In this document: piece after piece, positions 1 to 39,985 of the stretch
How the letters are laid out: every line of letters starts with the position of its first letter
How positions within the stretch are numbered: the stretch's first letter is position 1
Assembly: GCA_022616275.1 (NCBI GenBank)
Contig: JAKEFB010000025.1
Span: forward strand, 1 to 39,985
Length of the DNA stretch: 39,985 nt
From: Chloroflexota bacterium
Lineage (GTDB): Bacteria; Chloroflexota; Anaerolineae; Promineifilales; Promineifilaceae
Direction of reading: 5' to 3'
Notes under the pieces: generated by a model
Told to the model about the DNA's origin: nothing
The model's input: only the letters and a program-made list of their open reading frames with translations
Databases searched by the model: none
Position numbers and translations under genes: made by a program

Positions 1-59
1 GCCTGAATGCCAAACGTCTTCAGTAAGCGGCGAATGTCTCTACGGGCGGTATCTTCCAT
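1..59 (-). CDS. Partial gene, N-terminal 19 codons of an unknown protein
   Basis: Reading leftwards, an ATG at 59-57 opens a frame that runs off the window edge. It is preceded by a strong Shine-Dalgarno (AGGAGG, about 68-73) at good spacing, so the start is well supported. The visible peptide begins MEDTARRDIRRLLKTFGI, which is basic and looks helical. I do not recognise a family from so short a piece. It lies about 40 bp downstream of the uracil-DNA glycosylase on the same strand and could be the next gene of that group. Confidence 0.6.
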   Translation of the reverse strand, partial: MEDTARRDIRRLLKTFGIQ

Positions 60-96
60 TGTCGTTTCCTCCTACATAGTGTCAGATGTTTCCGTG

Positions 97-864
97 TCAG
101 GTGTCATGTAGTTGTGTGATTGTGTAGTTATACTCCTTCACCTTGTCCTCTTGTCTCCTTGCCAGGTATACGTGGTTGCGCATATCGGACAGGATGCCAA
201 TCGCCCGCTGAATGAGGGCCTTGTTTTCCGACTTGTTGGGCCACAGGCTGGCCCCGGAGGGATGGGGTAGGGGGACGAGCCAGCGGCCGATCGCCGGCCG
301 GGCCGGGTCAAAGGCGTCCAGGAGTTCCGCCTGGCTCAAGTCAAAGTTAACCGGGTTCTCTAGCGCTTCCGGCGGGAAGTAAGCGGCCGTGCCGACGATT
401 TCCTCCAGCCGGGCTGAGGCCGGATAAAAGAGCTTGATGGCCAGGCCGCCGACGGGAATGATCAGCCGGGGATTGACCAGGGCCATTTCCTGCTCCAGGA
501 AAGGGCGGCACAGCGCCTGCTCGGCCCGGCTGGGGACCCGGTCGCCCTGGCCGGAACTGCTTTTGCCGGGGTAACACTTGGTCACGGCTGTCATGTACTG
601 GTTGGCGCGAAAATCATCCTCGCTCCAACCGGCCGCAGCCAGCCACTCGAACAGGCGGCGGCCGCTGCCGGCGTTGAACGGCCGCTTGACTTCCGCCTCG
701 GTCACCCCCGGCGCCTGGCCGATGATCATGGCCCAGGCCCCCGGCTGGCCGCTGACCACCGGCCCCGGCGCAATGGTATGCCCGGCCGCCAGGCAGCGGC
801 GGCAGGCCTGGATTTCAGCCTGGAGTTGTAGCAAAGCGTCCTGTTGGTTTATTCGTGTAGACAT
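97..864 (-). CDS. Uracil-DNA glycosylase superfamily protein (family 4/5 type, Fe-S)
   Basis: Predicted to excise uracil from DNA as the first step of base-excision repair. From the chosen start (255 aa) the four cysteines expected for the 4Fe-4S cluster of family 4/5 enzymes are visible: C21 and C24 (CRRC), C97 (TKCYP) and C119. The active-site loop is GQAPG (residues 49-53), followed by RPFNAGSG, and a late HPSG motif is present. I chose ATG 864 because it lies just after the ABC transporter gene. The longer frame to 981 would overlap that gene and add a basic, unconserved-looking N-terminus. The last 20 or so residues (EDKVKEYNYT and on) are encoded by low-complexity intergenic-type repeat, so the natural C-terminus may have been extended by repeat sequence. 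Confidence 0.85.
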   Translation of the reverse strand: MSTRINQQDALLQLQAEIQACRRCLAAGHTIAPGPVVSGQPGAWAMIIGQAPGVTEAEVKRPFNAGSGRRLFEWLAAAGWSEDDFRANQYMTAVTKCYPGKSSSGQGDRVPSRAEQALCRPFLEQEMALVNPRLIIPVGGLAIKLFYPASARLEEIVGTAAYFPPEALENPVNFDLSQAELLDAFDPARPAIGRWLVPLPHPSGASLWPNKSENKALIQRAIGILSDMRNHVYLARRQEDKVKEYNYTITQLHDT

Positions 865-911
865 CCCTATAAGGCTACCCCAGCCTGAAAGATCTGTCCA
901 CCAGGATCGTT

Positions 912-2774
912 CTAACCTCCGGCCTTGCTGCCGTCTTCTTGTTGCAACTGGCTTTGCCACAGGTAGCGCATTTCTTCGCATCGGTCCAGCAATTCGTCGA
1001 GACTTCCTTCGTCTAACAGCCTGCCTTCCTTCAGAACAAGAATGTGGTCCGCCCGGCGCAAGACAGCCCGGCGGTGGGAAACGACCAGGCAGGTAAAGGG
1101 TGAAGGCTGAAAGGTAAAAGCTGAAGCTTCTTCCTTCATCCTACCATCCAGTCGTTCCCACAGGAGGCGCTCTGTTTCCACGTCCAGGGCGCTGGAGAGG
1201 TCGTCGAAAACGAGCAGTTCAGGTTGGCGGACAAACATGCGTGCGGCAGCGGTTCGTTGCGCCTGGCCGCCAGATAGCCGCACACCTTTGGGGCCGACAA
1301 CTGTTTCCAGCCCGTTGGCCATAGCCGCCACATCTCGGTCTAACACGGCGCGATGAATGGCCAGGGGTAGATCGGCTTGCTCTTCCGGTAGGCCAAGCAA
1401 AATATTGTCTTTAAGCGAGGTGCTAAACAACTGCGGTACTTGAGGTGTATAAGCGGTGCGGGGCGGCACGAAGAAGCCGGCCGGATCGGCGATGAGCCTA
1501 CCATTCCAGCGAATTTCGCCCGCTTCTTTGGGGAGCAGGCCCAGGAGTGCGCGCAGCAGGGTGGTCTTACCGGACCCAATTCGCCCGGTAATCACGGTCA
1601 GGCTGCTCCTTTTCAGCCGGAAGCTGACGTTTTCGATGCCCCTGGCGGCCGGCGGCGGGAGGCCATTGCCAGATGGCCCGTCGCCTTCGCCGGGCGAGAA
1701 GTGGTAGGTCAACCCTTTGACTTCCATTTCTACCAGGTTATCGGCCTCCGTTTTAACAGGGTAGGGGACAGGCAGGATCAGGTCGTTAAGGTAAAGGAGG
1801 TGGTGCGCCACCAGCGCCCCGGCCGGCGCGCCCCGGAGCAGAGAAAGCAGCCGTTCAAAAGAGACGCTGGTCTGGCGGTATTGGGCCAGGATGCGGCCGA
1901 AAAAGTTCATGAAGTTGGTCAGATAACCCAGGTAGCTGACGAACAGGGCAAAATCGCCGACGCTGAAGCTGGCATCTTGAATGGCTGCGGCCGATAAGTA
2001 GAGAATGAGGCCCGTGCCCAGGGTAATCGTATTGGCGAAAAAGGAATTGAGAAATTGGGAAAACAACTGGTCTTTGACCATGTAACGGCGGCGGTCGTTG
2101 TTTAAGCGGCCCAGGTGGGCAATGACGTGCTGTTCGGCGTTGGCAACCTGGATCGCCTGGACGGTGTCAAACACCTCGCCTATAGCCCCGGTCACGCGCT
2201 CGGTGGCCTGGCGAGAAGCCTGGCGGTACTGTTTGATTCGGCCGGTAGCTGCCTGGACTCCCAGAACAATGAATAGCAAGGGGACTACCGTCCAAAAGGT
2301 AATCTGGGCGTTAATGTGAAATAAGACTACCAGGGCCACGACAGCAAAGAAGCTGATGCTGATGGTGTCAATGACCCAATCGGCGCTGTTCTCAATTTCG
2401 AACACATCTTCACGAAAATAGCTGATCACCTGTCCTGGCGAACGAGAGACAGTTTGCGTTCCGGAGTAATTCAGGATATGCACCAGCAGGTTGCGGCGCA
2501 GCAGACTACTGATGTTAAAGCGAACGCGGTTATCCACAACCACGCCGCCATACAAAACGGCGACCTGGGTGAAACCAGTCACCAGCATCAGCATGATGAG
2601 CATCGGCAGGCCGGCCTGAAAGGGCGCTTCACCGGAGAGGGTGTCGAAAAAAGCTTTGGCTAACAGGCCGGGCGCCAGCGGCAAGAGACTGTCAAGAATC
2701 CAGAATACCAGGTCGAACGAATAGAGCCAGGGACGATAGCGAATGAGCCGCCAGATCAGCCGGTATGGTTTCAC
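912..2774 (-). CDS. ABC exporter half-transporter (membrane domain plus ATPase), degenerate-site partner
   Basis: A 620-aa type I exporter subunit: a six-helix membrane domain (residues 15-315), then a nucleotide-binding domain. Motifs seen: Walker [10 protein letters not shown] (397-405), Q-loop Q445, signature LSGGQ (500-504), Walker B LVFDD (521-525), D-loop SALD, H-loop H567. The residue after the Walker B Asp is Asp525 instead of the catalytic Glu, as in the degenerate site of heterodimeric exporters. It starts with GTG at 2774, overlapping the TGA of the upstream partner (GTGA), so the two are translationally coupled. Residues about 545-560 ([15 protein letters not shown]), between the D-loop and H-loop, are encoded by a heptamer-repeat array and look like an insertion. 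The substrate (lipid, peptide or drug) cannot be told. Confidence 0.92.
1091..1140. repeat. Heptamer array inside the ABC ATPase gene
   Basis: Five consecutive heptamers (AGGTAAA, GGGTGAA, GGCTGAA, AGGTAAA, AGCTGAA; consensus RGSTRAA) fill 1091-1125. They are followed by two inverted-sense heptamers (GCTTCTT, CCTTCAT). The array is in frame with the surrounding gene and adds about 16 residues to the nucleotide-binding domain. Confidence 0.8.
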
Positions 2775-4528
2775 GCCAGCACCTCCTCCAGGCCGGTTTG
2801 CAACAGGCGATAGAAATGAGAAGCCTGGTCGGCGGCCAGTTGTTGGCGTGGCCCGTGTTCCAGCACACGGCCGTCTTCCAGAATCAGGATATCATCTGCC
2901 CGCTGCACCGTGCCCAACCGGTGGGCAATAATGATCGCCGTGCGGCCGTGGAGCAATTTGTTGAGGGCCTGTTCCATGAGCTGTTCGGTGGCCGGATCGA
3001 GCCGCGAAGAAGCTTCATCGAGGATGACCAGCCCCGGATCGGTTAAGAAAACCCGCGCCAGGGCCAGCAGTTGGGCCTGGCCGGCGGACAGGCCGCTGTT
3101 GCCAGAGGCCAGGATGGTGTCCAGCCCGTGAGGCAGGCCGGCCAGCCAGGTCGAGAGGCCCAACTCCTGCAGAACGGCCGTGACCTGGGCATCGGGCACG
3201 GCCGGATTGAAAAAAGTGACGTTGTCCCGCACGGTTGCCTGGAACAACTGGACTTCCTGGGTCACCAGGCTGACCCGCTGGCGCAGGTTGTGTAACGGCG
3301 TTTCGCTCACCGGCCGGCCGCTGAGGTTTATCTCTCCCTCCACGGCATCGTAGAGCCGGAGCAACAGCCGGGCCAACGTTGTTTTGCCGCTGCCTGTACG
3401 CCCCAACAGCCCCAATACCCGGCCCGGCTCCAGGCTGAGACGGATGTGGCGCAGGACTGTTTCTTCCTGGTCATAGCGAAAGGAAACGTCTTGAAAGGTA
3501 ACCGATAAAGGCCCGGACGGGAGCGGCGGCCCGCTGCCATCCTTCAAAATGGATTGGCGGTTGAACAGGGTCTGAATGCGGCCGATGCTGGCTTCTGCCT
3601 GCTGCAGGTCTGTCAATTCGTTGCGAAGCTGGTTCAGGGGGGTGTAGAGCAGGTTGGTGTAATGAAAGATGAGGTAGACGCTACCAACGGTGGCTCCTTC
3701 AACTTGCCAGAGGTAAGCGCCCAGGGCCAGGGCCAGGGCGTTGCCCACTGCTATCAGGCCGATTGTGGACATCCGCAGCGACAGGGCGGCCACCCAGGCC
3801 CGCCGGAATAGAGGAAACCAGCGGCGGAGGAAGTGATAGAAGCGAAGCATCACGTAGCCTTTGGCCCCGTTGGCCCGGATATCTTCCAGGCCACTCAATT
3901 TTTCTCCCAGAAAACCGTAGAATTCCGCCTGGACCTGGCGCACTTTGACCCAGGGGGCGACCGTTGCGCTGCGAACGCGAATTAAGATTGCCAGGGCGGC
4001 AATCGTAAAAAGGGATAACACGAATCCGACCCGCCAATCTTCCCAGAAGAGCAAGACGAGGATGCCTGCCAACAACAGGGCGTTGCCGGCGACGTGAACG
4101 ACCAGTTGGGAGAAGAAGTTCGAGAGGGAATTCACGTCGCCATCTACTCGTTCAATCAACTCGCCTGGGCTGTGTTGTTTATGAAAGGACTGATCAAGTT
4201 GCAGGCAGTGTAAGATAAGGTCCAACCGCAGACTGTTAGTCGCCGTCCAGGCCACTATCTGGCTCAGGTAAGTGACGATAATCGCCAACAACTGGCCGGC
4301 CAGGCCGGCCGCCAAAAAGAGGATGGCGACATTGGTCAGGGTGGTCTGGTTGGCGCTACCGAGGGCCGTGTCAATGAACAGGCGCAAGATTTGGGGAGTG
4401 ACCAGTTGCAACCCAATCTGGCCGAACAGCAACAGAGCCAGCAACAAAACGGGCCGCCACTGCGGCCGCAGGTAGCGACGCAAAAGCAGCCAATACTGCC
4501 GGATGGGAATTTTGACCGATACTTTCAT
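2771..4528 (-). CDS. ABC exporter half-transporter, catalytic-site partner
   Basis: A 585-aa exporter subunit with six predicted membrane helices (about residues 20-310) and a C-terminal ATPase domain. Walker A is GRTGSGKTT (376-384), Q-loop Q424, Walker B VILDEASS with catalytic Glu505, H-loop H536. The signature is LSAGQ (480-484) instead of LSGGQ. Together with the downstream partner, whose signature is intact but whose catalytic Glu is Asp, this gives one consensus and one degenerate ATP site, the known layout of heterodimeric exporters such as TM287/288. No convincing Shine-Dalgarno precedes ATG 4528. A promoter-like element lies at 4595-4634. This is the first gene of the minus-strand group. 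Confidence 0.92.
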
Positions 4529-4594
4529 CGTCAGGGTTAGCGGCCGTAGCCCGAAAAACGCTTGTGGCGCTCAAAAAAAACAAGGCGCTTGGCC

Positions 4595-4634
4595 CTATTA
4601 TGGCCAGGTTAACACATTTTGCCTACACGAGGCA
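4595..4634 (-). promoter_or_regulatory. Promoter-like element, copy 1 (shared with 11942-11988)
   Basis: Read on the minus strand this gives TAGGCA, a 17-base spacer and CATAAT, a fair sigma-70-type promoter firing toward the ABC exporter genes. The first 31 bases (4595-4625) match 11942-11972 at 29 of 31 positions, including the spacer, which a core promoter alone would not need to conserve. A TGCCT/AGGCA inverted repeat follows in both copies. A shared regulator site is likely. Confidence 0.5.
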
Positions 4635-4800
4635 TCTGTCCATCGTCAAATTATAAAGCTAATCTGTCGAAGACCGACGATTTCTCTCTGACCGTCTGTC
4701 GTCCGTCGCTGGTCCAGGCTTCGCCCTGGACACGCGTCCGTCGTCCATCTGTAAGAGGCAGCCCCCTACCTAATCCTTATCGAATTGCCGGGCGACCATG

Positions 4801-4809
4801 TGATATAAT
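4801..4809 (+). promoter_or_regulatory. Extended -10 promoter for the GT2 gene
   Basis: TGATATAAT is a perfect TATAAT hexamer with the TGn extension and no good -35 at normal spacing. Transcription would begin near 4816, giving a very short leader before the start codon at 4831 or 4843. Confidence 0.5.
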
Positions 4810-4830
4810 CTTCTGACCGTATCGGAAGGT

Positions 4831-6672
4831 TTGGGCGAGCACGTGGAAGAGATTTTATATTACCTGGCTGTAGCAACCGGAATCAGTTTTCTGTGGCTTC
4901 TCCTTGCCGGCCACCGGCCGCAGGGTGAGCGGCCGATCGTTGGCCTGGCGCACCTGGTCGCTATCGTCGGAACGACAGGACTGTTGTTTCTCCTCTGGCG
5001 GCGCGAGCTGGGGCTGGCCGTGATCCTGGCCTATTTGCAGGGCCTGCTCACTATCTCCCTGTGGGCCGCGCTTCCCAACTGGAACACCCGAGGGCACACT
5101 TTTCTGGCGGCATTTACGGCTGCCCAGGTCGTGTTCCTGGCTCGCATTGCCTGGGCCATACTCTTCGGCCGGCTGGCCCTACCGGCCATCCTGGCTTCGC
5201 TCATCCTCTTCCTCGCTGAGTTTCTGGCCGTGCTGCTGACCGTATACTTTGCTTACGAAGTCCTGGACGTAATGTGCCGCATTCGTTGGCGCCGCCTGTT
5301 CCTCCCCTTTACCGGCCCAAACGATTACTGGCCTAAGGTCTCTATCCACGTTCCTGCCCACGCCGAGCCGACAGAGATGGTCATCGAGACCTTGAGCGCG
5401 CTGCACAAGCTAGATTACCCGAATTACGAAGTGATCATGGTAGATGACAACACCAACGAAGATGAACTATGGCGGCCGGTGCTGGATTTCTGCCATCAGG
5501 CTGGTTTTAAGGTCTTTCATCTCCAAAACTACCCTGGCTTCAAATCAGGCGCCCTTAATTTTGCCCTGTCTCAAACGGCGCCGGACGCCGAAATCGTCGT
5601 CGTCGTTGACGCTGACTACGTGGTCGAGCCAAATTTTCTCCGGGAAACAGTGCCTTATTTTCACAACCCCCGCGTGGCCTTTGTGCAGACGCCCCAGTCA
5701 TTCCGCAACAGCGACGATAACCTGTTTGCCCGCCGCAGCACTCTGGCCCAGCGCTTCTTCTTTGAAATCAGCATGCGTTCCCGAAACGAATATAATGCCA
5801 TTATCTTCTGCGGTACGATGGGCCTGATCCGCAAACGCGCCCTGGAACGGATAGGTGGCTGGGACGAGTGGTGCATCACCGAAGATGCTGAGGCAAGTCT
5901 GCGCCTCTTGAGCAGAGGCTATCAGAGCATCTACATTAACCGGGCCTTTGGTCATGGCCTGTTACCCACCACCTTTGAAAGCACCAAAAAACAACGGTTC
6001 CGCTGGGCTTTTGGGGGAATGCAGATATTGAGGCGCTACTGGCGCCAGCTAATGCCCTGGACCGAGCAACCGGCCGGACTTACCCGCCGCCAGCGGCTTG
6101 CCTACTTGATGGGGCTATTAAGTTGGGTTAATGACCTGCTGGTCCTCATCTTCACCGGTTTTCTTCTTCTGACGAGCGCAGCCTTTGCTCTAGGCTATAG
6201 CTTGCCGGTGCGCCAACTGGCTGAATGGATCTTGCTTGTCCCGGTACTATCCATCGTAACAGGCATGTTGCGCGTCGCCTGGGCCATGCGCCTGGCCACG
6301 GGCTGTAGCTGGCGGGAGGGTTTCGGCGCTTTCACCACAATGCTGGCCCTGAGCTGGACCGTAGCCCAGGCTTGCCTTTCTGCCCTGCGGCATGACAAAG
6401 GGGTTTTCTTGCGGACGCCAAAGTTCGCTGTGCAATCAGACCTGACGCGCGCATTGAGGGCCGCATCCTGGGAAACCATCCTCGGCATTGCCCTTGTGGC
6501 CGCCGCCCCTATCGTTCTGTACGTGCGTACGAATCGGGAGGGGATACTCCTGGCCGCCCTCCTGGCCTGGCACGCGCTGATTTACCTGTCGGCTCTCCGC
6601 TCGGCGCTGGTTGAGGTGTTGCCCGTTCAACCCCATCGGCCCGAACGTGCTCCGTCTGGCTCGCAGATCTGA
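4831..6672 (+). CDS. Membrane glycosyltransferase family 2 (cellulose-synthase-like)
   Basis: A processive-type GT2 enzyme that would polymerise or transfer a sugar at the membrane. Four N-terminal membrane helices precede the catalytic domain (about residues 165-400), which has all the hallmark motifs: VDD (204-206), DAD (260-262), TED (350-352) and QRFRW (388-392). Four or more membrane helices follow. This is the BcsA/NdvC-like layout, without a PilZ domain. The first possible start is TTG 4831, only one base after GGAAGG; GTG 4843 may be the real start, since its spacing is looser but workable. The stop overlaps the next gene (TGATG at 6670-6674). The product could be an exopolysaccharide or a glycolipid; the sequence does not say which. 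Confidence 0.88.
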   Translation: MGEHVEEILYYLAVATGISFLWLLLAGHRPQGERPIVGLAHLVAIVGTTGLLFLLWRRELGLAVILAYLQGLLTISLWAALPNWNTRGHTFLAAFTAAQVVFLARIAWAILFGRLALPAILASLILFLAEFLAVLLTVYFAYEVLDVMCRIRWRRLFLPFTGPNDYWPKVSIHVPAHAEPTEMVIETLSALHKLDYPNYEVIMVDDNTNEDELWRPVLDFCHQAGFKVFHLQNYPGFKSGALNFALSQTAPDAEIVVVVDADYVVEPNFLRETVPYFHNPRVAFVQTPQSFRNSDDNLFARRSTLAQRFFFEISMRSRNEYNAIIFCGTMGLIRKRALERIGGWDEWCITEDAEASLRLLSRGYQSIYINRAFGHGLLPTTFESTKKQRFRWAFGGMQILRRYWRQLMPWTEQPAGLTRRQRLAYLMGLLSWVNDLLVLIFTGFLLLTSAAFALGYSLPVRQLAEWILLVPVLSIVTGMLRVAWAMRLATGCSWREGFGAFTTMLALSWTVAQACLSALRHDKGVFLRTPKFAVQSDLTRALRAASWETILGIALVAAAPIVLYVRTNREGILLAALLAWHALIYLSALRSALVEVLPVQPHRPERAPSGSQI

Positions 6673-8261
6673 TGCCTGGCATGTTACGGGAGAAGGTCTT
6701 CGGCACTCTGGTGGGAGGTGTTGCTAAGGAAGGGGAGCAGTCCCAGGCCAGGCCAGCCCTGTTTACTTTTCCGCTACTGGTACTTGGTGGCCTTGTGGTC
6801 GCCGGGGCGGGGTTGCGCCTGTACTTGTTGGGTGGCAAGAGCATCTGGCTGGATGAAGCCTTCAGTATTGCCCTAAGCCGGCGCGGCTCCATAGATCTCC
6901 TCCGCATGGTTGTCCTGACAGATGTCCACCCGCCATTTTATTATCTGCTACTCAAGCTATGGCTGGGCCTGGGGGTGAGCGAAGGTCATGTCCGGCTGTT
7001 GTCAGCCATATTTAGCCTGGCTTCTATCTGGCTCATGTATTACGTAGCCAGGGTACTGTATGAAGATAAGCGGGCCGGCCTGATCGCGGCCGCTATCTTG
7101 ACCTTCTCACCCTTTCACATCTGGTATGGCCAGGAAACTCGCATGTACGCCCTGTTGACCTTTTTCATCCTTTCCTCGGCGTACTTCTTTATTCGTGCCT
7201 TGCGGTATGGTTCCTTCCTGGATTGGGTCGGCTTCACCCTGGCGACGACGCTGGCTTTATATACCGATATTGGCGCCATCTGGTACACCATAGCTATTGG
7301 GGCATTTTTTCTTGTCTCGGCCAGGCGTTTTTCCAACCGGATTGTTGGTTGGTTTGCCAGCCATGCCGGAATTGGCCTGCTGTTTACCCCCTGGCTACCT
7401 TTCCTGTTGAAGCAAGCCAGCCAGTTTACGGGTGATGCCTGGCTGCCACCGCCGTCGTTCCAGGCGGTGCTGGGGAGTTTTCTGGATTTCAACAGTTTTA
7501 ATTTTCCCTGGATGGCGCTGAGCGTCCTCTACATGGCGACGATCTTTGTTTGGGCCTACATCGTTCCTGAACCTGATAGCTGGCAGCGGCGCCTCGTCAC
7601 CCTGTGGCTGTTCGTTCCCACGGGAATTTCACTGTTGTTCAGCCTGCGCCAGCCCATTTTCCTGAGTCGTAACCTGATTGCCGCCTCGCTAGGTTATTAT
7701 TTGCTCGTTACAGGCACTATTTGGAAATTCAATAGTAGGCGGGCTACGGCCGCGCTCCTGCTGCCGCTGATAGCTATGAACCTGGTCTCAATTGGCTACA
7801 ATACCTGGGGGGTGGAGAAAGAAGCATGGCGAGAAGTGGCCGCCTACGTCGCCCAGGATGCTGGCAATAAAGACGGCGGTCTGTTACTGTTCGTGCCTGG
7901 CTATGCTGAAATCCCTTTTCGCTACTACTTTCAGCGCTACGATCTGGCCCTGGCCACCCAGGGCTATCCGGCCGACGAAATCCTGCTCCATCCCCGGCCG
8001 AAAGAGGTAGACGATATAGGGAGTGTCTTCGAAGATCGGCAATATGTCTGGCTCGTCCTCCGCGATGTCGAAACGGTTGACCCAGACTGGGAGGTCAAGA
8101 ACTGGCTGGACACACATGGATACGTGCGGACTGGAGATCTGACGCGAAATGAACTGACTGTCATCAGCTACGTACGGTGGGACGTGATTCAACCGCTATA
8201 CAAGCTTTCTAACCAGACTGTTTTTTCTGTATACTTACCGGTAACACTAAAGAATGAATAG
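6672..8261 (+). CDS. GT39-like polytopic glycosyltransferase (PMT/ArnT superfamily)
   Basis: A 529-aa protein with about 10-12 hydrophobic helices, in the superfamily that uses lipid-linked sugars on the outer face of the membrane. The first external loop has the expected acidic pair (SIWLDEAFSIA), then DVHPPFYY and GQETRMYAL, motifs typical of GT39-like proteins in Chloroflexota. The C-terminal soluble part (from about residue 400) is probably the extracytoplasmic domain. The start overlaps the stop of the GT2 gene, so the two are likely co-translated and could act on one glycan. The stop overlaps the start region of the following kinase. Confidence 0.82.
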   Translation: MPGMLREKVFGTLVGGVAKEGEQSQARPALFTFPLLVLGGLVVAGAGLRLYLLGGKSIWLDEAFSIALSRRGSIDLLRMVVLTDVHPPFYYLLLKLWLGLGVSEGHVRLLSAIFSLASIWLMYYVARVLYEDKRAGLIAAAILTFSPFHIWYGQETRMYALLTFFILSSAYFFIRALRYGSFLDWVGFTLATTLALYTDIGAIWYTIAIGAFFLVSARRFSNRIVGWFASHAGIGLLFTPWLPFLLKQASQFTGDAWLPPPSFQAVLGSFLDFNSFNFPWMALSVLYMATIFVWAYIVPEPDSWQRRLVTLWLFVPTGISLLFSLRQPIFLSRNLIAASLGYYLLVTGTIWKFNSRRATAALLLPLIAMNLVSIGYNTWGVEKEAWREVAAYVAQDAGNKDGGLLLFVPGYAEIPFRYYFQRYDLALATQGYPADEILLHPRPKEVDDIGSVFEDRQYVWLVLRDVETVDPDWEVKNWLDTHGYVRTGDLTRNELTVISYVRWDVIQPLYKLSNQTVFSVYLPVTLKNE

Positions 8262-9651
8262 GGCGATGGCACGCGAACAGACATACCTGGGAGCCAAATA
8301 TTATCTGGAAGAGGAGGTGGGCCAAGGGTCAATCGGCGCCGTTTATCGCGCCTGGGACATTGAGCACAGTCAGAGAGTGGCCGTGAAGGTCATTCACAGG
8401 CGATATCGTGACGATCCACGAGTGGCTGTTCGTTTTCGGCAGCAACTCAAAGCAGTTAGCGGTCTCACTCACGGCCACCTCGCTGCCATACAGGACTATG
8501 GCTATGGCAATGACGGCTTTTATATCGTCTCGGAATGGGTAGATGGGCCTGACCTGGCCACTCACCTCGCCAGGCACGGATCTATTTTGCCCTTAGAAAC
8601 TCTGGTAATCGCCCGGCAGATTTGCGCCGCCGTAGAGATAGCCCACCAACACGGCTTGGTGCATCGAGGCATCAGGCCCCGGAATATTCTGTTGACGGCC
8701 GATGGTCAGGTAAAAGTGAGCGATGTTGGCCTGGCCGGAATCATATCTGAGTCTGGCCTATCAAAGACCACCGTGATGCTGGAGGGGGCCAGTTACATGT
8801 CACCCGAGCTGGCCCGGGGTGAAAAAGTAGGTCCTGAGTCTGACGTTTATAGTATTGGCGTCGTCCTATTCGAAATGTTGACCGGCCGGTTGCCGTTCGT
8901 GGGTAATAATGCCTGGTCCGTGGCCTTCAGGCATGCCCAAGAAGCGCCGCCTTCGCCCAGGGAGTTTAATCAGCAAATCCCTCTGGCGCTTGCCAGAGTC
9001 GTCGAGCGAGCCTTGCAGAAGGAGCGCGGCGCGCGCTTCGCTACGGTTATGGAAATGGATGCTGAGCTGGCCAAAGTAAGCGCGGAAGGTGACGCTCCGG
9101 CGGGCGCCCCCCGCCAGTTCAGGCCCGTAACCAGGCTGGCGCCCCTGGCCAGCCGTGCGCCTGGCCAGGAGAAGGTTGCCAGCCCTGGCGCGCGTTTGAC
9201 CTTTGCCGGAAAAGCCACTCAAGAAAACGCCAGTGCTGCCTTTCGGCCGGCCTTGCTGGCCATGGCGGGATGGCTGGCTCAAAAGCTATCCTTCAAAAGA
9301 GTTCTGGTTCTCAGTTTCGTTGGTGGTTTTATTATTGCCTTCGCAATCCTGTTTCCGCTGTCTGGCCTGGTCTTGCAAACCGGCGCCACGGTTAACTCTC
9401 CCAACCAGAACGATAGAGTTTTGCCTGGTAGCCGTGACCCTGTGGGGAGAGGAACGCAGGAAATCCCAGGAACCCAACCAGATGTAGCCGGAACTGTCGA
9501 AGCGCGAGCCACGCCAACCCCCTTGCCGGCCGATATTCACCATACCCCTGGCGCTGCCACAGGCTTTAACTTCCTGACGGCCGGAGATCAAACCAATGAC
9601 CAACGTGGCGACAAGAAAGAGGGAGAAGCCCGAAAAAAGATAAAGGACTGA
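8254..9651 (+). CDS. Receptor-type protein kinase-like protein, probable pseudokinase
   Basis: A kinase fold (about residues 11-275), one membrane helix (about 350-372) and a Thr/Pro-rich outer tail. The glycine loop GQGSIG and the ATP-anchoring Lys45 (VAVKV) are present. The catalytic loop reads HRGIRPRN (137-144) instead of HRDLKPxN, so the catalytic Asp is Gly139 and the assisting Lys is Arg141. DFG is DVG (157-159), and the helix-C Glu position aligns with Gln64. These changes point to little or no phosphotransfer. ATG 8254 overlaps the upstream stop; ATG 8266 is an equally possible start. The next gene, 11 bp away, is an intact kinase, so this protein may act as its allosteric partner or as a ligand sensor. 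Confidence 0.85.
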   Translation: MNRAMAREQTYLGAKYYLEEEVGQGSIGAVYRAWDIEHSQRVAVKVIHRRYRDDPRVAVRFRQQLKAVSGLTHGHLAAIQDYGYGNDGFYIVSEWVDGPDLATHLARHGSILPLETLVIARQICAAVEIAHQHGLVHRGIRPRNILLTADGQVKVSDVGLAGIISESGLSKTTVMLEGASYMSPELARGEKVGPESDVYSIGVVLFEMLTGRLPFVGNNAWSVAFRHAQEAPPSPREFNQQIPLALARVVERALQKERGARFATVMEMDAELAKVSAEGDAPAGAPRQFRPVTRLAPLASRAPGQEKVASPGARLTFAGKATQENASAAFRPALLAMAGWLAQKLSFKRVLVLSFVGGFIIAFAILFPLSGLVLQTGATVNSPNQNDRVLPGSRDPVGRGTQEIPGTQPDVAGTVEARATPTPLPADIHHTPGAATGFNFLTAGDQTNDQRGDKKEGEARKKIKD

Positions 9652-9662
9652 AATAACGTTAT

Positions 9663-11345
9663 ATGGGCACAGATCCCCTGGTTGGCAGGCACTTTGGCAA
9701 TTACGTTGTCCAGGAACTCCTGGGATGTGGCGGTATGGGATGCGTTTACTACGCCAGACATCGTCACCTGGACGTTGACGCGGCCGTCAAAGTGATTGAG
9801 ACCACGGCCCAGGACCAATCGGATTATTCCCGGCGATTTAAACAGGAAGCCCGCAACATTTTCCGGCTCAAGCATCCCCATATTGTTGACTATTACGAGT
9901 TTGGCGTCACTGACAATCTACACTACCTGGTCCTCGAATACGTTGACGGCGGCGACCTGGCCTGGGCCCTGGAAGAATACAGGCGCCGTGGCGAAGTAAT
10001 GCCTGTCGAGGCTATCGTTCGGGTGATGGAGCAGATAGGCAGCGCCCTGGATTACATTCATGGCCGGGGTATCATTCATCGCGATGTCAAACCTTCAAAC
10101 ATTTTGCTCGATAAGCTCGGGCGAGCCGTTCTGACCGATTTTGGCCTGGCCTGGAACGTGTTAGAGGACACACAAACCCATGTTTTTGGCACTGCCCACT
10201 ACGTTGCCCCGGAGCAGGCTATTTCCTCGGCTCAGATCGTGGCTCAAAGTGACATCTATTCACTGGGTATCGTTCTTTACGAGATGTTGGCCGGGGTGCG
10301 GCCGTTTGAAGGCGACACACCCTTATCCATTGCCCTAAAGCACATTCACGAACCGCCGCCATCGCCTCGCCTGGTGAATCCTGATCTGCACCCGGCCCTG
10401 GAACAGGTTATTCTGCGCGCCCTGGTCAAAGAAGTGGCAGAGCGCTATCAAACCGCGGCCGCCCTGGTTGAGGATCTGCGCCGGGCGTTAGCCGAAGCGC
10501 AGCCCGAACGAGACACAGGCCGGCCCGCCGCCCCGGCCCCAACTCTGGTTAGGATTACCAGGCCCCGCCGGCCTCAGGCCATGCGCGAACACTCTTTAAA
10601 TGAGATTGTGCTGGAAAAACCCACGCTGGCGCGAGTACCTGCTAAGGAGGAGAACCCTCCGGCTGCGAAAGTGATACCTGTCCGCAGCCGCCAGCACTTT
10701 CTCGCCCTGGGAATCACTACCTGGTTGGGTGTGCTGTGCGCCGTGATGGTTGTGGCTCTTATCCGGGGAGCACAACTGCTGAGCCGGCCAGGACCGGCGC
10801 CAACGGTCATGGCTACCCCAGGCCAGGTAGAAATAGGAACGCTACAGGAACTGGCCGACGTTGACCTTCAGATTACGCCGTCTATCACCCCGTCAGAGAT
10901 CACGCTCACCGGCACAACGTTGCTGTTGGTCTCCACCCCGGTGGCCTCGCCAAACGTCCAGATGATCTACGATGATGGGGTAGTCACCCTGATCAATATA
11001 TCTGGTTCTCCGCTCTCATTGGCTGATGTTACTTTTAATCGTATATCTGATGCCAATACCGTCAGCGCCACTTTTTCGGCCGGCAACTGGGGACTGGCTG
11101 GCGGGCACGGCGGAGGCGCCCTGGCCGCTGGTAGCTGTGTTCAGTTGCGGCGTAGCGGCGCAACAGCGGCCAGGCCGGAGTCATGTATTTCCTTGCGTCG
11201 TTGGCTGGCCACCCGAAACCAGGAATGGTATTTCTGGATAGCGGAGGGGGATAGTTCCGGGTTTCAAATACTCCAGCGTGGCACCGTCATTTACACCTGT
11301 CGCCTGGCTGACGGCAACTGCTTGTTTTACCTGCCCCAACCCTGA
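9663..11345 (+). CDS. Receptor-type Ser/Thr protein kinase
   Basis: A 560-aa Hanks-type kinase. The catalytic domain (about 13-280) has Gly loop GCGGMG, Lys43, helix-C Glu62, HRDVKPSN (139-146), DFG (159-161) and an APE motif, so it should be active. A proline-rich juxtamembrane linker leads to one membrane helix (about 346-370). The extracellular part (about 430-560) has a beta-rich look (DDGVVTLINISGSPLSLADV) like the lamin-tail-like domains often attached to Chloroflexota kinases; this assignment is tentative. It follows the pseudokinase gene by 11 bp on the same strand and ends 5 bp from the end of the convergent gene. Confidence 0.9.
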   Translation: MGTDPLVGRHFGNYVVQELLGCGGMGCVYYARHRHLDVDAAVKVIETTAQDQSDYSRRFKQEARNIFRLKHPHIVDYYEFGVTDNLHYLVLEYVDGGDLAWALEEYRRRGEVMPVEAIVRVMEQIGSALDYIHGRGIIHRDVKPSNILLDKLGRAVLTDFGLAWNVLEDTQTHVFGTAHYVAPEQAISSAQIVAQSDIYSLGIVLYEMLAGVRPFEGDTPLSIALKHIHEPPPSPRLVNPDLHPALEQVILRALVKEVAERYQTAAALVEDLRRALAEAQPERDTGRPAAPAPTLVRITRPRRPQAMREHSLNEIVLEKPTLARVPAKEENPPAAKVIPVRSRQHFLALGITTWLGVLCAVMVVALIRGAQLLSRPGPAPTVMATPGQVEIGTLQELADVDLQITPSITPSEITLTGTTLLLVSTPVASPNVQMIYDDGVVTLINISGSPLSLADVTFNRISDANTVSATFSAGNWGLAGGHGGGALAAGSCVQLRRSGATAARPESCISLRRWLATRNQEWYFWIAEGDSSGFQILQRGTVIYTCRLADGNCLFYLPQP

Positions 11346-11350
11346 CGCTC

Positions 11351-11833
11351 TCATAAGCCTTGAATCGCCCAGCCCTGAGGCAGAATATACGTAACAGTCT
11401 GGGTCGTTAAGGCTTTGCCGCTGTGAATGGTGACCACCCCTGAACGAGGAATTTCTAGCCCGGCTGACATCTGGATTGTCTTCCTGGTAAGGTCAATAAC
11501 CACCAGTTCACAATCCCGGGGCCGTAACGCCTCGCTTTCCGTTACTTCGTCAATTGCCTGGAAGGCTGTTTCCAGGGGGTGGCCCCTGGCCCTGGCCAGC
11601 GAAATCGCATGGTGGATGAAAACAGGACCTTTTTGGCGCAGGGCTTTATCAAATTCCATTAACTCAGCCATCACGGCCAGCGTCAAACCTCGTTGGTATA
11701 CGTCGGTTGCCACCAGCAGCTCCCCAAGATTGGCCGGATTGACTGAGCAGCCGGCCACCAATCGCATCGTCGTATCTTCGCTTGCCAGAAAACTCACGGT
11801 CTGCTCGCCATCCTTGACCGTAACCCGAATCAT
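11351..11833 (-). CDS. Conserved-looking protein of unknown function (160 aa)
   Basis: I do not recognise the family. The protein is soluble, mixed alpha/beta, with no signal peptide or membrane helix. I chose ATG 11833 (peptide MIRVTVKDGEQTVSF) because an AGGA-type ribosome site precedes it. A longer frame reaches 11938 but its extra residues look like leader sequence. A promoter-like element at 11942-11988, nearly identical to that before the ABC exporter, points toward this gene. It is convergent with the kinase gene, with five bases between the two stop codons. Confidence 0.6.
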   Translation of the reverse strand: MIRVTVKDGEQTVSFLASEDTTMRLVAGCSVNPANLGELLVATDVYQRGLTLAVMAELMEFDKALRQKGPVFIHHAISLARARGHPLETAFQAIDEVTESEALRPRDCELVVIDLTRKTIQMSAGLEIPRSGVVTIHSGKALTTQTVTYILPQGWAIQGL

Positions 11834-11941
11834 AATATCCTGTCCCTTTCCTTCCTGTCTGCAGCAGATCCATCGGAGGCCAGTAGAAGATGGCGGCCAG
11901 GTCTGCAAAACCTCCTCCCCAGGCTGTGGCTCAGTCAACGT

Positions 11942-11988
11942 CTATTATGGCAAGGTAAACACATTTTGCCTATGCCTTTCACAAGGCA
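11942..11988 (-). promoter_or_regulatory. Promoter-like element, copy 2 (shared with 4595-4634)
   Basis: On the minus strand: TAGGCA, 17 bases, CATAAT, facing the 160-aa unknown gene. It is 29/31 identical to copy 1. The plus strand of the same space also offers TTGCCT-N18-TAAAAT (11966-11995) for the ATP-grasp gene, whose ATG at 12002 would then be close to leaderless. A TGCCTT/AAGGCA inverted repeat sits at 11973-11988. Confidence 0.5.
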
Positions 11989-12001
11989 GTAAAATACGCT
12001 T

Positions 12002-13312
12002 ATGCAGCCAGGACAGGTTATTGACCGAAGTACGTTGCCCCAGCGGGCGCTCCTGCTATTGACCGCCCGGACCTACCGCGCCCGGCCGTTCATCGAGGCG
12101 GCCAGCCGGCTCGGTATCGAAGTCGTCACGGCCGTGGAAATGCACCGCCAACTGGCCGAGTACTGGAACCACCCGCTCGGCCTGGAGTACAACGAGCCGG
12201 ACGAGGCGGCCCAGGCCATCGTCCAGTTTGCCGCCAAAACGCCGCTGGGCGCCATCCTGGCCGTGGACGACAGCGGCAGCCTGGTGGCCGCCAAAGCCAG
12301 CGCCGCCTTGGGCCTGCCCCACAACGCCCCGGAGGCGGCTGAAGCGGCCCGCGACAAGTACGCCATGCGCCGCTTGCTGGCCGCGGCCGGCGTCCCCTCC
12401 CCCCAGTCCACTCGCTACGAGTTTGAGGAACCCCCGGCCACCACCGGCCTGGAAGCCATTGCCACCCAGATCCCCTATCCCTGCGTCGTCAAGCCGCTCA
12501 ATTTGTGCGGCAGTCGGGGGGTGATCCGGGCCGACGACCCGGCCGAATTCGTGGCCGCAGCCGGCCGGCTGCAGCGGCTGCTCTACGCCGACGACCCCAC
12601 GCCCGACCCCAAACCATTCCTGGTCGAACAATTTGTGCCTGGTTTCGAGGTGGCCCTGGAAGGGATTCTCGACGACGGCCGCCTGCAACTGCTGGCCCTC
12701 TTTGACAAGCCCGACCCGCTGGATGGACCGTTCTTCGAGGAGACCATTTACGTCACCCCCTCCCGCCTGCCGGCCGAGACTCAGGCGGCCATCACCGCCT
12801 GCGCCGCCCGGGCCGCCGCCGCCCTGGGGCTGCGCGAGGGGCCAATGCACGCCGAGCTGCGCGTCAACGACCAGGGGCCGTGGATTGTCGAAGTGGCCGG
12901 CCGCTCCATTGGCGGGCTGTGCTCGCAGACGCTCCGCTTCAGCAGCGACGCCTCGCTGGAAGAGTTGATCCTGCGCCAGGCCTTTGGCCTGGAGATTCGC
13001 TCCTTTCGCCGGGAGCAGGCGGCCGGCGGGGTGATGATGATTCCCATTCCTGAAGCCGGCTTGCTGAAGAAGGTTGAGGGTTGTGAAGCGGCCGCGGCCG
13101 TACACCTGGTAGAAGGAGTGGAAATCACCGCCAGGCTCAACTACTCCCTCACCCCGCTGCCCGAGGGAGATAGCTACCTGGGCTTTATCTTTGCCCGCGG
13201 CGAGTCGCCGGCGGCTGTAGAAGCGGCCCTGCGTGAGGCCCACAGCAAATTGCGCTTTGAGATCGCCCCGGAAATTCCCCTGACACTGAAACAGTTGACA
13301 CTTGACACGTGA
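12002..13312 (+). CDS. ATP-grasp domain protein (carboxylate-amine ligase type)
   Basis: A 436-aa ATP-grasp enzyme that would join a carboxylate to an amine or thiol through an acyl-phosphate. A Rossmann-like N-terminal domain (about 1-110) is followed by the ATP-grasp fold: YPCVVKPLNLCGSRGV (Lys and Gly-rich loop), EQFVPGFEVALEG, and HAELRVN with IVEVAGRSIGG for the metal-binding Glu/Asn region. Similar proteins make dipeptides or act as L-amino-acid ligases; the substrate is unknown here. The last residues (LTLDT) and the stop are encoded by a heptamer array (13295-13322). Confidence 0.85.
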   Translation: MQPGQVIDRSTLPQRALLLLTARTYRARPFIEAASRLGIEVVTAVEMHRQLAEYWNHPLGLEYNEPDEAAQAIVQFAAKTPLGAILAVDDSGSLVAAKASAALGLPHNAPEAAEAARDKYAMRRLLAAAGVPSPQSTRYEFEEPPATTGLEAIATQIPYPCVVKPLNLCGSRGVIRADDPAEFVAAAGRLQRLLYADDPTPDPKPFLVEQFVPGFEVALEGILDDGRLQLLALFDKPDPLDGPFFEETIYVTPSRLPAETQAAITACAARAAAALGLREGPMHAELRVNDQGPWIVEVAGRSIGGLCSQTLRFSSDASLEELILRQAFGLEIRSFRREQAAGGVMMIPIPEAGLLKKVEGCEAAAAVHLVEGVEITARLNYSLTPLPEGDSYLGFIFARGESPAAVEAALREAHSKLRFEIAPEIPLTLKQLTLDT

Positions 13313-13322
13313 AACTTGATAC
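13295..13322 (+). repeat. Heptamer array at a gene junction
   Basis: Four heptamers in a row: TTGACAC, TTGACAC, GTGAAAC, TTGATAC. They encode the end and stop of the ATP-grasp gene. The fourth unit supplies the TTG start of the DUF1990 gene. Confidence 0.7.
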
Positions 13323-13891
13323 GAATTACCTGGCGTAAACCGGCGGACGATATGATTCGGGCGTTTCTGGCCGGGCAGGAGAGGGAGGAGCTGGCTTACC
13401 GGGAGGTGGGCCGGTCGCGTGCTGAACCGCCGGCCGGTTACCGGGTGGATCATCACCGCGTCCGGCTGGGGGCCGGGCCGGCCGCATTTGAAGCCGCCTG
13501 CCGGGCGCTGCGGCGCTGGGAGATGTTTCAATTGGGTTGGGTGGCACTGTGCTGGCCGAACGTACCGGTTGAGCCGGGCACAACGGTCGGTGTCCTGGTC
13601 CGGGCCTGGGGGCTGTGGTGGCTCAACGCCAGCCGCATCGTCTACGTGCTGGACGAGGAGCGGCGCTTTGGCTTTGCCTACGGCACACTGCCCGGCCACG
13701 CCGAGCGGGGAGAAGAGCGTTTTATCGTCGAGTGGCAGACCGACGACGAGGTCTGGTACGATTTGCTGGCTTTTTCCCGGCCGGGCCACTGGCTGGTCTG
13801 GTCCGGCTACCCGCTGGCCCGGCGCCTGCAGCGCCGTTTCGCCCGCGACTCATTGGCGGCAATGGTACGGGCGGTAAGAACTGGTGGATGA
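13316..13891 (+). CDS. DUF1990 (UPF0548) family protein
   Basis: A 191-aa protein of unknown function recognised by the family's conserved blocks: GYRVDHHRVRLG, the strong FGFAYGTLPGHAERGEERF segment, and the end LLAFSRPGHW with PLARRLQRRFARDS. I chose TTG 13316 because the resulting N-terminus (ITWRKPADDMIRAFLAGQ) resembles that of family members; ATG 13352 would cut it short. It begins four bases after the ATP-grasp stop and overlaps the YndJ-like gene by 8 bp. DUF1990 and YndJ-like genes are found side by side in other bacteria, from memory, and the function of the pair is not established. Confidence 0.85.
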   Translation: MIRITWRKPADDMIRAFLAGQEREELAYREVGRSRAEPPAGYRVDHHRVRLGAGPAAFEAACRALRRWEMFQLGWVALCWPNVPVEPGTTVGVLVRAWGLWWLNASRIVYVLDEERRFGFAYGTLPGHAERGEERFIVEWQTDDEVWYDLLAFSRPGHWLVWSGYPLARRLQRRFARDSLAAMVRAVRTGG

Positions 13892-14906
13892 AGAATTTGA
13901 CGCAAAGACGCGAAGACGCAAAGAAAATACTTTAACTTCGCGCCTTTGCGTCTTGGCGTCTAATCTGAGAGAAGCTCTGATCGGCGGAGTGATCTGGTTG
14001 GCCGTCCTATTCTGGTGGCGGCCGGGGTTGCTGGCCGAACGGTGGGCGGTTTTGTTGTTGCTGTTGGCGGCGCTGGTCCTGGCTCCGCTGGCTTTGCGGC
14101 TGGCCCGGCCGGCCGGGCCGGAGACATTGTGGCGCTGGATCGGCCGGCTGCAATTGCCAGCGGCGCTATTGCTCGTGGCTGCTTTTTTCCGTCCGGCCGG
14201 CCCTACGGCGGCGTTCCTGACCCTACCCTGGCTGTTGGCAACGGTGTTGGTGGCCCTGGCCGGTGGGCTGAATCTATGGGTGCGGCGGCTGGGGCCAGCG
14301 GAGGCGCTCTGCCTGGATGCCGGCCTGGTCTACCTGGCCATCGGCGGCGGCTGGGCGATGTTGGACCGGCTGGGGGCGCGGCCACTGGGCTTTGCCCCGG
14401 CCATCGTCTTGTTGACGGCCGTCCACTTCCACTACGCCGGTTTTGTCCTGCCGGTTCTGGCCGGGTTGGCCGGGCGCGCTGTCGGGGGTAGGACTGCCCG
14501 CCTGGCGGCCCTGGGCGTGATCGTGGGAGTGCTCCTGGTTGCGGCTGGCATTACGGCCACGCAATTGGGCCTGGGGCTGGCGCTGGAAAGCGCGGCCGCC
14601 TGGCTGACTGCCCTGGCCGGGTTACTGGTGGCCGGGTTATACTGGCGGCTGGCCGGGCAGCGGCCACGGCCGGCCCTGGCCCGGCTTTTGTGGGGTGTGG
14701 CTGCCCTCTCGCTGGCCGGCGGCATGGCCCTGGCAGCGCTGTACGGCTCGCGGGCTTACCTGGCGGTTGGCTGGCTGGATATTCCCTGGATGCGGGCGCT
14801 GCACGGCTCGCTCAATGCCCTCGGCTTTTCCCTGGCTGGCCTGCTGGCCTGGCACGTAGCCATGTTGCATGATCGGGCGGCGGCCGGTGTATACTTGACA
14901 AGGTGA
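13884..14906 (+). CDS. YndJ-like polytopic membrane protein
   Basis: A 340-aa protein that is almost wholly hydrophobic, with about 9-10 predicted helices. The segment TAVHFHYAGFVLPVLAG is the hallmark of the YndJ family. Function is unknown. The frame opens with GTG 13884, overlapping the end of the DUF1990 gene. The first 28 or so residues (DAKTRRRKENTLTSRL and on) are polar and are encoded by an inverted octamer repeat (13899-13960), so the authentic start may lie further in, near the first helix. Base composition is very GC-rich with many GGCCGG strings. Confidence 0.78.
   Translation: MDEEFDAKTRRRKENTLTSRLCVLASNLREALIGGVIWLAVLFWWRPGLLAERWAVLLLLLAALVLAPLALRLARPAGPETLWRWIGRLQLPAALLLVAAFFRPAGPTAAFLTLPWLLATVLVALAGGLNLWVRRLGPAEALCLDAGLVYLAIGGGWAMLDRLGARPLGFAPAIVLLTAVHFHYAGFVLPVLAGLAGRAVGGRTARLAALGVIVGVLLVAAGITATQLGLGLALESAAAWLTALAGLLVAGLYWRLAGQRPRPALARLLWGVAALSLAGGMALAALYGSRAYLAVGWLDIPWMRALHGSLNALGFSLAGLLAWHVAMLHDRAAAGVYLTR
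13899..13960. repeat. Inverted repeat built of ACGCAAAG-type octamers
   Basis: Left arm 13899-13923 (GACGC AAAG/GAAG units) and right arm 13936-13960 are reverse complements at 21 of 25 positions, with a 12-base A/T-rich spacer. The array is translated as the N-terminus of the YndJ-like frame if the GTG start is used. Confidence 0.8.
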
Positions 14907-14951
14907 TAAGGTGAAAATAAGCAGGTTTTGCTGGATGGCTAAAGGGGCGAT

Positions 14952-17621
14952 TTGCCAGAGCGAAAAGAGTTCGGCCGCCGAACTCCGGTTTCGCCTCGCC
15001 CTACAAAACTTGGGGTTGATAAGGTGCTGAGAGAGTTAATTGTCGAGCACTTTTCGAGGGGGGAGTTGGTTACGCTTTGCGCAGACCTGGGTATGGACTA
15101 TGACGATCTGCCAGGCGCCAGCAAACCGGAGAAGATCCGGGAGCTGATCGCCTACATGGAGCGGCGCGGCCGGCTGTCCGACCTGTTCGACCAGCTTAGC
15201 CGGAGCCGCCCCCAGGTCAACTGGAAGCACCCCGGCCGGGCAACCGTCCGCATTGCGCCTGAAGTCAGGGGCTTCCTGGAAGCGACAGGCTATGAAATTT
15301 TAGATGAGTTGTGGGGAGAAAGACACGTCATTTTCCAGACGCAGCTTGTCTTGCCAGGCGAATACCTCAAGCGGTGGCTTTTTTGTAAGGACCTGGGGGT
15401 GACGCTGAACGACGTTGGCCTGCTGGAAGAGCAGATTGCCACACTGCGCGGTTCAAAGGGGTGGATGATTACTGAGGCCGACGTGATTGACCCGGATGCT
15501 CGCCAACGCATTGAGGAAAATCCTGATGCTACCGCCCACACGTTAGCCATTTTTTACCGCCAGACGCTGCAGTGCGACGCCTATTTGCAGAAGGAGTTAA
15601 TTGCTGGTTCGGCAGAGATCGAAAAGTATTGGGTTGACCTGAATTGCCGGGTAGAAGGGGAAGGCCGCTTTGATTTGGTCACCTACGTAGATACCTGGCT
15701 GAAGGCGGCGGCCGGGCGCCAACTGGCTCTGCTGGGGGATTTTGGCACCGGGAAGACCTGGTTTTGTCGCTACTACGCGGCCAGGCTTGCCAGGCGATAC
15801 TTAAAGAATCCCGAGGAAAACCGCATTCCCGTGCTGATCTCTCTGCGGGAATACACCACGGCCCTTAACATTGAACAACTGATTACCAGCACGCTGGTAG
15901 ACGTATACGACATCCGGCTGCCCGGCGGGTTTAAGACCTTCATGCACCTGAACCAGTGGGGGCGCCTGCTCTTAATCTTTGATGGCTTTGACGAGATGGA
16001 GCAGCACATGGAATACACGGTTGCCCTGCGAAACTATCGCGAGATAGCCCGGACGATGGCCGATGCCAGTAAAATGATCCTGACCTCGCGCCCACTTTTT
16101 TTTGAAGACGCCCAGCAGTTGCAGGCAGTTTTGCAGAGTTCGGGTAACCAACTGCGTTTTGAAACGCTTTCCCTGTGGGAGCTGGACGACGAACAAATCC
16201 AGGAATTGCTGCGCAAACGGGCGCCTGAAAAATGGCAGACGTCCTGGGAGCAGGTCAGGCAGTTCGCCCGGCTTAAAGACCTGGCCTCCCGGCCGGTGAT
16301 GACCCATATTATTGCCGAAACGTTGCCGGATATTGACGACCCCAGCCGGGTTGACAGCGCGGCGTTGTACAGAATCTACCTGGACAGGTGGATTGAAGAG
16401 GCCTGCCGACTGGAAGCGGCCGGCGCCGCCAACGTCAAGGACGACGTCTTTGCCTTTGTCCGCGACCTGGCCTGGGAATTGTTTAACTCGCGGACGACGA
16501 AGACGATTTCTTTGTCCGAACTCCGCGAACGCACGGGGGACAGAGCTAATTCCTCTGAGTTTAACCTGATTTTGCGCCAACTACTTGTCCATGATAAGCA
16601 GACCGGCAGTTACACCTTTCCTCACGTTTCTTTCATTGAGTACTTTGTCGCCGACGTTGTCGTGGAGGGCTTGCTGTCAGGAGACCGGCAGAGGTTGTTT
16701 GTCTTTACGCCGACAAGCGGGGTCCTGGGTTTCTTGACCGATATGATGCGGGGCCGCCCTGACGTTCAGCAAGGTCTTCTCAACGCCTTGTGGGAAGTTG
16801 AAACGAGCGAACAGATGGGCAGCATGGTTGCTTTATTGGCCCGCCTGGACGAAAAGCAACGACAGGGCAGCGTCAACAGAGAAGGTAGAGGGAACCCGGT
16901 ACGGCCGGTTATTAAAGCATTACAAACCGTCAGCCCCGCGAGCGCTGGCGCTTCCCCGACCTGGCTTCCTCAGCACGTGGTCGTGGCTCTGGGTAAGGAG
17001 GAGTTCCTTGAGGAAGTTACCAGGGAATTGTCGCCAGAGGCGCCACCCCAGGTCCGTTACTTTTTATTAGAATTATGGGGGAGTCCGGCAATTGGGGCGA
17101 ACCGGTCCCTGCAAGCGCTCAACCAGGCTATCTACCATGATCCAGACACCAGGGTGCGCCTCCACGCTGTACAGGTGTTGGGCCAGCGACAGGGAAAGGA
17201 AGAGGTAGAGATGCTCATTGAGACGATTGGCAACCAGGCCATGCCTGGCCCCATCAGGCAGGCCTGCCTGGACAGCATTCGTGTTAGCGCCCTGACGGCC
17301 GAGTCAGCCCACCATTTGTTACACGTTTTGCACCAGGTCATTGCTCACGAACCAGATGCCAGCGGCCTGAGGGCGGACTGTATCACCAAGCTGGCCGAGT
17401 ATGATTCTCGCGAAGCATTGGAACCACTCATTCCCATTCTAAAGGATTTCGAGCACAAGCTCTGGCTCGTTTCGGCCAGCATCCTATCCCTTACCAGCGT
17501 GGCCAGCCTGGCCGACGACATTGAAAAAGAGGTTATCTTGCCCAATCAGCAGGATGCTGGCCTGGCTCGCGAGATAGCCCACCTGAGAAGAGTTGTGGCC
17601 ACGATCAGGAAGAGTATTTAG
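14952..17621 (+). CDS. NACHT-family STAND NTPase with N-terminal effector-associated and nuclease-like domains
   Basis: An 889-aa signal-transducing NTPase. Residues about 22-88 match an effector-associated death-like domain of the EAD7 type (LRELIVEHFSRGELVTLC ... DLPGASKPEKIRELI). Residues about 95-215 resemble an Mrr-like restriction-endonuclease fold (WLFCKDLGV ... GSKGWMITEADV), though the usual E/QxK reads FCK. The NACHT core has Walker A GDFGTGKT (262-269), Walker B LLIFDGFDE (340-348) and ILTSRP (376-381). The C-terminal third (about 690-860) looks like HEAT-type helical repeats that could sense a ligand. The start is TTG 14952 after AAAGGGGCG. The next gene begins 12 bp after the stop. 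Such proteins are typical of prokaryotic immunity. Confidence 0.85.
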   Translation: MPERKEFGRRTPVSPRPTKLGVDKVLRELIVEHFSRGELVTLCADLGMDYDDLPGASKPEKIRELIAYMERRGRLSDLFDQLSRSRPQVNWKHPGRATVRIAPEVRGFLEATGYEILDELWGERHVIFQTQLVLPGEYLKRWLFCKDLGVTLNDVGLLEEQIATLRGSKGWMITEADVIDPDARQRIEENPDATAHTLAIFYRQTLQCDAYLQKELIAGSAEIEKYWVDLNCRVEGEGRFDLVTYVDTWLKAAAGRQLALLGDFGTGKTWFCRYYAARLARRYLKNPEENRIPVLISLREYTTALNIEQLITSTLVDVYDIRLPGGFKTFMHLNQWGRLLLIFDGFDEMEQHMEYTVALRNYREIARTMADASKMILTSRPLFFEDAQQLQAVLQSSGNQLRFETLSLWELDDEQIQELLRKRAPEKWQTSWEQVRQFARLKDLASRPVMTHIIAETLPDIDDPSRVDSAALYRIYLDRWIEEACRLEAAGAANVKDDVFAFVRDLAWELFNSRTTKTISLSELRERTGDRANSSEFNLILRQLLVHDKQTGSYTFPHVSFIEYFVADVVVEGLLSGDRQRLFVFTPTSGVLGFLTDMMRGRPDVQQGLLNALWEVETSEQMGSMVALLARLDEKQRQGSVNREGRGNPVRPVIKALQTVSPASAGASPTWLPQHVVVALGKEEFLEEVTRELSPEAPPQVRYFLLELWGSPAIGANRSLQALNQAIYHDPDTRVRLHAVQVLGQRQGKEEVEMLIETIGNQAMPGPIRQACLDSIRVSALTAESAHHLLHVLHQVIAHEPDASGLRADCITKLAEYDSREALEPLIPILKDFEHKLWLVSASILSLTSVASLADDIEKEVILPNQQDAGLAREIAHLRRVVATIRKSI

Positions 17622-17633
17622 GGTAACTGCAAT

Positions 17634-19886
17634 ATGACAATTTTCCTTACTTCCACCTCCACCCGCCGCAAGGCGCTGTTGCAGCAGATTGGATTTCGCG
17701 AGCAAGAAGATTTCTTACAGGCCGACGTGCCGGTTAATTACGACTTCCATAAAGACAAACAAGAACTGAGCCTGGCCGAGGTAAAACAGAAGGTCGTCGA
17801 AGCTGCCCGGCTGAAAGTAACCAGGGCCGACGAAGCCAGGTTATTGCGAATTTACCACCAGCTTCCTCAGCAGACGGTCATCGTTGGGGCCGACACCGTC
17901 GTGTTTTTTGCCGGCCGGGTCCTGGACCGCCCTCTCCTGTTCAACCCATCTTTTGCCACGCCAGATCAGCTCAAACAGGGCAAGGAGGAGGCCAGGCGGA
18001 TGTTGTCTGCTTTGAAGGGCCAGGTCTTCCACGTCGTGACCGGGCTGGTCGTCGCCCAGGGGGACAATTTACAGCAGGAGCGCTCTTGCTGCGTGGTGAC
18101 TGAAGCAAAGATGAAGGAATTCAGCGACAACGACATCGAACGCTACATTCAAACCGGGGAGCCGCTCGATAAAGCGGGCGGCTTTGGCATCCAGGAGCGA
18201 GGTGTCATTCTATTTGAAAAGATAAAAGGGAGTTACAGTAACATCGTTGGGCTGCCGCTGGTTGCTTTTGTGGAACTCTTGCGCGATCCATTATTTGCCG
18301 GGCGAGTCCACTTCCGGCTGCACGACGCGGACACAGTGGACAACACGCCCGTTACTGAAGGTGTGCCTGAGTTAAGGGCCGTATCGGTTGGCGACATCAA
18401 CTACGACCTCGTCTACAGCAAGTTTCCGGTAGGCTTTTTTGCCAACCTTCGCCCTCCCGGCGAACACGTTCAGGGCCAACTATACCGGGGAACCGGGGGA
18501 ACGGCCGCTATTTTTGCCACGCGCGCCCGTGAGGTCGGCTTCAAACAATGCTCGGTTTTGGGCGTTATCGGCGGCGACGCTCTGGGCAAGTTTATTGAAC
18601 AGGAACTCCACCAGAAAGGAATCCGCACGCTGCTGCCGGCCGATTACAACCGGTTGACCGGCGTCACCCTGGTCTTGCGCGACCAGGGTGAGAAGGATAC
18701 CCTGATCACCCTGACCGATTCGCACCAGGCGCTTTCAGAAGACGACGTCAACATGGCCAGGGCTGAGATTGAGAAGGCGCACGTCGTCTTTATCTCCGGC
18801 TACTGTTTAAGCGATCCGGATCGGCGGAACGCGGCCCTGCGGGTCATGGAGCTATCTCAACGGGCAGGCGGGCTGGTCGTTCTGGATGTACACGTGGACA
18901 TGGACAAAGCGCTCGACTTCCAATCGTTTACGGCGATGGCCCATAACCGGGTTGACGTCATGGTGGCCGAGATAGCGACGGTGTTCGGTTGGCTCAACGT
19001 GGAAGGGCGACCAGAAGACGATTGGGCGTTTGTCAAAGAGAAAATAGCGCCTGCCTTGCAGCAACAATTCTCCACAGTTTTTTTGCGGACTTCGAGCTAT
19101 TCCCACGAAATCATCGCTTCGCCGGCCGGTATTTCCGGCCCGCACCTGTTAGACTATTCGCAGCGCCGGCCGGAAGAAAGGCTGGGTTACGGCGACGAGC
19201 GAACGGTGCAACACCTGTACGAGTTTATGTCCCCCCGGCTGTTGTTGGCTTCCAAATCTCCCCGGCGGCTGGAGCTTTTGCGGCAAATTGTGGCCGACAA
19301 TAAGATCGAGATATTGGTCAGCAAGCACCAGGAAGAGAGGCGCCCGGACGAGGCGCCTGAAGCGCGGGTGAAGCGCCTGGCCCTGGAAAAAGCACAGCGG
19401 GTCCTGGCCAGGCGGGGCGAGTTCAGCCCCAGCATTGAGATTGTCGTCGGGGCTGACACCGAAATTGTCGTGGACGGCGAGGCCATTGGCCAGCCGGCCA
19501 ACGACGCCGAAGCCCGGCAGTTGTTACAGCGCCTGTCAGGACGGACGCACAGGGCTTTAACGGGGCTGGCGCTGATCAGCGCCACCGGTGAAAAGGCAGT
19601 TATAGACTGCGTCTGTACCCACGTGAAGTTTAAGCAACTGTCCTCTGAGGAGATTGACCAGTACGTGATGTCAGGCGAGCCGATTGGCAAAGCAGGCGCC
19701 TATGGCATCCAGGGGAAGGGCGCTCTCTTCATTGAGGAAATAGCGGGCAGTTACAGCAACGTCGTCGGCCTACCGCTGGAACGCCTGTCTGAAATCCTGG
19801 ACCGGGAGTTTGGGCTACCCATCTGGAATATAGACAGGGTATCCAGTTGGCATTTCTCCCATCACGGCCGGAGGCATCATGAGTGA
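17634..19886 (+). CDS. Maf-PfkB-Maf fusion protein (nucleotide pyrophosphatase / kinase / pyrophosphatase)
   Basis: A 750-aa triple fusion. Residues about 1-215 are a Maf domain: the STSTRRKALL start motif, GADTVV with Asp87, HVVTGL, YIQTGEPLDKAGGFGIQ and GSYSNIVGLPL. Residues about 247-530 are a PfkB/ribokinase domain with GGT...NxA-type motif 1 (GTGGTAAIFATRAREVG), GGDALG and catalytic loop GYGD (518-521) in place of the usual GAGD. Residues about 532-730 are a second complete Maf domain (LLLASKSPRRLELL, GADTEI, YVMSGEPIGKAGAYGIQ, SYSNVVGLPL). Known Maf proteins hydrolyse dTTP, UTP or modified nucleoside triphosphates; PfkB enzymes phosphorylate sugars or nucleosides. It overlaps the next gene by 8 bp. 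The normal length of Maf is about 190-200 aa. Confidence 0.9.
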   Translation: MTIFLTSTSTRRKALLQQIGFREQEDFLQADVPVNYDFHKDKQELSLAEVKQKVVEAARLKVTRADEARLLRIYHQLPQQTVIVGADTVVFFAGRVLDRPLLFNPSFATPDQLKQGKEEARRMLSALKGQVFHVVTGLVVAQGDNLQQERSCCVVTEAKMKEFSDNDIERYIQTGEPLDKAGGFGIQERGVILFEKIKGSYSNIVGLPLVAFVELLRDPLFAGRVHFRLHDADTVDNTPVTEGVPELRAVSVGDINYDLVYSKFPVGFFANLRPPGEHVQGQLYRGTGGTAAIFATRAREVGFKQCSVLGVIGGDALGKFIEQELHQKGIRTLLPADYNRLTGVTLVLRDQGEKDTLITLTDSHQALSEDDVNMARAEIEKAHVVFISGYCLSDPDRRNAALRVMELSQRAGGLVVLDVHVDMDKALDFQSFTAMAHNRVDVMVAEIATVFGWLNVEGRPEDDWAFVKEKIAPALQQQFSTVFLRTSSYSHEIIASPAGISGPHLLDYSQRRPEERLGYGDERTVQHLYEFMSPRLLLASKSPRRLELLRQIVADNKIEILVSKHQEERRPDEAPEARVKRLALEKAQRVLARRGEFSPSIEIVVGADTEIVVDGEAIGQPANDAEARQLLQRLSGRTHRALTGLALISATGEKAVIDCVCTHVKFKQLSSEEIDQYVMSGEPIGKAGAYGIQGKGALFIEEIAGSYSNVVGLPLERLSEILDREFGLPIWNIDRVSSWHFSHHGRRHHE

Positions 19887-20784
19887 CGCTTATGACATGG
19901 TCGTCATGGGCGACGTCAACCTGGATTGGTACGGCCGCCAGTTGTTATCTTTTCCGTTTTCCGAGCTGGTGACCAACGGCGTGATTGAATGGATGCAGCT
20001 TGACGAAGTGCCAGGCGGGAGCGGGCTGAACTTTGCTCGCTTTGCCCAGGAGGCAGGCTACCGGCCGCTGCTGCTCGGTAAGATAGGGGGAGACCCGGCC
20101 GGCCGGTTCATTTACGAATGGCTCCAGCAATACGGCCTGGAGACAGGTATTTCTGCGGACACGCGATTCAGCACGGGCAAGGCTTTCATCGTCCGTGACC
20201 GGAATGACATTCGTTTCCTGGTGAACAATATACCCAACGCCAACAGTGAATTAACCGTTGAAGATGTCGAGCAATTTGCTGTGGTTTTGCGTTCGTGCCG
20301 GGTGTTGTACATCTCCGGTTACTGCCTGATGAACCCGGAAGCGCCGCGAACGAAGGCCGCGCTACGGGCTATGGAACTGGCCCGCGAAGGAGAGCAAGCC
20401 CACCTTGTCTTTGACATTGTGCCCCACCAGTTTCACAAAATTTACCGGCTGCATGAATTTCGCACGTTGACCGATGGGGTAGACGTTTTAATTTCCGAGG
20501 TGGCCACCATGCGCCGTTTTCTCCAGCTTGGCGATCCGGGCGAGGTGGTGACGCGAGCGATGGCTGAAGAGGTTGTGGAGCATTTTTCAAAGTTCTACAA
20601 TCGTCTCATATTACGGTACGGTCCGTCCGGCTGCGACGAACAGATTATCTGGGATAGCAAGAATAGAGAGTTGATCTGGCAGGAAACTGAACACCGTCTC
20701 CTCCAGGATAAACGAGGGTATGGAGATAAACTCGCCCTCCAGGTATTGAGAGATGTCTTTAGACTCGCGCCGGCGGGTTTATAG
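19879..20784 (+). CDS. PfkB-family carbohydrate/nucleoside kinase
   Basis: A 301-aa ribokinase-fold enzyme. Motif 1 is PGGSGLNFARFAQEAG (45-60), then GKIGGDPAGRF. The catalytic loop is GYGD (280-283) with catalytic Asp283, sharing the rare Tyr with the kinase domain of the upstream fusion. Both also carry ISGYCL and a VDVLISEVAT / VDVMVAEIAT segment, so they are paralogues of one subfamily. GGAGG (19870-19874) precedes ATG 19879, which overlaps the fusion gene by 8 bp. Its end overlaps the glycosidase gene by 32 bp. The substrate cannot be told from sequence; a nucleoside is attractive given the Maf domains. Confidence 0.85.
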   Translation: MSDAYDMVVMGDVNLDWYGRQLLSFPFSELVTNGVIEWMQLDEVPGGSGLNFARFAQEAGYRPLLLGKIGGDPAGRFIYEWLQQYGLETGISADTRFSTGKAFIVRDRNDIRFLVNNIPNANSELTVEDVEQFAVVLRSCRVLYISGYCLMNPEAPRTKAALRAMELAREGEQAHLVFDIVPHQFHKIYRLHEFRTLTDGVDVLISEVATMRRFLQLGDPGEVVTRAMAEEVVEHFSKFYNRLILRYGPSGCDEQIIWDSKNRELIWQETEHRLLQDKRGYGDKLALQVLRDVFRLAPAGL

Positions 20785-22132
20785 TTTTGGAAAATTACGC
20801 CGGTTGTTGCCCGGCCTGAATACAGCCCTGGCTTTCATTCTAGGCGCCGTTTTCTGGGCGGGGTATAGTTACCTGCGCCGGCTGCTAGGGCAACCGCTCC
20901 TGGGGGCTCTGTCCGTTTCCGGCGAGGTCAAGGAACACCTCAGCGTGGTGGACCAGGCCGTCTTGATCGCCTCGGCTAACGTGCGGGCGGTGATCGAGGA
21001 GCGGCAACTGCCGGACGGCCGGCGCAAATTGATTCTTGGCGCCGGGCTGCGCAACTTCCGCGAGCCGTGGGCCAGGGACTTTGGCTTCGCCAGCTTTGGC
21101 CTGGTGGAGCTGAACGAGGTCCGGGTAATTCGGGAAACTTTGGAAGTTTTTCTGCGATTCCAGACGGCCGAAGGTCAATTCCCAGTCAAGGTTTACTCCA
21201 CCGGGGTCATCAGCCGCTATCTGCATGCCCTGCTCGGCCGGCAGCAACCGACGGTCGCGCCGCTGCGGCCGAAGTACATGACCGGCCACAATACCGTTTC
21301 TCTGGACGGTAACGCGCTGCTGGTGATTGCTGCTCTCAATTACCTGAGACGTTTCCAGGACGACCCCTTTTGCCACACTCACTGGGGAGCGCTGAAGCAG
21401 GCGCTCCACTGGCTGGAGGAGCAGGCCCTGGAGGAAGATGGTCTGCTGCACCAGGGCCCGTACACCGATTGGGCCGACACCATTGCCCGCGCCGGCTGCA
21501 TCCACTACACCAATGTGTTGTACTGGAAGGCAATGAGTGACTTTGCCGCCGACGCCGTCAAGTACGGCTACGAGGAAGACCACCTCTATTTCCAGGCCAG
21601 AGCAGCCCAACTGAAACAGGCGATTAACGCCTATTTCTGGCGAGAAGCTCTTGGGTATTATCTGACCAGCCACCGCTTTGATATGCTCAACAGCGACGGT
21701 AACTTGCTGGCTATTGCCTGGGGACTGACCGATTCATCGCAGGCCGGCGCCATCCTGGATAAAATGGACGCCGATGGCCTGGCCGAGCCGGTGCCCACCC
21801 GGGTGACCAACCGGTTGTATGAATGGCAATATATTGCTCTGGAAAACCGGCTGGGTGGATTGCCCCACTACCACAGCTCGGCCGCCTGGCTCTGGTTGGG
21901 GGCCTGGCACGTCATTGCCCTGGCCCGCACCGGCCGGCTGGACGAGGCCCGCTGTATCCTGGAGCGTCTCTGCCACGTGGTGGTGCGCGACCGGGTAGTC
22001 CACGAGGTGTATGATACCCACGGCCGGCATCTGTCTACTTTCTGGTACACTTCAGAAGCGCCGTTGACCTGGAGCGCAGCCATGGTCGTCCACGCCGAGG
22101 CCGTGTTCCAGCGCGCCCAGGTGAAGCAATAA
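20753..22132 (+). CDS. Membrane-anchored six-hairpin glycosidase (GH100/amylo-1,6-glucosidase-like)
   Basis: A 459-aa protein. After a short basic stretch there is one hydrophobic segment (about 20-42, NTALAFILGAVFWAGY), then an (alpha/alpha)6-barrel-type domain. NFREPWARDFGFASFGL, TGHNTVSLDGNALL, GPYTDWADT and NSDGNLLAIAWG resemble GH100 neutral invertases and glycogen-debranching C-terminal domains. It should cleave a glycosidic bond in an oligosaccharide. The ATG at 20753 overlaps the kinase gene by 32 bp; TTG 20804 is a less likely later start. It may belong more to the following glycosyltransferase than to the NACHT operon. Confidence 0.78.
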   Translation: MSLDSRRRVYSFGKLRRLLPGLNTALAFILGAVFWAGYSYLRRLLGQPLLGALSVSGEVKEHLSVVDQAVLIASANVRAVIEERQLPDGRRKLILGAGLRNFREPWARDFGFASFGLVELNEVRVIRETLEVFLRFQTAEGQFPVKVYSTGVISRYLHALLGRQQPTVAPLRPKYMTGHNTVSLDGNALLVIAALNYLRRFQDDPFCHTHWGALKQALHWLEEQALEEDGLLHQGPYTDWADTIARAGCIHYTNVLYWKAMSDFAADAVKYGYEEDHLYFQARAAQLKQAINAYFWREALGYYLTSHRFDMLNSDGNLLAIAWGLTDSSQAGAILDKMDADGLAEPVPTRVTNRLYEWQYIALENRLGGLPHYHSSAAWLWLGAWHVIALARTGRLDEARCILERLCHVVVRDRVVHEVYDTHGRHLSTFWYTSEAPLTWSAAMVVHAEAVFQRAQVKQ

Positions 22133-22135
22133 GAG

Positions 22136-22183
22136 GTTATTAGTTATTGGTTATTGAAGGACCAATAACCAATAACCAATTAC
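22136..22183. repeat. Perfectly ordered inverted heptamer array (GTTATTG family)
   Basis: Three direct units (GTTATTA, GTTATTG, GTTATTG), a six-base spacer AAGGAC, and three inverted units (CAATAAC, CAATAAC, CAATTAC). It fills the whole space between the glycosidase stop and the next ATG, leaving no normal Shine-Dalgarno. Confidence 0.85.
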
Positions 22184-22189
22184 TAAAAC

Positions 22190-23458
22190 ATGAAAAGTCG
22201 CCTGCACATTGCCCTTTACAGCAACGCCTACCACCCGGTGATTAGCGGTGTGGTGCGGTCGGTGGCTGCTTTTCGCCAGGCACTCACGGCGATGGGGCAT
22301 AACGTCTTTGTCTTTGCCCAGGGGGCCACTGATTACGAAGATGAAGAGCCGTTTATTTTTCGTTACCCGGCGTTGGAGCTGCCTTTGACCCACAACATTC
22401 CCTTGCCGGTTCCTATTTCGGCCTTCATTGACCGGGTCATTCCCCACCTGAAGTTGGACGTCATTCACAGCCACCACCCGGCGTTATTGGGCCAGACGGC
22501 CGTCAACAAGGCGGAAGAACACCAGTTGCCGCTGGTTTTTACTTACCATACCCGTTACGAGGAATACAGCCATTATCTGCGTCTCCTGCCCCAGGAGTTG
22601 ATGAAGAAAGTGATTAAACGCTGGGTAGGGGATTATATGAGTCGCTGCCAGCACGTAGTCGTGCCGGCCGGCAGTATCCAACGCATGTTGCAAGAGGAGT
22701 ACGGCATTGTCGAGCGAGTGACGGTGCTTCCCACCGGTATTGACCTCACTCCTTTTCAGCGCGCCGACGGCCGGGCTGTCCGCCAGCAGCAGGGCTGGGG
22801 CCAGGACCGGGTGATTATCTCGGTCGGCCGCCTGGAGCCGGAGAAAAACTGGCCCACACTGATCACGGCCGTGGCCCGGGTGATGGCCAGCTACCCGGAT
22901 CTGCGGCTGGCGCTGCTGGGCGGCGGTGACGAGCGGCCAGAACTGGAGGCGCTGGCCGGCGAGCTGGGGGTGGCCGAACGGGTGTATTTCGCCGGTCCGA
23001 TACCGATGAGCCAGGTGCCGGCTTACCTTAAAGCAGCCGACCTCTTTTGCTTTGCTTCGATAACGGAGACTCAAGGGCTGGTGACGATGGAGGCGATGGC
23101 CGCTGGGTTGCCGGTCGTAGCCGTGCGGGCGACTGGAACGGCCGACGTGATCGAGGACGGCATAGATGGCTTGCTGGCCGATAACGACAGCGAGGCCCTG
23201 GCTGCGGCTTTGGGCCGTATCCTGGCTGACGACAACCTGGCTCAGGCCCTGCGGCAAGCGGCCGGGCGAAAGGTGGCTACGTTTGCCATCGAGAAACAGG
23301 CCCAAAAGCTGGCCGAGGTTTACCACCAGGCTATGGCCGATAAGGCAGCCGGCCACTCTGTCAGTGTGGACGTGGCGAAGCCTATCTTCACTTTTGACTG
23401 GCAGCAATGGCTCAGGCCGCCCGACGAATCAGACCGGGACGACGCTGTTGCGGCTTAG
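22190..23458 (+). CDS. Glycosyltransferase family 4
   Basis: A 422-aa GT-B retaining glycosyltransferase. The N-terminal acceptor domain has SNAYHPVISGVVRS and IHSHHPALLG; the C-terminal donor domain has VGRLEPEKNWPTLI and the E-x7-E motif Glu293/Glu301 (ETQGLVTME). The layout resembles diacylglycerol glucosyltransferases and PimB/mannosyl transferases, so a glycolipid product is possible. The start ATG 22190 follows an inverted heptamer repeat and no clear ribosome site is seen. The 3' end overlaps the extended 3' end of the convergent selenoprotein gene. Confidence 0.9.
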   Translation: MKSRLHIALYSNAYHPVISGVVRSVAAFRQALTAMGHNVFVFAQGATDYEDEEPFIFRYPALELPLTHNIPLPVPISAFIDRVIPHLKLDVIHSHHPALLGQTAVNKAEEHQLPLVFTYHTRYEEYSHYLRLLPQELMKKVIKRWVGDYMSRCQHVVVPAGSIQRMLQEEYGIVERVTVLPTGIDLTPFQRADGRAVRQQQGWGQDRVIISVGRLEPEKNWPTLITAVARVMASYPDLRLALLGGGDERPELEALAGELGVAERVYFAGPIPMSQVPAYLKAADLFCFASITETQGLVTMEAMAAGLPVVAVRATGTADVIEDGIDGLLADNDSEALAAALGRILADDNLAQALRQAAGRKVATFAIEKQAQKLAEVYHQAMADKAAGHSVSVDVAKPIFTFDWQQWLRPPDESDRDDAVAA

Positions 23459-24946
23459 CCGGCCAACCTGGCCAGCGGTAGGCTCCGCTCAGCAGAACCA
23501 ATCTTCGGTCAGGCGCGGTGGGGGAGCGGCCGGCCGGGCTGGGGGCGACCAGGCCGGCGCCGGCCGGCCGGCTACCTGGTAGGCCAGGCGCTCAACGGCG
23601 GCAAAGGTCTGGTAGGGATCAGCCTGGGGGTTGTTGGCGGCCGCCTGGGCGACGGTCGCTACCTGCTCCTGCAACTGGTCCATACATGCGTCGGGGTGAC
23701 GCCAGGCGTAGCCGAAGTTGGCCGACTCCAGCGGGCCGAAGAGGGAGATTGGAGATTGGAGATTGGAGATTAGAGATTGGTTCATCTCTAATCTCCAATC
23801 TCCAATCTCTGTTAATAGGGCGCTGCCCGGCGGAACAAGCAATCTCAGGGCCAGTTGCACGGCCGGCACGTGGGGAATGAGGCCACGGGTGCGAATCCAG
23901 GCCAGCATGGCCAGGTAATCGTCCAGCGTCGTCCAAGGGGTGAAGGCGACCCAGGTAGGCTGGACGGGTAGGTCAGCGGCTTCCAGGATTTCCAGGGCCA
24001 GGTCCAGGTCGGCGGCGGTATGGCCCTTCTCTAATCGAGCCAGGACTTCGTCGCTGAGGGACTCAAAGGCCGAGACGACAAAGGCTGCCCCCAACCGGCG
24101 CAGCTCAGGGAATACATGGCGCTTTTCCAGGATGTGTTCGACTTTGGTCGTGAAGTCAAAGGTGACTTCGGGGAACTCGGCGTGCAGGGCGCGGGCGATT
24201 TTCAGGACGTGGCCAGGGCCGTTGAGAAAATCGGGATCGCCAAAGGTAATGTGGCCGGCCCCGGCGGCCACCTGCTGGCGGATGTCGGCCAGGACCGTCT
24301 CGGCCGGGACGACGAAGAAGCGGCCGCCGTAAACGGGGACAATGGGGCAATGGCGGCAGGTGTGCAGGCAGCCCCGGCTGGCTTCGACGTAACCGGCGGC
24401 CACGTGGCGGCCGCCGTGGACAAAGTGGGCGTATTGGTCCAGCGCCGGCAGCGCCGCCCGGTTGGGCATGGGCAGCGCCAGACGCTCCAGGTGGGGATGG
24501 CCACGCCCGGCCAGCGTGGTTACGCCGGGCACGGCGCTGGCGTCCCCGCCGGCGGCCAGGGCCTGGACCAGGGCCAGCAACGGCGCTTCATACTCGCCAG
24601 CGATGACCGAATCGGCCAGTGGCCGGCCGGCCAGATCATCGTCGCCCAACAGGTAATCGGCGTTCAACCAGGCGTAGAGCCCGTAAAAGCAGAGGTGGGC
24701 CTGGGGATTGAGGGTGCGCACCCGGGCGGCGGCCTCGACCCCCAGACGAAGGGCGGTGTGCATGGGGACGGCAATGCCCACAAAAGACGCCTGGACTACG
24801 GCTTCTTCGGGGAAAGCCTCAATGGAGAGGTCCCGGCCCTCGGCTGGGAAACCGGCCTCTTGCAGGACGGTGAGCGGCCAAGCCAGGCTGAGCGGCTGGT
24901 GGCCCAGCTCGTAACAGGCCAGCAGGAGGATGCGGCCGGCGTTCAT
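23429..24946 (-). CDS. CUAEP-tail radical SAM selenoprotein with B12-binding-like domain
   Basis: The N-terminal part (about 1-150) resembles a cobalamin-binding fold, and the radical SAM core carries C193, C197 and C200 (CLHTCRHC). The frame meets a TGA at 23491-23489, but the codons around it read Trp-Phe-Cys-TGA-Ala-Glu-Pro, exactly the tail that names the CUAEP/CCAEP-tail radical SAM (seleno)protein family. I therefore read TGA as selenocysteine (residue 486) and extend to the next stop at 23431-23429 (505 aa). A hairpin follows at once (23450-23488). ATG 24946 overlaps the yggX stop (ATGA). An in-frame heptamer palindrome encodes about residues 379-402. The reaction is unknown. The extended 3' end overlaps the convergent GT4 gene by 30 bp. 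Confidence 0.85.
23450..23491 (-). promoter_or_regulatory. SECIS-like hairpin downstream of the selenocysteine TGA
   Basis: After the TGA (23491-23489) and 12 bases, a 7-bp stem GCUGGCC/GGCCGGC (one G-U pair) closes a five-base loop AGGUU at 23469-23465. Outer GCGG/CCGC pairing extends it. Bacterial SECIS elements lie directly after the UGA and present a GGU-type apical loop, as in E. coli fdhF; both features fit. Confidence 0.6.
23745..23809. repeat. Inverted GAGATTG heptamer array inside the radical SAM gene
   Basis: Five direct units (GAGATTG x3, GAGATTA, GAGATTG; 23745-23779) face three inverted units (TAATCTC, CAATCTC, CAATCTC; 23789-23809). It stays in frame and is translated as a polar segment (EIGDWRLEMNQSLISNLQS). 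The same heptamer occurs at 37633-37660. Confidence 0.85.
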
Positions 24947-25266
24947 TTTCGCGGCGCGCCTGGCCCCCCTTTACGAGCCGCCCCCTGAGGAATCCAATCT
25001 TCGGGCATTTGCCCACCCTGGCCGAAGAAAAATTCTTCCATCTGCTCGAAAAGAAACTCCTGGGCCTGGGGATCGGCCATGTTCAGACCATAATGGTTGA
25101 TCAGGATCGTGGACTGCTGCTGCCACATGCTCCAGGCCAGCTTCGAAATATTCTCGTAAATGCGCTGGCCCAACTCACCCGGAAAGGGCGGCCGCTCCAG
25201 GGCCGGCAACTCCTGGCCCACCTTGAGGCAGTTGACCAAAGTAATTGTTTTTTCAAATCTCGCCAT
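24943..25266 (-). CDS. yggX: YggX-family oxidative damage protection protein (Fe(II) trafficking)
   Basis: A 107-aa cytosolic protein of the YggX family, thought to protect Fe-S clusters and handle ferrous iron. The family blocks are clear: NCLKVGQELPALERPPFPGE, GQRIYENISKLAWSMW and INHYGLNMADPQAQEFLFEQ, with the conserved Cys13. It is slightly longer than E. coli YggX (about 91 aa) owing to a Gly/Pro-rich tail. It is translationally coupled (ATGA, 24943-24946) to the radical SAM selenoprotein, whose Fe-S cluster could profit from it. A good promoter lies at 25338-25365. Confidence 0.92.
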   Translation of the reverse strand: MARFEKTITLVNCLKVGQELPALERPPFPGELGQRIYENISKLAWSMWQQQSTILINHYGLNMADPQAQEFLFEQMEEFFFGQGGQMPEDWIPQGAARKGGPGAPRK

Positions 25267-25301
25267 TCATGGCCTCGCTTTTGTCGAGGTGGATAGAATC
25301 T

Positions 25302-25429
25302 GGTAATTAAGTAATTGGTAATTGTTTTATAGGTACGACTATAGTACCTTTCAGGGTAGTGTCAAGAGTATACTGAGAAGGTCTAAAAACCTCTCATAAA
25401 GAATTACTTAATTACCCAATTACCAATTA
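25302..25429. repeat. Inverted GGTAATT repeats flanking a promoter region
   Basis: A left arm of GGTAATT-type units (25302-25324) is mirrored by a right arm (25402-25429). The 77 bp between them hold the yggX promoter. The right arm ends seven bases before the ATG of the formyltransferase gene and leaves it without a Shine-Dalgarno. Confidence 0.75.
25338..25365 (-). promoter_or_regulatory. Sigma-70-type promoter of the yggX-radical SAM operon
   Basis: On the minus strand TTGACA (25365-25360), 16 bases, TATAGT (25343-25338). A palindrome GGTAC-N7-GTACC (25332-25348) covers the -10 and is a candidate operator. Confidence 0.6.
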
Positions 25430-25436
25430 TTGCCAT

Positions 25437-26345
25437 ATGCGCGTTCTTTTTCTGGGGATGTTAAGGAAGTTTTCGCTGTCGCCGCTGTTGACGCTGCTGG
25501 CAGGCGGTATCAAGGTGGTTGGCGTCATCGTGCCGGCCTCGGAGCTGGCCCAGCAGACGAAAACGGTTGTCGAACGATTGCGCCCGCCGCCAGTGCCGTC
25601 GCAGTTACCGATGGCGATCCAGAACGTGGTCGAGCTGGCCTGGCGGGCCGGCCGGCCCGTCTACGCCGTCCAGCGCCTAAACGATCCGGCCGTCCTGGAA
25701 ACGGTCCGGGCGCTGCGGCCGGACGTGGGCTGCGTGGCCTGCTTCCCCTGGCGGATTCCGGCCGCCCTGCTGGCCGCGCCGCCCCTGGGTTTTCTCAACC
25801 TGCACCCGTCGCTCCTGCCGGCCTATCGCGGCCCGGCCCCGTTGTTCTGGATTTTCCGTCACGGCGATCAGGCGGCCGCCGGGGTAACGGTCCATTTCAT
25901 GGACGAAGGGCTGGACAGCGGCGACATCGCCGCCCAGGCTCCCGTTACGCTGCCGGACGGCTTTTCCGGAGCGGCCGCCGACGAGGTGTGCGCTGAGGCC
26001 GGCGGCCGGTTGCTGGCCGAGGTCATTGAGAAGCTGGCGGCCGGAGCGCTCGTTCGCCGGCCGCAGCCACCGGGCGGCAGCTATTACCCCTGGCCAACGC
26101 CGGCCGACTTTACCCTGTCTACGGAGTGGCCGGCCCGACGGGCCTTTAACTTTATGCGCGGCACTGTTGAGTGGGGGCAGCCCTACAGGGTGACTGTGGC
26201 CGGTGAAGAAATAGCCCTGGCCTCGGCCGTCGCCTTCGACCCAGCAACCACCCTGCCAGCCCCGGCCGTCCCGCTAGACGACACCATCCGCCTCCAATTC
26301 ACCCCCGGCGTCCTGGAAGCAACCTCCACAGATTTCACAGATTAA
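25437..26345 (+). CDS. Formyltransferase-family protein (Fmt-like)
   Basis: A 302-aa protein of the formyl-tetrahydrofolate-dependent transferase fold. The active-site block NLHPSLLPAYRGPAP (Asn121, His123) and MDEGLDSGDI (156-163) are intact, and a short C-terminal domain follows. It may be a second methionyl-tRNA formyltransferase-like enzyme or one that formylates another amine, such as a sugar nucleotide; the N-terminal residues are less like true Fmt. ATG 25437 has no ribosome site because a repeat arm precedes it. The last residues (DFTD) and stop lie in a CACAGATT-type repeat. Confidence 0.8.
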   Translation: MRVLFLGMLRKFSLSPLLTLLAGGIKVVGVIVPASELAQQTKTVVERLRPPPVPSQLPMAIQNVVELAWRAGRPVYAVQRLNDPAVLETVRALRPDVGCVACFPWRIPAALLAAPPLGFLNLHPSLLPAYRGPAPLFWIFRHGDQAAAGVTVHFMDEGLDSGDIAAQAPVTLPDGFSGAAADEVCAEAGGRLLAEVIEKLAAGALVRRPQPPGGSYYPWPTPADFTLSTEWPARRAFNFMRGTVEWGQPYRVTVAGEEIALASAVAFDPATTLPAPAVPLDDTIRLQFTPGVLEATSTDFTD

Positions 26346-26418
26346 CACAGATATCAGAATGAAAATCTTTGTGTTCTCTCTGTGGACCTCTGTGCCTCCT
26401 CTGTGTGCTCTGTGTTCC
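26326..26418. repeat. CACAGATT / CTCTGTG short-repeat array between convergent genes
   Basis: CACAGATT-type units (26326-26352) are followed by their inverse, CTCTGTG-type units with 8-10 base spacing (to 26418). The array supplies the stop codon of the formyltransferase and reaches the stop of the SDR gene. Confidence 0.7.
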
Positions 26419-26420
26419 TC

Positions 26421-27362
26421 TTATAGCTCACTATAGGCCTTGCGCCGGTCGCGGCGGCGGGCCAGCTCGCTGGCGTATTCCCGACCCAGTTCGCCGACGT
26501 GCGCTCTGGCCCAGTCGGTGAGACGGGTCTGGCCGGCCGGGGGCGAGTTGGTAACCAGCAGGTCGGCCATCAACCCCTCAATTTCGTCACGGGTAATCAG
26601 CACGTCGCCCACCAGCCGGCCGACGACAGAGCCAACCAGGTAGCCGATGGCTGGCGGGATGGAGAGGATCGGCCGGGGCTTGCCGATAATCTCGCCAATC
26701 GTTTTGACTAACTCACGATAGGTAAACGTCTCCGGGCCAATAGCGTCTATGATCACGTTGTCACGGCGTCGGCCTTGCTCCACCGCCAGTTGGGCCAGGT
26801 CATCCACGTAAATAGGCTGGAGGCAGTATTGCCCGCTGCCAAAGACGCCAAAGACGGGGAAACGGCGCAGAAACCAGGCGATGTTGTTGATGAGGATGTC
26901 CTCCTGGCCAAACAAGACCGCCGGCCGGAGGATGGCGTAGGACAGCCCCGATTCGCGCAATGCCCGCTCCAGCCGGGCCTTGCCGCTGAAATATTCCAGG
27001 GGGGAATCCTCCGAGGGGTTGGTGATGCTGACGTGAATGACCCGTTCCACCCCGGCCTTTTGGGCTGCCTCGAAGAGGATCAACGTGTTAGCGACGGCGT
27101 CGGCGAAGACAAAGCTCTTGTAGTTGAAGCGCACCCAGTAGGTGTTATAGAGCGCCGTTGCGCCTCGCAACGACTCGACCAGTTTCTCCGGCGCGTCGAA
27201 GTTGAACGGATGGGTCTCCACCCGGCCGCCAAATGGGTTGGCCCGGTTGGGCGAGTTGGTGATGGTGCGGACCTGCTGGCCGTCGGCCAGCAGGCGTTCG
27301 GCGATGTACTTGCCGGAATAACCAAAAGCGCCGGTGACGACATGAAGTTCGGGTTGGGCCAT
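26421..27362 (-). CDS. NAD(P)-binding SDR, NDUFA9/NmrA-like
   Basis: A 313-aa atypical short-chain dehydrogenase. The Rossmann motif GAFGYSG (11-17) binds the dinucleotide, Tyr124 and Lys128 (YFSGK) form a YxxxK pair, and YAILRP and QPIYVDDLAQLAVE are typical of the NDUFA9-like/NmrA-like branch. Such proteins often serve as redox sensors or chaperone-like subunits more than as classical enzymes; the partner is unknown. AGGAGG lies 11 bases before ATG 27362. It is downstream of valS on the same strand but separated by a strong hairpin. Confidence 0.82.
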   Translation of the reverse strand: MAQPELHVVTGAFGYSGKYIAERLLADGQQVRTITNSPNRANPFGGRVETHPFNFDAPEKLVESLRGATALYNTYWVRFNYKSFVFADAVANTLILFEAAQKAGVERVIHVSITNPSEDSPLEYFSGKARLERALRESGLSYAILRPAVLFGQEDILINNIAWFLRRFPVFGVFGSGQYCLQPIYVDDLAQLAVEQGRRRDNVIIDAIGPETFTYRELVKTIGEIIGKPRPILSIPPAIGYLVGSVVGRLVGDVLITRDEIEGLMADLLVTNSPPAGQTRLTDWARAHVGELGREYASELARRRDRRKAYSEL

Positions 27363-27420
27363 GCTGGTGAATCCTCCTGGCCGTTAATGTTACCCGATAT
27401 TGCCGGCCGGCGCATCGGCT

Positions 27421-27490
27421 AAACGCCGCAGGTCTCGGTAAACCCCGCAGGTCGGGGCACAAAGTGTGCCCTCACAGACCTGCGGGGTTT
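27421..27490. repeat. REP-like CCGCAGGTC repeat with nested hairpin (likely valS terminator)
   Basis: AAACCCCGCAGGTC (27440-27453) and its perfect inverse (27477-27490) enclose a second perfect stem GGGCACA-AAG-TGTGCCC (27455-27471). A degenerate direct copy lies at 27421-27434. The right arm encodes the last residues of ValS and the hairpin probably ends its transcript, though no long U-tract follows. Confidence 0.75.
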
Positions 27491-29943
27491 GGGGTTATGG
27501 CCACCGTTACCAGGCCATCGGCGGCAATGACGGCCAGGCCATCGTCAAGTTGTTGGCCGATGCTCACTTCGCGGGCGCGGGTGACGCTGATGATGTCCGC
27601 CTCGGCCGCTTGCAGTTGGGCAGCCAGGCCCGGTTCGGCCGTAGCCAGATGTAGCCGGTCGAGTTCCGCTCCCAGGGAGAGGTTGACCGTGCTCTTGTAG
27701 CGGCGCACAGCCGTGGCTATCTGGACCAGCGCGTCGCCGGCCGCTTCGGCCGCTTCGTTCAGCAGCGCCGGGTCGGCCGCCGGCCAGCGCGAGCGGTGAA
27801 TGGAGTCGTCACCGTCGCCGGCGGCGAAAAGCCCCCGGTAAATCTCCTCGGTGATATAGGGCAGGAAAGGCGCGAACAGCTTCAGTGTGGCCAGCAGCAC
27901 GTGGTAGAGGGCGTAGCGCGCGCCTTCGTGGGCCGGCTCTTGCTCGTCGTAGAGTCGCTTTTTGGCCATTTCCAGGTAATTGTCGGCCAGGTCGGTCCAG
28001 AAGAAGACCTCGGTCTCGCTCTTGGCGGTGGCGTAGTCGTAGTTGTGGAACAGTTCCGTCACCCGGCCGATGAGCCTTTGGGTGCGGGACAGGATCCAGC
28101 GGTCGGCAGGAGCGAGCGAAGCGGCGATTATGCCGCTTGTGGGCGGTGCGTACCCTTCCAGGAAGCGCTGGCCGAACCGGGCCACGTTCCACAGCTTATT
28201 GACCAGCTTGGCCCCGGCCTGAATTTTCTCCTCGCTGATAACGGCATCCCTGCCAAAGCCGGTGCTGGCCGCCCAATAGCGGACGGCGTCGGCCGAATAT
28301 TGCTCGATCATTTCCAACGGGGCGACGGGGCCACCGCCCCGGCTCTTGCTGATCTTGCCCGTACCTTGGGGGGCCAGCCCCCAGCCGGAGATGGCCACCT
28401 CGCGCCAGGGCAACTGGCCGAAGTGGTAGTGGGCCTTGGCGATGCTGTAGAAGGCCCAGGTGCGAATAATCTCGTGGGCCTGCGGCCGCAGCGTAACCGG
28501 CTGGAACGGCTGGCCGTCGAAGCCGCTCTGGCCCAGCCAGCGGCCGACCAATTGGGGGGTGATGGACGAGGTAGCCCAGGTGTCCATGACGTCCATTTCC
28601 GGCGTAAATGACGTGTTGCCACAGCGGCAGGGCCGGCCGGGTGACCGCTCGCTAGGGTCTACCGGCAACTCCTCTGGGCTGGCCACGGTTATCTCGCCGC
28701 AGTTGTCACAGTACCAGACCGGGAAGGTCACGCCAAAGTAGCGCTGGCGAGAGATGCACCAGTCCCAACTCAGGTTCTCCACCCATTGGCGGTAGCGGGC
28801 TTTCATGTGCTCTGGATGCCAGATCACCTGCTCGCCAGCGGCCAGGAATTGCTCCTTGGCGGCCAGCACGCGCACGAACCACTGGCTGGTGATGATGTAT
28901 TCCACTGGCGTGTCGCACCGCTCGTGGACGCGCACCGATTGGGCCGTGGCCTGCCGGCCGAGAATGAGACCCTGGTCGGCCAGGAGTTCTTTGACGCGCT
29001 GGCGGGCCTCCGGGATGGGCAGGCCGGCCAACGGGCCGGCGGCCGGGGCCATCCGGCCGTCACGGCCGATGGCTTCCACCAGGGCCAGGTTATGGGTAAA
29101 CCACCAGGCCACGTCGGTCTGATCGCCAAAGGTGCAACACATGACTGCGCCGCTGCCCTTTTCCGGGTCGGCCTGGGGGTCGGCCAGCACGGGCACGGCG
29201 TGGCCAAAAAGGGGCACGGTGGCTCGCCGGCCGGCCAGCCCCTGGAAGCGGGGATCGGCCGGATGAACGAAGATGGCCACGCAGGCCGGCAACAGTTCCG
29301 GCCGGGTGGTGGCAATGGGCAGCGTTGTCCCGTCGTCCAGGCCAAAGGCCAGGGTTACGTATTCACTGTCCCGGTCCAGGTCTTCCAGCTCGGCCTGGGC
29401 GATAGCTGTCCTACATTCCGGGCACCAGATGGTCGGCGCCTGTTGGCGGTAGGCCAGCCCCTGGTGATAAAGGTCCAGGAAGGACAGTTGCGAGAGGCGC
29501 CGCGCCTGGTCGTCAATGGTCCGGTAGGTGTACCGCCAGTCAATGGACAGCCCCAGCCGCTGCCAGAGAGCCTGGTACTCTTTTTCGGCTTCGTCGCTGA
29601 CCTGCAGGCATTTTTCGATGAATGCCTGCCGGCCGATTTCTGTAGCTCGAACGTTCAGCCACCGTTCCACCAGCCGCTCGGTGGGCAGGCCGTTGTCGTC
29701 GTAGCCCATCGGGTAAAGGACGTTGCGGCCGTTCATCCGCCAGAAGCGGGCCATGAAGTCGGTGTGGCTGTAGGAATAGACGTGCCCCAGGTGCAGGTGG
29801 CCGGACACCGTTGGCGGGGGGGTATCAATGACGTACCGGGGCGCGCCGTCACCGGCGGCAAAGTGATACGTGCCGGCCGCCTGCCAGTGGGCCTGGAGCT
29901 GGGGCTCGGCCGTTTGGGGGTTGTAGCGCTTGGCGAGACTCAT
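27472..29943 (-). CDS. valS: Valyl-tRNA synthetase
   Basis: An 823-aa class I synthetase that charges tRNA-Val. HLGH (51-54, in PPPTVSGHLHLGHV) is the HIGH motif and KISKS (near 530, in GTGKISKSRG) the KMSKS motif. Zn-ribbon-like CPEC and CDNC...CRCG pairs are visible, and an editing domain lies between. The PPPTVSG and DDNGLPTER wording fits the archaeal/Rickettsia-like ValS type. The protein ends without the long C-terminal coiled-coil arm of E. coli ValS (951 aa). AAGGAG precedes ATG 29943. A T-box leader controls it. The final NPAGL is encoded by a repeat arm. Confidence 0.95.
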   Translation of the reverse strand: MSLAKRYNPQTAEPQLQAHWQAAGTYHFAAGDGAPRYVIDTPPPTVSGHLHLGHVYSYSHTDFMARFWRMNGRNVLYPMGYDDNGLPTERLVERWLNVRATEIGRQAFIEKCLQVSDEAEKEYQALWQRLGLSIDWRYTYRTIDDQARRLSQLSFLDLYHQGLAYRQQAPTIWCPECRTAIAQAELEDLDRDSEYVTLAFGLDDGTTLPIATTRPELLPACVAIFVHPADPRFQGLAGRRATVPLFGHAVPVLADPQADPEKGSGAVMCCTFGDQTDVAWWFTHNLALVEAIGRDGRMAPAAGPLAGLPIPEARQRVKELLADQGLILGRQATAQSVRVHERCDTPVEYIITSQWFVRVLAAKEQFLAAGEQVIWHPEHMKARYRQWVENLSWDWCISRQRYFGVTFPVWYCDNCGEITVASPEELPVDPSERSPGRPCRCGNTSFTPEMDVMDTWATSSITPQLVGRWLGQSGFDGQPFQPVTLRPQAHEIIRTWAFYSIAKAHYHFGQLPWREVAISGWGLAPQGTGKISKSRGGGPVAPLEMIEQYSADAVRYWAASTGFGRDAVISEEKIQAGAKLVNKLWNVARFGQRFLEGYAPPTSGIIAASLAPADRWILSRTQRLIGRVTELFHNYDYATAKSETEVFFWTDLADNYLEMAKKRLYDEQEPAHEGARYALYHVLLATLKLFAPFLPYITEEIYRGLFAAGDGDDSIHRSRWPAADPALLNEAAEAAGDALVQIATAVRRYKSTVNLSLGAELDRLHLATAEPGLAAQLQAAEADIISVTRAREVSIGQQLDDGLAVIAADGLVTVAITPNPAGL

Positions 29944-29954
29944 ATTACTCTCCT

Positions 29955-29991
29955 TTGTGAACGATGGACATCTGTTGTCCGTCGTTCACAA
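29955..29991 (-). other. Stem-loop between T-box terminator and valS ribosome site
   Basis: Arms 29955-29970 and 29976-29991 pair at 15 of 16 positions around a five-base loop. The stem is built of GTCCGTC-like units and ends directly beside the AAAGGAG ribosome site. It could shape translation or protect the processed 5' end. Confidence 0.6.
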
Positions 29992-29993
29992 AC

Positions 29994-30030
29994 AAAAAAC
30001 CCTTTCGTCCTGTCTGAGGACGAAAGGGTT
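29994..30030 (-). terminator. T-box terminator hairpin
   Basis: AACCCTTTCGTCC pairs perfectly with GGACGAAAGGGTT around loop TCAGACA, followed by six T on the minus strand. Confidence 0.9.
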
Positions 30031-30145
30031 CTCCTTCCGTGGTACCACCTCGATTCGCCGGGTGTTGCCACCCCGGCGCGCTCGTGACCCCGACGAACAT
30101 CGGGGCCTGGCGATAACGGGCCTGCCCGTGCCGGTCTACTCTCAG

Positions 30146-30179
30146 AGGTGACGGTCACTTGCGCAAGTGACCGTCACCT
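30146..30179. repeat. Perfect 34-bp palindrome inside the T-box leader
   Basis: AGGTGACGGTCACTTGC is followed at once by its exact reverse complement. The half-site itself contains the shorter palindrome TGACGGTCA-like sequence. It would form a long hairpin at the place of the usual Stem II. Confidence 0.9.
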
Positions 30180-30322
30180 GGCGATTTCTTCGGCAATCAA
30201 TCCGGGCGACGTTCGGCGGCTGGCCGCTGAGGGGGCTTTCAGCCGGTGGCCACTCCGTCTCTGGCAGCGCCGCGGCCGCTTACTCCTCCCGGTTTATTTT
30301 CACTATGCAGTTGTCACTTCAC

Positions 30323-30350
30323 ATTATAAGCAGCAGCATCCGGTTGTCAA
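30323..30350 (-). promoter_or_regulatory. valS promoter
   Basis: TTGACA (30350-30345), 16-base spacer, TATAAT (30328-30323) on the minus strand, both hexamers perfect. Transcription should begin near 30316, giving a leader of about 370 bases. Confidence 0.85.
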
Positions 30351-30361
30351 GCAACTTGGTG

Positions 30362-30483
30362 TATAATATACGCCATGCCAGTGAGTGGCCGCCAGTGGAC
30401 GGCCAACAGAGGAAGGTAGATTGTGACTCTCAAATCGAACGGTGGATGTGCGCCCTGGGCGGGGTGTACCGTCGCCCTTTTTT
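30362..30483 (+). ncRNA. Candidate small RNA with its own -10 and terminator
   Basis: A perfect TATAAT (30362-30367) on the plus strand is followed about 110 bases later by a GC stem (GGGCG 30457-30461, CGCCC 30473-30477) and T6 (30478-30483), the form of a rho-independent terminator. Between them lies TGGCCG-N8-CGGCCA (about 30386-30405), another stable hairpin. There is no convincing -35 and no coding frame that looks conserved. I recognise no known RNA family. Confidence 0.35.
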
Positions 30484-30500
30484 GGAACGGATTTTTATTT

Positions 30501-30520
30501 CTGTGTCGCTGAAGACACAG
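30501..30520. other. Small perfect hairpin CTGTGTC / GACACAG
   Basis: A 7-bp perfect inverted repeat with a six-base loop, between the candidate small RNA and the ATPase gene. Its role is unknown. Confidence 0.5.
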
Positions 30521-30538
30521 CCCGGCTGGAGCGGTTGA

Positions 30539-30587
30539 AAGCTCTTGGCCATTAAAGCGTCTCAAACGCTTTAATGGCCGAGAGCTT
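30539..30587. terminator. Long palindrome at the 3' end of the AAA ATPase gene
   Basis: Arms of 21 bp (30539-30559, 30567-30587) match at 20 positions around loop TCTCAAA. The arm on the gene side encodes its last residues (SAIKAFETL region) and the stop lies in the other arm. It could end transcription from either side, though U-tracts are weak. Confidence 0.5.
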
Positions 30588-31223
30588 AATCTCTCCTCTC
30601 CCTGGGAGCTGCTGAAAAAACTCGTACAGGAAACGCTCGATGGCCCGTAAGTTGCCGCTGCACTGCTGCCACAAGTAGTCAACGGCCTCGGCCGTAAAGG
30701 TGATAGGGGGTGGGCTTTCCAGGGCAAAATAGGCCAGCCGGCGCTCCAAGATGGCTTGCAGGTGGGCTGGGGGAGCCGCATCCAGATAAATGGTGGTCAA
30801 GGGGAGGTTGCGCTGCTCAAAAAGGGGAGCCAGGTCCTGATGGCTGCTGAAAATCAACTGGAGGCCCTGTTGAGCGGCGGCCAACAACCGCCGGCGTTCC
30901 CCAGGGCGTAATCGCTGGGCCTCGTCCAGGGCAAAGCTGGCCAGCGCTGCCAGGGTGGTGGTGAATCGCTCCTGCCCTTCGGGAAGGTACTCGTAAGCCA
31001 CACGCCGGCCGGCTTGCCGGAAGTGGCCGGCCAGGGCCAGCAGGGTCGTGGTCTTGCCCCGGCCGGTCTCTCCCCGAAGCTGCAGGTGAACGAACCCCTG
31101 GGCCAGGGCTGGTTGTACAGAGTCCGGCAGCACGGCGACGGCCGCCCATTCCTCGTCGTCCAACGCGCGAAAGGGATTGCTGCGGAAGCCCAGGTCGTGA
31201 AAGGGAAAATAGGTCGTAGACAC
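30552..31223 (-). CDS. AAA ATPase (ExeA/TniB-like)
   Basis: A 223-aa P-loop ATPase. Walker A is GETGRGKTT (51-59), Walker B FALDEAQ (Asp100, Glu101), followed by FSSHQDL as a sensor-1-like strand and a C-terminal helical lid. The opening FHDLGFRSNPFRALDD resembles the start of ExeA-type ATPases. I chose GTG 31223 for that reason; a TTG at 31277 would add 18 residues. No membrane or partner domain is seen and no transposase or secretion gene is near, so its task is unknown. It is divergent from the dioxygenase gene. Confidence 0.7.
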   Translation of the reverse strand: MSTTYFPFHDLGFRSNPFRALDDEEWAAVAVLPDSVQPALAQGFVHLQLRGETGRGKTTTLLALAGHFRQAGRRVAYEYLPEGQERFTTTLAALASFALDEAQRLRPGERRRLLAAAQQGLQLIFSSHQDLAPLFEQRNLPLTTIYLDAAPPAHLQAILERRLAYFALESPPPITFTAEAVDYLWQQCSGNLRAIERFLYEFFQQLPGRGEIKLSAIKAFETL

Positions 31224-31314
31224 CAATTCGCTTTCGATTCTCCGGAAAGTGCGGCGATTTGGCAAATCGCCCCACAACTGATAACTTTTCGGATGTTATT
31301 GGAGGTTAAAGACG

Positions 31315-31983
31315 ATGGAAAACCAAGAGAAAACCACTGTCAACCGTCGCGAGTTTCTGCACGCTTTCCTGGCCGCGGCCGTCACCTACACCCTGGCCGC
31401 GTGTGGCCGGAGGCCGGCCGGCGACACGACTCCGGCAGCGACGGCCGGAGCGACCACCGCGGCGCTGCCTTCCCAGGCGCAGCAGTTGGCGCCAACCCCA
31501 GCCTGTGGCGACGACGACGATGTGACGCCGCAGCAGACAGAAGGCCCTTTTTATACACCTGATACCCCGGAGCGCACGTCGCTGCTTGAGCCGGGCCTGG
31601 CCGGGACCAGTCTGCTTGTCAGCGGCGCCGTCTTGACAACCGGCTGCCAGCCGGTTGCCGGGGCGCTGCTGGACTTCTGGCATTGCGACGACAACGGCGA
31701 ATACGATAACGTTGGCTATAAGCTGCGCGGCCACCAGTTTGCCGACGACGCCGGGCGCTATACCCTGGAAACGATCCAGCCCGGGTTATACCCCGGCCGG
31801 ACGCGCCACATCCACGTCAAGGTCCAGGCCCCTAACCAGCCGGTCCTCACCACCCAACTGTATTTCCCCGGCGAGCCGGGCAACGCCAACGACGGCATTT
31901 TCCATCCCGACCTGGTTATGGATGTGCAGGAGACGGCCGGCGGCCGCGAGGCGACCTTTAATTTCGTGCTAGACATCGCCTAG
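31315..31983 (+). CDS. Lipoprotein-type intradiol ring-cleavage dioxygenase
   Basis: A 222-aa protein of the protocatechuate 3,4-/catechol 1,2-dioxygenase superfamily, which opens catechol rings between the hydroxyls with Fe(III). The expected iron ligands are present: Tyr130 (NGEYDN), Tyr159 (GLYPGR), His165 and His167 (RHIHVK). The N-terminus has a twin-arginine-like RREF motif and a lipobox LAAC with Cys30, so it is probably exported and lipid-anchored, followed by a Thr/Ala linker. GGAGG at 31301-31305 supports ATG 31315. It may act on phenolics outside the cell. The M23 peptidase gene follows after 18 bp. Confidence 0.85.
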   Translation: MENQEKTTVNRREFLHAFLAAAVTYTLAACGRRPAGDTTPAATAGATTAALPSQAQQLAPTPACGDDDDVTPQQTEGPFYTPDTPERTSLLEPGLAGTSLLVSGAVLTTGCQPVAGALLDFWHCDDNGEYDNVGYKLRGHQFADDAGRYTLETIQPGLYPGRTRHIHVKVQAPNQPVLTTQLYFPGEPGNANDGIFHPDLVMDVQETAGGREATFNFVLDIA

Positions 31984-32001
31984 CGCCGGGACCGGGTTTC
32001 G

Positions 32002-33306
32002 ATGCGCTTCCGCCGCTCCCTCGTCGCCGGTCTGCTTTTATTACTCTTTATACCGCTTACCTGGCTGGCCTGGCAGGCCCGGTTAGAGGGTCGCCCGGCC
32101 GAGACGCCGCCTACGCTGGTGGCGGCAGCCGCTGTTCGAGCCCCCACGCCCACGCTGGCGGCGACGGCCGCGCCCAGCCCGTTGCCCACCTTGACGCTCC
32201 AACCGGCGCAGACTCTGGAGTTGGCAACGCCAACTCGGCCGACCGACCCGCCGACCGCCACGGCGACAGCTACGACCACCCCCATCCCCGTTGACCGCAC
32301 CTGCCCGGACCCGCCGCCGCCCAAACCGGAGTACGAGCGTTATTACTTGAACGGCCAGGCCTGGCCGACACTCGATCCGGCCGCCGGCGCTCATTTCTGG
32401 ATGGCAGCGCCGCTGGCCCTGGAAGCGGGCGGCCAGGAGAATGGCGGGGAAAACGGTGAAGCGCGCGGGCCGGACCGCTTACGAATTACCGAGTGGTTCC
32501 CTTATGGTTATGACGCCAACGGCCGCTACCTGCTGCATAACGGCGTGGACGTAGCCGAGCCCCAAGGGACGCTGCTACTGGCAGTGGCCGATGGGACGGT
32601 GGTGACGGCCGGGGATGACGCCACCGCCCTCTACGGCTGGCGCTGCGACTGGTATGGCCACCTGGTGGTCATTGAGCTGGACCAGCGCTGGCGAGGGCAA
32701 CCGGTTTACGCCCTCTACGGCCACGTCCTGGGCATTGCCGTCGCGGTGGGCCAGCGGGTGACGCGCGGCCAGCCGGTGGCCGAAATTGGCCTGGGGGGCG
32801 CGGCCGTGCTGCCGCACCTCCATTTTGAAGTGCGGATTGGCACGAACGAGTTTGGCTCGACGCGCAATCCGCTGCTGTGGCTGGTCCCTAACCTGGGGCG
32901 CGGGGTGATTGCCGGCCGGCTGGTGGACCCGGAGGGCCGGCCGTGGCAAGGGGTGGTCATCAGCGCCGTCGGCCGCAGCGAAGGAACCAGCAGCCGCTCG
33001 ACCTGGACCTACCTGGACGACCCGCAGCACACCATCAAGCCAGACGAGGGCTACGCCGAGAACTTTGTCATGGGCGACGTGCCACCCGGCCGCTACCAGT
33101 TGTACGTCAGCCTGCAGGGGGTGCAGTACACGGCTGAGGTCGAGGTGAAAGCCGCCCAGGTGAGCACCATTGAAATCGTAACTGAACCATACAAGACCCC
33201 CACGCCAACCCCGCCGCCAACGGCCGGGCTTTCGCCAACGCCAACCTTGTTATTGACGCCAGATCCCTTGCCCACGTCGCCACCGTTGCCAGAGGCGGGA
33301 GGATAA
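32002..33306 (+). CDS. M23 (LytM-type) metallopeptidase with carboxypeptidase-regulatory-like domain
   Basis: A 434-aa exported protein. One N-terminal signal-anchor helix (about 6-25) leads to a long Pro/Thr/Ala linker (35-105). The LytM domain has HNGVD (179-183) with Zn ligands His179 and Asp183, YGHV (His241) and HLHFE (272-276). Residues about 295-390 form a beta-sandwich like carboxypeptidase regulatory domains (AGRLVDPEGRPWQGVVIS), and a second Pro/Thr-rich tail ends the protein. Full Zn ligands suggest an active cell-wall peptidase, if a murein substrate exists. Confidence 0.88.
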   Translation: MRFRRSLVAGLLLLLFIPLTWLAWQARLEGRPAETPPTLVAAAAVRAPTPTLAATAAPSPLPTLTLQPAQTLELATPTRPTDPPTATATATTTPIPVDRTCPDPPPPKPEYERYYLNGQAWPTLDPAAGAHFWMAAPLALEAGGQENGGENGEARGPDRLRITEWFPYGYDANGRYLLHNGVDVAEPQGTLLLAVADGTVVTAGDDATALYGWRCDWYGHLVVIELDQRWRGQPVYALYGHVLGIAVAVGQRVTRGQPVAEIGLGGAAVLPHLHFEVRIGTNEFGSTRNPLLWLVPNLGRGVIAGRLVDPEGRPWQGVVISAVGRSEGTSSRSTWTYLDDPQHTIKPDEGYAENFVMGDVPPGRYQLYVSLQGVQYTAEVEVKAAQVSTIEIVTEPYKTPTPTPPPTAGLSPTPTLLLTPDPLPTSPPLPEAGG

Positions 33307-33322
33307 GATAGTATACATCCGT

Positions 33323-33337
33323 GTCAAACTGATTGAC
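33323..33337. promoter_or_regulatory. Operator-like inverted repeat before the antitoxin gene
   Basis: GTCAA-ACTGA-TTGAC, with TATACA (33312-33317) just upstream as a possible -10. Autoregulation by the antitoxin is common in such modules. Confidence 0.35.
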
Positions 33338-33357
33338 GTGTGATCAAGGAGGTGCAA

Positions 33358-33612
33358 ATGTTACGGGTAAAAGGCATCTACGATGGCGAAAAAGTTAAAT
33401 TGCTTGAACCGGTTTCACTTCCACCAGATACCTCGGTTGAAGTATTGATTCCAGAGGAAACGGATGACCAGGAGGAGATCTATTGGCAACGGCTGTATGA
33501 ACTTGGGTTAATCAAAGAGATTCGTTCAGCAGCAAAGGAAGCGCGTCCGTTTGCGCCTATTCAGGTTACGGGTGAACCAGTTTCCCAAACTATTATCAGG
33601 GAGCGGCGTTAG
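33358..33612 (+). CDS. AF2212-like (DUF104) antitoxin
   Basis: An 84-aa protein. MLRVKGIYDGEKVKLLEPVS is the typical start of the AF2212/PG0164-type antitoxin family, which pairs with PIN toxins. A strong AAGGAGGT (33347-33354) fixes ATG 33358 over an earlier GTG. The stop overlaps the start of the vapC remnant by one base (TAGTG). Confidence 0.8.
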   Translation: MLRVKGIYDGEKVKLLEPVSLPPDTSVEVLIPEETDDQEEIYWQRLYELGLIKEIRSAAKEARPFAPIQVTGEPVSQTIIRERR

Positions 33613-33903
33613 TGGCGCACTACTACCTCGACAGTAGTGCGCTTGTAAAACGCTATGTTGCTGAAATCGGTACCTCCTGGGTAGACAACTTGTGTACTGC
33701 CCATCTTGGCCACACAATTTACACCGTTCGGATTACCGGAGCCGAGATTGTGGCTGCACTGTTTCTCAGATGTAGTCGCTCTACAAACTGTAAGAATCTC
33801 GATGCGCCTATCTCCAGTAGTTTTTGTATCGGCTGATGATAGGCTGAATATGGTGGCGGGGGTTGAAGGGTTGACGGTACAGAATCCGAATGATTACCCA
33901 TGA
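33612..33903 (+). pseudogene. Broken PIN-domain toxin (VapC-like)
   Basis: The frame from GTG 33612 gives a good PIN start (YYLDSSALVKRYVAE ... TVRITGAEIVAALF) and then diverges and stops at 33836. The typical PIN C-terminus (FVSADDRLNMVAGVEGL, then NPN) is found in another frame ending at 33903. About 60-80 residues of a normal 130-150-aa VapC, including the middle acidic residues, are missing. An internal deletion with frame shift explains this. The toxin is most likely inactive. Confidence 0.8.
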
Positions 33904-33917
33904 ACTGCAACGTAAAG

Positions 33918-35192
33918 TTAAAGTAAGAAAGCTAAACTAAGGCCGGTGGCCAGAATCAGGAGGAAGCCGGGGAGGAGGACGCGGCGCAGGCGAGGGGAGC
34001 CGCTGGTGAGGACGATGCCCCCTTTGACGATGGTGTTGGACATGGTAGCCAGGACGATGGCCCGCGCGGCCGTGGCCGGTTCCAGGTTGCCGCTGCGGCT
34101 TAGTTCGGTCATGGACAGGGTGATGGCGTCTACGTCGGCCACGCCGGAGACGAGGCTGGACAGGTAGATGCCGGTGTTGCCCAGGTACAGTTGGGCGGCC
34201 CGGGAGATGAGCAAAATCAGCCCGTAGAGCAGGCCGAAAGTAATGGCCGGCCCCAGCTCAAACGGGTTGGAAACAGCCATCTCGCCCTCGTCACCCTGGT
34301 GGGGCGCCAGGTAGAGGAAAGCGCAGTAGGCCAGGCCCACAGCCGCGGCGGCCACGATCGGCAGCCACAACTCGGCCAGCAGCGGGGCGTAGACGGCGCT
34401 GACTTCCAGCAGCACCCGGGCAAACATCACCGTCCAGGCGATGGTGATGGCCAGGGCAAAGGGCTTGGCCATGTCGGCGTGGCGCTGGCTGCGCTGGGCA
34501 AAGCTGAGGGTGACGGCCGTGCTGGAGACCAGCCCACCCAGGAAGCCGGTCAGGCCAATGCCCCGGTGGGAGCCGATGATCTTAATCAACACGTAGCCCA
34601 GGAAGCCAATGGCCGAGATCAGGACGACCATGAGCCAGATTTTGTAAGGGACCAATACGTCGAAGGGCGGCCGGTCCCAGACGGGCTGGTTGGGCAGCAC
34701 TGGCAGGACGATGGCGGTAATGACGGCAAATTTCAGCGTGGCCAGGATGTCTTCGCGGGCGATTCGTTCGGCAAAGCGGTGCAGTTCCAGCTTCAGCGAC
34801 AGGAGCACCGTCGTGGCCACGCCAATGGCCACGGCCAGGGCCAACTGGTTCCAATAGGCCAGGGCCCCGGCCAGGATGGTGACCAGGGCGGCGACCTCGG
34901 TCGTCATGCCCACGTCGCCCCGGTAGGCAGCCATGAGGTAGGCGGCGGTAATGAGCGCGCCCAGCGGGGCGACAACGCCGACGAAAGCCCAGGGCGACTC
35001 CAGCAGGTCGGCTGCCAGGGCGGCCGTGCAGCCGGCCAGGCCCATCAAGGCAAAGGTGCGGATGCCGGCGACCATCTTTTGATCGTCCTGCTCTACCTCG
35101 TCGTAGGCGTACTGCCGCTGCAAGCCGACCAGCAGCCCAATCAACAGCGCCACGCCAAAACGGTAGAAGAGAGTAACCTGTTCCTGGGCCAC
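33918..35192 (-). CDS. MgtC/SapB-family membrane protein with DUF4010 domain
   Basis: A 424-aa protein with about 11-12 hydrophobic helices. The N-terminal third is MgtC/SapB-like (FGVALLIGLLVGLQRQ) and the rest is DUF4010 (LTGFLGGLVSSTAVTLSFA, YLSSLVSGVADVDAIT). Function is unknown; ion or metabolite transport is a fair guess. I chose GTG 35192 because AGGAGG stands five bases before it. The frame is open to 35390 but that extra part is repeat-derived. Confidence 0.85.
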   Translation of the reverse strand: MAQEQVTLFYRFGVALLIGLLVGLQRQYAYDEVEQDDQKMVAGIRTFALMGLAGCTAALAADLLESPWAFVGVVAPLGALITAAYLMAAYRGDVGMTTEVAALVTILAGALAYWNQLALAVAIGVATTVLLSLKLELHRFAERIAREDILATLKFAVITAIVLPVLPNQPVWDRPPFDVLVPYKIWLMVVLISAIGFLGYVLIKIIGSHRGIGLTGFLGGLVSSTAVTLSFAQRSQRHADMAKPFALAITIAWTVMFARVLLEVSAVYAPLLAELWLPIVAAAAVGLAYCAFLYLAPHQGDEGEMAVSNPFELGPAITFGLLYGLILLISRAAQLYLGNTGIYLSSLVSGVADVDAITLSMTELSRSGNLEPATAARAIVLATMSNTIVKGGIVLTSGSPRLRRVLLPGFLLILATGLSLAFLL

Positions 35193-35204
35193 GTGTCCTC
35201 CTGT

Positions 35205-35301
35205 CGGGGTGTGGTTGTGTAGAGGTGTAGGGGTGTGCGAGTATGCGAGTGTGCGAGTCATTGGCCACTTGCCTACCTGCCACCTGCCACCTGCCACCTT
35301 A
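35205..35301. repeat. Short tandem repeats between the MgtC-like and Vps62-like genes
   Basis: GTGTGCGAGT-type units and three copies of ACCTGCC (heptamer, about 35275-35298) fill this gap. No gene is seen. Confidence 0.65.
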
Positions 35302-37146
35302 TTACCTGCGCAATTCGCGAATGTTTTCCCACATGGTATAGCTGCCGGCGGCCAGGACGGCGACGACGACGACCGTCCAGAAGAACTCAAATAGCAACAC
35401 GAAAGCCGATACGACAGCCAGTCCGATGGTCACGCTGGTGATAAAACGCGTCACCCGGCGGCGGAAGCTGGCCTCGATGAAGACCATGAGCGAGATGGCG
35501 GCCGCCAGGCCAAAGAGTAGATAGCCCCTGGCAAACAAAACGAGCAGGATAAAGCTGACCATCATCACGCCGACACTGACGGCGGCCCAGAATTCGGCAA
35601 AGCGATTGAGGCGCAGGCTTTCGGCCGAAGTCGGGTGGTGGGCGCGGCGGATGTGGGCCCGCAACGGCGTTCGCTCGCCGGCCTGGACCCGGGCCGCGTA
35701 CAGGTTAATGGCCTCCAACAGCGCCTCGTCGGCCGCCAGTTGGGCCTGTAGCCCGTTCAAGCTGGTCGAGACGGCGGCAATTTGTTTTTGCTGGCGCTCC
35801 TGGGCCTGGCGCAGGTGAGGCAGGCCCTGCATCCCGGCTAACTCCACCCCCAGGCCGCGCAGTTCCTGGCTGAGCACTTCAATCTTGCCGGCCAGATCGG
35901 CGCGGCGGCTTTCGATTTCCTCTCGCTGCCGCTGGATAAAGATGGCTCGCTGGTTGGGGGGCGGGACCTTGTCCAGGCCGGCCCAGCCGAGTGGGTCGTA
36001 CCAGGCGTGGCGGACAGTGCCGTCCCGGTTGTACATCGGCCCGGCCGGGGCGTTCTCGCCGGAGAACGGGTCGCGGGCAAAGAGGCCCCACAGCCCGCGG
36101 TACTGGGAGACCCAGCCGGGCGGCGGGTCAAGGAGCTGCGGCTCGTCCCATTCCCGTTCCTGCCCTGGACCGATGGCCAGGCCGTCGCCCCGGGCGTAAT
36201 CCACGAAGGGGACGCGGAAAATGCTGTACTCCGACCACTTCTGACGGTCTTCGGGCTTGCTGTCGTAGGTCAGGATGATCCTTTCCCAGATGAGCTGCAA
36301 GCGGTCCACGAACTGGACGACCGGGCGCAAAAACGGCAATTCCAGCTCGGCCAGGTATTCGCCGCGCTGAAAGTAGCTGGCGTGTGAGCCGGCCCCGGCG
36401 TATATAACCGGGTGCTCGCCCACCTTTTCCAGCTCCGGGTCGTCCCAGCGGCGGCGCAGGTCGTCGCCGGAGAAGTCGTGGGAGGCGTAGGCGATCCAGT
36501 CCGGCCGAAGCTGGCCCGGCTCGTCCTCGTAGACGTAGACGCAGACCATTTCCCAGTCGCCTTCGTGGTCGTTGGCCCCGGCGTAGCCGGAACGCCAGTT
36601 GTTGTAGGGGTAAAAGAACCAGTATTGCAGGGTCAGCCAGCCATTACGACGCACCACCCGGCCGTAGTAACAATACTGCTCCTGCTCGGCTAACAGGCGA
36701 CGGTAAGCGAGGGCGGCGGCGACGGCCGTGTCGCCCGGCACCCGGCCGCGGGCCAGCAGGCTGAGGGAGAAGAGAGCGTCCACAAAACGGGAGCCGTAGC
36801 CGACGCGGGCCAGCCGCCCCGGCCCGGCGCGGAAGACGTCGTGAGACTCTTTGAGACCCAGGCTCTCTTGCAGGCGAATACGGGCCATCTCGGTAATGTT
36901 CAGCGGCTCGATAAATTTCAGGTAGTAAACAGCGTCGGAGCCGTGAGCGCGGGGTTCGGCCAGCCGCTCTAGCGTCAACTGGCTTTCCGGCACCAGTCGC
37001 AAGGGGAATTGTTGCGGCCGGTGGACCCACAGACTGCTGGCCCAGACGTACCGCTCGATGTTCACCGGGAAAAACTGCTCGCCACGCGTGAAACGGATGA
37101 CTGGCTCAAAGCGGCGCAGCAAGGCCCGGTCTGTCTCCTGGCTCAC
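35302..37146 (-). CDS. Vps62-like protein with coiled coil and C-terminal membrane helices
   Basis: A 614-aa protein. The first 340 or so residues show the Vps62 (plant DUF946-like) pattern: LQYWFFYPYNNW, NDHEGDWEMVCVYV and YAGAGSHASYF. A coiled coil (about 425-500) and four membrane helices (about 530-610) follow. No activity is known for the family. The start is GTG 37146 in a GTGA overlap with the upstream small membrane protein gene, which indicates co-translation. The fusion to a membrane anchor would place the Vps62 domain at the inner face of the membrane, or outside it if the topology is reversed. Confidence 0.78.
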   Translation of the reverse strand: MSQETDRALLRRFEPVIRFTRGEQFFPVNIERYVWASSLWVHRPQQFPLRLVPESQLTLERLAEPRAHGSDAVYYLKFIEPLNITEMARIRLQESLGLKESHDVFRAGPGRLARVGYGSRFVDALFSLSLLARGRVPGDTAVAAALAYRRLLAEQEQYCYYGRVVRRNGWLTLQYWFFYPYNNWRSGYAGANDHEGDWEMVCVYVYEDEPGQLRPDWIAYASHDFSGDDLRRRWDDPELEKVGEHPVIYAGAGSHASYFQRGEYLAELELPFLRPVVQFVDRLQLIWERIILTYDSKPEDRQKWSEYSIFRVPFVDYARGDGLAIGPGQEREWDEPQLLDPPPGWVSQYRGLWGLFARDPFSGENAPAGPMYNRDGTVRHAWYDPLGWAGLDKVPPPNQRAIFIQRQREEIESRRADLAGKIEVLSQELRGLGVELAGMQGLPHLRQAQERQQKQIAAVSTSLNGLQAQLAADEALLEAINLYAARVQAGERTPLRAHIRRAHHPTSAESLRLNRFAEFWAAVSVGVMMVSFILLVLFARGYLLFGLAAAISLMVFIEASFRRRVTRFITSVTIGLAVVSAFVLLFEFFWTVVVVAVLAAGSYTMWENIRELRR

Positions 37147-37625
37147 GCGGCTTTTTCCTCCAATTCCGCTTCCACGGCCAGCTTGGTCTTAAATGCTTCC
37201 TGGACTTCGGGGTGATGCAGGTAAACGACCATTAAGATGCTGTAGAGCATCAGGCCGTAGATGTACACCGGCCCCTCCCGGAAGTAGAGGATGAGGGTGA
37301 GCAGGAGGCTGAGGCCCTGGACGAGCATGGCGTTGGGCCAGCCGGTGCGCCACAGGCCAAGGAAGCCCAGTCCGGCCATTGCTGCCAGGAGGGCCAGGGC
37401 GCTGAAGGCAATCGTCCGCGTTAGCGTCTGGGCGACGGTGGTGATAAAGAGGGTTGGCGTCGTCAGCTCAGCAAAGTTGATCGGGTTGGCGCTGGTGACG
37501 CTGATAGCCACAAAGCCGGCCGCTTGCAGAAACAATAGCAGGGTCAGGATTTTGACCGACCACGGTCGTTCGGCCTGCAGCATCTCACGTGGGGGACGGG
37601 TTTTGGAGGGGGTCGGCTGGGTCAT
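37143..37625 (-). CDS. Small membrane protein of unknown function
   Basis: A 160-aa protein with four predicted helices (about 25-45, 68-92, 98-115, 118-138), a basic Pro-rich N-terminus and a Glu/Ala-rich C-terminal helix. I do not recognise a family. It is coupled to the Vps62-like gene through GTGA and may be its membrane partner. Four AATCTC heptamers precede it. Confidence 0.7.
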   Translation of the reverse strand: MTQPTPSKTRPPREMLQAERPWSVKILTLLLFLQAAGFVAISVTSANPINFAELTTPTLFITTVAQTLTRTIAFSALALLAAMAGLGFLGLWRTGWPNAMLVQGLSLLLTLILYFREGPVYIYGLMLYSILMVVYLHHPEVQEAFKTKLAVEAELEEKAA

Positions 37626-37632
37626 CGTGCGA

Positions 37633-37660
37633 GAGATTGGAGATTAGAGATTTGAGATTA
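37633..37660. repeat. Four GAGATTN heptamers
   Basis: GAGATTG, GAGATTA, GAGATTT, GAGATTA, the same unit as the array inside the radical SAM gene, here just upstream of the small membrane protein start. Confidence 0.85.
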
Positions 37661-37809
37661 CCTTCTGGACTTTGTACATCTGGTTTGACGTTTTGCGCTG
37701 GCTTAACCTGGAATCCAGTATAAACGATGGTGCTATTCTGGTCTAACAAAAATTTCAATTCATTTGCGCCATTTGGTCATTGGCGCTATTCACGATTCGT
37801 AGGGAAAGA

Positions 37810-37839
37810 TTGTTACCTGGCCGGAGGGGATGGTAGAAT
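37810..37839 (+). promoter_or_regulatory. Candidate promoter of the ATP-grasp gene
   Basis: TTGTTA (37810-37815), 18 bases, TAGAAT (37834-37839). Four of six -35 bases and five of six -10 bases match consensus. Transcription would begin near 37846, about 38 bases before ATG 37884. Confidence 0.45.
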
Positions 37840-37883
37840 ACAGGGGTAGATCTGCCTGACGTGGCAAACAAGGAGCGAAGCCA

Positions 37884-39092
37884 ATGACTGAGATGCGCCC
37901 ATTGACTTTTTTGTGCCTGGCCAGTTATTTTAAGGGGACGACTTTTTTGGAGGAGGCCAAACGCCAGGGTTGCCACGTCATTCTCCTGACCCGTGAGAAA
38001 TTGGCCGGCGAGCCGTGGCCGATGGACAGCGTGGACGAGCGCTTCCTGATGCCGGAGCTGAACAAGCGGCCGGACATCCTCCACGCCGTCAGTTACCTGG
38101 CCCGGACGCGGGTCATTGACCGGATTGTTCCCCTGGACGACTTTGACGTGGAGACGGCCGCCGCCCTGCGCGAGCACCTGCGCGTGCCGGGCATGGGCGA
38201 CACGACAGCCCGCTTCTTCCGCGACAAGCTGGCCATGCGTACCCAGGCGCGGGACGAGGGCATTCTTGTCCCGGAATTTTCCAGGGTGTTGAATTACGAC
38301 GAATTGCGGGCCTTTATGGCCCGCGTGCCGCCGCCCTGGGTGCTCAAGCCCCGTTCCCAGGCCGGGGCAATGGGCATCAAGAAGCTCTACACGGACGAAG
38401 ACCTGTGGCGCCGGCTGGACGAGCTGGGCGACCAGCAAAGTTATTTTGTCCTGGAGCAATTCGTACCCGGCGACGTGTACCACGTGGACTCGATTATCTG
38501 GGAGCGGGAAGTGGTCTTTGCCGAGGTTCACAAGTACCGCCGGCCGCCGCTGGCCGTTTCCCACGAGGGCGACGTGTTTGTCAGCCGGACGCTGCCCCGC
38601 GACCTGCCCGAAGTGGCCGAACTGAAAGCCCTGAACCGGCAACTGATGGCCGCGCTGCGGATGGTGCGCGGCGTGAGCCACACTGAGTTTATCCAGGCCG
38701 AGGCCGACGGCCGCTTTTATTTCCTGGAGACGGCGGCGCGGGTGGGTGGAGCCAACCTGGCCGAGATGATTGAAGCGGCCACAGGGCTGAACCTGTGGGC
38801 CGAGTGGGCCAGGCTGGAAGTGGCCAACGCCCGGGGCGCGGCCTATCGCTTGCCGGAAACGCGCCAGGATTACGCCGGTATCCTGGTCTGCCTGGCCCGC
38901 CAGGAATGGCCGGACCTGTCGTACTTCAACGATCCGGAAGTCGTCTGGCGGCTGGAGAAGAAGCACCACGCCGGCCTGATCGTCGCCGCGGCCGGCCAGG
39001 CGCGGGTGGAAGAACTGCTGGACCGCTACACCCCCCGCTTCGCGGCCGACTTCCTGGCTTACGCCCCGCCGTTGGAGAAGGCGCCAGTGTAG
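37884..39092 (+). CDS. ATP-grasp protein (first of tandem pair)
   Basis: A 402-aa ATP-grasp enzyme: N-terminal pre-ATP-grasp domain (FLCLASYFKGTTFLEEAKRQ), ATP-binding core with WVLKPRSQAGAMGIKK and EQFVPGDVYHVDS, and FLETAARVGGAN near the metal site. The layout suggests a carboxylate-amine ligase related to carnosine-synthase-like or biotin-carboxylase-like proteins; the substrate is unknown. AAGGAG precedes ATG 37884. A close paralogue follows 151 bp downstream. Confidence 0.85.
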   Translation: MTEMRPLTFLCLASYFKGTTFLEEAKRQGCHVILLTREKLAGEPWPMDSVDERFLMPELNKRPDILHAVSYLARTRVIDRIVPLDDFDVETAAALREHLRVPGMGDTTARFFRDKLAMRTQARDEGILVPEFSRVLNYDELRAFMARVPPPWVLKPRSQAGAMGIKKLYTDEDLWRRLDELGDQQSYFVLEQFVPGDVYHVDSIIWEREVVFAEVHKYRRPPLAVSHEGDVFVSRTLPRDLPEVAELKALNRQLMAALRMVRGVSHTEFIQAEADGRFYFLETAARVGGANLAEMIEAATGLNLWAEWARLEVANARGAAYRLPETRQDYAGILVCLARQEWPDLSYFNDPEVVWRLEKKHHAGLIVAAAGQARVEELLDRYTPRFAADFLAYAPPLEKAPV

Positions 39093-39111
39093 GGCGACCT
39101 CCAGTCGCTTG

Positions 39112-39222
39112 GTGGTTATGTAGTTGTGTGGTTGTGTGGTTGTGTGGTCGTAATTCGTAGTCGGAATCGCAATCGTAGTCGAAATTCGATTGCGATAGCG
39201 ATTATGATTGCGATTGTGTCAG
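39112..39222. repeat. Intergenic short repeats between the two ATP-grasp genes
   Basis: Octamers GTTGTGTG in tandem (about 39122-39148) are followed by an inverted set of CGCAATCG / CGATTGCG units. The first type also occurs at 104-130, in the tail of the UDG gene. Confidence 0.7.
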
Positions 39223-39243
39223 TGTGGAAGTTTAGGAGGAACA

Positions 39244-39985
39244 ATGCCTGACGATCAACCGATTACCTTTTTGTGCCTGGCCAGCGATCATAAGGGGGAT
39301 GCGTTTGTGCGGGAGGTGAAGCGGCAAGGCGGCCGGGTCTACGTGATTACCGAAGAGCGGCTGAAAGAGGCGGCCTGGCCAAGAGACGCCATTGACGAGA
39401 TGTTTTTCGTGCCCGATATGTCTCGCCACGAGGATATCTTGAATGGTGTCACTTACCTGGCCCGGACGCGGACCATTGACCGGGTGATTGCCCTGGACGA
39501 TTACGACGTGCGGCTGGCGGCGATGCTGCGCGAGCACATGCGCGTTCCGGGAATGGGGGACACGACCGGCCGCTACTTCCGGGACAAGCTGGCCATGCGC
39601 CGCCAGGCCCAGGAAGCGGGCATCAACGTGCCGGAGTTTATCCACATCCTCAACTATGACCGCCTGAAGGAGTACATGGAGCGGGTGGCGCCGCCGTGGG
39701 TCTTTAAGCCGCGCTTTGAGGCCGGCTCGATTGGCATCAAGAAGGCTTATTCGCCGGAAGAGGTCTGGCAGTGGATCCACGAATTAGGCGACCGGCAGTC
39801 GTATTATCTCCTGGAGCAGTTCGTGCCTGGCGATGTCTACCACGTGGACGCCATCGTCTCCGAGCGGGAGATGGTTTTTGCCCCGGCTCACAAGTACGGC
39901 CGGCCGCCGATGAACGTCTCGCACGAGGGCGGCGTCTTTATCACCCGGACGTTGCCGCACGAGGGGGAGGAAGCCCAGGCGCTGA
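39244..39985 (+). CDS. ATP-grasp protein (second of tandem pair), cut by window end
   Basis: ATG 39244 with AGGAGG six to ten bases before it opens a frame that runs off the right edge after 247 codons. It aligns along its whole visible length with the preceding gene (ITFLCLASDHKGDAF; LREHMRVPGMGDTTGRYFRD; WVFKPRFEAGSIGIKK; EQFVPGDVYHVDA), so it is a tandem duplicate. The catalytic C-terminal part is outside the window. Confidence 0.88.
   Translation, partial: MPDDQPITFLCLASDHKGDAFVREVKRQGGRVYVITEERLKEAAWPRDAIDEMFFVPDMSRHEDILNGVTYLARTRTIDRVIALDDYDVRLAAMLREHMRVPGMGDTTGRYFRDKLAMRRQAQEAGINVPEFIHILNYDRLKEYMERVAPPWVFKPRFEAGSIGIKKAYSPEEVWQWIHELGDRQSYYLLEQFVPGDVYHVDAIVSEREMVFAPAHKYGRPPMNVSHEGGVFITRTLPHEGEEAQAL

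Follow-up and report, generated by a model that had tools for sequence, protein, structure and literature searches.

Does the NACHT gene of this locus form a functional unit with the Maf and PfkB genes that follow it, or are these chance neighbours? In the window, by which we mean the whole stretch of 39,985 nucleotides analysed, the NACHT, fusion and PfkB2 genes lie head-to-tail, with a 12-nt gap between the first two and an 8-nt overlap (ATGAGTGA) between the last two, so that the three-gene layout described in the first-pass annotation holds at the coordinates below. PfkB2 in turn overlaps a glycoside-hydrolase-like gene by 32 nt, with a GT4 gene downstream of it; that annotation mentioned neither of these two genes, nor the altered active-site motifs of the Maf and PfkB domains. 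The cluster is real, odd and unreplicated: it is a curious lead that falls short of showing a defence system. Its features are:

14952-17621, + strand: NACHT gene, 889 aa, TTG start (open reading frame)
15027..15212, + strand: EAD7, aa 26-87 of the NACHT protein (4.8e-22 in a scan of its own genome; Pfam 1.7e-21)
aa 102-197 of the NACHT protein, + strand: inactive-REase-like part (NA-iREase1, below cut-off)
aa 257-424 of the NACHT protein, + strand: NACHT domain (Pfam 5.4e-10)
best stretch aa 693-762 of the NACHT protein, + strand: HEAT repeats (HEAT_2 3.1e-9)
17634-19886, + strand: Maf1-PfkB1-Maf2 fusion gene, 750 aa (open reading frame, Pfam)
about aa 1-220 of the fusion, + strand: Maf1 (Pfam)
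about aa 240-521 of the fusion, + strand: PfkB1 (Pfam 2.8e-13)
about aa 533-724 of the fusion, + strand: Maf2 (Pfam)
19879-20784, + strand: PfkB2 gene, 301 aa, a paralogue of PfkB1 (Pfam and alignment)
20753-22132, + strand: glycoside-hydrolase-like gene (Bac_rhamnosid6H / MGH1-like; domain match)
22190-23458, + strand: GT4 glycosyltransferase gene (domain match)

The identity of the first component as an immune-type STAND switch of EAD7-NACHT-HEAT architecture is firm. Its NACHT domain scores 39.8 bits against a curated cut-off of 26.7, the Walker A (GDFGTGKT) and Walker B (LLIFDGFDE) motifs are both intact, and the N-terminal adaptor and C-terminal repeats typical of NACHT/STAND immune NTPases are present. 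The EAD7, NACHT and HEAT-like regions proposed earlier were all recovered; the proposed 'nuclease-like' region corresponds to NA-iREase1, which falls below the cut-off here (0.0026; 18.2 of 27 bits) and is supported by above-cut-off matches at the same place in three of four NACHT homologues. The N-termini of these homologues are SIR2_2 (L121), DUF4062 (L125), Mrr (L126) and TIR (L127), and PADLOC models match the N-terminal end of all but L125; these effector domains and matches bear out the earlier placement of the protein among immune STAND proteins. The protein's own PADLOC match is weak (mad8 ATPase, 0.0011), and a sequence comparison with solved NACHT chains returned none of these, the one match being a designed repeat protein at 7.6e-4.

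EAD7 is found above the cut-off in 22 distinct frames of the genome, that of the NACHT gene included. Ten of the 21 others were typed: TIR, SIR2, CHAT, PNP, TCAD9, nSTAND1 and a receiver domain occur in one each, one carries EAD1 and two consist of EAD7 alone. Thus, EAD7 and EAD7-bearing effectors coexist in one genome, as in an EAD7-linked conflict network, and EAD7 is counted, in passages of PMC7159879, among the adaptors that primarily recruit effectors. None of these effectors is encoded next door, the single EAD7 of the contig being that of the NACHT gene. Since EAD7 stands where the homologues carry SIR2, TIR, Mrr or DUF4062, and the genome has many EAD7 proteins, the switch probably recruits its effector in trans, and this effector may be something other than Maf or PfkB.

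The enzymes that follow form a repeated (Maf-PfkB)x2 module in which the final PfkB is encoded by its own, overlapping gene; Pfam agrees with the earlier count of two Maf and two PfkB domains. The two Maf stretches of the fusion (328.5 bits together) flank PfkB1. Both have all three YhdE-subfamily residues (R12, T71 and Q153), and Maf2 is 44% identical to YhdE over 188 aa. In a Maf tree Maf2 clusters (96/94) with YhdE, the B. subtilis Maf and an alphaproteobacterial Maf rather than within the clade of 17 Mafs from the genome's own family (99/97). Maf1 forms a long branch whose placement is unsure, and a sister relation of Maf1 and Maf2 is unsupported. As YhdE-type Mafs act on dTTP, UTP and modified pyrimidine NTPs (parts of PMC3899018), the NACHT protein might upon infection unleash Maf and PfkB on dTTP/UTP or modified NTPs, and Asp70, Arg13 and Lys52, which along with S10 are retained in both Maf domains (YhdE numbering), favour this too. 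However, the place of the catalytic Lys82 is taken by R in Maf1 and Q in Maf2, a position that is K in 17/17 family Mafs aligned, and its change to Ala abolished the activity of five of the five Maf proteins tested (same parts of PMC3899018). Further, EAD7 offers a separate route to effectors, and neither Maf nor PfkB occurs in any of the 10 typed EAD7 proteins (of 21 others). We hence consider such an active nucleotide-directed effector unlikely. The S-R-E-K-D-K signature as a whole (YhdE S10, R13, E33, K52, D70, K82) is complete in 17/17 family Mafs and incomplete in Maf1 and Maf2; the Glu33 place in Maf1 is doubtful as it adjoins an insertion, and was judged against the B. subtilis Maf and the 17 family Mafs, the YhdE chain 4p0e having Ala at 33. 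The K-to-R change in Maf1 is conservative, so that Maf activity is possible despite the change at Lys82.

The PfkB domains have been remodelled in parallel. PfkB1 and PfkB2 are 30% identical, with motifs altered alike in both; PfkB1 matches only positions 4-170 of the 302-position profile, and PfkB2 matches Pfam at 2.1e-18. The catalytic Asp of the GXGD motif is retained in both, the motif being GYGD with a Tyr at the X position, where all 10 comparators have Ala, and EXXT (EIAT/EVAT) stands in place of the NXXE seen in 8/10 comparators. Most of the adenine-side C-terminal segment is likewise gone: in the two domains the chain ends only 14 or 18 residues after the catalytic Asp, vs 37-62 in the 10 comparators. 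Neither domain therefore has the small X, the NXXE or the C-terminal segment of an ATP-dependent PfkB kinase. According to sections of PMC5931981, the second GXGD residue is small in ATP-dependent and Arg in PPi-dependent members, and the latter have a basic residue two places ahead of the motif. This raises a PPi-coupled pathway, in which the Mafs would release PPi from NTPs and the PfkBs would use PPi or another small donor on a sugar or nucleoside, tied to the GH/GT4 genes or to the clearance of modified nucleotides: the non-small Tyr, the R of RLGYGD in PfkB1 and K of KRGYGD in PfkB2 two places before the motif, and the shortened C-terminus are consistent with it. Yet of the three basic PPi residues of the TM0415 type two are replaced (K171 by V/I and R232 by Tyr), NXXE is lost and Maf activity is itself doubtful, making this decidedly improbable. 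A low-confidence PfkB2 model from a two-row alignment (pLDDT 57) retrieved ribokinase-fold chains in Foldseek, 2qcv first, which says only 'ribokinase-like'; a fusion model built without an alignment (pLDDT 35) was unusable. PADLOC gave no match at E <= 0.01 for the fusion, PfkB2 or glycoside-hydrolase-like proteins.

In the absence of Lys82 from both Mafs, and with the donor site remodelled in both PfkBs, the module is most likely a ligand binder with little or no normal turnover. Altered or pseudo-enzymes serving as a sensor or guarded partner would accordingly fit these sequences better than a nucleotide-depleting enzyme, which is less likely; Mafs without Lys82, and PfkBs without NXXE and most of the C-terminal segment, lend no support to the suggestion that a nucleotide is made, removed or depleted here. 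The retained Asp70, Arg13 and Lys52 of the Mafs and catalytic Asp of the PfkBs leave room for enzyme activity. A tentative but possible reading is that the three genes were acquired as an immune-type cassette and came to lie upstream of an older pair of sugar genes, with Maf-PfkB as the sensor or guarded bait. The module would bind nucleotides or sugar ligands, turn them over weakly or not at all in the normal way, and, as sensor or bait, alert the NACHT protein to changes that infection causes in the nucleotide pool. Once activated, the NACHT protein would oligomerise, and EAD7-EAD7 contacts would recruit one or more TIR, SIR2, CHAT or phosphorylase effectors encoded elsewhere in the genome. 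A more specific version is a guard system, in which an NLR-like NACHT protein watches a dedicated decoy of repeated, catalytically altered Maf-PfkB domains that mimics nucleotide-pool enzymes, and phage enzymes or nucleotides modified by phage that engage the decoy cause the switch to call TIR, SIR2 or CHAT via EAD7. Though we hold it to be improbable, this would, if true, be a bacterial counterpart of those plant NLRs that are paired with pseudokinase decoys. The cassette reading has against it that it concerns one locus in one genome.

The adjacency of NACHT and Maf-PfkB was not seen again. Searches for the fusion returned only itself among 400 genomes of a phylum sample (E <= 1e-60), Maf matches in 46/53 genomes of the family (itself included, E <= 1e-8), one irrelevant alphaproteobacterial Maf in a single scan of a genome-contig collection, and nothing in 398 genomes of a phylum sample around a Sneathiella genome (E <= 1e-45), where an empty answer is uninformative without a known match. 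None of 90 plasmid and 21 phage records covers 80% of the query, and the matches listed (15 and 10, respectively) are Maf parts at one Maf-sized place; viral contigs gave no match to the fusion or to a PfkB alignment query. PfkB2 found its two own copies only in 57 genomes of the order (E <= 1e-15). A two-row PfkB profile matched 12/397 genomes of the class (E <= 1e-12), the 11 others being partial ribokinase-type matches (2.5e-15 to 8e-13), and no PfkB orthologue was found among those 397. The NACHT protein matched itself only among the 53 family genomes (E <= 1e-40), and 4/397 class genomes including its own (E <= 1e-35); these searches scored the best 2 to 17 first-look candidates of a genome, and the phylum and class samples possibly overlap. 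Near the four homologous NACHT genes, in three genomes, a downstream gene is visible at L125 only, coding for 334 aa without a Pfam family. A second NACHT/Maf-PfkB pair, whose conservation the first-pass annotation had proposed to measure, was thus found in no collection searched; its picture of a chance link, with Maf-PfkB homologues widespread among housekeeping genes, did not appear either, other Maf-PfkB fusions not having been found, and the link still amounts to one locus.

Against this background the genes might be chance neighbours: an ordinary EAD7-NACHT immune gene beside a Maf-PfkB module that is unrelated to it, evolves fast and serves metabolism or house-cleaning, maybe in place of a missing native Maf. 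This we regard as quite possible, if short of probable. The unreplicated pair speaks for it, as does the number of NACHT frames, about 36 (37 rows, two in one frame), with which odd neighbours are to be expected. Two of 18 other NACHT genes whose neighbourhoods were examined (of 35 other frames) lie tightly behind unrelated housekeeping genes, a beta-CASP RNase (3 nt) and an ABC-2 permease (4-nt overlap); hence, tight adjacency need not mean function. No Maf domain was found in this genome besides the fusion's two, whereas 45/52 other family genomes have a Maf match (E <= 1e-8) in open frames of 142-363 aa; but with Lys82 missing from both domains, a plain replacement of the housekeeping Maf is doubtful. 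The overlap of PfkB2 with the downstream sugar genes also favours chance. Set against it is the 12-nt same-strand downstream gap: of the 18 NACHT genes whose downstream neighbour is visible, only this one is followed so closely, the 17 others having no same-strand neighbour nearer than 48 nt. Also against it, all three genes share a low GC (0.54-0.57, vs 0.67 just upstream and 0.61 just downstream) and a lack of family orthologues, none being found in the 52 other genomes at the thresholds used, with the best 2 to 17 first-look candidates scored per genome so that divergent copies, of NACHT above all, were possibly missed. Co-acquisition of the three is likely. The same low GC recurs in other genes of the contig (6.7-12 kb), and sigma-70 and terminator scans of 13800-23600 gave no more matches than in shuffles.

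The glycoside-hydrolase-like gene, with homologues of 50-65% identity in 19 other family genomes, is probably an older resident, and is possibly co-transcribed. GT4 adjoins the homologue in 8/19 relatives, and no NACHT, Maf or PfkB gene lies near the homologues in the stretches fetched. An assignment of the GT4 gene to PF20706 (GT4-conflict, 5.3e-11) was rejected, since its match to the ordinary GT4 family is much stronger (2.6e-40) and relatives also carry the GH-GT4 pair. A chimeric contig or miscalled genes might be suspected of orphan genes in a fragmented assembly (309 contigs, 5.5% contamination); however, the open frames are long (889, 750 and 301 codons), their GC3 (0.64-0.70) is in the range of the contig's other genes, and both GH and GT4, which lie on this contig too, have matches in the family at 50-65%, so that an artefact is very unlikely.

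It is still largely open how NLR-like switches in bacteria sense infection; bNACHT25 seems to guard a chaperone process of the host (passages of PMC12169576). Were the NACHT protein truly coupled to a dedicated nucleotide-binding pseudo-enzyme, the locus would allow pool sensing or decoy guarding to be tested directly, and if the link is chance, a new (Maf-PfkB)x2 domain architecture with altered active sites remains. The earlier statement that no such composition has been described agrees with a search of the open-access literature, which in the parts covered turned up none. Like the bNACHT and effector-NACHT STAND proteins, the switch has an N-terminal effector/adaptor position, an inactive-REase-like linker, a NACHT domain with intact Walker A/B and C-terminal repeats; unlike them, it has EAD7 in place of the effector, only a weak PADLOC match, and Maf-PfkB partner genes. 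With the EAD-linked conflict systems of multicellular bacteria (eLife 2020, PMC7159879; eLife 2021, PMC8195603, as described in part of each) it shares the EAD7 adaptor, the STAND/NACHT NTPase and a genome-wide EAD7 set; 'Maf', 'PfkB' and 'ribokinase' are absent from the main text of both. The Maf domains resemble the YhdE subfamily (sections of PMC3899018) in sequence family, R12-T71-Q153, S10, R13, K52 and D70, and differ in having R and Q for Lys82 and in being two copies fused with a PfkB domain. Finally, the PfkB domains share with the PfkB/ribokinase family (IolC, KDG kinase, ribokinase, pseudouridine kinase and the PPi-dependent TM0415, the last from portions of PMC5931981) the N-terminal acceptor half, the GG motif and the GXGD Asp, and are set apart by GYGD, EXXT for NXXE and a short C-terminus.

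The cluster lies on contig C127, whose 39,985 bases make up the entire window, in an 8.53-Mb genome of 309 contigs (completeness 98%, contamination 5.5%). The three-gene arrangement described in the first-pass annotation was borne out in its coordinates, its 12-nt gap and its 8-nt overlap, and the same run goes on past PfkB2, which overlaps the next gene by 32 nt; that the cluster is an artefact seems very improbable. The run comprises:

14952-17621, + strand: NACHT gene
17634-19886, + strand: Maf1-PfkB1-Maf2 fusion gene
19879-20784, + strand: PfkB2 gene
20753-22132: glycoside-hydrolase-like gene (GH)
22190-23458: GT4 glycosyltransferase gene, following GH

The GH and GT4 genes appear to be the older part of this run. 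GH homologues were found in 19 other family genomes (50-65% identity): GT4 adjoins GH in eight of these, and in two of the others the contig ends at that point. None of the 19 fetched GH stretches, 17 of which reach upstream of GH, contains a NACHT, Maf or PfkB homologue. Where the gene directly upstream could be typed, it was an FAD oxidoreductase (L047, L048), an alpha/beta hydrolase (L054), an SDR (L063) or an RmlC protein resembling dTDP-4-dehydrorhamnose 3,5-epimerase (L056, L058). At the thresholds applied, none of the 52 other family genomes yielded an orthologue of the NACHT, fusion or PfkB2 gene. Hence, the cassette seems to have been inserted upstream of an older GH-GT4 pair. A gene of 180-193 aa is common to seven relatives directly upstream of GH (L056-L062, including the two typed as RmlC), hinting that the pair may be tied to rhamnose-type glycans. 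Also in the window, two glycosyltransferase genes (GT2 and PMT-type) and two Ser/Thr protein kinase genes lie in a row on one strand at 4831-11345. Repeats of the AATAACCAATNAC-type have 10 matches (≤2 mismatches) vs 1.08 expected, at 22136-22183, 25241-25253, 25311-25323, 25411-25430 and 27317-27329; those between GH and GT4 (22136-22183) form a 14-pair stem (22125-22200: minimum free energy -20.3 kcal/mol, z -5.1).

The fusion and PfkB2 together read as a doubled Maf-PfkB unit, its final part split off as an overlapping gene. For the PfkB domains, 30% identity and unusual motifs in common make an origin by duplication well supported; the Maf tree does not establish this for Maf1 and Maf2, and places Maf2 outside the clade of family Mafs. 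In both PfkB domains GXGD is GYGD, NXXE is replaced by EIAT or EVAT, and few residues follow the catalytic Asp (14 in PfkB1, up to the Maf2 core; 18 in PfkB2). Ala is X in all ten proteins used for comparison (E. coli RbsK plus nine of 11 class proteins, after omission of a short open frame and a sequence with an internal stop), and eight have NXXE. Their tails measure 37-62 residues; for three, the length was read off by eye as the script had chosen a later GXGD-like match. According to one study, X is small in ATP-dependent members, and PPi-dependent ones are marked by three basic residues, among them one two places ahead of GXGD (PMC5931981). That residue is present here, whereas the other two marks are absent; a PPi-coupled enzyme with no requirement for NACHT is an improbable reading.

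Six residues are reported as conserved across the whole Maf family, and Lys82 to Ala inactivated all five Maf proteins tested (PMC3899018). All six are kept in the 17 stand-alone family Mafs aligned, these being the subset of the 45 found for which DNA was fetched. At the Lys82 position Maf1 has Arg and Maf2 has Gln, and Glu33, at a position adjoining an insertion, is apparently absent from Maf1. By their altered motifs and short tails, the PfkB domains are either re-specialised for another donor or pseudo-enzymes; Maf-PfkB as an active effector is unlikely. A Maf match is present in 45 of the 52 other family genomes, and a whole-genome search found no further Maf in the genome of the window, stand-alone Maf included: the latter was lost, was replaced or is absent from the assembly.

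Evidence on the NACHT-Maf-PfkB link points both ways. Eighteen other NACHT genes of the genome (of 35 other frames) were examined, and none of the 17 with a visible downstream neighbour has one on the same strand nearer than 48 nt, by mechanical gene calls; this favours a link. So does the GC of the three genes (0.54-0.57, flanked directly by 0.67 upstream and 0.61 downstream), although taken alone it is weak evidence, because window genes at 6.7-12 kb are equally low (0.54-0.58). The lack of family orthologues for all three genes, the place of Maf2 apart from the family Mafs and the failure to find another Maf in the genome count on this side as well. Against it, the one NACHT homologue of four with a visible downstream side lacks a Maf-PfkB partner, and two NACHT genes of the genome lie tightly behind unrelated genes: one follows a beta-CASP RNase gene at a distance of 3 nt (L137, 8973-10379, - strand), and the other has a 4-nt overlap with an ABC-2 permease gene (L138, 8334-9143, - strand). 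Since the genome has about 36 NACHT frames, a single odd neighbour is not improbable, and adjacency by chance is a serious contender, if short of even. The first-pass annotation had read the cluster as a candidate nucleotide-directed conflict system and suggested looking for further such loci; phylum, class, plasmid, phage and viral-contig searches returned none, which also weighs against a link. Its statement that no system of this composition is known to have been described agrees with the open-access literature searched, at listing level, where we met no such composite. A functional link is about evenly balanced; its likeliest form is Maf-PfkB as a sensor or guarded partner of the NACHT protein, a reading we rate slightly below chance adjacency. 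At another locus of the genome (L130, contig C160, 1-20000), a NACHT gene (2760-5492, - strand) is followed after 203 nt by a reverse-transcriptase gene (RVT_1, 4e-15; 1504-2556, - strand), with a 1525-aa CHAT-NACHT-HEAT-peptidoglycan-binding protein (11613-16190, - strand) encoded nearby. This may be a diversity-generating retroelement working on conflict genes.

The NACHT protein combines EAD7 (1.7e-21), NACHT (5.4e-10) and HEAT_2 (3.1e-9) Pfam domains with an NA-iREase1 region under its cut-off; Walker A and Walker B are intact. EAD7 exceeds its cut-off in 22 distinct frames of the genome, a count that takes in the one of the window and rests on 24 of 26 listed rows. Among ten others typed, TIR, SIR2, CHAT, a phosphorylase, a receiver domain, TCAD9, nSTAND1 and EAD1 accompany it once each, and two have EAD7 alone. 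The phosphorylase fusion (EAD7-PNP_UDP_1, 1.9e-15; L101, contig C158, 1474-3192, + strand) is a candidate nucleotide-processing EAD7 effector. Across 397 class genomes (E ≤ 1e-35), the NACHT protein matched itself and four places in three genomes. All four homologues have an N-terminal immune-type domain: SIR2_2 (L121), DUF4062 (L125), Mrr (L126) and TIR, then an Mrr-type stretch (L127). Three of them have NA-iREase1, above its cut-off, after this domain; NACHT comes next, and in L127 it scores slightly under its own cut-off. EAD7 occupies this effector position in the window protein, and in PMC7159879 it is counted with adaptors whose primary role is effector recruitment. Together with the EAD7 set of the genome, this homology suggests that the NACHT switch most likely acts via effectors encoded at other loci. 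A plasmid search with the protein core gave 15 records (24-32% identity), seven of them from Nostoc, Calothrix, Acaryochloris and Annamia; the annotation of one match reads caspase family protein. The NACHT protein of the window is an added member of an already known kind of protein.
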